DNA of 64,000 bases from contig JAMYFF010000001.1 of NCBI GenBank assembly GCA_024128875.1, positions 682,001 through 746,000 on the forward strand. Direction: 5' to 3'. The DNA comes from Salinilacustrithrix flava (lineage in GTDB: Bacteria; Actinomycetota; Acidimicrobiia; Acidimicrobiales; Salinilacustritrichaceae). A program made the position numbers and the translations under genes. The notes beneath the pieces are model-generated. The model was not told where the DNA came from. It was given only the letters and a program-made list of their open reading frames with translations, and searched no databases. Below, one piece after another: positions 1-64,000 of this stretch; the first letter of the stretch is position 1, and each line of letters starts with the position of its first letter.

Positions 1-711
1 GACGCCATCGACCGCCTCACCGCCGGCGAGGCCGACGCCGCCTTCCTCGCCGTCCGCCCTCCCGGGCACCACGCCACCCCGTCGCGGGCGATGGGCTTCT
101 GCCTGCTGAACAACGTGGCCGTGGCCGCGGCCTCACTCGCCCACGCCGGCGAGCGGGTGCTGGTGGTGGACATCGACGCCCACCACGGCAACGGCACCCA
201 GGACGCGTTCTGGGACGATCCCCGCGTCACGTACCTCTCCGTGCACGAGCACCCGATGTACCCCGGCACGGGCATGGTGCGCGAGACCGGCGGACCCAAC
301 GCCCCCGGCACCACCGTCAACGTGCCGGTGCCGTCGGCCACGTCCGGCGACGTGTACCGGCGCCTGGTCGACGACGTCATCGTCCCGGTGGCCGAGCGCA
401 TGGCCGCCACCTGGGTGCTGCTCTCCACCGGGTTCGACGCCCACCGGAACGATCCGCTCACCGACCTCGGCCTGAGCAGCGGCGACTACTACGACCTCAC
501 CACGCGGATCCTGGCGCTGGCGCCGGCCGGGCGGCGCCTGGCGTTCCTCGAGGGCGGCTACGACCTCGACGCCATCACCACCTCCACCGCCGCCACGCTC
601 GCCGCCCTCGCCGGCGTCGAGCACCGGCCGGAGCCGGTGACCAGCGGCGCAGCCGACGAGCCCGGCCACCAGGCGGTCGGTGCCGCGCGCCTGATCCACC
701 ACCTGGCGTAG
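1..711 (+). CDS. Histone deacetylase/AcuC-family deacetylase, 5' partial
   Basis: The frame is open from base 1, so the N-terminus lies outside the window and the first ATG inside it (91) is internal. The visible 236 residues carry hallmarks of the zinc-dependent HDAC/AcuC/acetylpolyamine amidohydrolase fold: RPPGHHA, GFCLLNNVA, the metal-ligand stretch DIDAHHGNG, STGFDAH near the middle and LEGGYD near the C-terminus. These enzymes hydrolyse acetyl-amide bonds on protein lysines or small acetylated amines. Metal ligands and the active-site His pair are present, so activity is expected; the substrate cannot be read from sequence. It ends 21 bases before the PilT-like gene, possibly in one transcript. 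Confidence 0.9.
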   Translation, partial: DAIDRLTAGEADAAFLAVRPPGHHATPSRAMGFCLLNNVAVAAASLAHAGERVLVVDIDAHHGNGTQDAFWDDPRVTYLSVHEHPMYPGTGMVRETGGPNAPGTTVNVPVPSATSGDVYRRLVDDVIVPVAERMAATWVLLSTGFDAHRNDPLTDLGLSSGDYYDLTTRILALAPAGRRLAFLEGGYDLDAITTSTAATLAALAGVEHRPEPVTSGAADEPGHQAVGAARLIHHLA

Positions 712-732
712 CGTCCCGCCCGGGGGAGGCCC

Positions 733-1842
733 GTGATGACCGAGACCAGCGAGCACAGCGACCAGCCCGTCGACCACGTCGCCCTGCTGCGCGCCCTGCT
801 CGAGCGCGGCGGGTCCGATCTGCACTGCAAGCCGGGCAGCCCGCCTGCGCTGCGGGTCGGCGGCGCCCTCGTGCGGGAACCGGACGACCCGGTCCTCGGC
901 CAGCGGCTCACCGCACCGGCGGTGGCGATGCTGGCCCAGACCCTGCTCACCACCGACCAGCAGCAGACCCTCCTCCAGGACGGGTCGGTGGTCGCCACCC
1001 ACGCCATCCCCGAGGTCGGGCGGTTCCGCGTGGCCGTGTACCGCCAGCGCGGCTCGGTCGCCGTGGTCGTCCACGCCGTTCCCCAGCAGGTGCAGCACCT
1101 GGAGGAGCTCGGCCTCCCGGACTCGGTGTCCACCCTCGCCTCCGGCCAGCGCGGGCTGGTGCTGGTGGCGAGCCCGGTCGGCAACGGCGCCACGACGACG
1201 CTCGCCGCCATGGTCGACCACGTGAACCGCACGCGGGCCTGCCACGTCGTGACCGTGGAGGACCCCGCCGAGGTCCTCCACCGCGACGATCGCAGCCTGA
1301 TCAGCCAGCTCGAGGTGCCCACCGACGTGGCCGGCCTGGCCGACGGCGTGCGGGCTGCGTCCCGCCTCGACGCCGATGTGGTCGCCATCTCCGACATCGC
1401 CGGCCGAGACGTCGCGCTGGCCGCCCTCGACGCCGTGGCGCGGGGCCGCCTCGTGCTCGCCGGCATCGGCGGCAACACCGTCCGCGCCGTGGTCGACGGG
1501 TTCCTCGAGCTGTTCTCCTTCGAGGAGCGCCCGAACGTGCGCCAGACGTTGGCCCGGTCCCTGTCCGGCGTGGTGGTCCAGCGCCTGCTCACCGGGACCG
1601 ACGGGCGCCTCCTGCCCGTGGCCGAGGTGCTGGTCGGCACGGCCAAGATCCAGGAGGTCCTGGCCGAGGAGGCCCGGATGGGGGAGCTCGACGCGCTCCT
1701 GGCCGACGGCGTGTTCCACGGCATGCAGACCCTCGACCAGTCGCTCCGGGACCAGGTGCGCGCCGGGCGGATCAGCGAGGGCACGGCCCTCGCCGCGGCC
1801 ACCGACCCCGAGGAGCTGCGGATCGAGCTGCTGCGCTCGTAG
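733..1842 (+). CDS. Degenerate PilT/GspE-family protein (probable pseudo-ATPase)
   Basis: 369 residues with PilT architecture: an N-terminal PAS-like domain (SDLHCKPGSPPALRVGG near residue 35) followed by a RecA-like secretion ATPase core. PilT normally powers type IV pilus retraction. The Walker A loop reads SPVGNGATTT (residues 147-156), so the invariant lysine is alanine (Ala153). The Walker B region reads DADVVAISD (213-221) where active relatives have DPDVILVGE, putting Asp in place of the catalytic Glu. The fold signature is kept (TTTLAAMVDHVN, VEDPAE), so this is a retained but probably non-hydrolysing paralogue, perhaps a regulatory subunit. Start is GTG 733 after GGGGGAGG; ATG 736 is equally possible. 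No pilus genes are visible in the window. Confidence 0.8.
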   Translation: MMTETSEHSDQPVDHVALLRALLERGGSDLHCKPGSPPALRVGGALVREPDDPVLGQRLTAPAVAMLAQTLLTTDQQQTLLQDGSVVATHAIPEVGRFRVAVYRQRGSVAVVVHAVPQQVQHLEELGLPDSVSTLASGQRGLVLVASPVGNGATTTLAAMVDHVNRTRACHVVTVEDPAEVLHRDDRSLISQLEVPTDVAGLADGVRAASRLDADVVAISDIAGRDVALAALDAVARGRLVLAGIGGNTVRAVVDGFLELFSFEERPNVRQTLARSLSGVVVQRLLTGTDGRLLPVAEVLVGTAKIQEVLAEEARMGELDALLADGVFHGMQTLDQSLRDQVRAGRISEGTALAAATDPEELRIELLRS

Positions 1843-1894
1843 AACACGGTCGAAAACCCCGGAACCATGCCGGAGAGGGGCCCCCGGGAGGGCG

Positions 1895-1900
1895 TAGGGT
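1895..1900 (+). promoter_or_regulatory. -10 element, leaderless LLM oxidoreductase gene
   Basis: TAGGGT ends 7 bases before ATG 1908, which would make that ATG the transcript start. This favours 1908 over the out-of-frame ATG at 1904. Confidence 0.5.
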
Positions 1901-1907
1901 CACATGC

Positions 1908-2807
1908 ATGCAATTCGCCGTGTGGCCAGGCACGCAGCAGTCCTGGGCCGACATCCTCGAGGTGGCGCGGCACGCCGAGCTCACGGGGTGGGACCGCGTC
2001 TACGTAGCCGACCACTTCATGAGCAACGACGACGAGGCCGCGGGCCCGATGCTCGAGTGCTGGGCCGTCGTCACCGCCCTCGCCGCGGCCGTTCCCCGGG
2101 TCGGCATCGGCACCCTCGTGTGCGGCAACACGTACCGCCACCCGGCGATCCTGGCCAACCAGGCCGCCGCCGCCGACGTGATCTCCGGCGGCCGGGTCAT
2201 CCTCGGCCTCGGCGCCGGCTGGCAGCAGAACGAGCACGACAAGTACGGCATCGAGCTGTACTCGGTGGGGGAGCGCCTCGACCGCTTCGCCGAGGCCTGC
2301 GCCATCGTGCGCAGCCTGTCCACCCAGGAGCGCACCACGTTCCACGGCGAGCACTACCAGCTCACCGACGCCCCGATGGAGCCCAAGCCGGTTGGCCCGT
2401 TCCCCCTCCTCGTGGGCGGCGGCGGCGAGAAGCGCACCCTGCGCGTCGCGGCCGAGCACGCCCAGGAGTGGAACGTGTGGAGCACCCCGGAGATCTTCGC
2501 CCACAAGTCCGGCGTCCTCGACGGCCACTGCCAGGACCTGGGCCGCGACCCGTCGGAGATCCACCGGTCCACCCAGGCGCTGCTGTTCCTGTCCGACGAC
2601 CAGGCGTTCCTCGACCGCATGCGCGGCATGGACATGCCGATGCCCACCCTCATCGGCACCCCCTCGGAGCTGGTCGACGTGGTCGGCGCCTACCGCGACG
2701 CCGGCGTGGACGAGCTCATCGTCCCGGACTTCACCATCGGCACGGGCACCCAGCGCACCGACATCCTCGACCGCTTCAAGGAAGAGGTCGCCATCCACTT
2801 CGGTTGA
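1908..2807 (+). CDS. LLM-class (F420-dependent type) oxidoreductase
   Basis: 299 residues of the bacterial luciferase-like TIM barrel. Landmarks are MQFAVWPGTQQSW at the N-terminus, GWDRVYVADHF, RVGIGTLVCGNTYRHP, GGRVILGLGAGW, and PLLVGGGGEKRTLRVAAEHA towards the C-terminus. Actinobacterial members usually take hydride from reduced F420, or FMN, to reduce or monooxygenate small molecules; the substrate is unknown. It stands alone, with its own -10 element upstream and a GC-rich hairpin downstream. No Shine-Dalgarno sequence precedes the ATG, consistent with leaderless translation. Confidence 0.85.
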   Translation: MQFAVWPGTQQSWADILEVARHAELTGWDRVYVADHFMSNDDEAAGPMLECWAVVTALAAAVPRVGIGTLVCGNTYRHPAILANQAAAADVISGGRVILGLGAGWQQNEHDKYGIELYSVGERLDRFAEACAIVRSLSTQERTTFHGEHYQLTDAPMEPKPVGPFPLLVGGGGEKRTLRVAAEHAQEWNVWSTPEIFAHKSGVLDGHCQDLGRDPSEIHRSTQALLFLSDDQAFLDRMRGMDMPMPTLIGTPSELVDVVGAYRDAGVDELIVPDFTIGTGTQRTDILDRFKEEVAIHFG

Positions 2808-2809
2808 TT

Positions 2810-2845
2810 GGGCTGTGCTCGCTCGGGACTCGCTGCGCGCAGCCC
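2810..2845 (+). terminator. GC-rich hairpin after LLM gene
   Basis: GGGCTGTGC (2810-2818) pairs with GCGCAGCCC (2837-2845), 8 of 9 positions, starting 3 bases after the stop codon. There is no T-tract, so it may terminate inefficiently or stabilise the 3' end. Confidence 0.45.
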
Positions 2846-2945
2846 CACGTACACGGAGTCGGCGAACGCCCACCCGGTGACCGGTCGGCTGGCGCCTCCC
2901 TCGCACACCTTCACACCTCGATTCATGTCAGCGAGGGGGCCCTCG

Positions 2946-2951
2946 TAGGGT
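2946..2951 (+). promoter_or_regulatory. -10 element, leaderless cca
   Basis: TAGGGT lies 6 bases upstream of GTG 2958, with a possible -35 TTCATG at 2922-2927 (18-base spacer). The arrangement supports a leaderless GTG start. Confidence 0.5.
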
Positions 2952-2957
2952 TGTGGG

Positions 2958-4364
2958 GTGATCCCTGAGCGATTCGCGCCCGTGCTCGCCGACGTCGCGC
3001 CCCTGGCGCGGGCGTTCGACGCGGCCGGCCACCGCCTCTACCTGGTGGGCGGCGTCGTGCGGGACCTGCTGCTCGGCGACGACCGGCCGGTGGACTACGA
3101 CTTCACCACCGACGCCCCGCCCGACCGCATCGAGGAGATCCTCGGGTCCTTCGAGGGCACCGAGGCCCTGTGGACCCAGGGCAAGCGCTTCGGCACCATC
3201 GGCGCCAAGGTGCGGGTGGGGGAGGGCGACGACTCGCGCGTCGTCGACCACGAGATCACCACCCACCGGGCCGAGGCCTACGTGCCCGACTCCCGCAAGC
3301 CCGAGGTCAGCTTCGCCACCGACATCGAGGCCGACCTGTCCCGTCGGGACTTCACCATCAACGCCATGGCGCTGTCGCTGCCCGACGCCCGCCTGGTCGA
3401 CCCCTTCGGCGGCACCGCCGACCTGGCCGCCAAGGTGCTGCGCACGCCGCTGTCCGCGTCGGTGTCCTTCAGCGACGACCCGCTGCGCATGCTGCGCGCC
3501 GCCCGGTTCCTGACCCGCCACGACCTGAAGCCCGACGACGAGCTCGTCGAGGCGGTCGAGCAGATGGGGGACCGGATCGCCATCGTCTCCCCCGAGCGGA
3601 TCCGCGACGAGCTGAACCGGCTCGTCGTCCTCGACGACCCCTCGCCCGGCCTGTGGTTCCTGGCCGACACCGGCCTGTCCGAGCACTTCCTGCCCGAGCT
3701 CAGCGCCATGCGCCTCGAGCAGGACCCGATCCACCACCACAAGGACGTGCTCGCCCACACCATCGCGGTGGTCCGCAAGACCTCCCCCGATCTGGTGCTG
3801 CGCCTCGCCGCCCTGTTCCACGACATCGGCAAGCCCGACACCCGCGACTTCGGCCCCAAGGGCGTGACCTTCCACCACCACGAGGTGGTCGGCGCCCGCA
3901 TGACGCGCAAGCGCATGAAGGAGCTGAAGTACCCCAACGAGATCCGCGACGACGTGTCCCAGCTGGTGTTCCTGCACCTGCGCTTCCACGGCTACGGCGA
4001 CGACGCGTGGACCGACGCCGCCGTGCGCCGCTACGTGCGCGACGCCGGCCCGCTGCTCGACAAGCTCAACGAGCTCACCCGCTGCGACTGCACCACCCGC
4101 AACCGGCGCAAGGCCGAGATGCTGGCCCGGCGGATGGACGCGCTCGAGGAGCGCATCGAGCACCTGCGCGAGCAGGAGGCCATCGACGCCATCCGCCCCG
4201 ACCTCGACGGCCAGCAGGTCATGGACCTGCTCGACGTGCCGCCCGGTCCGGTGGTCGGCCAGGCGCTCCGGATGCTGCTCGAGGCCCGGATGGAGGAGGG
4301 TCCCCTCGACGAGGAGGAGGCCCGGCGCCGCGTCCTGGCCTGGTGGGCCGAGCGCCCCTCCTAG
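2958..4364 (+). CDS. cca: CCA tRNA nucleotidyltransferase
   Basis: 468 residues. Adds or repairs the 3'-terminal CCA of tRNAs from CTP and ATP without a template. The class II nucleotidyltransferase head shows LVGGVVRDLLLG and DYDFTTDAPP with the catalytic carboxylates, then RRDFTINAMAL, and RAARFLTRHDL with the base-recognition helix. An HD phosphohydrolase-like domain follows (LAALFHDIGKPDTR, HHHEVVGA), as is usual in actinobacterial enzymes, and a helical tail completes the protein. The GTG start is chosen because LADVAPLARAFDAAGHRLYL matches the usual N-terminus and the -10 sits directly upstream. Normal family length. Confidence 0.93.
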   Translation: MIPERFAPVLADVAPLARAFDAAGHRLYLVGGVVRDLLLGDDRPVDYDFTTDAPPDRIEEILGSFEGTEALWTQGKRFGTIGAKVRVGEGDDSRVVDHEITTHRAEAYVPDSRKPEVSFATDIEADLSRRDFTINAMALSLPDARLVDPFGGTADLAAKVLRTPLSASVSFSDDPLRMLRAARFLTRHDLKPDDELVEAVEQMGDRIAIVSPERIRDELNRLVVLDDPSPGLWFLADTGLSEHFLPELSAMRLEQDPIHHHKDVLAHTIAVVRKTSPDLVLRLAALFHDIGKPDTRDFGPKGVTFHHHEVVGARMTRKRMKELKYPNEIRDDVSQLVFLHLRFHGYGDDAWTDAAVRRYVRDAGPLLDKLNELTRCDCTTRNRRKAEMLARRMDALEERIEHLREQEAIDAIRPDLDGQQVMDLLDVPPGPVVGQALRMLLEARMEEGPLDEEEARRRVLAWWAERPS

Positions 4365-4430
4365 AACTGGCAGTACCGGCGTCGCGCGGGGATCCTCGCC
4401 CCGACCGCCCGCCCGTAGGAGACTCGGACC

Positions 4431-5141
4431 ATGGCCTGGACCCCGTTCACCGTGGCTGCGCCCACCGGCGCCGACCTCCCCGACGATGCCGTCCTGTACG
4501 GACCCGAGATCCCCGCGGAGCCGACCCTGCGCCTGCTCGGCGACCTGACCGGCAAGCGGGTGCTGGACCTCGGCTGCGGCGCGGGCCGCAACGCCATCGC
4601 CATGGCGCGTGCCGGCGCACGAGTGATCGCCGTGGACGAGGACGCCGACCAGATCGGTGCCGCCCGCCGCGCCATCGACGCTGCGGACATGAAGGTGGAG
4701 CTGCACCACGCCCCCCTGGCCGAGCTCGCCTTCCTGCGCGCCGACACGATCGACGCGGCCATCTCGGTGCACTCCCTGGTCCAGGTCGCCGACGTGGGGC
4801 GGGTCTTCCGCCAGATCCACCGCGTGCTGCGCCCCGAGCACAGCTTCGTCGTGTCCGTCCCGCACCCGACCTTCGCCCTGCTCGACCCGGCCGGCCCCGA
4901 TCCCCTCCAGGTCCGCCGCTCCGCCTTCGACGAGCAGCCCTACGCCCACGACGACCCCCGCCACGGCACCCACGCCCGCTCGATCGGGGCGCTGTTCACC
5001 GAGCTGACCCGGGCCGGCTTCCGGGTCGACCACGTCCTGGAGCCGGCCCCCACGGGCTCGGGTCGCGGACCCTTCTGGAGCCCGGCCATGGAGAAGGTCC
5101 CCGCCACCTTGATCCTGCGGGCGCGCAAGGAAGGCATCTGA
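4431..5141 (+). CDS. Class I SAM-dependent methyltransferase
   Basis: 236 residues. The SAM-binding motif I is RVLDLGCGAGRNAIAMARAG, followed by VIAVDEDADQI (motif II acidic residue) and an AISVHSLVQVADVGRVFRQI stretch typical of the Methyltransf_11/25 group. The substrate is not predictable. ATG 4431 follows a TAGGAG sequence that could serve as ribosome-binding site. It lies 66 bases after cca on the same strand, with no clear functional link. Confidence 0.85.
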   Translation: MAWTPFTVAAPTGADLPDDAVLYGPEIPAEPTLRLLGDLTGKRVLDLGCGAGRNAIAMARAGARVIAVDEDADQIGAARRAIDAADMKVELHHAPLAELAFLRADTIDAAISVHSLVQVADVGRVFRQIHRVLRPEHSFVVSVPHPTFALLDPAGPDPLQVRRSAFDEQPYAHDDPRHGTHARSIGALFTELTRAGFRVDHVLEPAPTGSGRGPFWSPAMEKVPATLILRARKEGI

Positions 5142-5175
5142 GGCGCACGGCCGACGGCGCCGCCGCGGGCGTCGC

Positions 5176-5181
5176 TACCCT
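5176..5181 (+). promoter_or_regulatory. -10 element, leaderless DUF5318 gene
   Basis: TACCCT is placed 7 bases before GTG 5189. It starts a likely three-gene transcript with the two membrane protein genes. Confidence 0.45.
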
Positions 5182-5188
5182 CCTGCGG

Positions 5189-5599
5189 GTGCCGTTCAAC
5201 CCGGGAGCCCTGACGACGGGAGCCGGCGTCGCTCGCCCTGCCGGCGTCGTCGACCACCGCATCGCCCGGAACGCGCTCGTCGCCGAGTACCAGCGGGGCC
5301 GCCTGGCCAAGCACGAGGTGTGCGACGCCCACCCCGAGCTGCGCCGCGCCGCCGAGCACATCAGCCGCAAGACCACCGAAATCTGCCCGATCTGCGAGGA
5401 CCGCTTCCTCGTGCTGGTGACCTACGCGTTCGGTCCGCACCTGCCCAAGTCCGGCTACGCGATCGAGGACCGGGCCGACATGGACAAGGTCCGCCGCACC
5501 ACCACCGAGTGCACCTGCTACGTGATCGAGGTGTGCGTCGGCTGCGGCTGGAACCACCTGCTGCAGACCTTTCCGGTCGAGGGCTTCCGGGGCACGTGA
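5189..5599 (+). CDS. DUF5318 family zinc-ribbon-like protein
   Basis: 136 residues matching the actinobacteria-restricted DUF5318 family, of unknown function. The helical part (VVDHRIARNALVAEYQRGRL) leads to VCDAHPELRRAAEH, then a cysteine pair ICPICEDRF, a central basic region, and CTCYVIEVCVGCGWNHLL. The cysteine spacing suggests a bound zinc. In mycobacteria and streptomycetes the homologue sits next to class A PBP genes, and here a PBP lies two genes downstream, so a cell-envelope role is plausible (inference). GTG 5189 is chosen from the upstream -10; the conserved part begins about 12 residues later. Confidence 0.8.
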   Translation: MPFNPGALTTGAGVARPAGVVDHRIARNALVAEYQRGRLAKHEVCDAHPELRRAAEHISRKTTEICPICEDRFLVLVTYAFGPHLPKSGYAIEDRADMDKVRRTTTECTCYVIEVCVGCGWNHLLQTFPVEGFRGT

Positions 5600-6219
5600 G
5601 CACCGCCGGGACCGGGCTCGCCCCCGCGAGCCCGCCGACGACCCTGCAGCCCACGAGCACCGCGGTGGCGACGGCCGCAGCCCTGGCCGCCGCTTCTCTG
5701 GCGGTCACCTCCACCGGGGCGATGGTGCTGGCCGCGCTGCTCGTCGGCGTCGCCGCCCGCGACCGCCGCACCGCCGGCGCCGCCCTGCTGGCCGTGGCCG
5801 CCACCTCGATCCGGTTCCGCACCGCCACCTTCGACGACCTCGCCGGCATCCAGAGCGTCCTCGGGCTGGCCGGCACGGTCGGGCCCGCAACTGCAGCGGC
5901 GTCGGCGTGGCTCGCGGCCGCAGCGGTCCTCCTCGCTGCCCGCTCGGTGGCCGAGCCGTCCACCCGCGCGGCCACCAGCCTCCTCGTCCGGCTGCGCGCC
6001 GCCGCCCCCGCGCTGGCGTGCGGCCTGTTCGCGGCCGCGCTCGTGGCCGGGCCCGGGCCGAGCGACCTCACCGTGCGCGCGCTGGCGTCGGTGGTCGGGG
6101 TGGTGCTGGCCTTCGGGGTGACGGTCGCCGACGTCCGCCCCGCGGTGGCGCGGGTCCGCCCGTGGGCGGCCCTGGTGGCGGGACTGGTCGCGGTCGTGCT
6201 CGCCGGGTGGCCGTCGTGA
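5596..6219 (+). CDS. Uncharacterised membrane protein, Ala/Val-rich
   Basis: 207 residues that I cannot assign to a family. The GTG start overlaps the preceding stop (GTGA), showing translational coupling to DUF5318. Hydrophobic segments at roughly residues 23-45, 50-65, 85-115, 135-155, 160-175 and 185-205 suggest about six membrane passes with little soluble sequence. Composition is strongly Ala/Val/Leu. Its coupling with DUF5318, the next membrane gene and then the PBP suggests a multi-component envelope unit, possibly involved in precursor handling; this is inference only. Confidence 0.65.
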   Translation: MSTAGTGLAPASPPTTLQPTSTAVATAAALAAASLAVTSTGAMVLAALLVGVAARDRRTAGAALLAVAATSIRFRTATFDDLAGIQSVLGLAGTVGPATAAASAWLAAAAVLLAARSVAEPSTRAATSLLVRLRAAAPALACGLFAAALVAGPGPSDLTVRALASVVGVVLAFGVTVADVRPAVARVRPWAALVAGLVAVVLAGWPS

Positions 6220-7460
6220 CCGGCCTGCTGCTCGTGCTGCTCGCCGCGCCGGTCGTCGGTGCGGCCATCGCCTTCGTGGTGCCCCACCACGCCACGCTCG
6301 CCTGCCGGTCGATCGCCGCGGGCGTCGCGGTCGGCTGGGCCGTCCTCGCGGCACAGGACGTCCCGGTGGTCTGGGGAGACCTGGTCACCGATCCCCTCCT
6401 CGCCGCCGCAGCCGCCGGCACCGCGCTCCTCGTCGTGGCGACCCGCCCGCACTCGGCCACGGCCGCCGGCGCCGCCTTGCTGGTGCTCACGGTCCTGCCG
6501 GCCGCCGCCGCACTCGACCCGGTCCGCCTGCCCGACCGCCGCCTCGCCGCCGGCGTGGTGCTCGTGGCGGTGCTCGCCGCCGTGCGCCTGTGGACCGAGC
6601 GCGCGCCCCGGTCGGGCCAGGTGCTCGCCGTGCTCGCCGGCGTCGTCATCGCCAGCGGCCTCGTCGGCGACGACCCCACCGAGGCGCTCGCCCTCGCCGT
6701 CGCCGGCACCACCGTCGCCGTGGTCGCCGCCGCCGTGTGGGGTGCGCCCGGACGCCTCCTGCTGCCCGCCGGCCTGCTCGCCGTGTCCCGGGCCGCACCC
6801 CTGCGGGAGGCCGTGGACGGCACCGACTGGGCCCTCGTCGTGGTCGCCGCGCTGGTGGTCGTCGCTGCGGTGGTGCTGCGCGCCGTGCGGTCCCGGCCGC
6901 TCACCGAGCGCCTGCCGCTGGCAGCCACGGTCGTGGCCGGGGCCCTCCTCGCCGGCGACGTCGCCGAGCTGCGCAGCGCCGGCGCGGTCCTCGGGGCGGG
7001 TGCGGTGCTGGCCCTGGCCGGCCGCCATCCGCTGGCCCTCCTCGCCCTCCTGCCCGGCACGGTGGCCGCGATCGACGTGATCGGACTCGCGGACCAGCCG
7101 GCCCACGCCGCGGTCGGCGCCGCGATCGTCGCGGTCGTGGCCGTCGCCTCGACCGGGATCATGGCCCCGGTCGGTGGCCCGGCCCGCCCGGGTCCCGTGA
7201 CGTCGGTGGCCCTCGCCTTCGCCGTCCTCCCGGTCTGGGGATGGGCTGGCGTCGACCTCGACGGATACCGCACCGGCCTCGCCGTGGCGGTGGCGGTCGC
7301 CCTACCGGTCCTCGTGCTGGGCACCCCCGCGTGGAGGGAACGACGCGCACCCGGCGGTACCATCGGTGGCCGCCCGACCCCGGGCTTGTCCCATGGCACC
7401 GCCCGCCCCCCCGAGCCCGTCCCGGAAGCCCAAGGCCAAGCCGGCGCCCAAGCGCCGTAG
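6216..7460 (+). CDS. Uncharacterised polytopic membrane protein
   Basis: 414 residues, GTG start overlapping the upstream stop by 4 bases. At least ten hydrophobic stretches run from residue 2 to about 370, with short Arg-rich turns (RPHSATAAG, RSRPLTERLP). The end is a hydrophilic 40-residue tail (RERRAPGGT onward). I see no recognisable catalytic motif. The last 68 bases overlap the PBP gene in another frame, which is unusually long. The unassigned tail may therefore be non-essential, or termination may couple to PBP initiation. It could be a lipid-precursor transporter or polymerase by context, but nothing in the sequence proves that. Confidence 0.6.
   Translation: MTGLLLVLLAAPVVGAAIAFVVPHHATLACRSIAAGVAVGWAVLAAQDVPVVWGDLVTDPLLAAAAAGTALLVVATRPHSATAAGAALLVLTVLPAAAALDPVRLPDRRLAAGVVLVAVLAAVRLWTERAPRSGQVLAVLAGVVIASGLVGDDPTEALALAVAGTTVAVVAAAVWGAPGRLLLPAGLLAVSRAAPLREAVDGTDWALVVVAALVVVAAVVLRAVRSRPLTERLPLAATVVAGALLAGDVAELRSAGAVLGAGAVLALAGRHPLALLALLPGTVAAIDVIGLADQPAHAAVGAAIVAVVAVASTGIMAPVGGPARPGPVTSVALAFAVLPVWGWAGVDLDGYRTGLAVAVAVALPVLVLGTPAWRERRAPGGTIGGRPTPGLSHGTARPPEPVPEAQGQAGAQAP
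7358..7363 (+). promoter_or_regulatory. -10 element inside upstream gene, for PBP
   Basis: TACCAT lies within the end of the upstream membrane gene. Transcription from about 7370 would exclude GTG 7366 and favour ATG 7393 as the PBP start. Confidence 0.35.
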
Positions 7461-9645
7461 CGTCCTCTGGCGGTTCCGCCGCAGCCTGTTCCTCGGCGCG
7501 CTCCTGTTCGTGGCCAGCATCGCCGGCGCCGGCTTCGTGCTCGCCCAGGTCGAGGTCCCGCGGACCGACCCGTTGCTGCAGTCGACGTTCGTGTGCGCCG
7601 CCGACGTCGCCGACGGCTGCAGCGCCGACAACGCCATGGCCAAGCTCTCGGGCGAGGAGGACCGGGTCTCGGTGCCGCTCGAGGAGACGCCGCAGATCTT
7701 CATCGACGCGATCCTCGCCGCCGAGGACCGCCAGTTCTTCTCCCACTCCGGCATCGACCCGCTCGGCATCGCCCGTGCCATCTACCGCGACTTCAAGGGC
7801 GACGGCGTGCAGCAGGGCGGCTCCACGATCACCCAGCAGTACGCCAAGAACGCGTTCCTCTCCTCCGAGCGCACGATCACCCGGAAGCTCAAGGAGGCCG
7901 TGCTCGCAGTGAAGCTCGAGCGGGAGCTCCCCAAGGAGGAGATCCTCGAGCGCTACCTCAACACCGTGTACTTCGGGCGGGGCGCCTACGGCGCGGAGGC
8001 CGCGGCCCGGGCCTACTTCGGCATCTCGATCCGCAACGTGAACCTGCCCCAGGCCGCCTACCTGGCCGGCCTGGTCCGGGCTCCGGAGAGCGCGGACGCC
8101 ACCAGCGAGCCGGAGCGGGCCACGTTCCGCCGTGACTCGGTGCTGGCCGGCATGGTCGTGACCGGCGCCATCACCCAGGCCGAGCAGGACGAAGCGGCGG
8201 CCGTGCCGATCCAGGAGATGGTCCAGCCCCGCACGCCCCGCGACGGCGTCTCGATGATCAAGGGTGCCGACGTCGGGGCCACCTACTACGTCGAGTACGT
8301 CCGCCGGCTCCTCTACGAGGAGTACGGCGCCGAGGTGGTGAACGGTGGCGGCCTGCGGGTGTACACCGCGCTCGATCTCGGCCTGCAGGGCGAGGCGCAC
8401 CGCGCCGTGTGGGACACGCTGAACGAGCCCGACGACCCCGCCGGCGCGCTCGTCTCGGTCGACGACGTCGGGCGGGTCGTGGCCATGGTCGGCGGGCGCG
8501 ACTTCGACGCCTCCGAGGTCAACCTCGCGCTCGGCGCCGCGGCCGGCGGGTCCGGCCGCCAGCCCGGCTCGTCGTTCAAGCCGATCGTGCTCGCCACCGC
8601 CCTCGAGCAGGGCATCTCGCTGAACTCCCGGTTCCGCAACGTCTACGAGCGCACCTTCCCCGAGGCCAACGCCGGCGAGGACTGGGAGGTCACCAACTAC
8701 GCCCGCGGCCGGGAGGACATCATCGACCTGGTCGAGGCGACCACGGTGTCGTCGAACACCGTCTTCGCCGACCTGATGATCGAGGTCGGTCCCGCCAACG
8801 CGGTGGACGTCGCCCGCGAGCTCGGCGTCACGTCGGAGCTGCCGGCGGTGAACTCCCTCGTGCTCGGGTCCGGCGAGGTGTCCGTGCTCGACATGGCCAG
8901 CGCCTACTCGACCTTCGTCCGAGAGGGCCAGGCCATCGAGCCGATCATGATCACCAAGGTCGAGCAGGTCGTCGACGGTGAGGTCCGGGTCCTGTCCACC
9001 AACACCGCCGAGCCGGAGCAGGCCATCTCGGCGTCCACCGCCGCCCAGGTCGCGTGGACGCTGCGCCAGAACGTGCTCCGCGGCACCGGCACCGGGGCGA
9101 GCATCAGCGTGCCGGTGGCGGGCAAGACCGGCACGACCCAGGACTACCGCGACGCGTGGTTCGTCGGCTTCACCCCGCAGCTCACCACCGCGGTGTGGAT
9201 GGGGTACCCCGACGTCGACGAGGCGGGCCAACCCCGGTTCATGCGCGACGTGCGCGGCCGCGACGTCACCGGCGGGTCCTTCCCCGCCCAGATCTGGCGC
9301 ACCTTCATGGAGGCGGCCGTCGGCGGTGCGGACCACGGCGACTTCCCGAAGCCGACCTTCACCGGCGAGGCGCTGAACCCGGACCTCACCACGACCACCG
9401 AGCCGCCGCCCACCACCCGGGCCACGACCACCACGGACCCCGATCCGACCACGACCGAACCCGACGAGGACGACGAGGGTGACGACGACGACGGCGAGGA
9501 CGGCACGACCACGACCAGCCGGCCCCGCACCACCACGACGACCACCACGGCCCCGTCAACGACGACGACCACCACCACCACGACCACCACGGCCCCGTCG
9601 ACGACCACCACCACCCGTCCGGGTGGCGGGATCATCGACGGGTAG
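7393..9645 (+). CDS. Class A penicillin-binding protein (bifunctional)
   Basis: 750 residues from ATG 7393. Makes peptidoglycan outside the membrane. The cytoplasmic end is Pro/Lys/Arg-rich, followed by one membrane anchor (residues 22-44). The GT51 glycosyltransferase has the catalytic-Glu motif EDRQFFSHSGIDP (from 111), GGSTITQQ and LERYLNTVYFGRGAYG. The transpeptidase has SSFK (Ser393), SSN (453-455) and KTG (578-580). From about residue 665 the C-terminus is a low-complexity Thr/Pro tail with an acidic stretch and runs of threonine, likely wall-spanning. The in-frame GTG 7366 is an alternative start. Confidence 0.93.
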   Translation: MAPPAPPSPSRKPKAKPAPKRRSVLWRFRRSLFLGALLFVASIAGAGFVLAQVEVPRTDPLLQSTFVCAADVADGCSADNAMAKLSGEEDRVSVPLEETPQIFIDAILAAEDRQFFSHSGIDPLGIARAIYRDFKGDGVQQGGSTITQQYAKNAFLSSERTITRKLKEAVLAVKLERELPKEEILERYLNTVYFGRGAYGAEAAARAYFGISIRNVNLPQAAYLAGLVRAPESADATSEPERATFRRDSVLAGMVVTGAITQAEQDEAAAVPIQEMVQPRTPRDGVSMIKGADVGATYYVEYVRRLLYEEYGAEVVNGGGLRVYTALDLGLQGEAHRAVWDTLNEPDDPAGALVSVDDVGRVVAMVGGRDFDASEVNLALGAAAGGSGRQPGSSFKPIVLATALEQGISLNSRFRNVYERTFPEANAGEDWEVTNYARGREDIIDLVEATTVSSNTVFADLMIEVGPANAVDVARELGVTSELPAVNSLVLGSGEVSVLDMASAYSTFVREGQAIEPIMITKVEQVVDGEVRVLSTNTAEPEQAISASTAAQVAWTLRQNVLRGTGTGASISVPVAGKTGTTQDYRDAWFVGFTPQLTTAVWMGYPDVDEAGQPRFMRDVRGRDVTGGSFPAQIWRTFMEAAVGGADHGDFPKPTFTGEALNPDLTTTTEPPPTTRATTTTDPDPTTTEPDEDDEGDDDDGEDGTTTTSRPRTTTTTTTAPSTTTTTTTTTTTAPSTTTTTRPGGGIIDG

Positions 9646-9650
9646 CGGGC

Positions 9651-9710
9651 CTCAGACCTCCCGGCGGGGTCTCAGATCTCCTGGTGGGGCCTCAGATCTC
9701 CTGGTGGGGA
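9651..9710. repeat. Three tandem 20-bp repeats
   Basis: Three head-to-tail units start at 9651, 9671 and 9691, each of the form CTCAGATCTCCTGGTGGGG plus one base. The first unit differs at about four positions; the other two differ only in the last base. The third unit supplies the last codons and stop of the small zinc-ribbon gene, so the copies look like slippage duplications of that gene's 3' end. Confidence 0.85.
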
Positions 9711-9862
9711 TAGTGCGCCCGGCAGGCGTAGCACCACTGCTCGGTGCCGGGTTGGGGCTCGGCCTTGCCCTCGGTGTCCCAGTCCTCCGGGGTGACGTAC
9801 ACCCGGCGGACCTCGGTGACGTCCTCTTCGCTGCCGCAGCTGTCGCATGTCCCGATGGCCAT
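9692..9862 (-). CDS. Small zinc-ribbon protein, 56 aa
   Basis: A short frame below usual length cut-offs. It encodes MAIGTCDSC at the start and WCYACRAHYPHQEI at the end, so Cys6/Cys9 and Cys44/Cys47 form two CxxC knuckles of a zinc ribbon. Between them is a YVTPEDWDTEG segment. The start is supported by TAGCGT ending 7 bases upstream (leaderless). The gene is divergent from panB across about 125 bases. Function is unknown: it could be a small nucleic-acid or protein-binding adaptor. The coding signal (paired cysteines, promoter, clean stop) makes chance unlikely. Confidence 0.75.
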   Translation of the reverse strand: MAIGTCDSCGSEEDVTEVRRVYVTPEDWDTEGKAEPQPGTEQWCYACRAHYPHQEI

Positions 9863-9869
9863 GGCGGCG

Positions 9870-9875
9870 ACGCTA
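9870..9875 (-). promoter_or_regulatory. -10 element for small zinc-ribbon gene
   Basis: On the minus strand TAGCGT sits 7 bases before ATG 9862, the same leaderless geometry seen at several other genes here. Confidence 0.5.
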
Positions 9876-9928
9876 CCGGCACCCGGAGACGGTGCCGACG
9901 GGGGGTGGCCCCGGGAGCCGGACGGGGG

Positions 9929-9934
9929 TACGCT
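9929..9934 (+). promoter_or_regulatory. panB: -10 element for panB
   Basis: TACGCT would start transcription near 9941 and give a leader of about 47 bases. The leader contains AGAGGAGA as ribosome-binding site before ATG 9988. Confidence 0.4.
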
Positions 9935-9987
9935 CGGACCACCGCCGGCAGGTACCCAGCCGCTGGACGGGAGCAGAGGAGATCCAC

Positions 9988-10875
9988 ATGCGCACGTCCT
10001 GGAACGCGCCTGCGATCCGCGCCGTCAAGACGACGGACGGCTCGTCGGCCCAGCCGCTGGTGATGGTCACCGCCTACGACGCCCCGGGCGCCAAGATGGC
10101 CCACGCCGCCGGCGTCGACCTGATCCTGGTCGGCGACTCCGTGGCCATGGTCGTGCTCGGCCACGACGACACCCTCTCGGTCACCGTCGACGACATCGCC
10201 CACCACACCGGCGCCGTCGCCCGGGGTCTGAAGGCCTCCACCGCCGAGGGCCGCCTGCCCATGGTCGTCGCCGACCTGCCGTGGATGAGCTACCACACCG
10301 ACACCCACGAGGCCGTCCGCAACGCCGCCGCCCTCGTGCGCGCCGGTGCCCACTCGGTGAAGCTCGAGGGCGGGCGCAAGCGCCTCCCCGTCATCGAGGC
10401 GATCCTGGATGCCGAGATCCCGGTGATGGGCCACCTCGGCCTCACCCCCCAGTCCGTGCACGCCATGGGCGGGTTCAAGGTCCAGGGCAAGCACCACGAC
10501 GCCGCCATGGAGCTGGTGTCCGACGCCAAGGCGCTCGCCGCCGCCGGCTGCTTCGCCATCGTGCTCGAGGGCGTGCCCGACGCCGTCGCCCGCATGGTCA
10601 CCGACGCGGTCGACGTGCCCACCATCGGCATCGGCGCCGGCCGCGACTGCGACGGCCAGGTGCTCGTGTTCCACGACGTCCTCGGCATCGAGGACCGCAT
10701 GGCCCCCAAGTTCGTGCGTCGCTACGCCGAGATCGGCTCGGCCTCGGTCGACGCGCTGTCCGCCTTCGCCGCCGACGTCCGCTCCGGTGCGTTCCCGAAC
10801 GACGACGAGAGCTACCACCTCTCCGCCGAGGCCGCCGAGACGCTGGGCCTCTACGGGAGCCCCTCGGGCAGCTGA
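9988..10875 (+). CDS. panB: 3-methyl-2-oxobutanoate hydroxymethyltransferase
   Basis: 295 residues. First committed step of pantothenate and CoA synthesis: transfers a hydroxymethyl group from 5,10-methylene-tetrahydrofolate to alpha-ketoisovalerate, giving ketopantoate. Motifs are VMVTAYDAPGAKMA, the metal site LVGDSVAMVVLG, VVADLPWMSY, AGAHSVKLEGG, MGHLGLTPQS, VLEGVPDAVA and TIGIGAGRDCDGQVLV. ATG 9988 is chosen for its good Shine-Dalgarno sequence and match to usual N-termini; the frame remains open further upstream. Other pan genes are not adjacent. Confidence 0.96.
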   Translation: MRTSWNAPAIRAVKTTDGSSAQPLVMVTAYDAPGAKMAHAAGVDLILVGDSVAMVVLGHDDTLSVTVDDIAHHTGAVARGLKASTAEGRLPMVVADLPWMSYHTDTHEAVRNAAALVRAGAHSVKLEGGRKRLPVIEAILDAEIPVMGHLGLTPQSVHAMGGFKVQGKHHDAAMELVSDAKALAAAGCFAIVLEGVPDAVARMVTDAVDVPTIGIGAGRDCDGQVLVFHDVLGIEDRMAPKFVRRYAEIGSASVDALSAFAADVRSGAFPNDDESYHLSAEAAETLGLYGSPSGS

Positions 10876-10883
10876 CTCCCCAG

Positions 10884-10908
10884 GGTTCTGGCAGCGGTCA
10901 CGGAACGG
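10884..10908. terminator. Repeat-family hairpin after panB
   Basis: Nine bases after the panB stop, an element containing GTTCTGGCAGCGG and ending CACGGAACGG forms an imperfect inverted repeat. Almost the same element follows pyrF at 54857-54882. It is probably a terminator or 3'-end element belonging to a dispersed repeat family. Confidence 0.45.
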
Positions 10909-10921
10909 CGGGCGCGTGGGG

Positions 10922-10927
10922 CACGAT
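10922..10927 (+). promoter_or_regulatory. Weak -10 element for DUF192 gene
   Basis: CACGAT ends 6 bases before GTG 10934, consistent with leaderless initiation, though the hexamer lacks the first consensus T. Confidence 0.3.
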
Positions 10928-10933
10928 GAGCGC

Positions 10934-11578
10934 GTGCGCGACCCCCTCCTCGACCCGCCGTCGTGGGCGCCGGCCTGGCTGCCCACGGTCGACGACGTCC
11001 GGGGCGCGCGCCTGCTGCGCTGGCTGGTGACGGCGGTCTTCGTCGCCGGCGTGGCCGCCTGCGTGACGGAGGGTGCCAACTCGCCCGCCGACCCCCAGCT
11101 CGGCCCGGTCGCGTCCGAGCCCACCGCGCCCACCGGCACCGCACCGACCGACGGCCTCGCTGCGCGCTTCGGCACCGTGGTCGCCCAGCTCGTCGCCGCG
11201 TCCGGGGAGGTGCTGGAGCTGTGCCTGCTGCACGCCGACACCGCCGAGGAGCGGGCAACGGGGCTGATGCAGGTCACCGACCTCGAAGGCCACGACGGGA
11301 TGCTGTTCAGCATGGAGGAGCCCCGCCAGGGGGCCTTCTACATGTACCGGACCCTGCTGCCGCTCACCATCGGGTGGTGGGACGCGGAGGGCGCCTTCGT
11401 CTCCCGGGCCGACATGGTGCCCTGCGAATCCGAGGACGAGGCCGCCTGCGAGCGGTACCCGGCCGCCGGCCCGTTCCGGTTCGCGATCGAGGTGGTGCAG
11501 GGCGATCCCCTCGCCGCCCGCTTCGAGCCCGGCGCCCGCCTGCAGGTGGGCACGGAGGCCTGCGCCGTCCCGGCCTGA
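10934..11578 (+). CDS. DUF192 family lipoprotein
   Basis: 214 residues. A roughly 30-residue N-terminal tail precedes a hydrophobic segment ending in the lipobox VAAC (Cys43), so the protein is probably lipid-anchored on the outer face. The tail is long for a lipoprotein. The DUF192 domain occupies about residues 85-210: LELCLLHADTAEERATGL, DGMLFSMEE, FYMYRTLLPLTIGWW and VPCESEDEAACERYP. The family's role is undefined, though some members sit beside metal or envelope functions. It lies between panB and the ribosomal operon without obvious coupling. Confidence 0.85.
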   Translation: MRDPLLDPPSWAPAWLPTVDDVRGARLLRWLVTAVFVAGVAACVTEGANSPADPQLGPVASEPTAPTGTAPTDGLAARFGTVVAQLVAASGEVLELCLLHADTAEERATGLMQVTDLEGHDGMLFSMEEPRQGAFYMYRTLLPLTIGWWDAEGAFVSRADMVPCESEDEAACERYPAAGPFRFAIEVVQGDPLAARFEPGARLQVGTEACAVPA

Positions 11579-11667
11579 GGCACCCCGACCGAGCCATCCC
11601 GCGCGTTCCTGTCACCCCCCACGTGGATGCTGGGGGACGTGGATGTGCCCACGACCAGCTCCATCGA

Positions 11668-11752
11668 TACGATGTGCAGTTCCCTTGTCCGTCCTGCTCC
11701 CGCGCCGCGGGGGCTCCGGCCCCGCCGGATCCACAGGAAGGTGTCCGTAGGC
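11668..11752 (+). promoter_or_regulatory. rpsF promoter and leader
   Basis: TACGAT at 11668-11673 is a good -10, giving a leader of about 70 bases. The leader holds a stable hairpin, GGGGC (11710-11714) TCCG GCCCC (11719-11723), with a CCG just beyond, and AGGAAGGTG at 11736-11744. In many bacteria the S6-S18 complex binds such a leader to autoregulate the operon. The hairpin position fits, but I could not match the conserved bulge with certainty. Confidence 0.4.
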
Positions 11753-12085
11753 ATGCGCGCCTATGAATTGATGGTCATCATCAACGGCGATCTCGACGAA
11801 GACCAGGCCAAGAGCCAGGTCGAGTCGATCGAAGGCCGTTGCAACGAAGCAGGCATGGTCGCCTCCACCGACTTCTGGGGTCGTCGTACGTTCGCGTACG
11901 AGATCGACCACCGGACCGAAGGGTCCTACGTGGTGTACGAGATCCTCGCCGAGCCGGGTGCGCTCGACGGCGTGGAGCGATCCCTGCGACTCGCGGACGA
12001 GATCGTCCGCCACAAGCTGCTCCGCCTCCCCGATGCCGAGGCCGAGCGCCGCGGCCTCATGGGGTCCGCGGCAGCAGACCAGTAG
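11753..12085 (+). CDS. rpsF: Ribosomal protein S6
   Basis: 110 residues. Small-subunit protein that pairs with S18 on the platform. It shows MRAYELMVIINGDLDEDQAK, the central FWGRRTFAYEIDHRTEGSYV and the C-terminal KLLRLPDAEAERRG. It ends GSAAADQ, so there is no C-terminal Glu-Glu of the kind RimK extends in E. coli; this matters because a rimK homologue is in this window. First gene of rpsF-ssb-rpsR-rplI, with 9 bases to ssb. Confidence 0.97.
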   Translation: MRAYELMVIINGDLDEDQAKSQVESIEGRCNEAGMVASTDFWGRRTFAYEIDHRTEGSYVVYEILAEPGALDGVERSLRLADEIVRHKLLRLPDAEAERRGLMGSAAADQ

Positions 12086-12094
12086 GAGGCACCA

Positions 12095-12556
12095 ATGGCC
12101 AACGGAAACACCATCACCATCATCGGGAACGTCACCCGAGATCCCGAGCTGCGCTACCTCACCAGCGGCACCGCCCTCGCCCAGCTGGGCGTGGCCGTGA
12201 ACCGCCGCTACATGCAGAACAACGAGTGGCAGGAGGAGACCTCCTTCTTCGACGTCGTCTGCTGGCGCGACCTCGCCGACAACGTGTCGGAGTCCATCTC
12301 CAAGGGTGACCGCATCATCGTCACCGGCCGCCTCGAGCAGCGTTCCTGGGAGACCCAGGACGGCGACAAGCGCTCGAAGGTCGAGATCGTGGCCGACGAG
12401 GTCGGCCCCTCGCTGCGCTGGGCCACCGCCCGCATCGAGAAGATCCGCCGCGACGGCCCTGCCGGCGGCAGCACCGGTGGCGGTGGCGGCGGCGGCAACT
12501 ACGAGCCGCCCCGCGACGAACCCAAGTCCTACGACGACGCCGAGGAGCCCTTCTAG
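12095..12556 (+). CDS. ssb: Single-stranded DNA-binding protein
   Basis: 153 residues. OB-fold domain (residues 1-110: [61 protein letters not shown]) that coats ssDNA as a tetramer in replication and repair. A Gly-rich linker follows, and then the acidic tip DDAEEPF that docks partner proteins. The AGGAGG ribosome-binding site sits directly before the ATG. Standard position between rpsF and rpsR. Confidence 0.97.
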
Positions 12557-12558
12557 CC

Positions 12559-12978
12559 ATGGCCCGCCCCCGCACCACCAAGAACAAGGACAACTCGCGC
12601 CGCTCCAAGAAGCGCGTGAGCATCCTCGTCCAGGAGAAGGTCTCCTACGTCGACTACAAGGACGTGAACCTGCTCCGCCGGTTCCAGTCCGACCGGGCCA
12701 AGATCCGGGCCCGTCGCGTCACCGGCAACGACACCCAGCAGCAGGCCGACATCGCTGCCGCCGTCAAGAACGCCCGCGAGATGGCGCTGCTGCCCTACAC
12801 CAGCCGCGTCACCCAGCAGCGCGGTGGCGGTCGGGGCCGTGGCGACGACCGTCGTGGCCCGCGCCGCGACGAGCGCTCGGACGACGAGTTCAGCGACGAC
12901 GTGGACGAGTCCACCGAGGCTCCCGAGTCGGCCGAGACGACCGACGAGGTCAGCGAGGACCAGGAGGTCGAGGCATGA
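12559..12978 (+). CDS. rpsR: Ribosomal protein S18 with long acidic tail
   Basis: 139 residues, against about 75-90 usually. The S18 core fills residues 1-90 ([27 protein letters not shown]). It lacks the CxxC/Cys zinc site, so this is the zinc-independent type. The extra ~50 residues begin with an RG-rich linker ([15 protein letters not shown]) and become Asp/Glu/Ser-rich, ending VSEDQEVEA. The tail is real rather than a frame error, because the rplI start overlaps its stop (ATGA). Confidence 0.93.
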
Positions 12979-13421
12979 GGGTGATCCTGCGCACCGACGT
13001 CGACATGGTCGGCAAGCGCGGCGACCTGGTCGACGTCAGCGACGGCCACGCCCGCAACCACCTCATCCCCAAGGGCCTGGCCATGCGGGCCACGGCCGAC
13101 GCCGAGCTCCAGGCCGAGCAGATGCGCAAGGCGCGCGAGGTGCGCGACACCAAGGCCATCGACGCCGCGCAAGCGGTCGCCACCGCGCTCGTGCCCCAGA
13201 CCATCCACATCTCCGCCAAGGCGGCCGAGACCGGCCACCTGTTCGGCGCTGTCCACGAGTCCGAGATCGCCACGGCCGTCAAGGCCCAGACCGAGATCGA
13301 GCTCGACAAGAAGATCATCATCATCGATGAGCCGATCAAGACCGTCGGCACGCACTACGTGATGGCCAAGCTGCACCAAGAGGTGCAGTTCCCGATCACG
13401 ATCGAGGTCGAGGCGCTCTAG
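12975..13421 (+). CDS. rplI: Ribosomal protein L9
   Basis: 148 residues. Two-domain 23S rRNA-binding protein: N-terminal RNA-binding domain ([34 protein letters not shown]), a long connecting helix (residues 40-75), and a C-terminal domain ([24 protein letters not shown] end). ATG 12975 overlaps the rpsR stop by 4 bases. Last gene of the operon, followed at once by a strong terminator. Confidence 0.97.
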
Positions 13422-13429
13422 CGCCGTCC

Positions 13430-13455
13430 GGGGTGCGGCCGGGGGGCCGCACCCC
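13430..13455 (+). terminator. Strong terminator after rplI
   Basis: A perfect 11-bp stem, GGGGTGCGGCC (13430-13440) with GGCCGCACCCC (13445-13455), and a GGGG loop. It lies 8 bases past the stop; no T-tract follows, as is common in high-GC actinobacteria. The rest of the gap to dnaB (13456-13598) holds two DnaA-box-like nonamers and nothing else I can name. Confidence 0.7.
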
Positions 13456-13598
13456 GAACACCTCTGCTTCGACGCGCCCGTTGACCAGGGCTTCTCCACA
13501 GAATCCACAGGCCTTTCCCCAGCGGACACCACTAGCAACCCACAGGGAGATGGCGCGACGGTGAACGCCGCCCACCTCAGCCACGGAAGGTCCCCCGC

Positions 13599-15005
13599 TT
13601 GACCGACACGACCACTCGCAGCGATGCCCCCTCGAGGGGCCAGGCCTCGGGCCGCGGCAACGGCGGTGCTCCTCGGCCCGGCGGTGCGGGACGGGTCCCC
13701 CCGAGCGACCTGGTGGCCGAGCAGAACCTGCTCGGGGCGATGATGCTGTCCAAGGACGCCATCTCGGCGACGTCGACGATGCTGCGGCCCGCCGACTTCT
13801 ACAAGCCCGCCCACGCCCACATCTTCGATGCCATCCTCAGCCTGGACTCCGCCGGCGAGCCGGCCGACCCGGTCACGGTGGCCGACGAGCTGGCCCGGGC
13901 CGGCGTCCTCGAGGCCATCGGCGGGCGCGGCCTGCTGGCCGAGATCGTCTCCACCGCCCCGGCGGTGTCCAACGCGGCCCGCTACGCCCGGATCATCAGC
14001 GACCACGCCGTGCTCCGCAAGCTCATCGGCGTCGGCGGCGAGATCGCCGAGCTCGGCTACGACGTGCCCGACGACGTCGAGCGGGCGGTCGACCAGGCCG
14101 AGTCCCTCGTGTACGAGCTGGGCCAGCGCCGGGTCAGCGACTCGATGGTCCCCATCGAGTCCCTCCTCGGTGACACCCTCGACCGCCTCGAGGCCCTGGT
14201 CGAGCGGGGCGACGCCATCACGGGGCTGCCCACCGGCTTCGTGGACCTCGACCGCCTGCTGTCGGGCCTGCAGCCCAACGCCCTGATCATCGTCGGCGCC
14301 CGTCCCGCCATGGGCAAGACGTCGTTCGCCCTGAACCTCACGGCCAACGCCGCGTTCCAGTCCCGCCGGCCCGTGCTGTTCTTCAGCCTGGAGATGGGCA
14401 ACCTCGAGCTCACCCAGCGCCTGCTGTGCGCCGAGGCCCAGATCGACTCCACCAAGGTGCGCGACGGCCGCCTCCAGGACGCCGAGTGGGATCGCATCGC
14501 CCTCGGCGTGTCCCGCCTGGCCGAGGCTCGCCTGTACCTGGACGACAACCCGAACGTGTCGGTGATGGAGATCCGGGCCAAGGCCCGTCGCCTCAAGTCC
14601 CAGCTCGGCGACCTCGGCCTCGTGGTCATCGACTACCTGCAGCTCATGCAAGGCCGGGGCCGGGCCGAGTCCCGCCAGATCGAGGTCTCGGAGATGTCCC
14701 GTGGTCTCAAGATCCTCGCCCGCGAGCTCGAGTGCCCGGTCATCGCCCTGTCCCAGCTGTCCCGCACGCTCGAGTCCCGCCAGGACAAGCGGCCGATGCT
14801 GTCGGACCTGCGTGAGTCCGGCTCGCTCGAGCAGGACGCCGACGTCGTGATGTTCCTGTACCGCGACGAGGTCTACAACCCGGACTCACCCGACCGGGGC
14901 ATGGCCGAGATCCTCGTCTCCAAGCACCGCAACGGCCCGACCGGCAAGATCAACCTCGCCTTCCGCAACCACCTCACCCGCTTCGACAACATGGCCCAGC
15001 TCTAG
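13599..15005 (+). CDS. dnaB: Replicative DNA helicase DnaB
   Basis: 468 residues. Hexameric 5'-3' helicase of the replication fork. The N-terminal domain (AEQNLLGAMMLSKDAI, ADPVTVADELARAGVLEAIG) leads by a linker to the RecA-like motor: LSGLQPNALIIVGARPAMGKTS (Walker A split here as ARPAMGKTS), FFSLEMG, LVVIDYLQLM (Walker B), ALSQLSRTLESR, and the RDEVYNPDS / KHRNGPTG C-terminus. No intein is present, unlike some actinobacterial copies. TTG 13599 is the most 5' start, about 9 bases after GGAAGG; the first ~30 residues are disordered and the start is uncertain. Confidence 0.95.
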   Translation: MTDTTTRSDAPSRGQASGRGNGGAPRPGGAGRVPPSDLVAEQNLLGAMMLSKDAISATSTMLRPADFYKPAHAHIFDAILSLDSAGEPADPVTVADELARAGVLEAIGGRGLLAEIVSTAPAVSNAARYARIISDHAVLRKLIGVGGEIAELGYDVPDDVERAVDQAESLVYELGQRRVSDSMVPIESLLGDTLDRLEALVERGDAITGLPTGFVDLDRLLSGLQPNALIIVGARPAMGKTSFALNLTANAAFQSRRPVLFFSLEMGNLELTQRLLCAEAQIDSTKVRDGRLQDAEWDRIALGVSRLAEARLYLDDNPNVSVMEIRAKARRLKSQLGDLGLVVIDYLQLMQGRGRAESRQIEVSEMSRGLKILARELECPVIALSQLSRTLESRQDKRPMLSDLRESGSLEQDADVVMFLYRDEVYNPDSPDRGMAEILVSKHRNGPTGKINLAFRNHLTRFDNMAQL

Positions 15006-15019
15006 TCGTCGACGACAGA

Positions 15020-15670
15020 TCACCTGAGCTGCGGGGACACCGTCGGCGCGAGGCGTTCGACATCGAGGACGGCCCGTTCGTGCACGTCGCCGGTCGTCGT
15101 CGATGCGAGCACGAGGGCGAGGTTGAGGCGTGCATCGTCGCGGAATCGCTCATCGCTCTGCCCGCGCGCCCAGGCCATCATCGAACCGAACATGCCGAGG
15201 ATGGTGTGCCTCGACACCACCCGATGGGACACACCGGTCCGGAGCACCCCACCCTGATCGAGGAGGCGCGCCGCCTTCTCGTACACGATGAACGGCTCGC
15301 GTTGGTCCGTCGGCCAGTGCGGCAGCGACGACACGGCCCGGACGATCGAGCGGTACGCAGCCGGCTCGGCGGTGAGCGCGTCGAGGGCGTGGTCCGTGAT
15401 GGCGCGGAGTCCCTCGGAGGGGTCCTCGGGGACGCCGTCGGGTAGGGGTGCGGTCCTGGCCATGTGCCGAACGACGCGGCCCATGAGGGCGTAGGCGAGC
15501 TCGTCACGGGTTCCGACGAGGTTGTACACGGTGTGTGGCGACACCTCGGCCAGTTGTGCGACGGCCTCGATCGTCACGTCGCCGAACTCCTTCTCGCGGA
15601 GCAAGGACACGGTGGCGTCGAGGATCGCCTCCCTGCGCTTGATCTTGTTTCGCTCTCGTAGTCCCGTCAC
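15020..15670 (-). CDS. TetR/AcrR regulator at the end of the mce operon
   Basis: 216 residues. The N-terminal helix-turn-helix shows RREAILDATVSLLREKEFGD, VTIEAVAQLAEVSPHTVYNL and GTRDELAYALMGRVV; the rest is the helical ligand-binding domain. It lies 27 bases after mas on the same strand and is probably co-transcribed, so it likely represses the mce operon in response to an imported lipid (inference). Candidate operators are the inverted repeats in front of yrbEA at 24381-24394 and 24441-24467. It faces dnaB tail to tail with a 14-base gap. Confidence 0.9.
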   Translation of the reverse strand: MTGLRERNKIKRREAILDATVSLLREKEFGDVTIEAVAQLAEVSPHTVYNLVGTRDELAYALMGRVVRHMARTAPLPDGVPEDPSEGLRAITDHALDALTAEPAAYRSIVRAVSSLPHWPTDQREPFIVYEKAARLLDQGGVLRTGVSHRVVSRHTILGMFGSMMAWARGQSDERFRDDARLNLALVLASTTTGDVHERAVLDVERLAPTVSPQLR

Positions 15671-15697
15671 GACATCTCCCCCCGCGCGTCGGTTCGC

Positions 15698-16318
15698 TCA
15701 TCCATCGGACCGGTCCTCCGCGGTCGAGTCGGGCGGCGCGAGCGGCGCGCTGAGATCGCGGCTTCCGAGCGAGGTCAGGTCGTCTACCAGCCACCGACCG
15801 TCGAGTCGCACGAGCCGCACTCGCAGGTAGGACTCGAGGTCGGCGGTGGCTCCGCCATCGCTCGAAACCGTCGAGAGGGCATGCACGATGGCACTGACCT
15901 CCTCGCCGTCGCCGTCCTCGACGGTGAGCCAGACGTCCTCGACGGTGACGACCGAGGTCGCTTGCTCCTCGACGATCTGGTCTCGGACCTCGCTGGTGAA
16001 GGCGTCGGTGAAGTCGGCGCGGAACTGGTCCGACGCGAAACGTTCGACTGCGGCCTGCTGGGCATCCAGGTCATCGTGGTCGTAGCTCATGAGCGCTTCG
16101 ACGAAACCGGTTGCGGCGAGGACCGCGTCGCGTTGGCGGCCGAGCTGCGACCTGGCCTCGTCAGTATCGCTGCGCTCGTTCACACCCCAGAGCACGGCAC
16201 CGGCCGCCAGCGCCAGGAGCGCCGCTCCGAGAACCACGATCGGCCACCGGCGCATCCTGCGCTCCTCACCGGCATCGCCGTCCTCGTCGGGAACGCCTGT
16301 GTCGGCGGTCGCGTTCAT
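15698..16318 (-). CDS. Mce-associated membrane protein (Mas)
   Basis: 206 residues. A short acidic cytoplasmic part is followed by one membrane helix (about 33-55, IVVLGAALLALAAGAVLWG) and an extracytoplasmic domain of the Mas/VirB8-like type (ATGFVEALMSYDHDDLDA, VERFASDQFRADF, YLRVRLVRLDGRWLVDDL). Such proteins stabilise Mce complexes. ATG 16318 overlaps the mceF stop (ATGA), which favours it over an upstream in-frame ATG at 16327. Confidence 0.85.
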   Translation of the reverse strand: MNATADTGVPDEDGDAGEERRMRRWPIVVLGAALLALAAGAVLWGVNERSDTDEARSQLGRQRDAVLAATGFVEALMSYDHDDLDAQQAAVERFASDQFRADFTDAFTSEVRDQIVEEQATSVVTVEDVWLTVEDGDGEEVSAIVHALSTVSSDGGATADLESYLRVRLVRLDGRWLVDDLTSLGSRDLSAPLAPPDSTAEDRSDG

Positions 16319-17622
16319 GCGTTCCATCCTCGCCTGCGGGCCAGCACGTAGGCGTACCACCCGGCGGCGGTGGCGACGGTGAGCAGGGGAGCCCAAGGCC
16401 AGAGCGAGGCAGCGCCGCGAGCGATCAGGGAGCGTCCCGGTTCTGCCTCACTCGTTCCGCTGGCGAGCTCACCCGGGACCGTGTCCGGGCGTCCGGAGGG
16501 GTCGCGGCTCGGGCCGTCACCGGGCGGACGTCGACCACCTGCACCTTCTCCCGCCTCGTCGGCGACATCGATCGACGACACGGCGAGATCTCGCTCCGGG
16601 CAGGTCGCCACCGCGGGTGCGTCGGGGAAGGGCTTGGATTCGGCGAACTCGACGGTCGGGGGGTTCCCGCCGCTCGGGGAGACGAAGAGTCGGAAGATCC
16701 CATCGCGGGGATCCTGGACGAGACGGATCACGTCGGCGAACGGCGCTGAGCGCTCGAGCAGGCCGCTGAGGGACCGCAACGTCTCCGCATCGAGCACGGC
16801 GTCGAGGACCGCGGTTCCATCGACGGTGCAGATGATGGCGTGGTCGGCCGCGTCGATGATCGCGTTCATGAGCGCGATCGTCGACGGGCCTTCGTCCAGG
16901 AACGTCTCGACCGATGGTCGCGCCTCCTCCAGCGCCTCGGTCATGCCGGCCAGGCTGTCGATTCCCGATCCCAGCGCGTCGCGGTTGTCGGCGAGGACGC
17001 CGGTGAGGTCGGCGACGTCGTCGATGAGGCCTTCGATCTCGTCTCCGTTCTGGGAGAAGGTGGTGGTCAGGTCGCGGGTACCGGTCACGATGCGGCGGAT
17101 GTCGTCACCTCGACCGTCCAACGCGGCGGCGAGCTCGTGCGTCACCGTTCCGAGCGCATCGGCGTCGATCGTGTCGACCAGGGTGTCCAGGGACCGGAAG
17201 AGGTCGCCGTACTGCAGGGGACTGGAGGTCTTGGACAGCTCGATCCGGTCGCCGTCGGCCAGTCGACGGCCAGCGTCGGGATCGGTGCCCGGCGCGGGCG
17301 CGAGATCCACGTACGGCTCGCCGATGGCGGAGCGTCGCCGCGCCGCGGCGACGACATCGGCGGGGAGCTCCGCGTCGCGGTCGATCGCAAGCTGCACCTC
17401 GCTCATCCCTGGGACGAGCTGGACACCTCGGATGCGCCCGATCGCGTGACCGAGGTAGGTGACCTCGTAGCCGGACCGCAAGCCGGGTGATTCCTCGAAC
17501 TCCGCAGTCACGAGCGCGGGGCGCTCCACGATGTCCAGGTGGAGGAAGTTGACGATCGACCAGGCGATCGTCGCGACGGTCAGCACGAGGAACGTGCCGA
17601 TGTTCACGTAGATGCGCGTCAT
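16315..17622 (-). CDS. MCE family protein, sixth position (MceF-like)
   Basis: 435 residues. N-terminal membrane anchor (IYVNIGTFLVLTVATIAWS), MCE/MlaD beta-barrel domain (LRSGYEVTYLGHAIGRIRGV, IGEPYVDLAP), then a long helical region that would form part of the hydrophobic tunnel. Unusually, it ends in a Pro/Gly/Ser-rich segment and a second hydrophobic helix (LWPWAPLLTVATAAGWYAYV), suggesting both ends are membrane-bound. Start overlaps the mceE stop by 4 bases. Confidence 0.88.
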   Translation of the reverse strand: MTRIYVNIGTFLVLTVATIAWSIVNFLHLDIVERPALVTAEFEESPGLRSGYEVTYLGHAIGRIRGVQLVPGMSEVQLAIDRDAELPADVVAAARRRSAIGEPYVDLAPAPGTDPDAGRRLADGDRIELSKTSSPLQYGDLFRSLDTLVDTIDADALGTVTHELAAALDGRGDDIRRIVTGTRDLTTTFSQNGDEIEGLIDDVADLTGVLADNRDALGSGIDSLAGMTEALEEARPSVETFLDEGPSTIALMNAIIDAADHAIICTVDGTAVLDAVLDAETLRSLSGLLERSAPFADVIRLVQDPRDGIFRLFVSPSGGNPPTVEFAESKPFPDAPAVATCPERDLAVSSIDVADEAGEGAGGRRPPGDGPSRDPSGRPDTVPGELASGTSEAEPGRSLIARGAASLWPWAPLLTVATAAGWYAYVLARRRGWNA

Positions 17623-18626
17623 GGCTGCACCCCGAGCAGGAGCTCACCGAGCGCAGTGCCGAGGTCCGTGGTCCGGAGCTGGACACCATCGAAGTTGAAG
17701 TCGTCGAGCCAGGCGTAGGCGATGACGGCGCCTTCGTGGATCGCCGTCGGGAGCCGTTCGGTGACGATGACCAGCTGGTCGATGATGCGGATCAGCCACT
17801 CGCGCTCGCCGGCGACCAAGGAGGCGACCGGTGCGAGGTCCCCGACGATCCGGGTGAGCCGTTCGCGGTGGGGTGCGAGAACCTCGGCGTCGAGTGTGAC
17901 GGCGAGCGCGGTCAGGTCGCCGACCACCGTGACCAGACGCTTCCGCTGGCGTGCCAGCGATCCGGTGGCGTCGGCGGCGAGCTCGATCGTCTGGCCGATG
18001 TCGTCGGCGTCGGAGGCGAGCGTCGACAAGAGGCCATCGAGATCGGTGAGCAGCGCGTCGAACACCTGTGCCTGTCCCGCGAAGCTGTTGGTGACCGAAC
18101 CGACCGTGCCGATCAGCTCGTTCAGCTCGGCGCCACGTGGACCCAGGCCGACCGCGCCCGTTTCGACGATGGCCGCGAGGTCTCGGCCCTGCACCGCCCG
18201 GGTCAGGGCCAGGAGCTCGATGGCGAGCTCTTCGACCGTTGCCGTCGAGCCGCCTGAGGGAAGCGTCGCCCCCGACTCCAGCGGCGGGGCATCCTCCGGG
18301 TTCTCGGGGAGCTGCAGCGCGACGTAGTTCTCGCCGAGCAGCGATGTCATCTGGATCGAGGCCGTCGTCCCCTTCGGCAGGTGCCGTCCGTCTTCGATGG
18401 TGAACTCGACGAGGGCCTCGTAGCCGTCGAGCTCGATGCCGAGGACGGTGCCCACGTTGACGTCGGAGATGCGGACCGTGTGGCCGACGACGAGCTCCTG
18501 GGCGTCATCGAACCGGCTGGTGAATCGAGCGTCCCCCTTGACCGCGCCGGTGGTCTCGAGCGTGCACGCCGAGACGAGGAGCGCCGCAGCCAGGATCGGT
18601 CCGGCGGTCCGGATCGATCGGCTCAT
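17619..18626 (-). CDS. MCE family lipoprotein, fifth position (MceE-like)
   Basis: 335 residues. Signal peptide with lipobox VSAC (ILAAALLVSACTLE), so it is lipid-anchored like mycobacterial MceE/LprK. The MCE domain follows (LVVGHTVRISDVNVGTVLGI, TSLLGENYVALQLP), then helical repeats. ATG 18626 overlaps the mceD stop, excluding the longer frame that would begin at 18656. Confidence 0.9.
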   Translation of the reverse strand: MSRSIRTAGPILAAALLVSACTLETTGAVKGDARFTSRFDDAQELVVGHTVRISDVNVGTVLGIELDGYEALVEFTIEDGRHLPKGTTASIQMTSLLGENYVALQLPENPEDAPPLESGATLPSGGSTATVEELAIELLALTRAVQGRDLAAIVETGAVGLGPRGAELNELIGTVGSVTNSFAGQAQVFDALLTDLDGLLSTLASDADDIGQTIELAADATGSLARQRKRLVTVVGDLTALAVTLDAEVLAPHRERLTRIVGDLAPVASLVAGEREWLIRIIDQLVIVTERLPTAIHEGAVIAYAWLDDFNFDGVQLRTTDLGTALGELLLGVQP

Positions 18627-19627
18627 GAGCACGTCACCGCGACGGTCGGCAGGCACGGAACGTCGGCGCCGAGCTCATCGAGGATGGGGAGGAGCTGCTC
18701 GAGCACGGATCGCTCCACCGGCCCCCGGCCGCGGATGGCGGAGTGCTGGCCGTCGAAGGAGTCGATGAACTCGACGTTCAGGGAGAACAGGTTGTCGACC
18801 AGGCCCTGCACCGAGTCCGCGTTGACCTTGATGGTCAGGGCGAGCGTTCCGATCGTCTCGAGGTCTTCGGGCAGGGTCACCTCGTACGCGGTGAGCAGCG
18901 CCTTGCCTTCGCGGGTCAACCGAACCATGGCGTCGACGAAGTCGATGATCTCCTGACGCTCCTGGTCCACCACGCCGGCAACCGTGGCGAAGTCCTGGAG
19001 CAGACGTGCGATCTCGGCTTCGCGAGCCCGGACGACCGCCGCGAGGCGATCGACGTCGGCGGCGATGGCCAGCAGCTCCTCATCCTGCTCAGCCAGCGTG
19101 GGGATCAGCCGGGACAGCTCGAACAGCGCCCGGTTGATGGTGGCACCGTTGCCGTCGAGCGCCTGCGACGATGCGGTGAGGAGGTCGTTGACCGAGTCCG
19201 GGTCGAGCGCGGCCACGAGGTCGGTGACGGCCTGCAGGGCTTCGTCGGGCTCCACCGGGATGATGGTGCGATCCGCTCCGATCACGGCGCCGGGTTCCAA
19301 CCGATCGCCGCCGGGCTTCCACGGCGGCAGCACCACATCACGCTCCCCGATCAAGGAGGACGGAGCGATGGCGACGGTGGCGTCAGCAGGAAGGGGGACG
19401 TCGTCTCGGATCGCGAGGGTGAGGACGATCTCGTCCCCGTCGATCTCGATGCCTGACACCTCGCCCACCGTGGCGCCCATGACCTTGACGTCGCTCTGCT
19501 CGTACACCGCCACCGCTCGGGTGAACCGGGCCGAGATCTCATAGGTATCTGGCCCCGAGATCCCGCAGCTGGCCAGGCACAGCGTGCCGGTGAGAGCTAC
19601 CGCCACCCGTCGTGCAATCCGGTTCAT
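18623..19627 (-). CDS. MCE family lipoprotein, fourth position (MceD-like)
   Basis: 334 residues. Also carries a lipobox (LTGTLCLASCGIS), which is notable because in the classical mycobacterial operon the lipoprotein is the fifth member. MCE domain: VYEQSDVKVMGATVGEVSGI and SSLIGERDVVLPPW. A coiled helical part follows (EQDEELLAIAADVDRLAAVV). ATG 19627 overlaps the mceC stop (ATGA). Confidence 0.9.
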   Translation of the reverse strand: MNRIARRVAVALTGTLCLASCGISGPDTYEISARFTRAVAVYEQSDVKVMGATVGEVSGIEIDGDEIVLTLAIRDDVPLPADATVAIAPSSLIGERDVVLPPWKPGGDRLEPGAVIGADRTIIPVEPDEALQAVTDLVAALDPDSVNDLLTASSQALDGNGATINRALFELSRLIPTLAEQDEELLAIAADVDRLAAVVRAREAEIARLLQDFATVAGVVDQERQEIIDFVDAMVRLTREGKALLTAYEVTLPEDLETIGTLALTIKVNADSVQGLVDNLFSLNVEFIDSFDGQHSAIRGRGPVERSVLEQLLPILDELGADVPCLPTVAVTCS

Positions 19628-20640
19628 CGGAGCGACTCCAGGAGCACGTTGCGCAGCTGCACGATCGACAGCCCGGTGAGGACGACATCGAGCCACGGCC
19701 CGGTCTTGCCGATGTCGGCCAGCGCACCGACGGTGGGGCCGGCCGTCGCCAGAGCGGTGTTGAGCTCGGGGATGCGCTCGTCGATCACGTCGGTGGTGGC
19801 GTCGAGGTTCTCGAGGATGGTGGCCAGCTCGTCGCGGTTGCGCTCGACGAGGCCGGCCAGGGTCGTGGCCGCGTCGCTTCCCGAGCCGAGGAGGAGCCGT
19901 ACCTGCTCCTCGCGGGCGGCGATCTCGCCCAGCAACGCCTCCGAGGCGTCGATCAGCTGCACGATCGCGTCGTCGCGGTCGGCGAGCGCGTCGGTGACCT
20001 GGGCGGTGTCGTCGATCATCTCGTCGATCTGCTGCCGTCGTGCGTTGAGCAGGCCGGAGAGGGCGACGACGTCATCGAGGATGCCTCCCACCTGACCGGC
20101 GTTGTCCCGGGCGAGCACCGCCGCCTCACCGAGCAGCCGATCGATGGCGCCGGCGTCGAGGTCTTCGGCGGTCGTGGTGAGCTGGCCGAGTGCGTCGATG
20201 ACGCCCAGGGGGAGGCGGGTCCGATCGACGGGGATCCGGCGCTGCTCGGCGGGAAGATCCTCGAGGTACGGCTCCTCCACTGGCCCAGCCAGACGGACGT
20301 AGCGGCCACCGAGCAGCGTGGCCAGTGCCACTTCGAGGGTCGTGTCGGGGCCGAGCTCGACGCCGGCGTCGACCTCGAAGGTCACCACGACGAGGCCTTC
20401 GTCGAAGTCGGGCTCGACCGACGTCACGCGCCCGACCTCGATGCCGGCGACCCGGACCCGGTCGCCGGCGCGGAGACCGCCGGTCTCCTCGAGCACGGCG
20501 CTCACAGCGTAGGTGTCGGCCAGCAGGCCGGTGCTTCCGATGCTGTACGCCCCGACTGCGGCGGCGATGGCAGCGATGAGGGTGACGACACCGACGATGC
20601 GAACTGGGATGTCACGGAAGGAGAAGTCGAGCAGCCTCAC
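19624..20640 (-). CDS. MCE family protein, third position (MceC-like)
   Basis: 338 residues. Starts GTG (VRLLDFSFRDIPVRIVGVV) overlapping the mceB stop as GTGA. One membrane anchor (about 12-33), MCE domain (LRAGDRVRVAGIEVGRVTSV, LATLLGGRYVRLAG), and a long helical region with heptad-like leucines. Part of the presumed hetero-hexameric Mce channel that shuttles lipids between the outer lipid layer and the YrbE permease. Confidence 0.9.
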   Translation of the reverse strand: MRLLDFSFRDIPVRIVGVVTLIAAIAAAVGAYSIGSTGLLADTYAVSAVLEETGGLRAGDRVRVAGIEVGRVTSVEPDFDEGLVVVTFEVDAGVELGPDTTLEVALATLLGGRYVRLAGPVEEPYLEDLPAEQRRIPVDRTRLPLGVIDALGQLTTTAEDLDAGAIDRLLGEAAVLARDNAGQVGGILDDVVALSGLLNARRQQIDEMIDDTAQVTDALADRDDAIVQLIDASEALLGEIAAREEQVRLLLGSGSDAATTLAGLVERNRDELATILENLDATTDVIDERIPELNTALATAGPTVGALADIGKTGPWLDVVLTGLSIVQLRNVLLESLR

Positions 20641-21659
20641 AGGCCGAGCACCCCCAGCAACGTCTCGGCCAAGCCCGCGTCCTCGTCGGTGTCGGTCTGG
20701 CCGACCACCGGGTGCGCACAAGGCGGCGGGGACGGCGACACGCACGCGAAGTTGATCTTGACGTAGCGACCGTCGTCGACCAGCGACCACACCTTCTCGA
20801 GCACGGTGGGCAGCCCGGCAGCGATGACGTCGACCTCGTCCAGCGCGGGGCGTAGCGACTGGGTGACCGCTGCGAGATCGGACAGGATCGAATCCACGTT
20901 CTCCGCGTTGTCCGCGAGCAACGCCCGGAGTGCCGCAGTCGTGGTGGGGAGGGTGTCGAGCGCGTCGATCAGGACGTCCTCCGATGCCTGGAACGTCTCG
21001 GTCAGCAGCACGAGGTTGTCGAGCAAACGCTGGATGCTGCGGTCCCGTCGGGCCACCTCGCCGACGAGGAGCGCGTAGTCGTCGGTCAGCGAGGCGATCG
21101 TCTCACTGCGCGCCGCTGCGGTGTCGAGCACGGTGGCGAGATCGGTGGTGAGGCCTGCGATCGTCTCCCGGTTCCCGCTGACCGCGTCGTTCAGGGCCGA
21201 GACGAGGGAGTTGACCTGCTCCGGTCGGACGGCTTCGAGGAGGGGGCCGAGCTCGTTGATCAGGTCTCCCAGGTGCACCGCCGAGGAGGTTTCCGTGACG
21301 GCGTCTCCGTCGCTGAGAAGGTCCGGCGAGCTGCCCGGATCGAGCCGGAGCAGCCGGCGTCCGAGGAGATCTTGCGCCTGCACGGACACCGTGGAGTCGA
21401 CGGGGAGGTCGACCTCTCGGTCGACGCCGAAGGTGACGGCTGCCTCGCCGGCGACCAGCTCGACCGAGTCCACCGTCCCGACGCGGACACCGGCGAGCTT
21501 CACCGGATCGCCTGGACCGAGGTCGGTGGCATCGGCGAAGGTGGCTTCGAGCTCGTAGCGGTCGACTCGTCCTTCGAAGCCGACGATCTCGCTGCCGATC
21601 CAGAAGGTGAGCGCTCCGCTGATCGCGATGAACAGGACGAGGCGCGTGTAGCGGAACAT
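20637..21659 (-). CDS. MCE family protein, second position (MceB-like)
   Basis: 340 residues. N-terminal anchor (YTRLVLFIAISGALTFWIG), MCE domain (LGPGDPVKLAGVRVGTVDSV, AQDLLGRRLLRLDP), helical tunnel region, and a cysteine-containing C-terminus (FACVSPSPPPCAHPVVG) typical of MceB ends. Its ATG shares one base with the mceA stop (TGATG). Confidence 0.9.
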   Translation of the reverse strand: MFRYTRLVLFIAISGALTFWIGSEIVGFEGRVDRYELEATFADATDLGPGDPVKLAGVRVGTVDSVELVAGEAAVTFGVDREVDLPVDSTVSVQAQDLLGRRLLRLDPGSSPDLLSDGDAVTETSSAVHLGDLINELGPLLEAVRPEQVNSLVSALNDAVSGNRETIAGLTTDLATVLDTAAARSETIASLTDDYALLVGEVARRDRSIQRLLDNLVLLTETFQASEDVLIDALDTLPTTTAALRALLADNAENVDSILSDLAAVTQSLRPALDEVDVIAAGLPTVLEKVWSLVDDGRYVKINFACVSPSPPPCAHPVVGQTDTDEDAGLAETLLGVLGL

Positions 21660-22687
21660 CAGCCGTGGTACCCCGGGCGCGGCGGGCAGTTGGCGTCAGC
21701 GATCAGCCCGCATGGCGCGAAGTCGAGGACGCCGTGCCCGATGCCGCCCCACTGCCCGTTGCCGCGGTCCCACTGGAGCAGTCCCGTCCCGAGCAACGCA
21801 CTGACCGCGTCGAGGCCGTCCACGAAGTCGGGGAGGAACCGGAGCTGCTCGCGAAGCACGCCGACACCGCGCTCGAGGGCGATGAGGGTGGGGTCGAGGT
21901 CGTCTCCGACCTCGGTGAGCAGGTCGTCACCTCGGATCGCCAGCTCGCTGACGCCCACGAGGAGCTCGCCGAAGGCGTCGCCTTGCTCGTCGATCGTTCG
22001 GAGGAGCTCCTGGCCGTCGTTGGCGAGCGTGCTCAGGCTGTCCGAGCGGCTCGACAGCGTGGCCGAGAGCGCACGGGCATGGGCCAGCAGGGCGTCGATC
22101 TCTGGCTGCTTCGTGTCGATCCGTGCTGCGACGTCGTTGGCGGCGTCGATGGAGGCGCCCAGGTCCTCGCCGAGGCCATCGAGGCCGCGGGCCAGCTCGG
22201 AGACGATCGTCGACACGTCGTCGGTGTCGATCGTCGCCAGCAGCGTGGCGACGCCGTCGAGGGTCTCTGCGAGCTCGCTGGGCTCCACGACGGCGCCCAT
22301 CGAGGTTCCGGGATCGAGGAACGGGCCGTCCACCTCGTTGACGCCGGGACGGACGTCGACGAACTTCGGGCCGAAGACGGAGAGAGGTTCGATGGTGGCG
22401 GTGGCGTCAACCGGGATCCGGACGTCCTTGGCGATGTTCAGGACCAGCTCGACGGCACCGTCGTGGAGGAGCTCGACCCGCTCGACCGTGCCGATCTTGA
22501 CGCCCCGGAGCTTGATCTCGGACGTGTCGTCGAGGCCGAAGCCGGTCCGGGTCGTGCGCGCGGTGAGCTGGTAGTCGTCGGCGTAGGCGCCGTTCGCAGC
22601 GAGGACCATCAGCGATGCGATGGCGCCGGTCACCACGAGGGCGATCAGTCCGACGGCGAGGCGTGTGCGGTCGGCGTCGAGGACCAT
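21659..22687 (-). CDS. MCE family protein, first position (MceA-like)
   Basis: 342 residues. Anchor (LAVGLIALVVTGAIASLMVL), MCE domain (GLDDTSEIKLRGVKIGTVER, IEPLSVFGPKFVDVRPG), helical region and a short C-terminal segment with two cysteines (APCGLIADANCPPRPGYHG) resembling mycobacterial MceA ends. It starts 4 bases after yrbEB. Mce complexes import sterols or fatty acids; no family-specific residue here tells which. Confidence 0.9.
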   Translation of the reverse strand: MVLDADRTRLAVGLIALVVTGAIASLMVLAANGAYADDYQLTARTTRTGFGLDDTSEIKLRGVKIGTVERVELLHDGAVELVLNIAKDVRIPVDATATIEPLSVFGPKFVDVRPGVNEVDGPFLDPGTSMGAVVEPSELAETLDGVATLLATIDTDDVSTIVSELARGLDGLGEDLGASIDAANDVAARIDTKQPEIDALLAHARALSATLSSRSDSLSTLANDGQELLRTIDEQGDAFGELLVGVSELAIRGDDLLTEVGDDLDPTLIALERGVGVLREQLRFLPDFVDGLDAVSALLGTGLLQWDRGNGQWGGIGHGVLDFAPCGLIADANCPPRPGYHG

Positions 22688-22691
22688 CGGA

Positions 22692-23570
22692 TCAACCCGT
22701 GAGTGAGGCCGTCGTGGTCGTTCCCCAGAAGAGGAACGACAGGAGGAGGTTGACCACGACGATCGTCATCATCGAGGTCCGGATGGCCCGCCCGACCGCC
22801 ACGCCCACACCTGCCGGTCCGCCGGAGGCGTTGTAGCCGTACCAGCAGTGGATGAGGACGACCAGCATGGCGAAGACGACGATCTTGATGAGGCTGTACA
22901 GAAGGTCGATCGGGGGCAGGAACAGGTTGAAGTAGTAGTCGTAGACGCCTTGGGCGAGCCCGAGGACACGAACGGTGACGAGCTCGGAGGCGGCGAAGGA
23001 AGCGAAGAGCGAGACGAGGTAGAGGGGGATGATGGCGATGAGGGCGGCGAGGATCCGGGTGGACACGAGATAGGCGATGGGCGGGATGCTCATGACCGAC
23101 AGCGCGTCGATCTCTTCGCTGATCCGCTTCGCTCCGAGCTCGGCGGTGAAGCTCGAACCGACCTGGGCAGCGAGCGCGATGCCGGCGATCATCGGGGTGA
23201 TCTCGCGGACGTTCCCGAGGCTGGTGACGATGCCGGTCAACGACTCGGCGCCGATCGTGCGCAAGCCTTCGTAGGCCTGGACGCCGAGTGTGCCACCGGT
23301 GGCGAGCGACATCGCCGCCACGACGAACACCATGCCCCCGCCCACGACGAACGCGCCCGCACCGGACACGACGTCGGAGACCTGCCGGGCGACCTCCCGG
23401 AGGAAGCGTCTGCGCAGGAGCAGCTCGCTGAACACCGACGCGATGGCTCTGCCCGAGAACAGGACGAAGTCGCCGACCTGGGTGATCGATCCGGAGACGG
23501 ATCTCGGCCACCGACGGAGCGTGCGGGCGGTGCGGGCGAACGGGTTGGAGGGTGCCGCGACGGTGGCCAT
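22692..23570 (-). CDS. YrbEB/MlaE-type ABC permease
   Basis: 292 residues. MlaE-family permease of the Mce importer: a cytoplasmic N-terminus, then about five membrane helices with VVSGAGAFVVGGGMVFVVAA, AAQVGSSFTAELGAKRISEE (the conserved AELGAxRVxEE motif), ALSVMSIPPIAYLVSTRI and a hydrophobic C-terminal pair. It works with YrbEA and an ATPase (MceG/MlaF), which is not encoded in this window. ATG shares one base with the yrbEA stop. Confidence 0.92.
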   Translation of the reverse strand: MATVAAPSNPFARTARTLRRWPRSVSGSITQVGDFVLFSGRAIASVFSELLLRRRFLREVARQVSDVVSGAGAFVVGGGMVFVVAAMSLATGGTLGVQAYEGLRTIGAESLTGIVTSLGNVREITPMIAGIALAAQVGSSFTAELGAKRISEEIDALSVMSIPPIAYLVSTRILAALIAIIPLYLVSLFASFAASELVTVRVLGLAQGVYDYYFNLFLPPIDLLYSLIKIVVFAMLVVLIHCWYGYNASGGPAGVGVAVGRAIRTSMMTIVVVNLLLSFLFWGTTTTASLTG

Positions 23571-24358
23571 CAGATCGACGGAGGGAAGATCGCGAGGTAC
23601 AGGACGGTGATCACGTAGTTGAGGACGAAGACGGCGATGAACGTCTGCACCACGGCGTCGGTCACGCCCTTCCCGACACCGACGGGACCCCGATCGCACG
23701 TCATCCCCCGGTAGCAGGCGATCGAGGCCGCCACGAATCCGAAGACGCCCGCCTTGAACAAGCCGACCAACAGATCGGGGAGGCTGACGAGCGTGGTCGC
23801 CCCGTTGAAGAAGGCGCCAGGAGACACGCCCTGCACCACCACGTTGAAGAAGAAGGCGCCCGCGGTGCCGGCAACGACGACAAGGGAGATGAGGAACACG
23901 GCAACGATGGTCGAGGCCCACAGGCGCGGGGTGACCAACCGGTGCGTCGGATTGACCGACATGACCTCCATCGCGGCCAGTTCGTCGCGGACGTTCCGGG
24001 CGCCCATGTCCGCTGCCATCGCTGAACCGCCGGCACCGGCGATGAGGAGTGCGGTGACGATGGGCGCGACCTGTTGGATCATGCCGGTGACCGCGGCGGC
24101 CCCGGTCAGCGACTGGGCCCCGAGCTGGGCGACGAGCTGTCCCAGCTGCAGCGAGATCACCGCACCGAAGGGAATGGCGACCAGCATGACCGGCAGGATC
24201 GTGACGCTGGCCAGGAAGTCGCACTGATCGAGGAACTCACGCCACCAGCGGCGGACATCCCAGGTGCGCCGGCCGCCCTCGAGTGCGAGCGCCGACATGC
24301 CGCCCAGCGCGTCGAGGAACGCACCGGGCAATCCAAGAAGACGTGGCTGCTGGGCCAT
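23570..24358 (-). CDS. YrbEA/MlaE-type ABC permease, first mce gene
   Basis: 262 residues. MlaE-family permease with LPVMLVAIPFGAVISLQLG, GAGGSAMAADMGARNVRDEL (the AEMGARxVxDE-type motif) and MEVMSVNPTHRLVTPRLWA. It pairs with YrbEB at the inner membrane and begins the nine-gene import operon. The preceding 108 bases hold the promoter and two inverted repeats. Start ATG 24358 follows a GAGGGGGA ribosome-binding site on the minus strand. Confidence 0.92.
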   Translation of the reverse strand: MAQQPRLLGLPGAFLDALGGMSALALEGGRRTWDVRRWWREFLDQCDFLASVTILPVMLVAIPFGAVISLQLGQLVAQLGAQSLTGAAAVTGMIQQVAPIVTALLIAGAGGSAMAADMGARNVRDELAAMEVMSVNPTHRLVTPRLWASTIVAVFLISLVVVAGTAGAFFFNVVVQGVSPGAFFNGATTLVSLPDLLVGLFKAGVFGFVAASIACYRGMTCDRGPVGVGKGVTDAVVQTFIAVFVLNYVITVLYLAIFPPSI

Positions 24359-24380
24359 CTCGACGATCCCCCTCGAACGG

Positions 24381-24394
24381 CAAGAAATGTCTTG
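24381..24394. promoter_or_regulatory. Inverted repeat in the mce promoter
   Basis: CAAGA-AATG-TCTTG lies about 25 bases before yrbEA in an AT-rich patch of the intergenic region. On the minus strand a TTGCAT / TAACAA pair with an 18-base spacer could be the promoter, and the repeat would cover its -10. It is a candidate site for the TetR encoded at the operon's far end. Confidence 0.4.
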
Positions 24395-24440
24395 TTAATC
24401 GCTTTTGCGAGGATGATGCAAGTTTGCAGGGGTGGGAAAT

Positions 24441-24467
24441 ATGTCGGATCCGTTCCTGACCCGACAT
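24441..24467. promoter_or_regulatory. Long inverted repeat between DUF445 gene and mce operon
   Basis: ATGTCGG (24441-24447) and CCGACAT (24461-24467) are perfect 7-bp arms 13 bases apart, ending at the DUF445 stop codon. It may be a second mce operator, or a weak terminator of the DUF445 gene; the AT-rich arms favour an operator. Confidence 0.35.
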
Positions 24468-25681
24468 CACAGGTCGAACGACCGGACCAGCAGCCCCTGG
24501 GCCACGCCGATGAGACCGCCGAGGGCGCCGCCCACCACGATCAGGATCCACTCGTCCTCCTCGAAGATCCCGCGCAGCATCCGTTCGAACCGGGCCTTGT
24601 CCAGCGATCCGAGCCGATCCTCGATCAGCTCGTCGAGCCGCAGGCTCTCGGTCAGGTGCGCCACGACGGTTGGTCGCAGCGTCGGCTCGAGGGCGAGGAG
24701 TCGGTCGAAGAGGACGTCCACCACCTTGCTCAGCTCGTCGTCGGACGGATCGACGCCTCCCGTCACCAGGGCGAGCATCGGGCGGAACTCCGCGAGGCGC
24801 ATGGCGGCCAGCGATCGGAGCTCGGCGTCCGACGCCGACATTCCCGGCCCTTCCACCACGGCAGACACCAGCTTCTCGGGCGTGAAGATCTCGCTCGCGG
24901 TGATCTTGCCGTAGTCGGCTGCGATCTCCCGCTGCCGCTTGGGGAACATCCCCTGGTACGTGACCAACCCGAGGAAGCGGGTCGGCTCGAGGGGGCGGAA
25001 GATCATCTGGATGGCGAGCCAGTTGGTGCCGAGGCCGACGATCCCACCAACGATCGGCATGGTCCACCAGATCCCGAACACCCCGAACAGCGCAGCCTGC
25101 ACCAGCCCGATGCCGAACCCGAACACCGCGCCGTAGATCTCGATGAAGCGCAGCTCGCGGCCGGCGATCTGCCCGGCGACCCGGGCCAGACGGTCGGCGT
25201 TCTCGCCGGTCAGCTCCGCGACGAGGAGCTCGTCGAGATCGAGGACCTCGGGCAACCTGTCGCCAAGCGCCCCGATGAGGCCGTCGACGGACCCGGTGGC
25301 CTGCGCCAGCAGCACCGTCCGCAGCTGCGCTCGAGCCTGGGGGTCCATCGTGTCCCAGATGCCCGGTGCGAGCACGTCGAGGCCCTCGCCGACCACGTCG
25401 TCGAGCAGGTGCTCGTGATCCCGGTGGAGCCGTTCGACGAGGCCGTCGATGTCGACGCGCTCGGCGATGTCGGCCGGCGTGAGCACTTGGCCGGTCGTGC
25501 TGGCGATCTCCCGAGCGAACTTCGGCCCCATGCGGTACACGATCCCGTGCCACCGCAGGGGTCCGATGCCCCGCGGCTCCGCCGGATGGAACATCATCCG
25601 CACCGCGGCCCAGTTCGTCACGTAGCCGATGAACGCCGTCACCGACGGGACGACCACGAACAGCCACACCCGGTCACTCAT
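24467..25681 (-). CDS. DUF445 family membrane protein
   Basis: 404 residues of the DUF445 (YheB/YjiN) family, function unknown. N-terminal membrane segment (WLFVVVPSVTAFIGYVTNW) followed by AVRMMFHPAEP. A central hydrophobic pair (EIYGAVFGFGIGLVQAALFG onward) is followed by a repeat of the first motif (GLGTNWLAIQMIFRPLEP), and a last helix near the C-terminus (LIVVGGALGGLIGVAQGLLV). The internal duplication is characteristic of the family. It is divergent from the catabolic operon and shares its operator region, so the island's TetR may regulate it too. Confidence 0.85.
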   Translation of the reverse strand: MSDRVWLFVVVPSVTAFIGYVTNWAAVRMMFHPAEPRGIGPLRWHGIVYRMGPKFAREIASTTGQVLTPADIAERVDIDGLVERLHRDHEHLLDDVVGEGLDVLAPGIWDTMDPQARAQLRTVLLAQATGSVDGLIGALGDRLPEVLDLDELLVAELTGENADRLARVAGQIAGRELRFIEIYGAVFGFGIGLVQAALFGVFGIWWTMPIVGGIVGLGTNWLAIQMIFRPLEPTRFLGLVTYQGMFPKRQREIAADYGKITASEIFTPEKLVSAVVEGPGMSASDAELRSLAAMRLAEFRPMLALVTGGVDPSDDELSKVVDVLFDRLLALEPTLRPTVVAHLTESLRLDELIEDRLGSLDKARFERMLRGIFEEDEWILIVVGGALGGLIGVAQGLLVRSFDL

Positions 25682-25713
25682 GGCGCTGATCCATGGCCGG
25701 CACGGTACCCATC

Positions 25714-25733
25714 AACTGTACATTCGTCCAGTT
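25714..25733. promoter_or_regulatory. TetR operator copy 1
   Basis: AACTGTACATTCGTCCAGTT is a 20-bp near-perfect palindrome with one mismatched pair. On the minus strand its half-site contains TACAGT, which fits a -10 for the DUF445 gene. It is inverted relative to copy 2, with centres 53 bases apart. Confidence 0.75.
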
Positions 25734-25766
25734 CATCACGTTCCGTGCGACTGCCCGGAGGAGAAG

Positions 25767-25786
25767 AACTGGACGAACGTACAGTA
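25767..25786. promoter_or_regulatory. TetR operator copy 2, with embedded -10
   Basis: AACTGGACGAACGTACAGTA matches copy 1 on the opposite strand at 18 of 20 positions. The hexamer TACAGT (25780-25785) inside it is 8 bases from ATG 25794, so repressor binding would hide the promoter of the acyl-CoA dehydrogenase operon. Confidence 0.75.
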
Positions 25787-25793
25787 CCGCCCT

Positions 25794-26978
25794 ATGGTGC
25801 CCGGCGTGGACTTCGAAGACACACCGGAACAGTCGGTCCTGCGGGAGGAGTTCCGCACCTGGATCGATGACGCGCTGGACCGGCTCGACGGTGATGATCC
25901 GATCGCGCGGGCCAAGGCGTGGCAGGCGGCCAAGTTCGATGCCGGGTTGGCCAAGATCACCTGGGAGCCCGAGCTCGGTGGCCGCAACGGGACGCCCATG
26001 GAGCAGATCATCTTCGGGCAGGAGGAGGCTGCTCGGAAGACGCCGGCCGATCTCTTCACGATCGGGCTCAACTTCGTCGGTCCGACGCTCCGGGTCCACG
26101 GCACGCCGGAGCAGAAGGAGCAGTACCTCCGCCCGCTGCTCCGGGGGGACACGGTGTGGTGCCAGATGTTCTCGGAGCCCAACGCCGGATCGGATTCGGC
26201 GGGCTTGGCGACGCGAGCGGTGCGCGACGGCGACGAGTGGGTCCTGAACGGGCAGAAGGTGTGGACCTCGCACGCCCACTTCGCCGACTACGGCGAGGTG
26301 CTGTGCCGGACGAACCCGGACGCTCCCAAGCACCAGGGGATCACCGCGTTCATCCTCGACCTCCGGACACCTGGCGTCACCGTCCGACCCCTGAAGCAGA
26401 TGACCGGAACGGCCGACTTCAACGAGATCTTCCTCGAGGACGTCCGTGTTCCGCGCCAGAACGTCATCGGCGGCGTCGACGACGGATGGCACGTCGCCGT
26501 GACGACGCTCATGAACGAGCGGACGTCGATCGGAGGCAGCGGTGGATCGAAGCGGAGCACGCTGCCCGCGCGGATGGCGGAGCTCGCCCGTCGTCGCGGG
26601 ACGATGAACGACGTCACGCGTCAGCGGATCGTCGACGTGCACATCCAGGGCGAGCTCCTGCGCTTCCTCGGCATGCGCACGCTCACCGCTGCCCTCCAGG
26701 GGCGACAGCCCGGTCCCGGTGGATCCGTCGCCAAGCTGGGGCTCACCAAGCTCAAGGTCGAGTCCGCAGAGCTCGGCATGCAGCTGCTCGGGCCCGCTGG
26801 CCTCCTGGACGAGGGCGAGGACGCCCGTTGGGTGGCGAAGTTCCTGTGGTCGCCCGGCATGCGCCTCGGCGGAGGTACCGACGAGGTGAACCGCAACATC
26901 GTCGCCGAGCGGGTGCTCGGCCTCCCCGGCGAACCACGCACGGACGACACCTTGCCGTGGAACCAGGTGCCCCGTTGA
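25794..26978 (+). CDS. Acyl-CoA dehydrogenase
   Basis: 394 residues. FAD flavoprotein of the acyl-CoA dehydrogenase fold, introducing a 2,3-double bond into a CoA ester. Seen are PEQSVLREEFRTWIDDAL, WCQMFSEPNAGSDSAGLATR (FAD-binding segment), WVLNGQKVWTSHA, and near the end GGGTDEVNRNIVAERVLGLP. First gene of a five-gene operon. The start is ATG 25794 directly after the operator, read as leaderless; the frame continues upstream across the operator but would lack a promoter. The substrate is likely the ring or side chain handled by the P450s (inference). Confidence 0.9.
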   Translation: MVPGVDFEDTPEQSVLREEFRTWIDDALDRLDGDDPIARAKAWQAAKFDAGLAKITWEPELGGRNGTPMEQIIFGQEEAARKTPADLFTIGLNFVGPTLRVHGTPEQKEQYLRPLLRGDTVWCQMFSEPNAGSDSAGLATRAVRDGDEWVLNGQKVWTSHAHFADYGEVLCRTNPDAPKHQGITAFILDLRTPGVTVRPLKQMTGTADFNEIFLEDVRVPRQNVIGGVDDGWHVAVTTLMNERTSIGGSGGSKRSTLPARMAELARRRGTMNDVTRQRIVDVHIQGELLRFLGMRTLTAALQGRQPGPGGSVAKLGLTKLKVESAELGMQLLGPAGLLDEGEDARWVAKFLWSPGMRLGGGTDEVNRNIVAERVLGLPGEPRTDDTLPWNQVPR

Positions 26979-27012
26979 GAGACAGCCGCCACCCACGACA
27001 GGAGCAGTACCC

Positions 27013-28263
27013 ATGACGGCACCCCAAGCATCCGAAGCCCCAGCGAACGCTGCACGACTCTTCCTTCGTGGCTCGTCCTTCCTCGACCCCGAGGGCTGGC
27101 ATCGCAGCGTCGACGAACTGCGCAGCCCCGAGCCGTTCCTGCCCGTGGATGACCACGTCTACGGGCCCCTGTGGATCGTCACGGACCTGCACGTCCTCCT
27201 CGACGTGTCGCGACGCCCCGCCGAGTTCGCCAACACCGAGGAGCCGGCGCTGCTCGCCACGGCAGGCCTCGCTGGTGATGACAAGGACGAGGTGTGGGGC
27301 CAGCTCAAGATGCTGGTCAACATGGATGGGCCGGATCACCAGGCGCACCGCAAGGTCGTCGTCGACTGGTTCAAGAACTCCACGTTGCGAGTCCTGAAGC
27401 CGGCCGTCGAGGACCTGGTGACCGAGTCGATGGCGCGCTTGCGCGATCTGGACGGGGAGTGCGATTTCGCGACGGAGATCGCCCTCCCGCTCCCTCTCCG
27501 GGTGATCATGTCCATGCTGGGCGTCCCCCGCGAGGACGAGCCGGTGATGCTCAAGCTCACCCAGGAGATGTTCAGCGCCGATGACGATGAGCTGGGGAGC
27601 AGTGACCCGCTCGCCGCCATCCACGAGGTCGCTGGCTACCTCATGGACATGATGAGGGACCGGAAGGACAACCCCACCGACGACCTCTGCTCGGCGATCG
27701 TCCACGGCGTGGTGGACGGCACGTCGATCGAGACCATGGCTGCGCTCGGCCTGCACGTGATCATCGCGACTGCGGGCCACGACACCACGTCGTTCGCCAT
27801 GTCGGGCGGTGTTGAAGCGCTGTGCCGCTTCCCCGATGAGTTCCAGCGGCTGCGTGCGGACCCGTCGCTCGTGGACAACGCTGCTCACGAAGTCGTCCGG
27901 CTCACCTCCCCGGTGCGGCACTTCCTCCGCCACACCCAGGCCGACGCCGAGGTCGCTGGCCAAGCCTTTGCCCCGGGCGATCGAATCCTCCTGTCATATC
28001 CGGCGGCGAACCGAGATCCTGCGGTCTTCGACGACCCCCACCGCCTCGACGTCGGCCGATCCAACGCCAACCGCCAGATCGGATGGGGTCACGGCCCGCA
28101 CTTCTGCCTGGGCGCGCGTCTCGCCCAGATGGAGGTGGCCGCCATCCTCAACGGACTGGCCCGCGAAGTCACCTCGATCGAGGCGACCGGTCCGGCGGCG
28201 TGGACCAAGGCGCACTTCGTCGGCGGCGCCAAGCACGTCCCGGTCCGCGGCGCGTTCGCATGA
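27013..28263 (+). CDS. Cytochrome P450 (first paralogue)
   Basis: 416 residues. Soluble bacterial P450 that hydroxylates a hydrophobic substrate with electrons from a ferredoxin, not encoded nearby. I-helix ATAGHDTTS, K-helix EVVR, and heme loop GWGHGPHFCLGARLA with Cys365 as iron ligand; the usual loop Phe is Trp. It is closely related (roughly three quarters identical by eye over the middle) to the P450 at 34711-35958. Its stop overlaps the next gene's ATG, so it is translationally coupled to the crotonase. Confidence 0.93.
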   Translation: MTAPQASEAPANAARLFLRGSSFLDPEGWHRSVDELRSPEPFLPVDDHVYGPLWIVTDLHVLLDVSRRPAEFANTEEPALLATAGLAGDDKDEVWGQLKMLVNMDGPDHQAHRKVVVDWFKNSTLRVLKPAVEDLVTESMARLRDLDGECDFATEIALPLPLRVIMSMLGVPREDEPVMLKLTQEMFSADDDELGSSDPLAAIHEVAGYLMDMMRDRKDNPTDDLCSAIVHGVVDGTSIETMAALGLHVIIATAGHDTTSFAMSGGVEALCRFPDEFQRLRADPSLVDNAAHEVVRLTSPVRHFLRHTQADAEVAGQAFAPGDRILLSYPAANRDPAVFDDPHRLDVGRSNANRQIGWGHGPHFCLGARLAQMEVAAILNGLAREVTSIEATGPAAWTKAHFVGGAKHVPVRGAFA

Positions 28264-29021
28264 GCGATGCGAGCCGCGTGCTCACGATCGAGCACCGCGA
28301 CGGCGTGGACTGGCTCACGCTCAACCGTCCGCGGAAGCACAACGCGCTCGACCCGGCCCTCATCGGCGGACTGTGCGACTACTTCGCGGCGGTCGCCGAC
28401 CGTGACGACGTGCGCGTGGTCGTCGTGCGCGGCAACGGCCCGTCCTTCTGCGCTGGACTCGACCTCGCTGCGCACCTGGCGAGCGGCGGCAAGGAGACGC
28501 AACGGATCGTCGAGCTGATGCCCCTCATGCGGGCCTGTCCGCAGCCGGTGATCGCGCTGCTCCACGGTGCGGTCAAAGGTGGCGGCTTCGTCATGGGCCT
28601 GGCCAGCGACATCCGCATCGCCGGGGAGAGCGCACGCATGGACGAGACGTTCATCAACCTCGGCCTCAGCGGTTGCGACGTCGGGATCACCTACTTCCTC
28701 CCCCGCCTGGTCGGGCTCTCGCTGGCGTCGGAGCTCATGCTCACCGGACGTGCCATCGACGCCTGGCGCGCCGAGCGCCTCGGACTGGTGTCCGAGGTGG
28801 TTGCCGATGACGACCTCGAATCCGCAGCCACCGCCCTCGCCGAAGAGCTGTGCGGGAAGTCCGCCCTCGGGCTGCGGCGAACCAAGGAGATGCTCAACCG
28901 AGCCTTCACCTTCGACGACCTGACGGAGGTCATCCAGACGGAGCTGGCCATCCAGCTCGAGGTCCAGCGTGACGATCCGGCGTTCCGGGCTCGCCTCGCG
29001 TCCTACGGAGCCAAGACGTGA
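28260..29021 (+). CDS. Enoyl-CoA hydratase/isomerase (crotonase)
   Basis: 253 residues. Crotonase fold: LTLNRPRKHNALD, VVVRGNGPSFCAGLDL (first oxyanion-hole segment), ALLHGAVKGGGFVMGLASDI (second), and ETFINLGLSGCDVGITYFLP. The second Glu usual in hydratases is not obvious at the SGCD segment, so an isomerase or hydrolase activity is possible. ATG 28260 overlaps the P450 stop (ATGA), and the next gene overlaps its own stop (GTGA). Confidence 0.87.
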   Translation: MSDASRVLTIEHRDGVDWLTLNRPRKHNALDPALIGGLCDYFAAVADRDDVRVVVVRGNGPSFCAGLDLAAHLASGGKETQRIVELMPLMRACPQPVIALLHGAVKGGGFVMGLASDIRIAGESARMDETFINLGLSGCDVGITYFLPRLVGLSLASELMLTGRAIDAWRAERLGLVSEVVADDDLESAATALAEELCGKSALGLRRTKEMLNRAFTFDDLTEVIQTELAIQLEVQRDDPAFRARLASYGAKT

Positions 29022-30064
29022 AGGTCGACCTCGGTGCCACCGTCCGCCCGGCTCAGGCGGCAGATCTGGCCCGGAGGACCGAGGCAGCGGGGTTCGACGC
29101 GCTGTGGGCAGCGGAGACGAACCACGACCCGTTCCTGTCCTGTGCGCTGGCCGCGGCGTCGACCGAGTCGATCGAGATCGGCACCGCGATCGCGATCGCC
29201 TTCGCCAGATCGCCGATGACCCTGGCCAACACGGCCCATGACCTGCAGGAGCTGAGCGGCGGGCGGTTCGTGCTCGGCCTCGGCAGCCAGATCCGACCCC
29301 ACATCGAGAAGCGCTACTCCATGCCCTGGTCGCACCCGGCCCGACGGATGCGCGAGTTCATCCAGGCGCTGCGCGCCATCTGGGACACGTGGGAGCACGG
29401 CACCCCGCTCGAGTTCGAGGGCGAGTTCTACCGGCACACGCTCATGCCCCCGATGTTCACGCCCCGCGCCCATGGGCACGGGGCGCCCAAGGTGTTCCTC
29501 GCCGGCGTCGGCCCCCGGATGACCGAGGTCGCAGGTGAGGTGGCCGACGGGTTCATCTGCCACGGCTTCTCGTCCGAGCGCTACCTCCGGGAGCGGACGC
29601 TGCCCGCCCTCGCGCGGGGGTGCGAGCGCGCCGGCCGGAGCGTGGACGACCTCGAGATCGTGGCACCGGGCTTCGTGGTGACCGGTGTCGACGACGAGGC
29701 CATCGAGAGGGCGAAGCGGGCAACGCGACGTCAGATGGCGTTCTACGGGTCCACCCCCGCCTACCGACCCGTGCTCGAGCTCCACGGTTGGGGAGACCTC
29801 CAGGCCGAGCTGCACGCCATGTCCAAGGACGGCGCGTGGGAGCGCATGGGCGCGCTCATCACCGACGAGATCCTCGAGACGTTCGCCGTGGTCGGTCGCC
29901 CCGAAGACATCGGTCCCGAGCTCCACCGACGCTACGGCGACATCGCCAACCGAGTGACCAGCTACGAGCGACCGAACGCCGGACCGGCAGTGAACGCCTG
30001 GACCGCCATCGCCCACACCCTGCGCCAACCCGACCCCACAGCGACGGAGAGAGCCCACCGATGA
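29018..30064 (+). CDS. LLM-class F420-type oxidoreductase
   Basis: 348 residues. Luciferase-like barrel (MKVDLGATVRPAQAADLA, GFDALWAAETNHDPFLS, IEIGTAIAIAFARSPMTLAN, SGGRFVLGLGSQIRPHIEKR) resembling an actinobacterial F420-dependent subfamily common in lipid-catabolic clusters. The GTG start overlaps the previous stop. Probable role: a reduction or oxygenation step in the island's pathway; the precise reaction is unknown. Confidence 0.87.
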   Translation: MKVDLGATVRPAQAADLARRTEAAGFDALWAAETNHDPFLSCALAAASTESIEIGTAIAIAFARSPMTLANTAHDLQELSGGRFVLGLGSQIRPHIEKRYSMPWSHPARRMREFIQALRAIWDTWEHGTPLEFEGEFYRHTLMPPMFTPRAHGHGAPKVFLAGVGPRMTEVAGEVADGFICHGFSSERYLRERTLPALARGCERAGRSVDDLEIVAPGFVVTGVDDEAIERAKRATRRQMAFYGSTPAYRPVLELHGWGDLQAELHAMSKDGAWERMGALITDEILETFAVVGRPEDIGPELHRRYGDIANRVTSYERPNAGPAVNAWTAIAHTLRQPDPTATERAHR

Positions 30065-31056
30065 CCGAAGACAACGAGATGCAGACCACCCGCCCCGGCG
30101 CCTCGCACCGCATGGTGAAGTGGTCACCCCCGTACCGCAAGGAGAACGTCGAGCTCCCCGAGTTCGACCTCATCGACATCGAGCGCGACGGACCGATCGG
30201 GCGCATCGTGCTCAACAGTCCGGAGAAGCGGAACCCGCTCGGCTACGAGCGCCTGCTCCAGATCGAGATGGCGGCCAAGCTCCTCGAGCTCGACGAGGAG
30301 ATCCGAGTGATCATCATCAAGGGCGAGGGACCTTCGTTCTGCGCCGGCTACGACATGGCGCCGGCCAAGAAGGGCGAGCGGCAGCGGAACATGCCCGGGG
30401 GCGGCTACATCCACCCCGAGCGGGACCGGCTGTGGCAGTCCTACGACCTCGAGCACGCCCGCGTGTACTTCACGCTGTTCGACCTCCAGAAGCCGGTCAT
30501 CGCCCAGATCCACGGCCACTGCCTCGCCGGCGGAACCGAGCTGGCCGGGTTCTGCGACCTGCGCGTCGTCGCCGACGACGCCAAGATCGGCTGGCCCGTC
30601 GGACGCAACTGGTCGCCGGGCAACCTCCAGTACATGCCGTGGCTCGTGGGCATGACCAAGGCCAAGTACTACATGTTCACCTGCGAGCCGATGAGCGGCA
30701 AGGAGGCGGCCGAGTGCCAGTGGGCCTCCGAATCGGTGCCTGCCGATGAGCTCGAAGCACGGACCGAGGAGCTGGCGGCCCAGATCGCGCTCACGCCCAC
30801 CGATCTCATCATGCTCACCAAGCGGAGCATCAACCGCCAGTTCGAGATCATGGGCTTCCGCACCGGCATCGCGGCGAGTGTCGACCTGCTCGCCGTCGCC
30901 AGCTTCCGTGAGCAGGGCCTCTACGCCAAGCGCGACGAGAAGACGGGCGAATCCGGAGACGAGTTCATGAAGCGTGCCGAGCGCGACGGCCTCAAGGCGG
31001 CGATGGCGTGGCGGGAAGAGACGTTCGGCAACCGCTACCACGAAAGCGATGACTGA
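30061..31056 (+). CDS. Enoyl-CoA hydratase/isomerase family protein, long form
   Basis: 331 residues, longer than a usual crotonase because of a 35-residue N-terminal lead (HRMVKWSPPYRKENVELPEF) and an extended C-terminus rich in charged residues. Crotonase signatures: IVLNSPEKRNPLGYERL, IIIKGEGPSFCAGYDMAPAK, AQIHGHCLAGGTELAGFCDL and WPVGRNWSPGNLQYMPWLVG. Probably hydrates or rearranges a bulky enoyl-CoA. ATG 30061 overlaps the preceding stop. Last gene of the first operon; the next gene has its own promoter and operator. Confidence 0.87.
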   Translation: MTEDNEMQTTRPGASHRMVKWSPPYRKENVELPEFDLIDIERDGPIGRIVLNSPEKRNPLGYERLLQIEMAAKLLELDEEIRVIIIKGEGPSFCAGYDMAPAKKGERQRNMPGGGYIHPERDRLWQSYDLEHARVYFTLFDLQKPVIAQIHGHCLAGGTELAGFCDLRVVADDAKIGWPVGRNWSPGNLQYMPWLVGMTKAKYYMFTCEPMSGKEAAECQWASESVPADELEARTEELAAQIALTPTDLIMLTKRSINRQFEIMGFRTGIAASVDLLAVASFREQGLYAKRDEKTGESGDEFMKRAERDGLKAAMAWREETFGNRYHESDD

Positions 31057-31102
31057 GATGGCAGGCGATCAGCATCGAGGACGAGTAGCCCGCGTCACGA
31101 GT

Positions 31103-31122
31103 TAATGTACAAGTGTCCAGTT
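31103..31122. promoter_or_regulatory. TetR operator copy 3
   Basis: TAATGTACAAGTGTCCAGTT: the right half-site is identical to copy 1 and the left half is degenerate at two positions. It ends 7 bases before the -10 hexamer at 31130, so it covers the -35 and spacer region of the amidohydrolase promoter. Confidence 0.65.
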
Positions 31123-31129
31123 CATCCGT

Positions 31130-31135
31130 TAAGGT
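31130..31135 (+). promoter_or_regulatory. -10 element for amidohydrolase gene
   Basis: TAAGGT would start transcription near 31142 and give a leader of about 45 bases with GGAGC before ATG 31187. Confidence 0.45.
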
Positions 31136-31186
31136 CTTCCAGACCAGACCTCGTCCGGCCACTGACCGAAACGATCGGAGCACCCG

Positions 31187-32386
31187 ATGACCACCCCGCC
31201 GATGCCCATGTTCGATGCCGACAACCACTACTACGAGGCTCGGGACGCGTTCACCCGGCACCTGCCTCGAGAGTTCAAGAACCGAGGGCCCGTCTGGGTG
31301 ACGCTCGAGAACGGCCACCAGCGCCAGATGATCCGTGGCAAGGTCGACTGGCAGGTCCCCAACCCGACCTACGACCCGATCTCCAAGCCCGGCGTGCTGC
31401 GCGAGTACTACAAGGGCAACCCGAACAACAAGAGCTTCGCCGAGCTCATCCGCTCCAACCTCGAGCCGCTCCCTGCGGCCTACCAGGACAGCGCGGCGCG
31501 TCTCGCGCTGATGGACGAACAGGGGGTCGACGCGGCGTGGCTCTTCCCCACGACCGCCGTCCACTACGAGGAGGTGCTCAAGCACGACATCGAGGCCAAC
31601 GTCGCAGTGCACCGGGCGTTCAACCGCTGGCTGGAGGAGGACTGGGGCTTCGCCAACCAGAACCGGATCTTCGCCGCTCCGTACATGACGCTGGCCGATC
31701 CCGACGAGGCATGCGCCGAGCTCGACTACGTCACCGATCAGGGCGCGCGGGTCGTCGTCATGCGACCGGCACCGATCACCACCAAGGACGGACAGCGCTC
31801 GCCGGGCGATGAGGTGTTCGACGGGTTCTGGCAACGGGTGAGCGACGCCGGCATCGTCGTCGTGGCCCACGTCGGCAACTCGGGCTACGGCGCCAACGGC
31901 TACCCGGCGTCGGGCGGAGCCGAGGCGGCCCTGGGCGGTGGGCGCAAGCCCACCAACGCGGTGTGGAAGATGGAACGGGCGATCTGCGACTGGCTGTCCG
32001 CTCTCGTCTTCGACCGGGTCTTCGAACGGTTCCCCGGCGTGCGGGTCGCCTCGGTCGAGAACGGTGCCGTCTACCTCCACGACGTCTTCCGCCAGCTGGC
32101 GGCCGTCCGGGAGAAGTACCAGAACTGGTTCCAGGACGACCCGGTCGAGACCTTCAAGCAGCACGTGTGGATCAACCCGTTCTGGGAGGACGACATCGAC
32201 GACGTCGTCGAGTTCATGGGTACCGACCGCGTGCTGTTCGGCTCGGACTTCCCCCACATGGAGGGCCTCGAGTTCCCGGCCCAGATCTTCGACGAGATCG
32301 GCCATCTGGCGGAGGCCGATCAGCGCAGGATCGTCCACGACAACGCCGCAGAGCTCACCGGCGTGCGCACCCTCGCCTCGGCCTGA
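31187..32386 (+). CDS. Amidohydrolase family protein (Amidohydro_2)
   Basis: 399 residues. Metal-dependent TIM barrel of the ACMSD/resorcylate-decarboxylase branch, whose members hydrolyse or decarboxylate small cyclic acids. The first metal motif is MFDADNHYYE (residues 5-14). Later landmarks are AWLFPTTAVHYEEVL, VVVAHVGNSGYGANGYP, RVASVENGAVY and LFGSDFPHMEGLEFP with the catalytic Asp. Related proteins accompany P450 and CoA genes in other actinobacteria, so ring opening or decarboxylation within the pathway is plausible. 13 bases before the CoA ligase. Confidence 0.87.
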   Translation: MTTPPMPMFDADNHYYEARDAFTRHLPREFKNRGPVWVTLENGHQRQMIRGKVDWQVPNPTYDPISKPGVLREYYKGNPNNKSFAELIRSNLEPLPAAYQDSAARLALMDEQGVDAAWLFPTTAVHYEEVLKHDIEANVAVHRAFNRWLEEDWGFANQNRIFAAPYMTLADPDEACAELDYVTDQGARVVVMRPAPITTKDGQRSPGDEVFDGFWQRVSDAGIVVVAHVGNSGYGANGYPASGGAEAALGGGRKPTNAVWKMERAICDWLSALVFDRVFERFPGVRVASVENGAVYLHDVFRQLAAVREKYQNWFQDDPVETFKQHVWINPFWEDDIDDVVEFMGTDRVLFGSDFPHMEGLEFPAQIFDEIGHLAEADQRRIVHDNAAELTGVRTLASA

Positions 32387-32399
32387 GCGATACCTCTCG

Positions 32400-33947
32400 A
32401 TGCCCGAGACCCACCATGAGGGAGCCGAGGACGTGCTCCGCCGGCACGGCGACCGGCTGGCCGCCGTGCTGTCCGGTTCCGGCGAGACGCGGACCTATGC
32501 CGAGCTCGACGAACGCTCGACCCGGTTGGCTCGCCACTTCGATCGGGCCGGGCTCGCGCCGGGCGACCACGTCGCCGTGCTCCTGCGGAACCAGCTCGAG
32601 TACGTCGACGTCATCTGGGCTTCCCTCCGGGCCGGCTTGTACCTCACGCCGATCAACTGGCACCTCGGACCTGACGAGGCCGGCTACATCGTCGAGGACT
32701 GCGGGGCCACGGCCCTGGTGACCGCTGCGGACATGGCCGAGGTCGTCGACGGGTGGTCGCAGCACCTCCGGCGACTCGACATCCGGCTCTCGGTCGGCGC
32801 CGGCATCGACGGCTTCGCCGATTTCGAGGAGGCCCTGTCGGCCAGCGACCCGACGCCCCGCGAGGGGGAACGGGAAGGTCAGCTGATGCTCTACTCGTCG
32901 GGCACGACGGGCCGACCCAAGGGCATCCTCCCACCGCTCCCGAGGTCGCCGTTCGGCCAGGCGAAGGGTGGCATCACGCCGGTGGCCAGGGGCCTCTACG
33001 GCATGGACGCCTCCTCCGTGTACCTGAGTCCAGCACCGATGTACCACGCCGCCCCGCTGGGGTGGACGATCGCCGCCCATCGTCTCGGCGCGACCGTGGT
33101 GATCATGGAGCGCTTCGATGGCGCCGAGGCGCTCGATGCCATCGAACGGCACCGGGTCACCCACGCGCAGTTCGTGCCGACCCACTTCGTACGCATGCTG
33201 CGGCTGCCCGAGGAGGTGCGGTCACGGGCGGACCTGTCGTCGCTCCAGAAGGTCATCCACGCCGCCGCCCCCTGCCCGGTCCCCGTCAAGCAGCAGATGA
33301 TCGACTGGGTCGGGCCGATCGTGGACGAGTACTACGGCGGCTCCGAGGGCTTCGGCTTCTGCAACATCACCGCCCACGAGTGGCTCGAGCATCCGGGCTC
33401 GGTGGGCCGTTCCATGCTCGGCGCCGTCCACATCGTCGGCGAGGACGGCACCGACGTCGGTCCGGGCGAGACCGGGCAGGTCTGGTTCGAGGCCGCCGGG
33501 CGGTTCGAGTACCACAACGACCCGGCCAAGACCCGCAGGGCAACCGATCCACGGGGATGGGCCACCTACGGCGACATCGGCCACGTCGACGACGACGGCT
33601 ACCTGCATCTGACGGACCGGGCCTCGAACATGATCATCTCGGGCGGGGTCAACATCTACCCCCAGGAAGCCGAGAACGTCCTGACCGTCCACCCGGACGT
33701 CCACGACGTCGCGGTCCTCGGGGTGCCCGATCCCGAGATGGGCGAGCGCGTGAAGGCCTTCGTCGTCGCGGTGAACGCCCCGGATGATCCCGATCGCCTC
33801 GCGGCCGAGCTCATCGAGCACTGCCGCGACGAGCTCGCCCACTACAAGTGTCCCCGCGAGCTGGTCTTCGTCGACGAGCTCCCACGCCTCGAGAGCGGCA
33901 AGCTCCTCAAGCGCCGCCTGCTCGAGGAGATCGAGGTGGCGACGTGA
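32400..33947 (+). CDS. Acyl-CoA synthetase (AMP-binding)
   Basis: 515 residues. ANL-superfamily ligase forming acyl-adenylate and then acyl-CoA. P-loop MLYSSGTTGRPKG (near residue 162), YYGGSEGFGFCN, TYGDIGHVDDDGYLHLTDRA, GGVNIYPQEAENVL, and the C-terminal lysine in LESGKLLKRRLLE. It would prime the pathway's acid for beta-oxidation-like steps. ATG 32400 is chosen because the AMP-ligase domain begins just after it; the open frame upstream overlaps the amidohydrolase. Confidence 0.92.
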   Translation: MPETHHEGAEDVLRRHGDRLAAVLSGSGETRTYAELDERSTRLARHFDRAGLAPGDHVAVLLRNQLEYVDVIWASLRAGLYLTPINWHLGPDEAGYIVEDCGATALVTAADMAEVVDGWSQHLRRLDIRLSVGAGIDGFADFEEALSASDPTPREGEREGQLMLYSSGTTGRPKGILPPLPRSPFGQAKGGITPVARGLYGMDASSVYLSPAPMYHAAPLGWTIAAHRLGATVVIMERFDGAEALDAIERHRVTHAQFVPTHFVRMLRLPEEVRSRADLSSLQKVIHAAAPCPVPVKQQMIDWVGPIVDEYYGGSEGFGFCNITAHEWLEHPGSVGRSMLGAVHIVGEDGTDVGPGETGQVWFEAAGRFEYHNDPAKTRRATDPRGWATYGDIGHVDDDGYLHLTDRASNMIISGGVNIYPQEAENVLTVHPDVHDVAVLGVPDPEMGERVKAFVVAVNAPDDPDRLAAELIEHCRDELAHYKCPRELVFVDELPRLESGKLLKRRLLEEIEVAT

Positions 33948-33977
33948 CGAGCTCCGCGATCGACGAACCTGAGGGCC

Positions 33978-33992
33978 GCCGGGGACGCCGGC
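33978..33992. terminator. Hairpin between convergent ligase and tetR genes
   Basis: GCCGG-GGACG-CCGGC, a 5-bp stem in the 53-base convergent gap. Small, with no T-tract; probably a weak bidirectional terminator. Confidence 0.3.
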
Positions 33993-34000
33993 CTGGACGG

Positions 34001-34654
34001 TCAATCCTCCATGTGGGTCATGCCGGCGACGATCATGTCGATCAGCTGCTCGACCTGCGGGTTCAGCGGCTCACCTGTGCGTGGCGGCGCGAACCCGAGG
34101 CGCGACGCGAGGCCCTCGAAGGTGAACGGGCTGAACGCAGCGCCGAACACGAAGACGCCGAGCACGCGGAGGTCGACCGTCGAGGGGATCTCGCGGGTCA
34201 CGTCCGCGTACTCGAAGATCGCTTGCGAGATCGGTTCGATGACGTCGTCGTAGATCTGGTCGAACCGGGGGCCACCCCGCAGCGCCTCTGCCAGGAAGAG
34301 GCGGAACGCGTCCGGGTGCGACGCGGCCTCCACCATGAGCAGCTCCAACCCGGCGCGAAGCGTCGGACGCAGCGGCCGGGCCTCGCCGACGTCGAACATC
34401 TCCACGATGCGCGCCGCCGCCGGCTCCAGACCGTGGCGGACCGCGGCTCGCCACAGGTCCTCCTTCGAACCGAAGTAGTGGCGCACCAGGTTGTGGCCCA
34501 CGCCGACCGCACCGGTGATCTCGCGGATCGACGCCCCTTCGAAGCCACGCTCGGCGAAGGCACGGAGCGCCGCGTCGAGCAGCGCCGCCTTCGTCTTGTC
34601 GGCATCGGCCCCTGGCGGTCGACCGAGCCGCCTCTCAGGCAATTTATTGGACAT
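34001..34654 (-). CDS. TetR regulator, presumed repressor of the catabolic island
   Basis: 217 residues. Helix-turn-helix: KTKAALLDAALRAFAERGFE, GASIREITGAVGVGHNLVRH and YFGSKEDLWRAAV; the remainder is the helical ligand-binding domain. Its own ATG lies inside operator copy 4, with TAAACT ending 6 bases upstream, so it looks leaderless and autorepressed. The same operator occurs at the two other promoter regions of the island, making this the natural candidate to bind it. A CoA ester or hydroxylated intermediate could be the inducer (inference). Confidence 0.9.
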   Translation of the reverse strand: MSNKLPERRLGRPPGADADKTKAALLDAALRAFAERGFEGASIREITGAVGVGHNLVRHYFGSKEDLWRAAVRHGLEPAAARIVEMFDVGEARPLRPTLRAGLELLMVEAASHPDAFRLFLAEALRGGPRFDQIYDDVIEPISQAIFEYADVTREIPSTVDLRVLGVFVFGAAFSPFTFEGLASRLGFAPPRTGEPLNPQVEQLIDMIVAGMTHMED

Positions 34655-34664
34655 TCGTACAGTT
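34645..34664. promoter_or_regulatory. TetR operator copy 4, divergent tetR/P450
   Basis: TATTGGACATTCGTACAGTT. It contains TACAGT (34658-34663) as -10 for the P450 on the plus strand. It also overlaps TAAACT (34661-34666) and the start codon of tetR on the minus strand. One bound repressor would block both directions. Confidence 0.75.
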
Positions 34665-34710
34665 TAACCCAGCGGTTCCGCCCCCGGCGCCCGCTCCACA
34701 GGAGTCTTCC

Positions 34711-35958
34711 ATGAGCACCACCGATGAGACCACAACCCGCACCGATCCCGGTCCGCTGTTCACCGACGGCGCCACCTTCCTCGACGTCGAGCGCTGGCAC
34801 CGTGCCGTCGACGAGCTGCGCGGTCAGGGGCCGTTCGTCCGCTTCGACGACGACGTCCACGGGACGATCTGGGCCACGGTCGACCTCGAGGTGCTCCTCG
34901 AGGTGTCCCGCCGCCCGGGGGAGTTCGCCAACACGACGGTGCCGCTGCTCCCCCCGAAGCTGGGAGCCGACGGTCCGGACATCAACGAGGTCGGTGCCCA
35001 GCTCAAGATGCTGATCAACCAGGACGGGCCGGACCACCTCGCGCACCGCAAGCTGGTCGTCGAGTGGTTCAAGAACTCCACCCTTCGCGTCCTGAAGCCC
35101 GCCGTGGACGAGCTGGTCGCCGAGTCGATGACGCGGTTGCGCGAGATCGGAGGCGAGTGCGACTTCTCGTCCGAGGTGGCGCTCCCGCTGCCCCTGCGGG
35201 TGATCATGTCGATGATGGGCGTGCCCCGGGAGGACGAGCCGGTCCTGCTGAAGCTGACCCAGGAGATGTTCAGCTCGGAGGACGACGAGCTCGGGCAGGG
35301 TGACCCGTTCGCGGCGATGATGGAGGTCGCCGGCTACTTCACCGAACTGATGCAGGATCGGCAGGCCAACCCCACCGACGACCTGTCCTCGGCCATCGCC
35401 AACGGCGTGGTCGACGGCACGCCGCTCGAGACCATGTCGGCGATCGGCTTGTACGTGATCATCGCCACCGCCGGTCACGACACGACGTCGTTCGCAATGG
35501 CTGGCGGCGTCGACGCGCTGGCGCGGTTCCCGGACCAGTTCGATCGCCTGCGCTCGAAGCCAGACCTGGTCCAGAACGCGGCGTACGAAGTCGTTCGGCT
35601 CACCTCGCCGGTCCGCCACTTCCTTCGACATGCCCAGACCGATGCCGAGGTGGCAGGTCACGTCTTCGCTCCCGGCGACCGAGTTCTCCTGTCGTATCCG
35701 GGCGCCAACCGCGACCCGGGCCTGTTCGACGACCCGCACTCGCTCGACGTCAACCGATCGAACGCCAGCCGCCAGGTCGGCTGGGGCCACGGAGCGCACT
35801 TCTGCCTCGGGTCCAGGCTGGCCCACATGGAGGTCTCCGCCGTCCTCGACGGTCTTCGCCGCGAGTTCACCTCGATCGAGCTGACCGGGCCGACCGAGTG
35901 GACGAAGTCGCACTTCGTCGGCGGCGCCAAGCACGTTCCCGTCCGCTTGGGTATCTGA
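34711..35958 (+). CDS. Cytochrome P450 (second paralogue)
   Basis: 415 residues. Same architecture as the P450 at 27013-28263: I-helix ATAGHDTTS, K-helix EVVR, heme loop GWGHGAHFCLGSRLA with Cys365. Extended blocks such as WFKNSTLRVLKPAV and PLRVIMSM are identical in both, indicating duplication within the pathway. CAGGAG precedes ATG 34711. Its TGA shares a base with the next ATG. The two enzymes may act on successive oxidation states or on different substrates of one route. Confidence 0.93.
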   Translation: MSTTDETTTRTDPGPLFTDGATFLDVERWHRAVDELRGQGPFVRFDDDVHGTIWATVDLEVLLEVSRRPGEFANTTVPLLPPKLGADGPDINEVGAQLKMLINQDGPDHLAHRKLVVEWFKNSTLRVLKPAVDELVAESMTRLREIGGECDFSSEVALPLPLRVIMSMMGVPREDEPVLLKLTQEMFSSEDDELGQGDPFAAMMEVAGYFTELMQDRQANPTDDLSSAIANGVVDGTPLETMSAIGLYVIIATAGHDTTSFAMAGGVDALARFPDQFDRLRSKPDLVQNAAYEVVRLTSPVRHFLRHAQTDAEVAGHVFAPGDRVLLSYPGANRDPGLFDDPHSLDVNRSNASRQVGWGHGAHFCLGSRLAHMEVSAVLDGLRREFTSIELTGPTEWTKSHFVGGAKHVPVRLGI

Positions 35959-36413
35959 TGAGCGTCCGCATGGACCAGGACGAGGCGTGGGCGTTCCTCG
36001 AGCGCGGCCACACTGCGATCCTGACGACATTGCGGCGCGATGGCTGGCCGGTCTCGCTCCCACTCTGGTACGTCGTCGAGGACCGTGCGATCTACGTCGC
36101 CACGCCAGAGCGCAGCAAGAAGGTGTCGCGCATCCGCAACGACGACCGAGCCTGCCTCGTGGTGGAGCAGGGCCAGCAGTGGGCTGAGCTCGCCGCAGTC
36201 GAGTTGCCCGTCAGGGCGACGATCCTGGAACCCGGCGCCGAGGCCGATCGCGCCGGAGCGCTGTTCGCTGACAAGTACGCAGCCTTTCGACCCGCGCCAT
36301 CCCGGATGCCCAAGGCCACCACGAAGCACTACCAAGGTCAGGTCGTGATCCGGCTCGATCCTGTCGGTCGACTCCTGAGCTGGGACAACGCCAAGCTCCG
36401 TCTGCACGGCTGA
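35958..36413 (+). CDS. PPOX-class split-barrel flavin/F420 protein
   Basis: 151 residues. Pyridoxamine-phosphate-oxidase-like fold: FLERGHTAILTTLRRDGWPV, LPLWYVVEDRAIYVATPERS, KKVSRIRNDDRACLVVEQG. Actinobacterial members commonly bind F420 or FMN, and some are reductases of small organic substrates. ATG 35958 overlaps the P450 stop (TGATG), so the pair is coupled; the protein could serve the P450's product or handle electrons, but this is not shown by sequence. Confidence 0.82.
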   Translation: MSVRMDQDEAWAFLERGHTAILTTLRRDGWPVSLPLWYVVEDRAIYVATPERSKKVSRIRNDDRACLVVEQGQQWAELAAVELPVRATILEPGAEADRAGALFADKYAAFRPAPSRMPKATTKHYQGQVVIRLDPVGRLLSWDNAKLRLHG

Positions 36414-36418
36414 ACCTT

Positions 36419-36461
36419 CTGGGCCGCGGTACGCGCATCAGAGGCGTGCGCCGCTGCCCAG
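36419..36461. terminator. Bidirectional hairpin between PPOX and tetR genes
   Basis: CTGGGCCGCGG (36419-36429) and the arm TGCGCCGCTGCCCAG (36447-36461) pair over most of their length with one mismatch and a small bulge. Placed between convergent genes. The remaining 68 bases to the tetR stop show nothing distinct. Confidence 0.5.
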
Positions 36462-36529
36462 TTGCCATCCGCTCGGCCTCGCCCTGCACGAGATCCGCTG
36501 AAGGAGCTGCGGTCCGGTTCCCTGCGTCA

Positions 36530-37123
36530 TCACCGAGCGAGCCCAGCGCCGAGCCGATCGAAGGCGTCCTGCACGAGCGTCGGCAGCTCCACCGCCTGCG
36601 GGGCGGTGAGCCAGTGCTGGAGCGAGGCGCGCATGACCGCCACGGCGGTGGCCGCGAGCAGGCGGGGTGTCGGGTCGCTGGCGGCGGCGCCCATCCGGGT
36701 GGCGAGGTGCGCAGCGAGGGTGTGCTCCCAGCCCGCCTGGAGCTGGAGGCTCCGGGCCTGGACTGACGGGGTGGTCGCCATGATGCCGAAGCGCCGGGCG
36801 AGGCGGTCGACCTCCGTCGCGTAGTCGGACGCGACCGCAGCGAAGGCTGCTCGCAGCGCGCGCCACGTCGGCTCGTCCGCCGGTCGCTGGTCGAGCTCCT
36901 CGAGGATGCGGCCGAGGCGGTCGGCGTAGTCGGCGATGACCACGTCGTCCTTGGTCTCGAAGTAGGAGAAGAACGTCCTCGGTGCGATCTCGGCGGCGGC
37001 GGCGATCTGCTCGATCGTGGTCGCGTCGAACCCCTGCTGCTCGAACAGCTCGACGGCGACGTCCTCGATCTGGCGGCGGCGGTCGCGCTTCTTGCGCTCC
37101 CGCAGGCCGATGGTCTCCGACAT
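36530..37123 (-). CDS. TetR regulator of the MMPL exporter
   Basis: 197 residues. Helix-turn-helix RRRQIEDVAVELFEQQGFD, ATTIEQIAAAAEIAPRTFFS and YFETKDDVV, of the kind seen in AcrR-like repressors of pumps; helical sensor domain after residue 60. It is divergent from mmpL across an 80-base promoter region carrying a perfect 15-bp palindrome, so it most likely represses mmpL and perhaps itself. Inducer unknown. Confidence 0.9.
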   Translation of the reverse strand: MSETIGLRERKKRDRRRQIEDVAVELFEQQGFDATTIEQIAAAAEIAPRTFFSYFETKDDVVIADYADRLGRILEELDQRPADEPTWRALRAAFAAVASDYATEVDRLARRFGIMATTPSVQARSLQLQAGWEHTLAAHLATRMGAAASDPTPRLLAATAVAVMRASLQHWLTAPQAVELPTLVQDAFDRLGAGLAR

Positions 37124-37155
37124 GTCCGCATCGTAGCCAGTAAAAGATGCGGTGG

Positions 37156-37185
37156 TTGCAAGATTGCAGTGGCTGCAATTATGGT
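37156..37185 (+). promoter_or_regulatory. mmpL promoter with operator in the spacer
   Basis: TTGCAA (37156-37161) and TATGGT (37180-37185) form a -35/-10 pair with an 18-base spacer. Within the spacer, TTGCAG-TGG-CTGCAA (37164-37178) is a perfect palindrome, the expected binding site of the divergent TetR. GGAGG precedes ATG 37204. Confidence 0.6.
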
Positions 37186-37203
37186 GGGAACCGGAGGTCG
37201 ATC

Positions 37204-39408
37204 ATGTCGAACGGGTTGTTCCGGTTGGGTCGTTGGGTCGCCGTGCATCGGCGCCTCGTGCTCGTGGTGTGGTTGGCCGTGGTCGTCGGCCTGGGGGTGG
37301 CGGACCGGGTCGGCGGCGGTGGGACGGTCGACGACTTCGAGGTCCCCGGCGTCGAGTCGCAGGAGGCGATCGACCTGCTGGAGGACCGGTTCCCCGAGCG
37401 TTCGGGCGCGACGGCGATGGTCGTGTTCCACGTGCCCGATGGCGGGATCACCGCAGGCGGGGCCACGGACGCGATCGCCGCGACGGTCGAGGAGGTCCGA
37501 GCGCTCGATGGCGTCGTCGGCGTGACCGACCCGCTGGGGAGCCCACGATCGGTCTCGCCCGACGGCACCACGGCGTTCGCCGCCGTGCAGTTCGACGCGC
37601 CGACCGCCGAGCTCGGACGGTCGACGCTGGACGCGCTGCTCGACACCGCCGAACCGGCCGAGGCCGCCGGCGTGCACGTCGAGTTCGGCGGTGAGCTCCC
37701 GACCGTGCTGAAGGAGCGCCACACCGGGCCGGCCGAGATGATCGGGATCATCGCCGCGCTGGTCATCCTGTTCGTGACGTTCCGGGCGGTGCTCGCCACG
37801 CTGATGCCGCTCGGCGTCGCCATCGCCGGGCTCGCGGTGGGCCTCTCGATCGTGGGGCTGCTGGGCGCGTGGATCGCCATCCCCTCGGTGGCGCCACGGC
37901 TCGGGACCATGATCGGCCTCGGGGTCGGCATCGACTACGCGCTCTTCGTCCTGAGCCGACATCGCGATCAGCTCGCCGAGGGCATGGACGTCACCGAGTC
38001 GATCGGTCGGACGAACGCCACGGCAGGACAGGCGGTGGTGGTCGCCGGCGGCACCGTCGTGGTCGCCATCCTCGGCCTCCAGCTCGCCGGCATCCCCTTC
38101 GTCGCCGCGCTGGGCTACTCGGCCTCGATCGTCGTCGCGGTGGCCGTGCTGGTCGCGATCACCCTCCTGCCGGCGCTGCTCGGGTTCGCCGGCCACCGGG
38201 TGCTCCCGCGAGCCACCCGCAGCGCCCCGCCCGTCGAGGGCGCGGGGCACAGCGGCTGGGTGCGCTGGGCGCACTGGGTGGCCCATCACCCCTGGCGCAG
38301 TGCCATCGCCGCAACCGTGGTGCTCCTGACGCTGGCGGTCCCGGTCCTCGACATGCGACTCGGCCAGGCCGACGCCGGCACCGACCCCACGTCCACCACC
38401 CACCGTCGCGCCTACGACCTGTTGGCCGCCGGGTTCGGTGACGGGTTCAACGGGCCCCTGCTGATCGCCGTCGACCTCGGGGACGAGCCCGACCCGGCCG
38501 CGCTCGATCCGATCGTTGCCGCGGTGGCGGCCGACCCCGGGGTCCGGGCGGTCTCGCCGCCGGAGCTCAACGCTGCCGGCGACACCGGGCTCGTCACGGC
38601 GATCCCCACCAGCAAGCCACAGGACGGGGCCACCAGTGACCTGGTCCACCGCCTGCGTGACACGGTGCTGCCCGCTGCGACGGCCGACACCGGTGCGGAC
38701 GCGCTGGTGGGCGGACCGACGGCCGGGTTCATCGATCAGTCCGACAAGATCGCCGACCGGCTCCCGTGGTTCATCGCGGCCGTGGTGTCGCTGTCGTTCC
38801 TGCTGCTGATGACCGTGTTCCGCTCGATCCTGGTCCCGCTCAAGGCTGCGCTGCTGAACCTGCTGGCCATCGGTGCCGCCTACGGCGTCGTGGTTGCCGT
38901 GTTCCAGTGGGGCTGGGGCCGATCGCTCATCGGCCTCGACGAGGCGGTGCCGATCGCCTCGTTCGTCCCGATGATGATGTTCGCCATCCTGTTCGGCCTG
39001 TCCATGGACTACGAGGTGTTCATCCTCTCCCGCATCCGTGAGGAGTACCACCGGGGCCACAGCAACATCGACAGCGTCGTCGAGGGGCTCGGTGCCACCG
39101 CCAAGGTCATCACGGCCGCCGCGCTCATCATGATCAGCGTCTTCCTCGGCTTCGTCGCCAGCGACGATCCCGTCGTCAAGATGATGGGCGTCGGGCTCGC
39201 CACCGCCGTCGCCGTCGACGCCACCATCGTGCGCATGGTGCTCGTCCCGTCCACCATGGCTCTCGTCGGCGACGCCAACTGGTGGCTGCCACGCTGGCTC
39301 GACCGCATCCTGCCCAGCCTCGACCTCGAAGCCGACCCGGAACCAGACCCGGACCCGGCCGTCGACGCGCCGACCGTGCCTGTCCACCCCGAAGGAGCCA
39401 CCCGATGA
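37204..39408 (+). CDS. MMPL/RND family transporter
   Basis: 734 residues. Twelve-helix RND-type permease: TM1 near residues 17-37, a periplasmic loop, then TM2-6 with MIGLGVGIDYALFVLSRHRD (the GxxxDY proton-relay motif in TM4). A second loop and TM7-12 follow with AILFGLSMDYEVFILSRIRE and a Pro/Asp-rich C-terminal tail. Such proteins export lipids or drugs using the proton gradient. The tetR partner and the coupled DUF1971 gene suggest an inducible efflux or stress unit rather than a lipid-assembly locus. Start ATG 37204 from the ribosome-binding site. Confidence 0.92.
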   Translation: MSNGLFRLGRWVAVHRRLVLVVWLAVVVGLGVADRVGGGGTVDDFEVPGVESQEAIDLLEDRFPERSGATAMVVFHVPDGGITAGGATDAIAATVEEVRALDGVVGVTDPLGSPRSVSPDGTTAFAAVQFDAPTAELGRSTLDALLDTAEPAEAAGVHVEFGGELPTVLKERHTGPAEMIGIIAALVILFVTFRAVLATLMPLGVAIAGLAVGLSIVGLLGAWIAIPSVAPRLGTMIGLGVGIDYALFVLSRHRDQLAEGMDVTESIGRTNATAGQAVVVAGGTVVVAILGLQLAGIPFVAALGYSASIVVAVAVLVAITLLPALLGFAGHRVLPRATRSAPPVEGAGHSGWVRWAHWVAHHPWRSAIAATVVLLTLAVPVLDMRLGQADAGTDPTSTTHRRAYDLLAAGFGDGFNGPLLIAVDLGDEPDPAALDPIVAAVAADPGVRAVSPPELNAAGDTGLVTAIPTSKPQDGATSDLVHRLRDTVLPAATADTGADALVGGPTAGFIDQSDKIADRLPWFIAAVVSLSFLLLMTVFRSILVPLKAALLNLLAIGAAYGVVVAVFQWGWGRSLIGLDEAVPIASFVPMMMFAILFGLSMDYEVFILSRIREEYHRGHSNIDSVVEGLGATAKVITAAALIMISVFLGFVASDDPVVKMMGVGLATAVAVDATIVRMVLVPSTMALVGDANWWLPRWLDRILPSLDLEADPEPDPDPAVDAPTVPVHPEGATR

Positions 39409-39788
39409 GCCGACCGCAGCTGCCCGACGGGCTCGAGCACGTCCGCACCACGGACACCTTCGACACCGCCACGGTGCCGGCCGGTCTCCTGCGTGCCCAC
39501 CGGGTCGCGGACAGCGTCTGGGGGAACCTCGTCGTCCACACCGGCTCCGTCACCTTCGTCTTCGACGACGACCCCGCCCACCCCATCACCGCCGGTGCCG
39601 GCGAAACCGTCGCGATCCCACCGGCACGCCAGCACCACCTCGAGCTCGACGAGCCCGCCACCTTCGCCATCGAGTTCCACCGCATCCCCAGCGGGTCGGT
39701 CCCCGAGGCCGGAAGCGAGAGCACCGGGTTGGCTGCTGCGCCGCCCGACGCCGTCAGGGACGGCGGTCCTCCACCCAGCCCGCGATGA
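39405..39788 (+). CDS. DUF1971 (YeaR/TehB-like) cupin-type protein
   Basis: 127 residues. Opens with LPDGLEHVRTTDTFDTATVP, then GLLRAHRVADSVWGNLVVHT and VAIPPARQHHLEL, the pattern of the small beta-sandwich found in YeaR and at the TehB N-terminus, linked to tellurite or nitrosative stress in enterobacteria. ATG 39405 overlaps the mmpL stop. The last ~30 residues are Pro/Ala-rich; the gene runs 35 bases into the convergent hydrolase gene. Confidence 0.78.
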   Translation: MSRPQLPDGLEHVRTTDTFDTATVPAGLLRAHRVADSVWGNLVVHTGSVTFVFDDDPAHPITAGAGETVAIPPARQHHLELDEPATFAIEFHRIPSGSVPEAGSESTGLAAAPPDAVRDGGPPPSPR

Positions 39789-40863
39789 GGTCGGCGACGT
39801 CGGCGCGACCGCCGTCCTCGAAGTAGTGCTCCCCGGGCACGAGCTCCAATGACCGGTCCTCTGCGGCGAGCGCCTCGTGGATCGCGTGAGCGTCGGAGGG
39901 GAACACGCCCCGGTCGGCGGTGGACTGCACCACCAGCGACGGCACCCGGATCTGGGCCAGGTGCGGTGCGCCGACGCACTGGGACTCGCGCAGGCTCCAC
40001 ATCGACAGCCAGGACCGGAGCGTGTTCGTCCGGCCGATGCCGTACGGCCCGAGGTTGGCTCGCTTCGGGTCGCCGGCGTAGCAGCCGGCGCGGCGGTCGG
40101 ACGGGTCCAGCGCCAGGTCGGTGAAGCGGAGGTCGGCCCACACCCGGTGCACGTCGAAGAGGCGGTCCCATGCGCCGGCGGCCCGCAGCCGCTCGAGCTC
40201 GGCCATGGCCCAGTCGGTGATGCGGTGGTTGCGCGCCTCCTGCGCCGATCGGTACCGGGCGACGAAGTCGGCCGTGTAGGGCGGGCCGTTGCGGTCGTCG
40301 TACATGTCGAGGTCCGAGTCGACGGACAGGGGGTCGGCCTCGTCGGTGACGGAGGGGTCGAGCCATGCGGTGAGCACGTCGGGCCGTCCGGGGTGGGCGT
40401 TGAGCGAGACGTAGAGGTCGGCTGCAGGCAGGTCGAGGACCGCGTCGGGGAGCGGCAGATCCCGCGCCGGCTCGATGATCGGGTCGCTCGCCTGCGACTG
40501 GTACGCCGCCATGAGCGATCCACCGCCCGAGTTGCCGAGGACGACGACGGTCTCGACGCCGGCGACGTCGCGCAGCCACCGGACGCCGGCCCCGATGTCG
40601 ATCAGCGCGTGCTCGAGGAGGAAGTGGGCCTCGTTGCCCCGGTAGCGGGTGTTCCAGCCGAGGAACCCGAACCCCCGCTCGGCCAGGTGCGCCGCCAGGT
40701 AGTGCTCCGAGAAGTCCACGTTGTAGTGCGTGGCGATGAATGCGCACCGTGGGTTCGTGCCGACCGGGCGGTGGTACAGCCCCTGGCAGGGGTGGCTGCC
40801 GTGCCCGGCCCGCCCGGCGGTGGGCGACGGTGCCGCCACCCATTCTCGGGTCACCTGCGACAT
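39754..40863 (-). CDS. Alpha/beta hydrolase
   Basis: 369 residues. Catalytic nucleophile elbow GNSGGGS (in VVVLGNSGGGSLMAAYQSQ), RGNEAHFLLEHALIDIGAGV before it, and near the C-terminus VPSLVVQSTADRGVFPSDAH with the acid residue and EHYFEDGG with the His. Substrate unknown; no signal peptide is visible. ATG 40863 is chosen because a good -10 (40938-40943, minus strand) lies upstream and the frame further out overlaps the lipoprotein gene. Confidence 0.85.
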   Translation of the reverse strand: MSQVTREWVAAPSPTAGRAGHGSHPCQGLYHRPVGTNPRCAFIATHYNVDFSEHYLAAHLAERGFGFLGWNTRYRGNEAHFLLEHALIDIGAGVRWLRDVAGVETVVVLGNSGGGSLMAAYQSQASDPIIEPARDLPLPDAVLDLPAADLYVSLNAHPGRPDVLTAWLDPSVTDEADPLSVDSDLDMYDDRNGPPYTADFVARYRSAQEARNHRITDWAMAELERLRAAGAWDRLFDVHRVWADLRFTDLALDPSDRRAGCYAGDPKRANLGPYGIGRTNTLRSWLSMWSLRESQCVGAPHLAQIRVPSLVVQSTADRGVFPSDAHAIHEALAAEDRSLELVPGEHYFEDGGRADVADLIAGWVEDRRP

Positions 40864-40937
40864 CGACGAGCTCTCCCGGGTCAGCGACGGGTCCAGGACC
40901 GTCGGCCTCCCGAATGCGACGGGACGTCGACCGCCGG

Positions 40938-40943
40938 ACCCTA
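40938..40943 (-). promoter_or_regulatory. -10 element for the hydrolase gene
   Basis: TAGGGT on the minus strand gives transcription from about 40931 and a leader near 68 bases. Confidence 0.4.
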
Positions 40944-40972
40944 TGCAATGCCGAGGATGTCGGGGTCCTTCC

Positions 40973-41803
40973 TCAGTCGACGGTGAGCTCGCCGGCCATG
41001 CCCTCGACGAAGTGGGGCGGGCCGCTGCCCTCGGTGTCGCCGACGCTGCCGACGGGGATGAAGCAGACGTAGGCCCAGCGTCCGGGGCTGAGCTCGGTGA
41101 CGGTGCCGGCGGTCGCGCCGGCCGGCGCGAAGGTCCCGCCGGCGAAGGTGTCGATGTGCTGCTCGGCTTCGGCCTCGGGCATCTCGAGGAGCTCCTGGAT
41201 CGACAGGTCGGTGTCATCGCTGAGCTTCACGAGGACGAACTCGTGGGCCTCCCCGGCCTCGCTCTCGTTCGACATGACGAACGACGTGGCGCCGGCCGGC
41301 AGCGTCGCCGGGAGCCCCTCGTAGCCGTAGTCGATCGCGCGGAACTCGACGACCTCCACGTCGCAGGTGTCGTCGAGGCTGCCGTAGACCGACTCGGAGG
41401 CGGCCAGGAACTCGGGCGTCTCGAACGCCGAGAAGTCGCCGGTGGAGGTCACCTCCGTCACCGCGGCCGTCATGGTCTGCACGTCCTCGGCGATGGCGGC
41501 GGGCTCGTTGCCCTCGATGAGGGCGAGGTTGGGGTCGATGCGCTGCTGGACGAAGGCCGGGATCTCCGCTTCGTCCTCCGGGGCTTCGGCGAAGGCGGCC
41601 TCGAGGCCGAGGAAGCCCTCGCAGAACTCGGCGTCGGTGGACCCCTCGTCGGGCGCTGATGCCGCCTCGGCGGTGGGCTCGTCGCTGCCCGCGCCGGTCG
41701 CGTCGTCATCGTCGCCGCACGCGGCGAGGACGGACGTGGCCAGGGCGAGTGCGGCGAGCACGGCCGAGGAGCGGCCGATCGGATGGCGGTGTGCGTTGGT
41801 CAT
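40973..41803 (-). CDS. Lipoprotein with cupredoxin-like C-terminal domain
   Basis: 276 residues. Signal peptide with lipobox VLAAC (Cys29), followed by an Asp/Glu/Ala-rich linker. A helical part is next (CEGFLGLEAAFAEAPEDEAE). The C-terminal half reads LPAGATSFVMSNESEAGEAH, EFVLVKLSDD and WAYVCFIPVGSVGDTEG, a beta-sandwich pattern reminiscent of cupredoxins; the Cys is present but a full copper site is not clear. ATG 41803 overlaps the ridA stop, so the two are co-translated. Function unknown. Confidence 0.75.
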   Translation of the reverse strand: MTNAHRHPIGRSSAVLAALALATSVLAACGDDDDATGAGSDEPTAEAASAPDEGSTDAEFCEGFLGLEAAFAEAPEDEAEIPAFVQQRIDPNLALIEGNEPAAIAEDVQTMTAAVTEVTSTGDFSAFETPEFLAASESVYGSLDDTCDVEVVEFRAIDYGYEGLPATLPAGATSFVMSNESEAGEAHEFVLVKLSDDTDLSIQELLEMPEAEAEQHIDTFAGGTFAPAGATAGTVTELSPGRWAYVCFIPVGSVGDTEGSGPPHFVEGMAGELTVD

Positions 41804-42249
41804 GTCTGGTTCCCTTCGGTTCGGTTCTCGGTGCGCACGGCGAGTCCGTCGATCTCGACCTCCATGCCGGCGAGGGCGAGGCCGCCCACCTCGACCGCGG
41901 TGATCGGCGTGGTGACGGCGTGCTCGACGAGGTGCTCGCGGATCACGAACTGCGCGTCGAGCAGCGCGGCCCGGCTCGTGGCGTGGATGCGCAGGTGGGC
42001 CAGGTCGGCCAGGGTCATCCCGGACTCGGCGACGACGGCGGTGAGGTTGTCGAGCGCGAGGGCCACCTGGGCGATGGCGTCGCCCTCGTGCATGAGCCGA
42101 CCCTCGGCATCGACCGGGCGCTGACCGCCGATCGTGAGGATGGCGCTGACCCCGTCGCGGCGCTGGGCCTGGTCGTGGCCGAGTCGCCGCGACCAGTCCG
42201 TCGCGTTCACGCCACGAGCGCCGCGTGCGGTCGGTGTGGTGTCGGTCAT
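41800..42249 (-). CDS. RidA/YjgF family protein
   Basis: 149 residues from ATG 42249; ATG 42261 is an in-frame alternative. RidA fold: ILTIGGQRPVDAEGRLMHEG, DAIAQVALALDNLTAVVAES, GMTLADLAHLRIHATSRAAL and ITAVEVGGLALAGMEVEID. RidA proteins hydrolyse reactive enamines, but the usual catalytic Arg near residue 105 is not clearly placed, so this may be a divergent subgroup. Its stop overlaps the lipoprotein start; divergent from the LuxR gene. Confidence 0.85.
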   Translation of the reverse strand: MTDTTPTARGARGVNATDWSRRLGHDQAQRRDGVSAILTIGGQRPVDAEGRLMHEGDAIAQVALALDNLTAVVAESGMTLADLAHLRIHATSRAALLDAQFVIREHLVEHAVTTPITAVEVGGLALAGMEVEIDGLAVRTENRTEGNQT

Positions 42250-42300
42250 CGGTCCGATCATCGGGCTCGCGTCCCGAGCGCACGATCCCCATCGTTCGGG

Positions 42301-42319
42301 AACCTGGGCACCCCAGGTT
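42301..42319. promoter_or_regulatory. Perfect 19-bp palindrome between ridA and luxR-type gene
   Basis: AACCTGGG-CAC-CCCAGGTT has perfect 8-bp arms. It sits about 50 bases from both start codons. It is the obvious operator for the divergent LuxR-family regulator, either autoregulating or activating ridA and the lipoprotein gene. Confidence 0.6.
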
Positions 42320-42349
42320 GTTGGGATGGCGGATCGAGCCCGGTCCAGG

Positions 42350-42355
42350 CATGAT
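42350..42355 (+). promoter_or_regulatory. -10-like element for LuxR-family gene
   Basis: CATGAT ends 6 bases before GTG 42362, supporting that start as leaderless. Confidence 0.35.
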
Positions 42356-42361
42356 CGACGG

Positions 42362-43486
42362 GTGGGGAAGGCGTTGGCGATCGAGCGGGTTCGTTCCGAT
42401 GTCGAGGTGCTGGCGCGGGCGGGCCTCGACGTGTCGACGTTCCTCGCCGAGGTGGACGCCTCCCTGGGCCGGGCCGTCCCCTACGAGGCCATGTGCGTGG
42501 CGCTGCAGGATCCGGCCACGTCGATGGCCACCGCCACGTTCAAGTTCGGCGGGATCTCGGGGCGGGAGTCCCACGACCTGCACTGGTGCGAGGTCGAGTT
42601 CGGGGGCGCCGACGCCACCAGCTTCCGAGCGCTGACCGAGCGCGGGGTCACCGCGGTGGGCATGCACCACGAGACGGGCGGGGACGTCGGGCGCTCGGTG
42701 CGGATGCGCGACTTCATGCGCCACCACTTCGGCTTCACCGACGAGCTGCGCACCGTCGCTCGCGTCGACGACCGCGACTGGGCGGCGCTGGCCATGATGC
42801 GAGCCGACGCGGTCAGCCCGTTCGACGACGCCGAGATCGCACTGATGGCATCGCTCTCGGGCCACCTCGCCACCGGCATCCGTGCCGGCGTGCTGGCCCG
42901 GTGCGCGGAGTCGGCCGCCACGGTGATCGAGGGCCCGGCGGTGATCATCGTCGACCGCGATGGGAGCTTCGCCCAGGTCAACCCGGCGGCGGCCCACTGG
43001 CTCGCCGAGCTGGGCCGGTGCGACAACAGCGAAGCGCCGGTGCACACCCTCGCTGCCCTGATCGACGGTGCTCGCCGCTACGCGCGGGGCGAGGCCGACA
43101 CCCTGCCCCGCTGCCGAGTGCGGGTGCCCACGGGCACCTGGCTGGTGCTCAACGGTTCGCCCCTGTCGGGCCCGGCCGGTGCCGGCGGCGACATCGTCAT
43201 CACCATCGAGCAGGCCCGGCCGCCGGAGATCGTGCCGCTCGTCGTCGCCGCCTTCGCGCTCACGCCCAGAGAGCGCGACGTCACCCAGCTCGTCCTCCAG
43301 GGGGTCCCGAGCAAGGAGGTGGCCGCCACGCTGCACATCTCGGTCCACACCGTGCAGGACCACCTGAAGTCGATCTTCGAGAAGGCTGACGTGCGGAGCC
43401 GCCGCGAGCTGATCGCCCGCGTGTTCTTCGACCAGTACCTGCCCCGCTTTGGCGACGACGTCTCACCGTCGGGCTGGTTCGCCTGA
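42362..43486 (+). CDS. LuxR-family transcriptional regulator with GAF/PAS-like sensor
   Basis: 374 residues. The N-terminal ~180 residues look like a GAF-type sensor (ALAIERVRSDVEVLARAGLD, DELRTVARVDDRDWAALAMM, FDDAEIALMASLSGHLATG). A PAS-like segment follows (AVIIVDRDGSFAQVNPAAAH), and the C-terminus is the LuxR helix-turn-helix (LTPRERDVTQLVLQGVPSKE, VAATLHISVHTVQDHLKSIF). No receiver domain is present. GTG 42362 is preferred over ATG 42326 because of the adjacent -10-like hexamer. Likely controls the divergent ridA-lipoprotein pair. Confidence 0.88.
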   Translation: MGKALAIERVRSDVEVLARAGLDVSTFLAEVDASLGRAVPYEAMCVALQDPATSMATATFKFGGISGRESHDLHWCEVEFGGADATSFRALTERGVTAVGMHHETGGDVGRSVRMRDFMRHHFGFTDELRTVARVDDRDWAALAMMRADAVSPFDDAEIALMASLSGHLATGIRAGVLARCAESAATVIEGPAVIIVDRDGSFAQVNPAAAHWLAELGRCDNSEAPVHTLAALIDGARRYARGEADTLPRCRVRVPTGTWLVLNGSPLSGPAGAGGDIVITIEQARPPEIVPLVVAAFALTPRERDVTQLVLQGVPSKEVAATLHISVHTVQDHLKSIFEKADVRSRRELIARVFFDQYLPRFGDDVSPSGWFA

Positions 43487-43562
43487 CGCGGCGCGACCCT
43501 TGACGCCCGATCCGGACCGGGTCCACCGTGGACGCGACGCGCAACCCAGCTGGAGGTACGGC

Positions 43563-43952
43563 ATGGCATTCCCTTCCATCACGCACGTCGCCCTCACCGT
43601 GAGCGATCTCGATCGCAGCGTCCCGTGGTACCGGACGCTGTTCGATGCGGAACCGGTGCTCGACGAGGACACCGGCCCGTTCCGCCACGTCGTCTGGTCC
43701 CTCGGGGACACACTCGTCGGTCTGCACGAGTTCCCCGATGGCGTCGGAGACGTGGACTTCGACGAGCGCCGCCCGGGCCTCGACCACCTCGCCTTCGCCT
43801 GTGGCGATCGGGCCGAGCTGGAGCACTGGGCTTCTCGACTCGACGAGCTGGACATCGACCACGGCGGCATCGTGGATGCCCCGTACGGATCAGGTCTGGC
43901 CTTCCGGGATCCCGACGGCCTGCCGCTCGAGCTGTTCGCCCCGCCCTCCTGA
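43563..43952 (+). CDS. VOC family protein (glyoxalase/dioxygenase fold)
   Basis: 129 residues. Paired beta-alpha-beta modules: ITHVALTVSDLDRSVPWYRT and RPGLDHLAFACGDRAELEHW, with FRDPDGLPLELFAP at the end. The His and Glu positions fit a metal site, but the reaction is not predictable. GGAGGT precedes ATG 43563. It follows the LuxR gene by 76 bases on the same strand. Confidence 0.87.
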   Translation: MAFPSITHVALTVSDLDRSVPWYRTLFDAEPVLDEDTGPFRHVVWSLGDTLVGLHEFPDGVGDVDFDERRPGLDHLAFACGDRAELEHWASRLDELDIDHGGIVDAPYGSGLAFRDPDGLPLELFAPPS

Positions 43953-44004
43953 GCGGCACCCCACCCGAGCTGGCATTGCTCCTGTCGCGCCCGGCCCTCG
44001 GCGC

Positions 44005-44010
44005 TACGTT
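44005..44010 (+). promoter_or_regulatory. -10 element for SCO6745-like gene
   Basis: TACGTT ends 8 bases before ATG 44019; leaderless or nearly so. Confidence 0.4.
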
Positions 44011-44018
44011 GCGGCGGC

Positions 44019-44750
44019 ATGACCCCCGAGGACTGCGCAGCGAAGACCACCCCCGCCGTCAGCGGCATGGCCAGCTACTTCATGCTCGACGGCAACACGT
44101 ACAAGGCCGGTGCCGAGCTGGGATATGCCGGCCTCGACTTCTACGCCGGCGGCCGGGCCGGTGTGCTGGGTGACGCCGACGCCGACCAGGTGGCCGGGTG
44201 CTTCGGCTTCATGGAGCCGGGCACCGTGCGCGAGTGGCTCGAGCAGGCCCGCGCCGTCGCACCGCCCGCCCAGACCGCAGCCACCTTCATGGCCTGCGGC
44301 TACGCGTGGGCCGACGAGCACCTCGGCGACGACGTCGACTGGACCCGCCTCGCCGACCTGCTCGGCCGGGTGAGCGCGGCCGCCGACGACACCGGGCTGC
44401 CGCTGTTCGCCGCCTGGCGGTCCGCACCGGAGCCGGACGACCGGGGCGACAAGGTCCTCGCGCTGCACCGGTTCCACGTGCTGCGCGAGCTGCGCAACGA
44501 GATCCACGTCGGCGCCGTGCGCGACGCCGGCCTGGCCCCGGTCGAGGCGGTCGTCGTGAAGTCGCCGGCCATGGCCCCCATGTTCGGCTGGTCGGACCTG
44601 CCCGAGGTCAACGAGGGCACCCGGGCACGCCACGACGAGGCCGAAGCCGAGACGAACCGGCGGATCGCCCCCGCCTACGCCGCGCTGGACGAGTCCGAGC
44701 GCGACGAGCTGGTGGTGCTGTGCGAGGCGGCGCTGGCCAGCGTCGGCTGA
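44019..44750 (+). CDS. SCO6745-like helical protein
   Basis: 243 residues resembling the actinobacterial SCO6745 family, of unknown function. The N-terminal part is MASYFMLDGNTYKAGAELGY, then AGLDFYAGGRAGVLGDADAD, CFGFMEPGTVREWLEQARAV, and a helical C-terminal half with RFHVLRELRNEIHVGAVRDA and MFGWSDLPEV. No catalytic motif stands out. It appears to have its own promoter. The family match is by pattern and moderately certain. Confidence 0.65.
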   Translation: MTPEDCAAKTTPAVSGMASYFMLDGNTYKAGAELGYAGLDFYAGGRAGVLGDADADQVAGCFGFMEPGTVREWLEQARAVAPPAQTAATFMACGYAWADEHLGDDVDWTRLADLLGRVSAAADDTGLPLFAAWRSAPEPDDRGDKVLALHRFHVLRELRNEIHVGAVRDAGLAPVEAVVVKSPAMAPMFGWSDLPEVNEGTRARHDEAEAETNRRIAPAYAALDESERDELVVLCEAALASVG

Positions 44751-44769
44751 GCCAGCAGGGGAGCCGACC

Positions 44770-46302
44770 TCAGCTGGCGACCGTGGCCGGCTCGGCCTCG
44801 ACCGCCGGTGACGTCGGGTTCGAGAAGACCATCACGCCGTCGGTGACCTCGCTGCGCTTGAGCGCCCGGTAGTCGCGCAGGTAGCTCTGGTGCACCTGCC
44901 ACGGCATGCGGGACCCCTGCTTCGGGAAGCGGTCGGCGGCGCGCTGGATGTAGCCCGACGACAGGCCGAGCAGGGGCGCGGGCGTGACCGAGGAATCGGC
45001 GTTCACCGGCGTGGCCTGGCGCAGCCCGGTGTCGTGCATGTGGTTGAGCATCCGGGTGACGTAGTCGCAGGTCAGGTCGCACTTCAGGGTCCACGACGCG
45101 TTCGTGTAGCCGATGGCCAGTGCCAGGTTGGGCACGCCCTCGAGCATCATGCCCTTGTACGTGAGCTTGCTGGCGATGTCGACCGGCTCGCCGTCGACGC
45201 TCGCCTCGATGCCGCCGATGAACAGCAGCTCCAGACCGGTGGCGGTGACGACGATGTCGGCGGCGAGCTCCCGCCCGGACCGCAGGCGGATGCCGGTCTC
45301 GGTGAAGGTGTCGATGTGGTCGGTGACCACCGAGACGCTGCCGTCGCGGATGGCCCGGAACAGGTCCCCGTCGGGCACGAGGCACACCCGCTGGTCCCAC
45401 GGGTCGTAGCTCGGCGTGAAGTGGGTGTCGATGTCGTAGCCCTCGGGCAGCAGGCCCTCGAGGCGCCTGCGCAGCAGCTTCTTCACGACGCCGGGGAAGC
45501 GCTGGCTCAGCTGGAAGAACCCCTGGGAGCCGAGGGCGTTCATCCACTTCACGATCGGGCCGGACAGCCGGGTCGGGAGCAGCCGCTGCAGCAGGCGGGC
45601 CAGCGGGTTCTTGGCCGGCATCGACACCACGTACGAAGGCGAGCGCTGGAGCATGGTGACGTGCTCGGCGCCGGATCCGTCACCGGGATCTGCCATCGAC
45701 GGGACGAGGGTCACCGCCGTGGCGCCGCTGCCGATGACGACGACCTGCTTGCCGGCGTAGTCGAGATCCGCGGGCCAGTGCTGGGGGTGGACGATCTCGC
45801 CGGCGAAGTCGTCCATGCCGGGGAAGTCGGGCTGGTAGCCGTGGTCGTAGCGGTAGTAGCCGCTGCAGGAGAACACGAACCCGGCGGTGAGCTCGACGCG
45901 CTCCGGGGCGGCGTCGGGCCGGTCGGGGTCGGTGCGCTCGGCGGTGATCTCCCAGCGGGCATCCTCGGTCGACCAGTTCGCGGTGACGACCCGGTGGTTG
46001 AAGCGGATCTTGCGGTCGATGCCCTCGACGCGGGCCGTCTCCCGGATGTACTCGAGGATCGACGCGCCGTCGGCGATGGACTTCTCACCGGTCCAGGGCC
46101 GGAACGAGTAGCCGAGGGTGTACATGTCGGAGTCGGAGCGGATGCCGGGGTAGCGGAACAGGTCCCACGTGCCGCCGATGGCGTCGCGCGCCTCGAAGAT
46201 GGCGTAGCTGGCCCACGGGCACTCCGCCTGCAGGTAGTGGCCGGCGCCGATGCCGGACAGGCCTGCGCCGACGACGAGGACGTCGAGGTGCTCGGTGCTC
46301 AC
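44770..46302 (-). CDS. Flavin monooxygenase, Baeyer-Villiger type
   Basis: 510 residues. N-terminal FAD site VVGAGLSGIGAG (residues 10-21), the Baeyer-Villiger fingerprint FAGEIVHPQHW (166-176), and the NADPH site VVIGSGATAVTL (188-199). Length and overall sequence resemble EthA, the mycobacterial enzyme that activates ethionamide. It inserts oxygen next to a ketone or oxidises sulfur. The GTG start follows GGAGGAG. There is no neighbouring EthR-type repressor gene, and the 117 bases after its start hold no clear palindrome. Confidence 0.92.
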   Translation of the reverse strand: MSTEHLDVLVVGAGLSGIGAGHYLQAECPWASYAIFEARDAIGGTWDLFRYPGIRSDSDMYTLGYSFRPWTGEKSIADGASILEYIRETARVEGIDRKIRFNHRVVTANWSTEDARWEITAERTDPDRPDAAPERVELTAGFVFSCSGYYRYDHGYQPDFPGMDDFAGEIVHPQHWPADLDYAGKQVVVIGSGATAVTLVPSMADPGDGSGAEHVTMLQRSPSYVVSMPAKNPLARLLQRLLPTRLSGPIVKWMNALGSQGFFQLSQRFPGVVKKLLRRRLEGLLPEGYDIDTHFTPSYDPWDQRVCLVPDGDLFRAIRDGSVSVVTDHIDTFTETGIRLRSGRELAADIVVTATGLELLFIGGIEASVDGEPVDIASKLTYKGMMLEGVPNLALAIGYTNASWTLKCDLTCDYVTRMLNHMHDTGLRQATPVNADSSVTPAPLLGLSSGYIQRAADRFPKQGSRMPWQVHQSYLRDYRALKRSEVTDGVMVFSNPTSPAVEAEPATVAS

Positions 46303-46419
46303 GTGGGTGCTCCTCCGCTGGGTTACTCCGGGTAGGTCACGAACCGTAACGCAGGCGCGAGGCGCGCGTCACGTGGTGATCCGTCACATTCCGGACATCG
46401 TCGGAGCAGCGTGGCGTGA

Positions 46420-47076
46420 TCAGCGCCGGACGAAGGTGGCCCACTCCTCGAGGGGCATGCGCTCGCTGCGCAGCGAGTTCACCGGCGCGTCGGGGTCGGC
46501 GTGGCCGATGGCAACGCCGCAGAAGAGCATCTCGTCGTCCGGGGCGCCCACGAACTCGGCGACTGTCTCGGACCACACCGCCCAGGCCTCCTGCGGGCAG
46601 GTGTCGATGCCCCGCTCGGTGCACAGCAGCATGAAGGTCTGCAGGAACATGCCGAGGTCGGACCACTGCGGCGGGCCCATGCGGCGGTCGATGAAGCAGA
46701 ACAGGCCGACCGGCGCGTCGAAGAAGCGGTAGTTGCGGGCCAGGTGGCCGAAGCGACCCGCCTTGTCCTCGCGGGGGATCCCGAGCGTCTCGTACATCTG
46801 CTCGCCCAGCTGGAACCGGTTCGTGCGGTACGGCTCCCACAGCCCGGGCGGGTAGATGTCGTAGCCGGGCGACTCCATCTGGCGACCCTCGAGGAAGGCC
46901 AGGAACTCCGGCATCGTGTCGGCGCCGATCACGTAGATCCGCCACGGCTGCACGTTGCCCCCCGAGGGGGCGCGGGCGGCCAGCTCGAGCAGCTCCGCGA
47001 TCGTGGCCTCGTCGACGGGCGTGTCGAGGAAGGCGCGGATCGACGTGCGGCGCTGCACGGCTTCGGTGACGTCCAT
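46420..47076 (-). CDS. Nitroreductase family protein
   Basis: 218 residues. FMN-dependent NAD(P)H oxidoreductase: QRRTSIRAFLDTPVDE, LELAARAPSGGNVQPWRIYV (FMN-binding segment), WSDLGMFLQTFMLLCTERGI and VAIGHADPDAPVNSLRSERM. Commonly reduces quinones or nitro-compounds. Homologues often accompany fatty-acid or aromatic catabolism. ATG 47076 follows AGGAAGCGAG. Confidence 0.9.
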   Translation of the reverse strand: MDVTEAVQRRTSIRAFLDTPVDEATIAELLELAARAPSGGNVQPWRIYVIGADTMPEFLAFLEGRQMESPGYDIYPPGLWEPYRTNRFQLGEQMYETLGIPREDKAGRFGHLARNYRFFDAPVGLFCFIDRRMGPPQWSDLGMFLQTFMLLCTERGIDTCPQEAWAVWSETVAEFVGAPDDEMLFCGVAIGHADPDAPVNSLRSERMPLEEWATFVRR

Positions 47077-47166
47077 GGGGGCTCGCTTCCTGGTGGGCGA
47101 CGGTGCCTGCAGGATGGCAGCCCGTGCCTCGGCCGGCGAAGCGGCCGGCTCGGCAGGGGAGGGGCG

Positions 47167-48108
47167 CTATCCGGCCCCGCGCAGCTCGGCGGCGAGCCCG
47201 GCGCAGGGGTGATCGGCGGCGGGCTCCCACGGCACGAGCCCGGCCGGCGTCGCCAGCAGCGGTGCCGGCCACAGCAGGCGGCTCTCGCCGTCGACGATGG
47301 ACTTGGTGCTGGTCAGGATCGAGCCGAGCAGGTCGTGGGCGGTCGGGTCGACGACCACGAGCTCGGTGGGCATGGGGGCGAGCACCACGGCCTGGTCGAG
47401 CCCGCAGGCGGCGAGGAGCCGGTCGGGTGCGGCGAGCCACGCCGGCGGGTGGTCGGCGGGGCTCGTCGGCACCCACGCTGGCTGGCCCGGTCCGACCGGG
47501 TCGAGGCCGGGGTCGGACGCGGCCAGGTTGGCCAGCGCAGCGGCCCGGACGTCGTCCACGCCCACCTCCCAGGACGCGGCATCGCCGGCGTCCACCGGCA
47601 GCGCGCCGGGGCCTTCGAGGACGATGCGGGCCTCGAGCACGCCGGCGATCGGCCAGGTGATGGCATCGGGGTGCTCACCGGCTCGGCCGACCACCACGCG
47701 CAGCCGGTCGCGGGCGGCCTCCCATCCGGTGCTCTCCGCACCTGGTGCTGCAGGCGCCTCCTCCACGTCCGCGTCGGCGACCTGCACGTCCGGGGCGACG
47801 TCGGGCGGGGTCGGGTCGACGCCCGGCTCCTCCTTGCCCTCGGGGGGACCGGTGGGCGGGGCGACGGCGTTGATGATGCCGTCCATGATCTCGATGCGAT
47901 CGAAGCCGTTGGCCTTGGTCCAGCCCTCCCGCGCTGCGGCGAGCGACAGGGTCGAGGGGTAGGGGTTGTCGGCCCAGGCGATCTGCACCGTGTCGGCGTC
48001 CACCGGTTCGGCGCCCACCACGCCGGGCACGACCCGCAGCCGGGCCACGGCCTCCCAGGTCATCGCATCCGGGCCGGGTGCCTTCTTGAATCGGTCGAGG
48101 AGCCCCAT
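47167..48108 (-). CDS. Uncharacterised protein, two-part with acidic linker
   Basis: 313 residues that I do not recognise. Residues 1-85 form a compact N-terminal part (MGLLDRFKKAPGPDAMTWEA, VGAEPVDADTVQIAWADNPY, GFDRIEIMDGIINAVAP). A Pro/Glu/Asp-rich linker (about 85-125) leads to a C-terminal part (WEAARDRLRVVVGRAGEHPD, PMPTELVVVDPTAHDLLGSI, ESRLLWPAPLLATPAGLVPW) with a DUF1444-like feel but no clear motif. No signal peptide. TACCGT ends 8 bases before its ATG, matching the leaderless pattern. Composition is typical of its neighbours. Confidence 0.65.
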   Translation of the reverse strand: MGLLDRFKKAPGPDAMTWEAVARLRVVPGVVGAEPVDADTVQIAWADNPYPSTLSLAAAREGWTKANGFDRIEIMDGIINAVAPPTGPPEGKEEPGVDPTPPDVAPDVQVADADVEEAPAAPGAESTGWEAARDRLRVVVGRAGEHPDAITWPIAGVLEARIVLEGPGALPVDAGDAASWEVGVDDVRAAALANLAASDPGLDPVGPGQPAWVPTSPADHPPAWLAAPDRLLAACGLDQAVVLAPMPTELVVVDPTAHDLLGSILTSTKSIVDGESRLLWPAPLLATPAGLVPWEPAADHPCAGLAAELRGAG

Positions 48109-48116
48109 GGGGGGCG

Positions 48117-48122
48117 ACGGTA
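48117..48122 (-). promoter_or_regulatory. -10 element for the 313-aa protein gene
   Basis: Minus-strand TACCGT, 8 bases before ATG 48108. Confidence 0.4.
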
Positions 48123-48161
48123 CCCCCCGTCTTCGGACCGGCAGTGCCGATGCGGCGGAGC

Positions 48162-48797
48162 TCAGCGCCGGCGGTAGGCCAGCTCCACGATCGTCCGCCC
48201 GGCCGCCGTGCCCTTGGCCTCGTAACCCTCAGCCGGCCTCCAGCCCGGACGCTCGCCCGGCCCCCCGACGAAGTCCGGGTGCGCGTCGAGCTCGGCCCGG
48301 GCGTGGCGGGCGTAGTCCTCCACGTCGGTGGCCACGAGGAGGTGCCCGCCGGGGGCGATCCGGTCGGCGAGCAGGTCGAGGACGTCGGCCCGGATGAAGC
48401 GGCGCTTGCGGTGCCGGGCCTTGGGCCACGGGTCGGGGAAGAACACGTGCACGCCGGCGAGCGACCCCGGACCCAGGTCGTGGTCGAGCAGGTCGAGGGC
48501 GTCGGCCCGGGCGACCCACACGTTGGGGCGAGGGTCGGCATCCAGCGCGAGCAGCAGGTGGGCGATGCCCGGCGTGTGCACGTCGGCGGCCAGCACGTCC
48601 ACCTCCGGGTGGGTGTCGGCGAACGCCAGCGCAGCCTCACCGCTCCCGCACCCGATCTCGAGCACCAGCGGGCGGTCGGGATCGCGGCGGGCCACGTCGT
48701 GGCGGGGGCCGATGTCGGCGAGGGCGCTGCGCATGACGTCGGTGACCCGGCCGTGGCGGGCGTGGAAGGTGCGGATGCGGGGATGGCCGTCGGGCAC
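48162..48797 (-). CDS. trmB: tRNA (guanine-N7-)-methyltransferase
   Basis: 211 residues. Methylates G46 in the variable loop of tRNAs. SAM-binding LVLEIGCGSGEAALAFA, VDVLAADVHTPGIAHLL, NVWVARADALDLL and the family hallmark VHVFFPDPWPKARHRKRRFI are all present. Start GTG 48797 gives VPDGHPRIRTFHARHGRVT, the usual beginning. It could use GGAGG directly upstream, or a GACGAT hexamer 6 bases away as a leaderless start. Confidence 0.94.
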   Translation of the reverse strand: MPDGHPRIRTFHARHGRVTDVMRSALADIGPRHDVARRDPDRPLVLEIGCGSGEAALAFADTHPEVDVLAADVHTPGIAHLLLALDADPRPNVWVARADALDLLDHDLGPGSLAGVHVFFPDPWPKARHRKRRFIRADVLDLLADRIAPGGHLLVATDVEDYARHARAELDAHPDFVGGPGERPGWRPAEGYEAKGTAAGRTIVELAYRRR

Positions 48798-48923
48798 GCC
48801 TCCATCGTCGCAGGCCACGGTCGGCCGTCCCCACCCAGCGGAGCGGGGTACGACCCAGCGTGGTCTCGTTGCGGTACGGTGACGACGCCGATCGGGCGGC
48901 GGTTCGACGCTTGAGGTCTGCCC

Positions 48924-50270
48924 ATGGGGCTGCGACGACACGACAACCCGATCCGCACCGCTGTCGGTGCCGGCCTCGTCGTCTTCCTCGCGTTCGGCTT
49001 CGGGCTCCCGGCTGCTGCGCAGACCGACACCTCGGATCCCCTGGCCGAGGCCCAGGCGGAGCGGGACGCCGTGCGCGACCAGCAGGACCGCATCGCCGAG
49101 CGCCTCGACGTGCTGGGTGCCAGCGACGCGCAGATCGATGCGGCCCTGGACGAGCTCGACGCTGCTCTCGCCGCCCAGGAGGCGGTGCTGAAGGAGAGCC
49201 TCGCCGTGGCCGACGCGGCCGCCGCCGCCCAGCGCGAGGCCGAGGCCGAGCTGCGCACCGCCGAGCGCGACGTCGTCATCCTCGAGCAGGCCATCGTCGA
49301 GATGGCGGTGGCGTCCTACGTGCACCCGCCCACCGCCGACCTCGTGCAGAGCCTCCAGGCCCAGTCGCTCTCCGACGCCCTCATCCAGCAGATCTACCTC
49401 GACGCCCGGGCCCAGCGGGACCTCGACCTGCTCGACCTGCTCGAGGAGGCCGAGGCGCGCGCCGAGGCCAAGGCCGCCGAGGTCGCCGCCGCCGTGGTCA
49501 CGGCCAACGAGGCGGTCGAAGCCGCCGACGCCGAGCTGATCCGCCTCGACGAGGAGCGCCAGCAGCAGGCCCGCTTCGCCGCCGACCTGCAGAGCCGCAT
49601 CGACGGCGCCCTCGCCGAGGCCGCCGCCCTCGCCGACCTCGACGCCGACCTCTCCGCCCAGATCGTGGCCGAGCAGGCCGCCCTCATCGCCCGTCTGCCA
49701 CCGCCGCCGCCCCCGGAGCCGGAGGTGGTCGCGCCTCCCACCACCACGGCGCCCCCGACCACGGCGCCGCCCACCACGGCCGCGCCCGGCTCGGGCAGCC
49801 CGTCCCCGACCACGACCCGCCCGCCGGCCACCACCACGACCACCCGGCCCCCGACCACCACCCGCCCGTCCACGCCGACGCCGCCGCTCGCCACCGTCCA
49901 GGGCTTCACCGTGCACGCCGGCATCGCCGACGACGTCGACGCCATGCTCACGGCCGCCCGCGCCGACGGCATCACCTTCGGGGGCAGCGCCTACCGGAGC
50001 ACCGAGCGACAGATCCAGCTGCGCGTCGCCAACTGCGGGCCCACCGAGTACGACATCTGGTACCGCCCGGCGAGCACGTGCTCACCGCCCACCGCGGTGC
50101 CAGGCCGCTCGCTGCACGAGCAGGGCCGGGCGCTCGACCTCACCTTCGAGGGTCGCCTCATCACCAGCCGGTCCAACCAGGGCTTCCAGTGGCTCGCCGC
50201 CAACGCCGCGTCCTACGGGCTGTTCAACCTGCCGAGCGAGCCCTGGCACTGGAGCACGACCGGCGGGTAG
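48924..50270 (+). CDS. Secreted coiled-coil protein with VanY-type carboxypeptidase domain
   Basis: 448 residues. Signal peptide (about 1-33, ending PAAAQ). A coiled coil follows at about 36-265 (QAERDAVRDQQDRIAERLDV, LDELDAALAAQEAVLKESLA, AEAELRTAERDVVILEQAIV), resembling the hinge of RipC/FtsX-interacting hydrolases. A Pro/Thr linker of about 60 residues is next. The C-terminal D-alanyl-D-alanine carboxypeptidase domain has zinc ligands in LHEQGRALDLT and EPWHWS. It probably trims peptidoglycan stems under control of the coiled coil. A -10 TACGGT at 48871-48876 lies about 48 bases before ATG 48924. Confidence 0.88.
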   Translation: MGLRRHDNPIRTAVGAGLVVFLAFGFGLPAAAQTDTSDPLAEAQAERDAVRDQQDRIAERLDVLGASDAQIDAALDELDAALAAQEAVLKESLAVADAAAAAQREAEAELRTAERDVVILEQAIVEMAVASYVHPPTADLVQSLQAQSLSDALIQQIYLDARAQRDLDLLDLLEEAEARAEAKAAEVAAAVVTANEAVEAADAELIRLDEERQQQARFAADLQSRIDGALAEAAALADLDADLSAQIVAEQAALIARLPPPPPPEPEVVAPPTTTAPPTTAPPTTAAPGSGSPSPTTTRPPATTTTTRPPTTTRPSTPTPPLATVQGFTVHAGIADDVDAMLTAARADGITFGGSAYRSTERQIQLRVANCGPTEYDIWYRPASTCSPPTAVPGRSLHEQGRALDLTFEGRLITSRSNQGFQWLAANAASYGLFNLPSEPWHWSTTGG

Positions 50271-50272
50271 CG

Positions 50273-50332
50273 CCCATCCGTTCTGGCCTACCGATTCCCC
50301 CGCATGTGGGGGGATCCGCATACCAGAATGGG
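50273..50332. terminator. Nested hairpin between convergent genes
   Basis: Outer arms CCCAT(CCG)TTCTGG at 50273-50286 and CCAGAATGGG at 50323-50332 pair with a CCG bulge. The inner stem TCCCCC (50296-50301) pairs with GGGGGA (50309-50314) across a GCATGTG loop. A likely two-way terminator for the VanY and crotonase genes. Confidence 0.6.
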
Positions 50333-50333
50333 T

Positions 50334-51125
50334 TCAGAAGGCGCCGTGGCGGCCCTCGCCGGCGGCGAAGCGGCTCGCCCCCTCCTGGGTCTCCCCGGAG
50401 CGGATCGTGGCCAGGCCGAGGTCGGTCTCGTTGGCGAGCGCGTCCCACTCGGACAAGGACCACTGGTCGAGCACGGAGGTGCGGTCCGAGCGCAGGCAGC
50501 GCTGCGGGAAGGCGGCGAGCTGCTCGGCCAGCGCCAGCGCGCCGTCGAGCGCGCCGCCCGGTTCGGTGAGCCGGTTGGCCAGGCCCCACGCCTCGGCCTC
50601 GGGGCCTTCGACCGGACGGCCCGACAGGATCATGTCCATGGCCCGGCTCTGCCCGATGAGGCGGGGGAGGCGGACGGTGCCGCCGTCGATCAGGGGCACG
50701 CCCCACCGCCGGCAGTAGACGCCGAAGATCGCATCGCGGGCAGCGACGCGCAGGTCGCACCACAGCGCCAGCTCGAGCCCGCCGGCCACGGCGTGGCCCT
50801 CGACGGCGGCGATCACCGGCTTGGTCAGGCGCAGCCGGGTGGGGCCCATCGGCCCGAGGGCCTCGGGGTCCGGGGCACCGGCGGTCATGGCCTCGACCCG
50901 GTTGCCGTCGCCGGTCGACACCGCCTTCAGGTCGGCGCCGGCGCAGAAGGTGCCGCCGGCACCCGTGAGGATCGCCACGACCTGGTCGTCGTCGGCGTCG
51001 AAGGCCGAGAACGCGTCGTGCAGCGCCAGAGCGGTCGGCCCGTCGACGGCGTTGCGCACGTCGGGCCGATCGATGGTGACGACCGTGGTCGTCCCGACCG
51101 CCTCGACGTGGACGGTTCCCGTCAC
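50334..51125 (-). CDS. Enoyl-CoA hydratase/isomerase family protein
   Basis: 263 residues. Crotonase signatures VVTIDRPDVRNAVDGPTALA, AILTGAGGTFCAGADLKAVS, AAVEGHAVAGGLELALWCDL and YCRRWGVPLIDGGTVRLPRL. The region after the second oxyanion loop suits an isomerase or hydratase without the usual two glutamates. GTG start 1 base after the rimK stop, so it is translated from the same transcript, although a functional link is unclear. Confidence 0.88.
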   Translation of the reverse strand: MTGTVHVEAVGTTTVVTIDRPDVRNAVDGPTALALHDAFSAFDADDDQVVAILTGAGGTFCAGADLKAVSTGDGNRVEAMTAGAPDPEALGPMGPTRLRLTKPVIAAVEGHAVAGGLELALWCDLRVAARDAIFGVYCRRWGVPLIDGGTVRLPRLIGQSRAMDMILSGRPVEGPEAEAWGLANRLTEPGGALDGALALAEQLAAFPQRCLRSDRTSVLDQWSLSEWDALANETDLGLATIRSGETQEGASRFAAGEGRHGAF

Positions 51126-51126
51126 G

Positions 51127-52032
51127 TCAGCCCCGAGCCGAGGTCCGGGTGTTGCCGGGCCGGGCGTTCTTCTCGATGAACTCGATGACCTTGCCGGCCA
51201 CGTCGATGCCGGTGGTGTCCTCGATGCCCTCGAGGCCGGGGGAGGAGTTGACCTCCATCACCACCGGGCCGTGGTTGGAGCGGAGCAGGTCGACGCCGCA
51301 GACGTTGAGGCCCATCGTCTTGGCGGCCCGCACCGCGGTGGAGCGCTCCTCGGGCGTGAGCTTGATCTTCTCGGCGTGGCCGCCCTGGTGCAGGTTCGAG
51401 CGGAACTCGCCCGGCGCGCCCTGCCGGCGCATGGAGGCCACGACCCGGCCGCCGATCACGAAGGCCCGGATGTCGGCGCCCTTGGCCTCCTTGATGAACT
51501 CCTGCACGAGGATGTTCGCATCGAGCTGGCGGAACGCGGCGATGACGGACTCGGCCGCCTTCTTGGTCTCGGCCAGCACCACGCCGACGCCCTGGGTGCC
51601 CTCGATCAGCTTCACGATCAGGGGTGCGCCGCCGACCAGCTCGATCAGGCCGTCGATGTCCTTGGTCGAGTGGGCGATGCCCGTGACGGGCAGGCCGATG
51701 CCGTTGCGGGACAGCAGCTGCAGGGAGCGGAGCTTGTCCCGGGACCGGGAGATGCCCTGGCTCTCGTTGGTCGGGAACACGTTCATCATCTCGAACTGGC
51801 GCACGACCGCCGTGCCGTAGAACGTGTGCGTCGCGCCGATGCGGGGGATGACCGCGTCGAGGGGGCTCAGCTCCTGCCCGCCGTAGCGGATCGCGGGCTT
51901 GTGCGAGGTGATGTCCATCACGCAGCGCAGGTAGTCGATGACCCGCACGTCGTGGCCCCGCTCCTCGGCGGCCTCCTTGAGGCGGTTCGTGGAGTAGAGG
52001 TTGGCGTTGCGGGACAGGAGTCCGATCTTCAT
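51127..52032 (-). CDS. rimK: RimK-type alpha-L-glutamate ligase
   Basis: 301 residues. ATP-grasp ligase. The N-terminal domain ([40 protein letters not shown]) is followed by the grasp domain with [38 protein letters not shown] and the metal motif [15 protein letters not shown]. In E. coli RimK adds glutamates to the C-terminus of S6. Next to it is a RimB-type protease gene, the arrangement known from Pseudomonas. The S6 in this window lacks C-terminal glutamates, so the substrate may differ. ATG 52032 is 13 bases after rimB; a TAGCGT overlapping the rimB stop could be its own -10. Confidence 0.92.
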
Positions 52033-52045
52033 AGAACGGCCGACG

Positions 52046-52516
52046 CTACCTGGGCGGGCGGTGCCGGTCGCCGCCGAGGAGGTAGGAGCTGCCGGGATCC
52101 ACCAGCAGGTGCCGGGCCATGCCCGTGCGACCGAGCAGCATCCGGAAGCCCATCTGGTCCCGCTTGGTCAGCGTCAGCTCGATCGCGTAGCGCTCGCCAC
52201 CGAGGGCGAGGGTGGTCTCCACGACCGGGCGGACCTCCACCTCGCCGTTGGAGGAGCGGACCTCGCGCTCCTCGAGGAGCAGCGCTTCGGCCTGCACGAC
52301 GTGGTCGTCGTCGTGCTGGCGGGGGTGCAGCGAGAACCGGACCCACGTCGCCCCGCTGCGGTCGATGCGTTCGACGTCCCACGCATGGAGGGCTGACGTC
52401 CGCGCCCCGGTGTCGACCTTGGCCTTGATCCAGCCGCCGTCGAGCAGGTCGGGCAGGTGGATCCACTCCCGCCAGCCGATGAGCGTGCGCGGGTCGGTCG
52501 GCTGCGGGCTCCCCAC
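52046..52516 (-). CDS. RimB-like retropepsin-type (PF05618) protease
   Basis: 156 residues. The Zn_protease/retropepsin-like family formerly called ATP-dependent zinc protease: [14 protein letters not shown], the signature [15 protein letters not shown] (aspartyl-type DTGA), and [20 protein letters not shown]. Partners of RimK that modulate ribosome glutamylation in Pseudomonas belong here. The GTG 52516 start lies 2 bases after the VOC gene stop and gives [15 protein letters not shown]; no other plausible start exists in frame. Confidence 0.87.
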
Positions 52517-52518
52517 GA

Positions 52519-53112
52519 TCAGGTCGTGGGCGTGCCGGCGGCGGCGGTCACCGGCGGGGACGCCGTCGAACGGTGCTCGGCCGCCGAGTGGAAGACCGGC
52601 GTCGGCGGCGACTCCAGCCCCGGGTCGTCGCTGCGCAGGATCTGCTCGGCCCGGTCCTTGTCGGCCTGGGTGTACGGGGCCGTGTCGGTGCAGAACTCCA
52701 CGAGGATCCCGTTTGGGTCCATCGTGTAGATGCTGGTGCAGAACCCGTGATCGATCTCCATGACGTCGACCCCGGCCTCGAGCCACTGCGTGCGCCGCCG
52801 GGCGATGTCGTCGAGGTCGTCGGCCGCGAACGCGACGTGGTTGACCCAGGCCTCGAAGCCGAGCCCGGTGGAGATGGCGGTGTCGTTGTCGGTCATCCGC
52901 TCGTCGTGGAGCTCCCAGAACGCGATGAGCGCGCCGGCGTTCTCGCTGCCGTCGTGGTCGCCGATGGCGTAGAAGAGGTGCTTGGCCCAGCCGCCGGGCC
53001 GGTCGGTGGGGGCGGCGACCGCCTTGACCAGCTCGAAGCCGAGGACGTCGGCGTAGAAGTGGTGGGTGGCCTGCATGTCGCGCGAGGCGAAGGCCAGGTG
53101 GTGGTAGCCCAT
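52519..53112 (-). CDS. VOC family dioxygenase-like protein
   Basis: 197 residues. Two glyoxalase-type modules: YHHLAFASRDMQATHHFYAD, VLGFELVKAVAAP and AWVNHVAFAADDLDDIARRR, with MDPNGILVEFCTDT carrying the Glu ligand. His6, the central His and the Glu could bind a metal as in extradiol dioxygenases. The C-terminal 35 residues are disordered. ATG 53112 has GGAGGGG upstream. It heads the VOC-rimB-rimK-crotonase run. Confidence 0.87.
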   Translation of the reverse strand: MGYHHLAFASRDMQATHHFYADVLGFELVKAVAAPTDRPGGWAKHLFYAIGDHDGSENAGALIAFWELHDERMTDNDTAISTGLGFEAWVNHVAFAADDLDDIARRRTQWLEAGVDVMEIDHGFCTSIYTMDPNGILVEFCTDTAPYTQADKDRAEQILRSDDPGLESPPTPVFHSAAEHRSTASPPVTAAAGTPTT

Positions 53113-53191
53113 CGCGGATCCCCTCCGGAGTGGAAACGTGCGGTGGCAGTGTTCCACAACGGTCGACGGCAGGTCCCGAGCGCGGCGGACG

Positions 53192-53197
53192 TAGCGT
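53192..53197 (+). promoter_or_regulatory. -10 element for small membrane protein gene
   Basis: TAGCGT, 6 bases before ATG 53204; leaderless geometry. Confidence 0.5.
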
Positions 53198-53203
53198 GGC
53201 GCC

Positions 53204-53410
53204 ATGTTCCTCGGAGAGGATCTGCTCGCCTACCTCGTCCTCGCCATCGGCGGGGCCATGGCCGTGGGGTCGATCCTGGCCATCGTCCGCCCGCCCGAGC
53301 AGGTGAAGGACGGCGATCTGCCGGCGGCTCCGGTGGCCCGCAGCGTCGTCTTCGCCGTGGTCGGCGCCATCGGCGCGATCTGGGCGCTGGCCAGCCTGCT
53401 CTCCGGCTGA
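53204..53410 (+). CDS. Small two-helix membrane protein, 68 aa
   Basis: Residues 8-28 (LAYLVLAIGGAMAVGSILAI) and 46-66 (RSVVFAVVGAIGAIWALASL) are membrane helices joined by a short hydrophilic loop (VRPPEQVKDGDLPAAPVA). No family recognised. It has its own -10 and ends 7 bases before the convergent murA stop. Could be a regulatory peptide of the envelope; the evidence is only its hydrophobicity and promoter. Confidence 0.65.
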   Translation: MFLGEDLLAYLVLAIGGAMAVGSILAIVRPPEQVKDGDLPAAPVARSVVFAVVGAIGAIWALASLLSG

Positions 53411-53417
53411 GGCTGCC

Positions 53418-54788
53418 CTACGCGCCGGGCCGGGTGCTGGTGGCGGTGGCCGGGTCGGAGGCGGTCCGAGCCACCCGGAGCCCGAGGGACTGCAACGTCT
53501 CGAGCGGCTTGTTGTAGCCCCGCTCCAGGTGGTGCACCCCCTCGATCACCGACGAGCCGGTGGCCACGGCGGCGGCGATGACGCCGGAGAAGCCGGCACG
53601 CAGGTCGGGGATCTCCACGTGGGCGCCGCGCAGCTCCGACACGCCGCGGACCACCGCCGAGTGCACGGCGTTGCTGTCGTGGAAGCGACAGGCCGGGCCG
53701 CCGAGGCAGGTCTCGAACAGCTCGATCTCGCCGCCCATCGCCTGCACCACCATGGCCGGGTAGCGGATGCGGTCCTCGAACACGGTCTCGTGCAGCACCG
53801 ACATGCCCTCGGCCTGGGTCATGAGCACGAACAGCGGCGACTGCCAGTCGGTCATGAACCCGGGGTGGGTGTCGGTGTGGATGGCGATGGCGCGCAGGCC
53901 GTCGGGCGCGTTGGCGCTGATCCAGTCGTCGTTGATGTCGAGCTCGGCGCCCATGCGCTGCAGCGTGGAGATGGCGGTGACCATGCGCTCCTGGGCGCAC
54001 CCGCCGACGCGCACCTGCCCGCCGGTGACGAGGCCGGCCACCAGGTAGGAGAAGGCCTCGAGGCGGTCGCCCTCCAGCCGGGTGGTGGCGCCGTGCAGCT
54101 TCTCGACGCCGTCGATGACGAACTTGCGGCCGGGGGAGAGCTCGATGCGGGCGCCCATGCGCTGCAGGAACAGGGCCAGCTCGATGATCTCGGGCTCGGT
54201 CGCGGCGTTGTTGAGCACGGTGCGACCCTCGGCCAGCGCGGCGGTGAGGAGCACGGTCTCGGTGGCGCCGACCGACGGGTACGGGAGGGTGATCTGGGTG
54301 CCGACCAGCCGCCCGGCGACCTTGGCCCGCACGCCGTCCTCGGTCTCGGTGACCTCGGCGCCGAAGGCGCGCAGCGCGTCGACGTGGAAGTCGACCGGAC
54401 GGGCGCCGATGCGGTCGCCGCCCACCACCGGCACGAAGGCCTCCTGGTGGAGGTGCAGCAGCGGGCCGAGCAGCAGGATCGGGATGCGGTTGAGCCCCGA
54501 GTAGCGCAGGGGCACCTCGGGGACGATCTCGTCGCCCGGGGTGATCGTGATCGTGTCCCCGTCGAGGTCGACGCCGACTCCGAGGGACTGCAGCACCTCG
54601 GTGGTGATGCCGACGTCGCCGACGTCGGGGACGTTGTGGATCGTGGAGGGCGAGCTGCCCATCACCGCAGCGACCATGTGCTTGGTGATGGCGTTCTTCG
54701 AGCCGGCGACGCGGACCTCGCCCCGCAGCGGCCCGGAGGGCTCCACGGCCCAGGCGGTGGCGGGAGCGTCCGGCGCGGCGGGGGTCAT
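53418..54788 (-). CDS. murA: UDP-N-acetylglucosamine 1-carboxyvinyltransferase
   Basis: 456 residues. First committed step of peptidoglycan precursor synthesis, transferring enolpyruvate from PEP to UDP-GlcNAc. EPSP-synthase-type double barrel with SKNAITK (the conserved Lys of SKNA) near residue 30, VVGGDRIGARPVDFHVD around 121-137, ITLPYPSVGATETVL, and a GFMTDWQSPL loop. The catalytic Cys (115 in E. coli) is Asp125 here, as in mycobacteria and chlamydiae, predicting intrinsic fosfomycin resistance. TACACT ends 7 bases before ATG 54788 (leaderless). The C-terminus is about 30 residues longer than usual. Confidence 0.93.
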   Translation of the reverse strand: MTPAAPDAPATAWAVEPSGPLRGEVRVAGSKNAITKHMVAAVMGSSPSTIHNVPDVGDVGITTEVLQSLGVGVDLDGDTITITPGDEIVPEVPLRYSGLNRIPILLLGPLLHLHQEAFVPVVGGDRIGARPVDFHVDALRAFGAEVTETEDGVRAKVAGRLVGTQITLPYPSVGATETVLLTAALAEGRTVLNNAATEPEIIELALFLQRMGARIELSPGRKFVIDGVEKLHGATTRLEGDRLEAFSYLVAGLVTGGQVRVGGCAQERMVTAISTLQRMGAELDINDDWISANAPDGLRAIAIHTDTHPGFMTDWQSPLFVLMTQAEGMSVLHETVFEDRIRYPAMVVQAMGGEIELFETCLGGPACRFHDSNAVHSAVVRGVSELRGAHVEIPDLRAGFSGVIAAAVATGSSVIEGVHHLERGYNKPLETLQSLGLRVARTASDPATATSTRPGA

Positions 54789-54795
54789 GGGGGCG

Positions 54796-54801
54796 AGTGT
54801 A
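54796..54801 (-). promoter_or_regulatory. murA: -10 element for murA
   Basis: Minus-strand TACACT, 7 bases from the ATG. Confidence 0.5.
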
Positions 54802-54833
54802 CGGCCGGTCGTCCCGCCCGCTCCCGGCCGGAA

Positions 54834-54882
54834 CCGTTCTGGCGGCGGCCACGCGACCGTTCTGGCAGCGGCTACGGAACGG
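54834..54882. repeat. Tandem pair of CCGTTCTGGC-type repeats
   Basis: Units begin at 54834 and 54857, 23 bases apart, each starting CCGTTCTGGC(A/G)GCGG. The second ends TACGGAACGG and so forms a hairpin (CCGTTC with GAACGG), nearly identical to 10884-10908. It lies just past the pyrF stop, so it may act as terminator between pyrF and murA. Confidence 0.55.
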
Positions 54883-54885
54883 CGC

Positions 54886-55788
54886 TCAGCGGGCCGCGTC
54901 GAGGTCCGTGTTCATGGCGTCCAGGGCGGCCCGTGCGGCGGCGCCGATGTCGTCGGTGCCCGCGCCCCGCCAGGCGCCGGTGATGCCCCGGCTGGACGAC
55001 ACGATCACGCCCCGTCCGTCGGCTCGCAGCCCGGCGACGGCATCGCGTGCCGACCCGCCCTGGGCGCCGTAGCCGGGCACCAGGAAGATGGTGTCGGGCA
55101 TGCGCTGGCGCAGGGCGACGGCGTGGTCCGGGTACGTCGCCCCGACCACTGCACCGACGTCGCTCAGCCCGCAGTCACCGATGCGGTCGGCGCCCCACGC
55201 GGCGACGCGGTCGGCCATGCGGTCGGCCACGGTGCCGCCGTCGGCGAGCTCGAGGTCCTGCAGCTCGCCGCTGCCGGGGTTCGACGTCTTCACCAGCACG
55301 AAGGCGCCACCGCCGGCGGCCAGCACGGGCTCGACGCCGTCGGCGCCGAGGTAGCCGTTCACGGTCAGCCAGTCGGCCCCCATGCCCGGGCACGCCTCGC
55401 CGTCGAGGTCCGGCGCGCCGCCGAAGGCCATCTGCCCGTAGTGCGCTGCGGTGGATCCGATGTCGCCGCGCTTGGCGTCGAGGATGACCGGGATCCCCGC
55501 CTCGGTCGCGTGCCGGACCGTGGCCTCCAGCGCAGCCCATCCGGCCAGGCCGTAGGCCTCGTAGCAGGCGGCTTGGGGCTTCACCGCGGCGCACCGATCC
55601 GCCACCGCGTCGATGACCCGCTGGTTGGCCTCGATGAAGGCGGTCGCGACCGCGTCGGTCCCGAGGGACGCGGCGCGGTGGGGGGCGGCGAGCGCCGCCG
55701 GCAGCAGGTCGGGCCGGGGGTCGAGGCCCACGCAGGCGATGGAACCGGTCCGTGCGATGCGGGCGTCGAGCGCGTCGGCGGGGTGCAC
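54886..55788 (-). CDS. pyrF: Orotidine 5'-phosphate decarboxylase
   Basis: 300 residues. Last step of UMP synthesis. The actinobacterial type-2 subfamily: SIACVGLDPRPDLLP, CAAVKPQAACYEAYG, PVILDAKRGDIGSTA with the catalytic Lys-Asp pair, FVLVKTSNPGSGELQDL, and VSSSRGITGA at the end. Longer than the E. coli type (245), as expected. The GTG 55788 start is supported by TACCTT 7 bases upstream. Not linked to other pyr genes here. Confidence 0.94.
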   Translation of the reverse strand: MHPADALDARIARTGSIACVGLDPRPDLLPAALAAPHRAASLGTDAVATAFIEANQRVIDAVADRCAAVKPQAACYEAYGLAGWAALEATVRHATEAGIPVILDAKRGDIGSTAAHYGQMAFGGAPDLDGEACPGMGADWLTVNGYLGADGVEPVLAAGGGAFVLVKTSNPGSGELQDLELADGGTVADRMADRVAAWGADRIGDCGLSDVGAVVGATYPDHAVALRQRMPDTIFLVPGYGAQGGSARDAVAGLRADGRGVIVSSSRGITGAWRGAGTDDIGAAARAALDAMNTDLDAAR

Positions 55789-55795
55789 GCCGGCG

Positions 55796-55801
55796 AAGGT
55801 A
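55796..55801 (-). promoter_or_regulatory. pyrF: -10 element for pyrF
   Basis: Minus-strand TACCTT, 7 bases before GTG 55788. Confidence 0.5.
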
Positions 55802-55831
55802 CCCCCGCGGGCGCGGCCGCCCGGCCGGGGG

Positions 55832-57082
55832 TCACCCCTCCTCGGGAGGCATGCCCTCGAGCTGGAGCTGCGGCCGATCGGCCCCGCCGGCGTACGCCAC
55901 CGCCCGGCCGGCGAGTGAGCCGTGGACGACGAGCGACAGGCAGATCACGAAGATGGTGATCGCCCACAGGCGCTCGATGTCGGCGAAGTCACCGACGGCG
56001 GCCGCGTGGGCGAGGTAGTAGACGGAGCCGACCCCGCGGATGCCGAAGGACGCGGCGATCCACCGCTGGCGGCGGTCCAGGTCCGAGCCGAGCAGACTGA
56101 GCAGGCCGGTGACCGGTCGGACGAGGGCGACGATGGCGATGCCGACCAGCACCTCCTTCCAGCCCAGCGGTGAGAGGGCGCCGCTGGCGATGGCCCCGCC
56201 GACGAGCAGGAGCACCAGCGCGCTGCCCAGGTTCTCGACCGCCTCGGCGGCGGCGTGCAGGGCCTCGTGGTGCTCGTGCTCCGGCTCGCGGTGGCGCAGC
56301 GTGACGGCGGCGACGAACACGGCGAGGAACCCGTAGCCGTGCACGACCTCGGTGAGGCCGTAGACCGCGAGGGTGGCGCCGATGGTGGCGATCGCCTCGC
56401 TGCGGCTCTTGAGCCAGCTCCCCTCGAACCGGACGAAGATGAGCCAGGCGAAGAAGCGACCGCAGAGCCAGCCGGCGAGCGTCCCGACGGAGAGCTTCAC
56501 GACCACGTCGTCGAGCAGCCAGCCGCCGAACCAGGCGCCGCCGGCGAGCATGGCGATCCCGGCGTTGACGAAGGGGAACGCGAGGGCGTCGTTGAGCCCG
56601 GCCTCACCCGTCAGGGCGATGGGCACCTCGCCGACGTCGCCCTCGTTCGGGCCGGCGACCTGCACGTCGGAGGCCAGCACGGGGTCGGTCGGTGCGATGA
56701 CGCCACCGAGCAGCACCGCGGCGGCCGGGGCCAGGCCGATGGCGGCCCAGCCGAGCAGGGCGGTGGCGGCGATGGTGAGCGGCATGCAGATGGCGAGGAG
56801 TCGCCACGTGGGGCCCCACCGACGCCAGCTGGGGGCGCGGTCGATCATCAGGCCGGCACCGGTGAGCGACACGATGACGACCAGCTCGCTCAGGCGCTCG
56901 GTGACGATGGGCTGCCTGACGGGGTCGACGTCCGGCAGCGTCGGGACGAGCCCGAACAGCGCGGCGCCGGCGAGCACCTGGAGGGCCGGGAGCGACACCG
57001 CTCGCCGGTTCACGTGGCGAGGCAGGGTGACCGCGCCGATCACACCCACGCCCAGCACGAGCAGGAAGATGTAGTAGCTCAC
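55832..57082 (-). CDS. CPA1-type sodium/proton antiporter
   Basis: 416 residues with about 12 membrane helices. Ion-site motifs LLGGVIAPTDPVLASDVQV and LTGEAGLNDALAFPFVNAGI match the CPA1 family, and FGIRGVGSVYYLAHA matches the late conserved helix. Exchanges Na+ or K+ for protons. The C-terminal cytoplasmic tail is short. GTG 57082 is preceded by TATGCA 6 bases away, a weak leaderless signal. No accessory subunit gene is near. Confidence 0.9.
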   Translation of the reverse strand: MSYYIFLLVLGVGVIGAVTLPRHVNRRAVSLPALQVLAGAALFGLVPTLPDVDPVRQPIVTERLSELVVIVSLTGAGLMIDRAPSWRRWGPTWRLLAICMPLTIAATALLGWAAIGLAPAAAVLLGGVIAPTDPVLASDVQVAGPNEGDVGEVPIALTGEAGLNDALAFPFVNAGIAMLAGGAWFGGWLLDDVVVKLSVGTLAGWLCGRFFAWLIFVRFEGSWLKSRSEAIATIGATLAVYGLTEVVHGYGFLAVFVAAVTLRHREPEHEHHEALHAAAEAVENLGSALVLLLVGGAIASGALSPLGWKEVLVGIAIVALVRPVTGLLSLLGSDLDRRQRWIAASFGIRGVGSVYYLAHAAAVGDFADIERLWAITIFVICLSLVVHGSLAGRAVAYAGGADRPQLQLEGMPPEEG

Positions 57083-57143
57083 CGGCCCTGCATACCCAGG
57101 CCGCCGCGACTCCGGTCACGGCGAGTGCCAGGACCTCGACGCG

Positions 57144-57455
57144 TCAGCCGGGCTGGCGCACCGCGCAGGTGAGCTCGCCCCGTTCTGCCCGGCGGATCCA
57201 GATGAGCCCGCGGGCGGTGCCGGCCAGCCAGGTGGCCGCGATCACGATCGCCGCGACCCACCCGTGGTCCCGGAGCAGGCCGCCGAGGGCGGTGCCGCCG
57301 AGCACGGACGCGAGCAGCCCGAGGGTGAGGGGCAGGTGGCAGGGGCAGAACAGGAAGGAGACGGCCAGCCACCACCGCCCACGTCGCTCGAGCTGGCGCG
57401 GGGCGGTGGTGACGGCGTCGTCGATGGCCTGGGTCACGACCCGATCATGCGACAT
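57144..57455 (-). CDS. MerE-like small membrane protein
   Basis: 103 residues. Two membrane helices around the cysteine motif FLFCPCHLPLTLGLLASVLG, which resembles the CPCHLP signature of MerE mercury-uptake proteins; the Gly-rich step TALGGLLRDHGWVAAI also fits. It differs in having an N-terminal 25-residue extension and a Cys near the C-terminus. The start lies 11 bases inside the thioredoxin gene, so the pair is coupled. Related proteins occur outside mer operons, so general thiophilic-metal or sulfur handling is as likely as mercury. Confidence 0.7.
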   Translation of the reverse strand: MSHDRVVTQAIDDAVTTAPRQLERRGRWWLAVSFLFCPCHLPLTLGLLASVLGGTALGGLLRDHGWVAAIVIAATWLAGTARGLIWIRRAERGELTCAVRQPG

Positions 57456-57813
57456 CGGCGCGCTCGGCGACAGCGCGGTGCACCTCTTCCATGTCGAGGG
57501 CCCGCACCTGGGCGATCACGTCCTCCAGCGCGGCGGCGGGGAGTGCCCCGGGCTGAGCGAAGACGAGGACGCCCTCGCGGAAGGCCATGAGCGTGGGGAT
57601 CGACTGGATCCCGGCGGCGGCCGACAGGTGGGGGGCGGCCTCGGTGTCGACCTTGGCGAACACGATGTCCTGGTGCACGCCGGCGGCCTTCTCGTAGACG
57701 GGGGCGAAGGCGCGGCAGGGGCCGCACCACGACGCCCACCAATCGACGAGCACGATGTCGTTGTCGGTGATGGTGGACTCGAAGTCGGCTTCGGTCAGAG
57801 CGACGGTGGACAC
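57445..57813 (-). CDS. Thioredoxin
   Basis: 122 residues. Active site WASWCGPC (Cys30, Cys33), DIVFAKVDTEAAPHLSAAA and the cis-proline in SIPTLMAFREG. A cytoplasmic dithiol reductase. GTG 57813 is used because AGGAGAG sits just before it and the thioredoxin fold begins at once; the frame upstream is not conserved. Its promoter overlaps a CsoR-type palindrome. Confidence 0.92.
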   Translation of the reverse strand: MSTVALTEADFESTITDNDIVLVDWWASWCGPCRAFAPVYEKAAGVHQDIVFAKVDTEAAPHLSAAAGIQSIPTLMAFREGVLVFAQPGALPAAALEDVIAQVRALDMEEVHRAVAERADVA

Positions 57814-57856
57814 GGGGTTCTCTCCTCTTCGGTGGCTTCCCACCTTCCAACCAAGG

Positions 57857-57870
57857 TACCCCCAGGGGTA
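57857..57870. promoter_or_regulatory. CsoR/CstR-type operator before thioredoxin gene
   Basis: TACCCC-CA-GGGGTA is a perfect palindrome resembling operators of the CsoR/CstR/FrmR repressors. On the minus strand the -10 TACCTT (57853-57858) overlaps its edge, so binding would block transcription of trx and the MerE-like gene. Confidence 0.6.
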
Positions 57871-57946
57871 TTCCTTCGGCTGCGGCAGCGGGCCGGGTGG
57901 TGTCTGGTAGACAAGGTCGACCGCCGCCGAGTCCGAGGACCTGCTC

Positions 57947-59974
57947 GTGAGCCGTCCGGATGCGTTCTTCCGAGAGGTGGTCGAGAGCTCGCGGGACATC
58001 GTGGTGGTGATGGCCCACGACGGCCGGTTGCGCTACGTGAACGGTGCGGTCCGGTCCGTGCTCGGCTACGACGACCCGTGGCGGGCGGCCAGGGACGTGT
58101 TCGCCCTCGTCCACGAGGCCGACCGAGCGCGCGTGATGGAGGACTTCGCGGCCTCGGTCGACTCGACCTCGCCCGGGGTGCCGATCACGTTCCGGATGCG
58201 ACATCGGGACGGGACGTGGCGCCACGTCGAGGCATCGGGCGTCAACCTCCTCGACCACGAGGCCGTGGGCGGGTTCATGGTCAGCCTCCGAGACGTGACC
58301 GACCGGGTCGAGGCCGAGACGCGCCACGAGCGCGCCGCCGCCCGCTACCGGCAGGCGCTCGACACCTCCCCCCAGGCCACGGCGATCCACCAGGACGGCG
58401 TGATCGTCTACGCCAACGCGGCGGCCGCCCGGCTGCTCGGGGCGGACGACCCGGAGGACCTCGTCGACCGACCGGTGGGCGACTTCGTGCCCGAGCACGT
58501 CGCGGCGATGATCGGCGCGCGGATGGCGATGGTCCTCGAGGGTGAGGAAGCGGGGCTGGTCGAGGAGCAGCTGCGGCGGGTCGACGGCTCGCTCGTGGAC
58601 GTCGAGGCGGCCGGCGTGCCGATCGAGTGGCTGGGACGTCCGGCCGCCCAGGTGGTCGCCCGCGACCTCACCGAGCGGAACCGGGCCCGGGCCGAGCTCG
58701 AGATGCAGGCCACGCACGATCCGCTGACCGGTCGACCGAACCGCGTGCTGCTCGCCCGCCGGCTGCGGCTGGCCGAGTCGCGCCGCCGCCAGACGGGCAA
58801 GCGCTACGCCGTGGTGTTCACCGACCTGGACAAGTTCAAGGTGCTCAACGACGGCCTCGGCCACAGCGCCGGCGACGTCGTGCTCCGCAGCGTCGCCGAC
58901 CGCCTGGCCAGCGTCGCCCGCACGCACGACACCGTCGCCCGCTTCGGCGGCGACGAGTTCGTGCTGGTGCTCGAGGACCTGGAGGACGACGCCGACGTCG
59001 TCGAGATCGTGCAGCGCTTCGCCGACGCGCTCCGCGAACCGGTGGCCGTGGGGGCCAACCTCGTGCGCGTCGGGATGAGCGGCGGGATCGTGGTCGTGGA
59101 CGAGGACCTCGGCGACCGCGACGTGCTGAGCGAGGCCGATGCTGCGCTCTACCGGGCCAAGCAGGTCGGACGGGGTCGCTTCGAGATCTTCGATCGGGAC
59201 CTGCGCCACGAGGTGCTCGTCCGCTACCGCCGGGAGGCGGAGCTGCACGAGGCCTTCGAGCGCAACGAGTTCGTCGCCCACTTCCAGGTCGAGGTCGATG
59301 TGCACACCGGCGCACCGGTCGGGGCCGAAGCCCTCTGCCGCTGGGCGCACCCGGAGGAGGGCCTGCTCCTCCCGTGGGAGTTCCTCCACGTGGTCGAGGA
59401 GATCGGTGCGATCCACGAGCTGGGGGATCTGATGCGGGAGCGGGCGGTCGCCGCCCTCGCCCGCGCCCGTGCTCGGGGGCTGTTCACCGACTGCTGGGTG
59501 AGCGTGAACGTGGCGGCGGCCGAGCTGCTCGCCTCCGGTTTCGTCGGGCGCGTCATGGACACCCTCCAGCACCACGACGTGCCCCCCGAGGCGCTGTGCC
59601 TCGAGCTCACCGAGTCGTCGCTGGCCTCGGACCCCGACTCGGCCGTCCGCATCGTCGGGGAGCTGCGCGACCACGGGGTTGCGTTCGCGGTGGACGACTT
59701 CGGCACCGGCTACGCGTCGCTGTCGTACCTCGACCGCTTCTCACCCGAGTTCGTCAAGATCGACCGGGTGTTCATCGATGGGATGCTCACCGACGCCCGC
59801 CGGTTGGCCCTCGTCCGCTCGGCCATCGACATCGCCCACACCTTCGGGGCCGTCACCGTCGCCGAGGGCGTCGAGTCCGACGCCCAACGGCAGCGCCTGC
59901 GGGAGCTGGGCTGCGACCTAATCCAGGGTCACCTCGTCGGCCGACCCGGACCCGAGATCGTCGACGCGTCCTGA
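57947..59974 (+). CDS. PAS-PAS-GGDEF-EAL cyclic-di-GMP protein
   Basis: 675 residues, no membrane helix. Two PAS domains (about 5-125 and 130-245) carry EVVESSRDIVVVMAHDGRLR and QALDTSPQATAIHQDGVIVY. The GGDEF domain has an intact FGGDEFV (334-338) with FTDLDKFKVLNDGLGHSAGD. The EAL domain has GAEALCRW (EAL 461-463), ELTES, DDFGTGYASLSYLDRF, KIDRVFI, AEGVES and LIQGHLVGRP, so both cyclase and phosphodiesterase activities look possible. It should respond to a cytoplasmic signal through the PAS domains. GTG 57947 start; convergent with the response regulator. Confidence 0.93.
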   Translation: MSRPDAFFREVVESSRDIVVVMAHDGRLRYVNGAVRSVLGYDDPWRAARDVFALVHEADRARVMEDFAASVDSTSPGVPITFRMRHRDGTWRHVEASGVNLLDHEAVGGFMVSLRDVTDRVEAETRHERAAARYRQALDTSPQATAIHQDGVIVYANAAAARLLGADDPEDLVDRPVGDFVPEHVAAMIGARMAMVLEGEEAGLVEEQLRRVDGSLVDVEAAGVPIEWLGRPAAQVVARDLTERNRARAELEMQATHDPLTGRPNRVLLARRLRLAESRRRQTGKRYAVVFTDLDKFKVLNDGLGHSAGDVVLRSVADRLASVARTHDTVARFGGDEFVLVLEDLEDDADVVEIVQRFADALREPVAVGANLVRVGMSGGIVVVDEDLGDRDVLSEADAALYRAKQVGRGRFEIFDRDLRHEVLVRYRREAELHEAFERNEFVAHFQVEVDVHTGAPVGAEALCRWAHPEEGLLLPWEFLHVVEEIGAIHELGDLMRERAVAALARARARGLFTDCWVSVNVAAAELLASGFVGRVMDTLQHHDVPPEALCLELTESSLASDPDSAVRIVGELRDHGVAFAVDDFGTGYASLSYLDRFSPEFVKIDRVFIDGMLTDARRLALVRSAIDIAHTFGAVTVAEGVESDAQRQRLRELGCDLIQGHLVGRPGPEIVDAS

Positions 59975-60030
59975 CTTGGAACGCGCTCCGGGTTGCTCGA
60001 CGGTGGCAGTCCGGTCGCGGACGACCGGTC

Positions 60031-60717
60031 TCAGGCCGGCGGGCGGTAGCGGTAGCCGACGCCCCGAACCGCCTCGATCGGTCCGTCCTCGGACCAGTCG
60101 AGCTTCCGGCGGAGGCGCGAGACCGCGTACTTGACCCGGTCGGTCCCGATGCCGCTCGGGTCCCGCCAGGCCTGTCCCAGCAGCTGCTCGGCGCTGAGCA
60201 CCTGTCCCCGGTGGCGCACGAGGGTGTCGAGCAAGCGCAGTTCGGTCGGGGTGACGTGCACGGGACGGCCGTGCACCCAGACCTCGTGGGACGAGGGGTC
60301 GACGGCGACGGTGCCGTCGTCGTAGCGCTCCACCGGCTCCGAGCCGCGCCCCGCTCGCCGGAGCAGGGCCCCGACCCGTGCCACGATCTCCTGGTTCCCC
60401 ACCGGCTTGGCGACGTAGTCGTCGGCGCCGCCCTGGAGCCCACGCACCTTCTCGGCCTCGAGACCACGAGCGGTCAGCATGAGCACGGGCACGTCGCTCA
60501 TGTCGCGGAGCCTCGACAGGACCTCCCACCCGTCGAGCCCGGGAAGGCCCACGTCGAGGACTACGAGGTGGGGCCTCGCCTCGTGGAACCGCCGCAGCGC
60601 CGCCCGGCCGTCCCCGGCCTGGTCGACGCGGTAGCCGGCGCGGCTGAAGACAGCGGCGAGCCCCTGTCGGATGTCGTCGTCGTCCTCGACCAGGAGCAGG
60701 AGCTCCCGCTCACCCAC
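60031..60717 (-). CDS. Response regulator, OmpR/PhoB family
   Basis: 228 residues. Receiver domain with acidic pocket VEDDDDI, phospho-acceptor Asp55 in VVLDVGLPGLDG, LTARG, and Lys104 in DDYVAKPV. The C-terminal winged helix has HVTPTELRLLDTLVRHRGQV and TDRVKYAVSRLRRKL. GTG 60717 begins the receiver (VGERELLLLVEDDDD) and overlaps the kinase stop by 8 bases, making a coupled two-component pair. Targets are unknown. Confidence 0.92.
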   Translation of the reverse strand: MGERELLLLVEDDDDIRQGLAAVFSRAGYRVDQAGDGRAALRRFHEARPHLVVLDVGLPGLDGWEVLSRLRDMSDVPVLMLTARGLEAEKVRGLQGGADDYVAKPVGNQEIVARVGALLRRAGRGSEPVERYDDGTVAVDPSSHEVWVHGRPVHVTPTELRLLDTLVRHRGQVLSAEQLLGQAWRDPSGIGTDRVKYAVSRLRRKLDWSEDGPIEAVRGVGYRYRPPA

Positions 60718-61924
60718 CCAGCTGTCCCGACGCCGGCAGGTGCACGACCACGACGGTCCCGCCCGGATCTCCACGACGGATCTCCATGGACCCGCCGTGC
60801 ATCTCCACGATCGCCGCGCTGATGCTGAGGCCCAGGCCGGTGCCCGGTGTCGCGCCCGCGTTGCTGGCCCGGTAGAAGCGGTCCAGCACCCGGTCGGTCT
60901 CCGTCGCCGGGATGCCGAGCCCCGTGTCGGCGATCTCGAGACGGCACCCGTCTTCGGACGCGTGGGTGGTGACCTGCACGTGCCCTCCGGCGGGGGTGAA
61001 CTTCAGCGCGTTCGAGAGCAGGTTGGTCAGCAGCTGGTCGATGCGGACCGGGTCGAGGAGCGCGACCGGACAGCTGCCGGGCTCGAGGTCGATCGTCACC
61101 CCTGCGGCCTGGGCGAGCGGTGCGATCGACTCGACCGAGGTTCGCACGAGGGAGGCGACGTCGTGCAGGACGGGTCGGAACGACAGCGCCTGCGACTCGA
61201 GCTGGGCCAGCAGCAGGAGGTCCTCGACCAACGTCAGCAGTCGGTCGGTGTTCCGGTCGATGGCATCGACGAAGCCGCAGTGCTCCTCGGAGAGCTGCGG
61301 TGCGTCCGCAGCCAGGAGCTCGACGAAGGTGCGCAGCGAGGTCAGCGGCGTGCGCAGCTCGTGGGACACGCTCGCCACCAGCTCGGTCTTCAGGCGGGCG
61401 AGCTCACGGAGCGACGCGCTCGTCTCCTCGGCCGCCGTGCGTGCTGCCGACTCCCGCTCGAGCATCCGTCGGCGCAGCTCCTCGGTCTGCTCCCGTTCGG
61501 TGACGTCTCGGAACAACCACAGGTGGGCGCGCCTGGTGGGTCCGACCGGGACGGGTACGTAGTCGCGCTCGAGGACCCGTCCGTCGACGAAGCGGACGAG
61601 GTCGGTGGCGGGCAGGTCACCCTCGTACAGCGCGTCGATCCGCGTCGAGAACGCCTCCGGATCCTCCACCCTTCCCCGGATCGGGGACCGGAGGTCGTCG
61701 ATGTTGCGTCCGACGAGCTCGGTCGGTGTCGCCGGGCTGTCGACCAGGCGGAGGAACGCGTCGTTCACGACGGAGATGCGGAACGAGACGTCGTCGACGA
61801 GCAGCACGCCGTCCACCAGGTTGTCCACGATGGAGGACAGGTAGGTGGTGATCCGCTCCAGGCGCTGGCGCGGTCTTTCGACCTCGGCCTGCGCCGGGTT
61901 CTGCACGCGCGAGGTCACGACCAC
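60710..61924 (-). CDS. Soluble PAS sensor histidine kinase
   Basis: 404 residues with no membrane segment. A PAS domain (about 25-145: TYLSSIVDNLVDGVLLVDDV, VVNDAFLRLVDSPATPTELV) and a short coiled coil precede the DHp H-box SVSHELRTPLTSL (His188). The ATPase domain follows with NALKFTPAGG, LEIADTGLGIPATETDRV and GTGLGLSISAAI. It probably senses an intracellular cue. GTG start, 74 bases after arsC on the same strand; a link to arsenic is possible but unproven. Confidence 0.92.
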   Translation of the reverse strand: MVVTSRVQNPAQAEVERPRQRLERITTYLSSIVDNLVDGVLLVDDVSFRISVVNDAFLRLVDSPATPTELVGRNIDDLRSPIRGRVEDPEAFSTRIDALYEGDLPATDLVRFVDGRVLERDYVPVPVGPTRRAHLWLFRDVTEREQTEELRRRMLERESAARTAAEETSASLRELARLKTELVASVSHELRTPLTSLRTFVELLAADAPQLSEEHCGFVDAIDRNTDRLLTLVEDLLLLAQLESQALSFRPVLHDVASLVRTSVESIAPLAQAAGVTIDLEPGSCPVALLDPVRIDQLLTNLLSNALKFTPAGGHVQVTTHASEDGCRLEIADTGLGIPATETDRVLDRFYRASNAGATPGTGLGLSISAAIVEMHGGSMEIRRGDPGGTVVVVHLPASGQLGG

Positions 61925-61998
61925 TTGAACCCCGTGGGATCATCCGTTGTTCCCACTCCGTCTTCCTCAGCTGCGTCCGCGGATGCGTGATCCGGCGG

Positions 61999-62649
61999 CT
62001 ACGGCGCCTCGGCTGACGAGACGCCCGGCGCGTCGAGGAGCTCGGCCAGGAGGGCCTGGGCGCGCCGGTCGATGTCGTCGACGATGGGGCGGACCTCCTC
62101 CACGGGCTTGCCGGCCGGGTCGGTGAGATCCCAGTCGAGGTAGCGCTTGCCGGGGAAGATCGGGCAGGCGTCGCCGCAGCCCATGGTGATGATCACGTCG
62201 GCGGCCCGGGCGGCCTCGTCGGTGAGGGGCTTGGGGAACTCCTTGCTGACGTCGTGGCCCCGTTCGGTGAGGATCTCGGCGACCGCGGGGTTGATGTCGT
62301 CCCCCGGGGCGGAGCCGGCGGACCGGACCGTCACGCGACCCCGGCCGTGGTGGTCGAGCAGGATCCGGGCGGCGACGGAGCGGCCGGCGTTGTGGGTGCA
62401 CACGACGAGGATCTCGGGGGTGGTGGTCACGGGGACTCCTTGGGTCTTGGCGAGCGATCGGAGACGGTCAGCGGCGAACCGCTCGGCCAGCAGCGGCAGG
62501 TACTGGTTCACCTTCGACGTGGCGGCGAGCAGGTCGTAGGACTCGTGCAGGAGCCGCTCGACGGTCTCGACGCCGAACATGCCGTCGAAGCGGGCCGCCA
62601 GTCCGGCAGCTTTGCGGCTGAGCACGCTGAGGTCGTGGTCGTAGCTCAT
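61999..62649 (-). CDS. arsC: Arsenate reductase ArsC, LMW-phosphatase type with N-terminal helical domain
   Basis: 216 residues. Residues 1-75 form a helical domain (DLSVLSRKAAGLAARFDGMF, KVNQYLPLLAERFAADRLRS) found in actinobacterial fusions. The reductase domain has VVCTHNAGRSVAA, the phosphatase loop with Cys84 and Arg90, then VRSAGSAPGDDINPAV and TMGCGDACPIFPGKR with Cys158 and Cys162 as candidate redox cysteines. Reduces arsenate to arsenite for export by Acr3. ATG 62649 overlaps the acr3 stop. Confidence 0.92.
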   Translation of the reverse strand: MSYDHDLSVLSRKAAGLAARFDGMFGVETVERLLHESYDLLAATSKVNQYLPLLAERFAADRLRSLAKTQGVPVTTTPEILVVCTHNAGRSVAARILLDHHGRGRVTVRSAGSAPGDDINPAVAEILTERGHDVSKEFPKPLTDEAARAADVIITMGCGDACPIFPGKRYLDWDLTDPAGKPVEEVRPIVDDIDRRAQALLAELLDAPGVSSAEAP

Positions 62650-63731
62650 GGGGTGGTGGTCTCCGGGTAGTAGCGGCGTCGGGCCCAGAGGGCGACGTAG
62701 ACGAGGCCGACGAGGACGGGGACTTCGATGAGCGGGCCGACGACGCCGGCGAGGGCCTGGCCGGATGTGACGCCGAAGACGCCGATGGCCACGGCGATGG
62801 CGAGCTCGAAGTTGTTGCCGGCGGCGGTGAAGGCGACGGTGGTGTTGCGGTCGTAGGGCAGGCCCATCTTCAGGCCGATGGCGAACGACGAGCCCCACAT
62901 CAGCGCGAAGTACACGAGCAGCGGGAGGGCGATGCGGGCGACGTCGAAGGGCTCGGAGGTGATCGCCTCGCCCTGGAGGGCGAAGAGGACCACGATCGTG
63001 AAGAGCAGGCCGTAGAGCGCCACCGGGCCGATGCGGGGCAGGAAGGTGTTCTCGTACCAGTCGGTGCCCTTGCGACCCTCCCCGATGCGGCGGGTGAGGT
63101 AGCCGGCCAGAAGCGGGACGCCGAGGAAGATGAGCACCGACTTGGCGATCTCCCAGATGGACACGTCGAGGGCGGCCTGGTCGAGGCCGAGCCACTGGGG
63201 GAGCAGCTCCAGGTAGAAGTAGCCGAGCAGCGAGTAGGCCACGATCTGGAACAGCGAGTTCACCGCGACCAGGAACGTGGCCGCCTCCCGGTTGCCGCAG
63301 GCCAGGTCGTTCCAGATCAGGACCATGGCGATGCAGCGGGCCAGGCCGACGATGATGAGCCCGGTCCGGTACTCGGGCAGGTCCGGCAGCATGAGCCAGG
63401 CGAGGGCGAACATCAGCGCGGGGCCGATCACCCAGTTCAGGACCAGGGACAGGCCGAGCATGCGCCGATCGGCGGTGACCTCGCCGAGGCGGGAGTACCG
63501 GACCTTGGCCAGCACCGGGTACATCATCAGCAGCAGGCCGAGCGCGATCGGCAGGGAGACGGTGTCGATCTTGACCCGGTCGAGGGTGTCGTCGAGGCCG
63601 GGGAAGAGGCGGCCGAGCCCGATGCCGAGAGCCATCGCAGCGCCGATCCACAGCGGGAGGAACCGGTCGAGCGTGGACAGCTTCTCGATGACCGGGGCGT
63701 CTTCGGGCTGGGTTTCGGTGACCACGGTCAT
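62646..63731 (-). CDS. Arsenite efflux permease Acr3
   Basis: 361 residues, about ten membrane helices. Acr3 family: LSTLDRFLPLWIGAAMALGI, GLARCIAMVLIWNDLACGNR with the conserved Cys, VNSLFQIVAYSLLGYFYLEL and FTAAGNNFELAIAVAIGVFG. Exports arsenite using the proton motive force. ATG 63731 overlaps the arsR stop (ATGA). Its own stop overlaps the arsC start, giving a tightly coupled arsR-acr3-arsC operon. Confidence 0.95.
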   Translation of the reverse strand: MTVVTETQPEDAPVIEKLSTLDRFLPLWIGAAMALGIGLGRLFPGLDDTLDRVKIDTVSLPIALGLLLMMYPVLAKVRYSRLGEVTADRRMLGLSLVLNWVIGPALMFALAWLMLPDLPEYRTGLIIVGLARCIAMVLIWNDLACGNREAATFLVAVNSLFQIVAYSLLGYFYLELLPQWLGLDQAALDVSIWEIAKSVLIFLGVPLLAGYLTRRIGEGRKGTDWYENTFLPRIGPVALYGLLFTIVVLFALQGEAITSEPFDVARIALPLLVYFALMWGSSFAIGLKMGLPYDRNTTVAFTAAGNNFELAIAVAIGVFGVTSGQALAGVVGPLIEVPVLVGLVYVALWARRRYYPETTTP

Positions 63732-64000
63732 GTGCACGGCCTCCGTCGCTCGCCCGGGGTGGGGCAGCACGACGTGATCGCCCCGATCGCACCCGCCAGG
63801 TCCTCGAGGGCACCGGGACGGAGCCGGTAGTAGGTCCACTGCCGGTGCTTCTCGGACTCGACCAGCCCGGCGTCCCGCAGGACCTTCAGGTGGTGGGAGG
63901 CGAGGGGCTGGGCGATGCCGATCTCCTCGGCGAGGTGGCACACGCACAGCTCCTCGCACGACAGCAGCTCGACGATGCGCCACCGGCGTGGCTCGGCCAG
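63728..64000 (-). CDS. arsR: ArsR-family repressor, 5' partial
   Basis: The frame stays open to the right edge; 90 residues are visible. Winged helix with CEELCVCHLAEEIGIAQPLA, containing the ELCVC arsenite-binding motif, then SHHLKVLRDAGLVESEKHRQ and WTYYRLRPGALEDLAG. A second cysteine cluster, SCCPTPGERRRPC, lies at the C-terminus and may add a thiol ligand. It should repress the ars operon until arsenite binds; its promoter is beyond the window. Confidence 0.93.
   Translation of the reverse strand: MAEPRRWRIVELLSCEELCVCHLAEEIGIAQPLASHHLKVLRDAGLVESEKHRQWTYYRLRPGALEDLAGAIGAITSCCPTPGERRRPCT

Follow-up and report, generated by a model that had tools for sequence, protein, structure and literature searches.

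A set of quasi-palindromic sites predicted to be the operators of a local TetR-family regulator in a P450/acyl-CoA gene island of Salinilacustrithrix flava

Gene content and candidate operator sites

The window (the whole 64,000-nucleotide stretch of DNA that was analysed) contains a gene island on the plus strand that begins with genes for an acyl-CoA dehydrogenase (25794..26978), a cytochrome P450 (27013..28263; P450 (a)), an enoyl-CoA hydratase/isomerase (28260..29021), an F420-dependent LLM oxidoreductase (29018..30064; TIGR03617, over the cut-off) and a second enoyl-CoA hydratase/isomerase (30061..31056). These are followed by genes for an amidohydrolase (31187..32386; PF04909, with 4dzi as its top solved-structure match) and a FadD4-like acyl-CoA ligase (32400..33947; 643.9 bits, under the model cut-off of 850), and then by a second cytochrome P450 (34711..35958; P450 (b)), which is 72% identical to P450 (a) and whose top matches among the sequences of solved P450s were 3tkt, P450terp and then CYP125-type enzymes, and a PPOX-type oxidoreductase of the PNPOx fold (35958..36413). 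The starts of the two hydratase/isomerase genes, the ligase gene and the PPOX-type gene were taken from the reading frame. On the minus strand lie the gene for a 217-aa TetR-family regulator (34001..34654), a gene for a DUF445 membrane protein (24467..25681) and, behind the latter, an eight-gene mce set encoding two MlaE permeases and six MCE proteins (16315..24358). A short upstream frame ends over the DUF445 start.

Four copies of a 20-bp palindrome had been placed at 25714, 25767, 31103 and 34645 by a preliminary description of this DNA, one or more in each of the three intergenic control regions of the island, and both the coordinates and the layout and gene content were borne out. Site S1 (25714..25733, plus strand; AACTGTACATTCGTCCAGTT) lies between the DUF445 gene and the acyl-CoA dehydrogenase gene and contains the exact core, as does S2 (25767..25786; AACTGGACGAACGTACAGTA), where the core reads on the minus strand; the centres of the two are 53 bp, or about five helical turns, apart. 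S3 (31103..31122, plus strand; TAATGTACAAGTGTCCAGTT) is located 5' of the amidohydrolase and CoA-ligase genes and begins with the letters TAATGT, while S4 (34645..34664, minus strand; TATTGGACATTCGTACAGTT) overlaps the start codon of the TetR gene (34654-34652), as previously claimed, and has it at its midpoint. The part that does not vary among S1-S4 is a 14-bp core, TGTAC-N4-GTCCA, which is found on each strand in two of the sites (minus for S2 and S4). Against the full 20-mer, AACTGNAC-N4-GTNCAGTT, they show 0, 1, 2 and 2 mismatches in order, so that the 20-mer is exact in one site only and to speak of one identical 20-bp palindrome is loose. Each site has one T half and one G half, an asymmetry that we did not press, since with four sites it would arise by chance about 1 time in 8 to 1 in 16.

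A fifth exact core is present at 33019..33032 on the plus strand (TGTACCTGAGTCCA), within the CoA-ligase gene, and is a candidate intragenic site. It is in frame with the gene and uses the rare codons AGT (5 of 140 Ser codons) and CCA (11 of 205 Pro codons, both counted over eight genes of the window), and it may be a coincidence of the coding sequence or a chance occurrence.

Rarity of the core and its overlap with predicted promoters

The exact core was found at 5 places in the 4.1-Mb genome, all of them inside one 9-kb stretch, compared to 1 for a reversed control, and hence it is not scattered over hundreds of unrelated places. The degenerate form TGKAC-N4-GTMCA occurred at 7 places genome-wide, 5 of them in the island (reversed control, 5 per strand), and a loose 17-mer with two mismatches allowed was scattered through the genome, but with fewer matches than its control. 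Within the window, the 20-mer with up to 3 mismatches had 6 matches, whereas shuffled sequences gave a mean of 0.62 and none of 100 reached 6; the two matches beyond S1-S4, at 25596 and 52694, carry 3 mismatches each. The earlier statement that the motif occurs nowhere else in the window was thus nearly right for the 20-mer, and failed for the exact core, which recurs in the CoA-ligase gene. The core word was picked after inspection of the sites. When gapped words of 5+5 letters (gaps of 0-12) were counted over the three control regions, TGGAC-N4-GTACA ranked first with 4 copies, a number that 0 of 500 shuffles reached (1 of 500 reached 3); among random triples of stretches from the window, 8 of 300 also gave a 5+5 word at least four times. 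Two members of the genus that lack this TetR have 1 and 2 exact cores. Overall, a palindromic site is present in the control region of tetR itself and in those of the adjoining operons, and is rare elsewhere.

Every site overlaps a TANNNT hexamer that faces a gene of the predicted regulon, on the minus strand in S1, on the plus strand in S2 and S3 (TAATGT) and on both strands in S4. In S2, TACAGT (25780..25785, plus strand) is the predicted -10 element of a leaderless acyl-CoA dehydrogenase promoter, 8 nt 5' of the ATG; the counterpart predicted for tetR, likewise taken to be leaderless, is TAAACT (34661..34666, minus strand), which overlaps S4 and lies 6 nt 5' of the ATG. TACAGT is also found in S1 (25715-25720, minus strand), 33 nt 5' of the DUF445 ATG, and in S4 (34658-34663, plus strand), directed towards P450 (b). 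Since a ribosome-binding site is absent from tetR and from the acyl-CoA dehydrogenase gene and a TANNNT hexamer stands 6 and 8 nt before their respective ATGs, both genes are probably leaderless, with promoters covered by the operator. For leaderless genes, operators that touch or cover start codons would make sense. As promoter evidence, the hexamers are weak: 3 of the 5 named here come as part of the operator half GTACAGT, and additional TANNNT hexamers are located 5' of the DUF445 gene (20, 94 and 99 nt), the dehydrogenase gene (69 nt) and the amidohydrolase gene (51 nt). A sigma-70 scan of 24300-37300 returned no promoters.

The same hexamers could be taken to mean that the sites are common promoter elements, or chance repeats, to which no TetR binds, as TANNNT lies within GTACAGT and promoters of one sigma factor can resemble each other. 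However, a promoter element would recur across the genome, which the exact core does not, and a palindrome with a fixed N4 spacing is not a promoter trait; we therefore consider this explanation extremely unlikely. If instead a TetR occupies the sites, overlap of every site with a TANNNT hexamer means that a bound repressor would deny RNA polymerase access to both genes of each divergent pair. Activators do exist within the TetR family, and FasR, a fold neighbour of the regulator in the island, is an activator by its NCBIfam name, so that a protein that binds here and mainly activates, or acts as a dual regulator, can be imagined. Nevertheless, a protein at these sites would cover a start codon and the predicted -10 elements and so stand in the way of the polymerase, which makes such a role very unlikely.

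The TetR-family protein and its relatives

The protein encoded at 34001..34654 has a TetR_N helix-turn-helix (PF00440, 51.1 bits against a cut-off of 24) and an all-helical ligand domain (AF2 pLDDT 88.6), and is the likely binder of the sites. About 70 relatives with at least 46% identity were present among the matches listed, and the region of the recognition helix is near-invariant among 16 aligned sequences. A TetR with 85% identity is encoded by Actinospongicola halichondriae, a cultured strain (CP171622; PMC12263773), which also has a DUF445 protein with 79% identity. The sequence ATGTCCAAT serves at once as operator and as the codons for Met-Ser-Asn. Among the first 41 TetR sequences (at least 73% identity, our own included), of which 40 were counted after exclusion of one truncated entry, 39 have Ser as residue 2 and all 40 have Asn as residue 3, while residues 4-8 are variable; the N-terminal tail is unstructured in the AF2 model. 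Retention of Met-Ser-Asn in 39 of 40 close TetRs is what an operator over the start codon would demand, and these protein N-termini are an indirect sign that the operator may be conserved between species. Further out this beginning is mostly lost: of the next 29 TetRs among the matches listed (P0042-P0070; at most 66% identity, barring two fragments), 8 begin with Met- or Val-Ser-Asn, as judged by eye.

Linkage between the TetR and P450 genes was assessed with equal contig size as a proxy, for which one coincidence (2331) was noted. By this measure, 24 of the 70 listed TetRs with at least 46% identity (our own included) are on contigs of the same size as that of one of the first 78 P450 matches, or 24 of 45 when limited to TetRs on contigs of at least 2.6 kb, compared to 1 of 50 more distant TetRs among the matches listed. 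Genome searches for orthologous DNA, intended for phylogenetic footprinting, yielded none: a scan of 358 relatives with six short peptide patterns gave, in its best 80, segments that were 24-58% identical over parts of proteins and no ortholog, and TetR searches in overlapping draws (148 relatives; 397, 330 and 354 genomes of the order; 395 of the class) gave, outside the genome itself, best matches of 36 and 39% identity, within 1.5 kb of which there was no core. In 359 genomes of the order, no P450 exceeded 47% identity outside the genome itself at E 1e-100. The TetR was not found in viral contigs, and plasmids held distant TetRs only (<60% identity).

Another regulator could own the sites: the island is flanked by two further TetR-type genes, one of the MftR type (36530-37123) and one TetR-like gene behind the mce set (15020-15670), and an unlinked protein would be another candidate, as a search of the genome with the TetR gave 15 matches, counting the TetR. 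Neither flanking gene has an exact core nearby, whereas the gene at 34001-34654 has S4 over its start codon, and its close homologues keep Met-Ser-Asn and share contig sizes with the P450s. Moreover, TetR repressors are usually autoregulatory, and we regard ownership by a different protein as unlikely.

The preliminary description also suspected that the motif differs from those of KstR, KstR2 and FadR, and the published motifs indeed did not match, although the half-site of a FadR came close. KstR and KstR2 of mycobacteria are TetR repressors with palindromic sites over lipid and steroid catabolic operons (PMC1995591, PMC3068626), and the KstR motif lies partly over the -10 element (PMC1995591). 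The operators TnnAACnnGTTnnA and AnCAAGnnCTTGnT differ from our sites at 3-4 of 8 and 4-5 of 10 positions, respectively, and the KstR2 chain is a weak match to the TetR (E 6.2e-7, residues 19-136). In Thermus thermophilus, the TetR-family FadR has the operator TTGGAC...GTCCAA, or TTkkACYsRGTMYAA as derived from its promoters, and its predicted targets are fatty-acid genes (PMC5597230). At the level of the operators, its half-site resembles the CTGkAC...GTmCAG found here, but the spacer that separates AC from GT measures 3 bp in Thermus and 4 bp in our sites, and the 15-bp consensus TTRNACYNRGTNYAA is mismatched at 5 of 12 fixed positions in each site. We did not recognise the Thermus FadR chain among the TetR sequence matches listed.

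Two other repressors belong, with KstR, KstR2 and the Thermus FadR, to the nearest described systems. AcuR of Rhodobacter sphaeroides is a TetR-family autorepressor whose leaderless transcript begins directly with the AUG of its gene and whose operator lies over the promoter (PMC3017554), an arrangement that is predicted from sequence for the TetR here. AcuR belongs to acrylate metabolism, its operator TAATAGAC-n6-GTCTATTA bears no relation to our sites (7-10 of 16 mismatches), and its family model scores 29.5 bits with our protein against 247. BkaR of mycobacteria is likewise a local TetR repressor, with two operators in a divergent gene pair and one nearby (PMC3920632); it governs branched-chain keto-acid genes, and its motif GTTA(N)T(N4)A(N)TAAC shows 3-5 of 10 mismatches. 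Finally, the operator of MftR, the mycofactocin TetR (T-N2-GGCA-N5-TGCC-N2-A), shows 5-6 of 10 mismatches, and the MftR model gives 29.4 bits against 224.9. Control of this type is common; the operator is unmatched by the published ones compared, and the overlap of operator and start codon is a moderate surprise. The description of the island as undescribed fits a search of open-licence papers, in which no title dealt with an Acidimicrobiia regulon or operator of this sort.

A predicted autoregulated regulon and its extent

These data lead us to propose, with a probability of roughly 0.8, that S1-S4 are the operators of the adjacent TetR, which would be the autorepressor of a local P450/acyl-CoA regulon. 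At the level of sequence, the case for one TetR regulon is good, because the exact core is confined to the island, S4 lies on the start codon, TetR and P450 homologues occur on contigs of equal size, and the two TetR-less members of the genus have few cores. In this model, a TetR dimer is predicted to sit on each quasi-palindrome and to keep tetR and the P450/acyl-CoA operons around it off, until an inducer frees it; by analogy with KstR2, FadR and MftR, this would be an intermediate of the pathway and probably an acyl-CoA, formed by the FadD4-like ligase of the island. Naming the ligand from fold neighbours was dropped because the scores of five of them (RutR, HlyIIR, CecR, FadR and FasR) span no more than about 1.5 Z.

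The one-regulator proposal of the preliminary description is thus supported in part, by the sites, their rarity, the start-codon overlap and the shared contig sizes, and the DUF445 gene, about which it was hesitant, is a plausible member, given linkage at contig level and a single site centred about 42 bp 5' of the gene. The mce importer behind it is a possible member. A wider regulon, in which DUF445 and the entire importer are under S1 as well so that uptake and breakdown are switched together, is a tentative reading to which we give somewhat less than even odds. The centre of S1 has that position with TACAGT directed towards DUF445, the mce set follows on the same strand, and a scan between DUF445 and mce found no terminator-like site. 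In addition, 5 of 9 DUF445 homologues with at least 78% identity are on contigs equal in size to that of a TetR or P450 homologue (by eye), and in the two TetR-less members of the genus the stretches read beside DUF445 had no mce gene like those of the window, and those contigs no exact core. However, the first mce gene is 108 bp away from DUF445, a gap that may harbour a separate promoter, and a TetR-like gene lies beyond the mce cluster on the side away from DUF445. A still more inclusive combination, in which the 20-bp word would be leaderless -10 element (GTACAGT-type half), operator and tetR start codons fixing Met-Ser-Asn all in one, S1 would govern the importer, the site in the CoA-ligase gene would act as a roadblock, and the uptake of one lipid, its activation and its oxidation by P450 would fall under one regulator, is speculative and on balance doubtful.

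The regulator may become a sensor part once its ligand is identified. The predicted operator TGTAC-N4-GTCCA is offered for the TetR clade of about 70 relatives, and the genes under it would bring two paralogous P450s, the F420-dependent LLM oxidoreductase, the PPOX-type protein, the amidohydrolase and the FadD4-like ligase, and perhaps the mce importer, together in one predicted pathway.

Sites and genes of the P450/acyl-CoA island

The four operator-like sites proposed in the preliminary description were all found at their coordinates, and, with all four turned the same way, their sequences are AACTGTAC-ATTC-GTCCAGTT (S1, 25714..25733), TACTGTAC-GTTC-GTCCAGTT (S2, 25767..25786, minus strand), TAATGTAC-AAGT-GTCCAGTT (S3, 31103..31122) and AACTGTAC-GAAT-GTCCAATA (S4, 34645..34664, minus strand). 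They had been described as the same 20-bp palindrome, which holds without mismatch for S1, but S2, S3 and S4 are mismatched; the part common to all four is TGTAC-N4-GTCCA (the core), and each site contains at least one perfect AACTGKAC half. The distance between S1 and S2 is 53 bp, or ~five turns, which places both on one face of the helix.

The gene content was recovered as claimed. On the plus strand, the first unit comprises acyl-CoA dehydrogenase, P450 (a), enoyl-CoA hydratase, an F420-dependent LLM oxidoreductase (491.9 bits against TIGR03617, cut-off 278.15) and enoyl-CoA hydratase, the second an amidohydrolase followed by a FadD4-like ligase, and the third P450 (b) followed by a PPOX-type oxidoreductase. 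The minus strand carries the TetR gene (34001-34654) as well as DUF445, then two MlaE and six MCE genes; the far end of this mce set is occupied by a gene of weak TetR likeness (15020-15670), the whole spanning 15020-24358. P450 (a) (27013-28263) and P450 (b) (34711-35958), which are 72% identical, belong to separate units, each putatively under operator control; among the genes called in the island, none for a ferredoxin or reductase partner was noticed. The best matches of P450 (b) among solved structures were 3tkt and P450terp, which we take to be CYP108, then CYP125-type chains, a weak hint that the substrate resembles a terpenoid or steroid. For the amidohydrolase, the best match was 4dzi, and PtmU3 and DitZ were matched weakly. 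A second TetR gene (36530-37123), encoding an MftR-type C-terminal domain, is divergent from an MMPL transporter gene (37147-39408; gap 23 bp by ORF coordinates). No copy of the exact core was found at this gene, which is probably leaderless, since a TANNNT hexamer (TACGAT) lies 6 nt before its ATG and there is no ribosome-binding site.

Rarity of the core

When the genome (4,095,387 bases, 28 contigs, 97% complete) was scanned for scatter of the motif over hundreds of places, the exact core occurred in just five, all inside 9 kb of the island; its reversed control occurred in one. Confinement to control regions holds for four of the five, but the fifth core (33019-33032) lies in frame within the CoA-ligase gene, read GTG-TAC-CTG-AGT-CCA. 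Two rare codons spell it (AGT, 5/140 Ser; CCA, 11/205 Pro; eight window genes), and the chance of a background core in a given 9 kb is ~0.3%, from three background matches in ~8.3 Mb of two genus-mates; it may be an intragenic operator (roadblock site) or a coincidence.

The loose 20-mer (up to 3 mismatches) gave 6 matches in the window against a shuffle mean of 0.62. The looser palindrome TGKAC-N4-GTMCA was found at seven genome places, five of them in the island (reversed control, 5 per strand), and a 17-mer with two mismatches allowed at 70 forward and 84 reverse. Its control gave more (118 and 128), which makes degenerate matching uninformative. Since the sites themselves had supplied the core, a count was made of every gapped 5+5-mer in the three control regions. 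The top word, TGGAC-N4-GTACA, had four copies, a number reached in 0/500 dinucleotide shuffles (three copies in 1/500). Eight of 300 random triples of stretches elsewhere in the window gave a gapped word at least four times; natural sequence can thus produce such a word too, and the weight of the case rests on the genome-wide rarity of the core.

Two genus-mates, whose genomes are 79 and 93% complete, served as controls and contain one and two exact cores. Neither has a TetR ortholog or a P450 of the island type, so the island appears to be accessory within the genus. Both have a DUF445 ortholog (59-62% identity); the DNA upstream of it, read for one of the two, shows a ribosome-binding sequence. 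In the window, DUF445 (24467-25681) lies before the mce set; the genus-mate orthologs lack such neighbours in the stretches read, where the window's mce proteins had no match (a 14.4-kb whole contig; 20 of 43 kb). One genus-mate has, ~1.1 kb from DUF445 and divergent from it, an acyl-CoA dehydrogenase with 39% identity to that of the island.

The TetR protein as candidate binder

The TetR encoded at 34001-34654 is the natural candidate binder of S1-S4, and S4 is indeed centred on its ATG. The first 41 matches of the protein search (at least 73% identity, counting that of the window) were reduced to 40 by dropping a truncated one; Ser stands at position 2 in 39/40 and Asn at position 3 in 40/40, while positions 4-8 vary. 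A protein-level reason for the fixed Ser-Asn is not obvious, because residues 1-11 have pLDDT <50 in the AF2 model; the operator GAATGTCCAAT across ATG-TCC-AAT would be an obvious reason at the DNA level, argued indirectly from the homologue proteins rather than their DNA. Against this reading, only 8 of the next 29 homologues listed start Met- or Val-Ser-Asn (counted by eye; several with other start calls). An alignment of 16 sequences, reaching as low as ~50% identity, shows a near-invariant recognition-helix region. The modelled fold, plain TetR family, gives no pointer to a ligand.

Gene company was compared among the best 120 matches per search, two homologues sharing a fingerprint when the size of the longest contig was the same. 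With P450 (first 78 matches), 24 of the 70 listed TetRs of at least 46% identity share a fingerprint, the window's own being one (24 of 45 on contigs of at least 2.6 kb), versus 1/50 more distant ones. For DUF445 homologues of at least 78% identity, 5/9 share one with TetR or P450, including Actinospongicola halichondriae (compared by eye); in the other 111 listed, fingerprint 37225 is common to TetR and P450, and 2331 to P450, the latter necessarily a coincidence because both genes do not fit.

Predicted promoter layout and known operators

From the sequence we infer that, in both divergent regions, the operators would lie over promoter elements predicted for each of the two genes. TAAACT lies 6 nt before the tetR ATG and TACAGT 8 nt before that of acyl-CoA dehydrogenase, both without a ribosome-binding site, a placement that would fit leaderless transcripts; for P450 (b) and the amidohydrolase, the hexamers (TACAGT/TAATGT) stand further upstream and a ribosome-binding site is present. 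Other TANNNT hexamers also occur upstream of three of the genes, and a sigma-70 scan found no promoter. Nearly one in four mycobacterial transcripts is leaderless (PMC4633059), and PMC3017554 describes a case in the TetR family, AcuR, the transcript of which starts at its own AUG, with an operator overlapping the promoter. A 12-codon frame (ATGGGTACC..., 25674-25712, minus strand) starts 2 nt after the TACAGT of S1 and ends over the DUF445 start, possibly a leader peptide or chance.

The published motifs of KstR and KstR2 do not fit S1-S4, as had been suspected, nor do those published for the BkaR, MftR and AcuR operators. For FadR the distinction is partial: the full 15-bp Thermus consensus misfits, but its half-site (TTGGAC/GTCCAA) comes nearest among the motifs compared, although its spacer is shorter by one base than that of the island sites. 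S1-S4 are a real operator-like set, and their putative regulator is most likely the local TetR repressor. Control of this kind is already known; the set would be a further, new instance of it.
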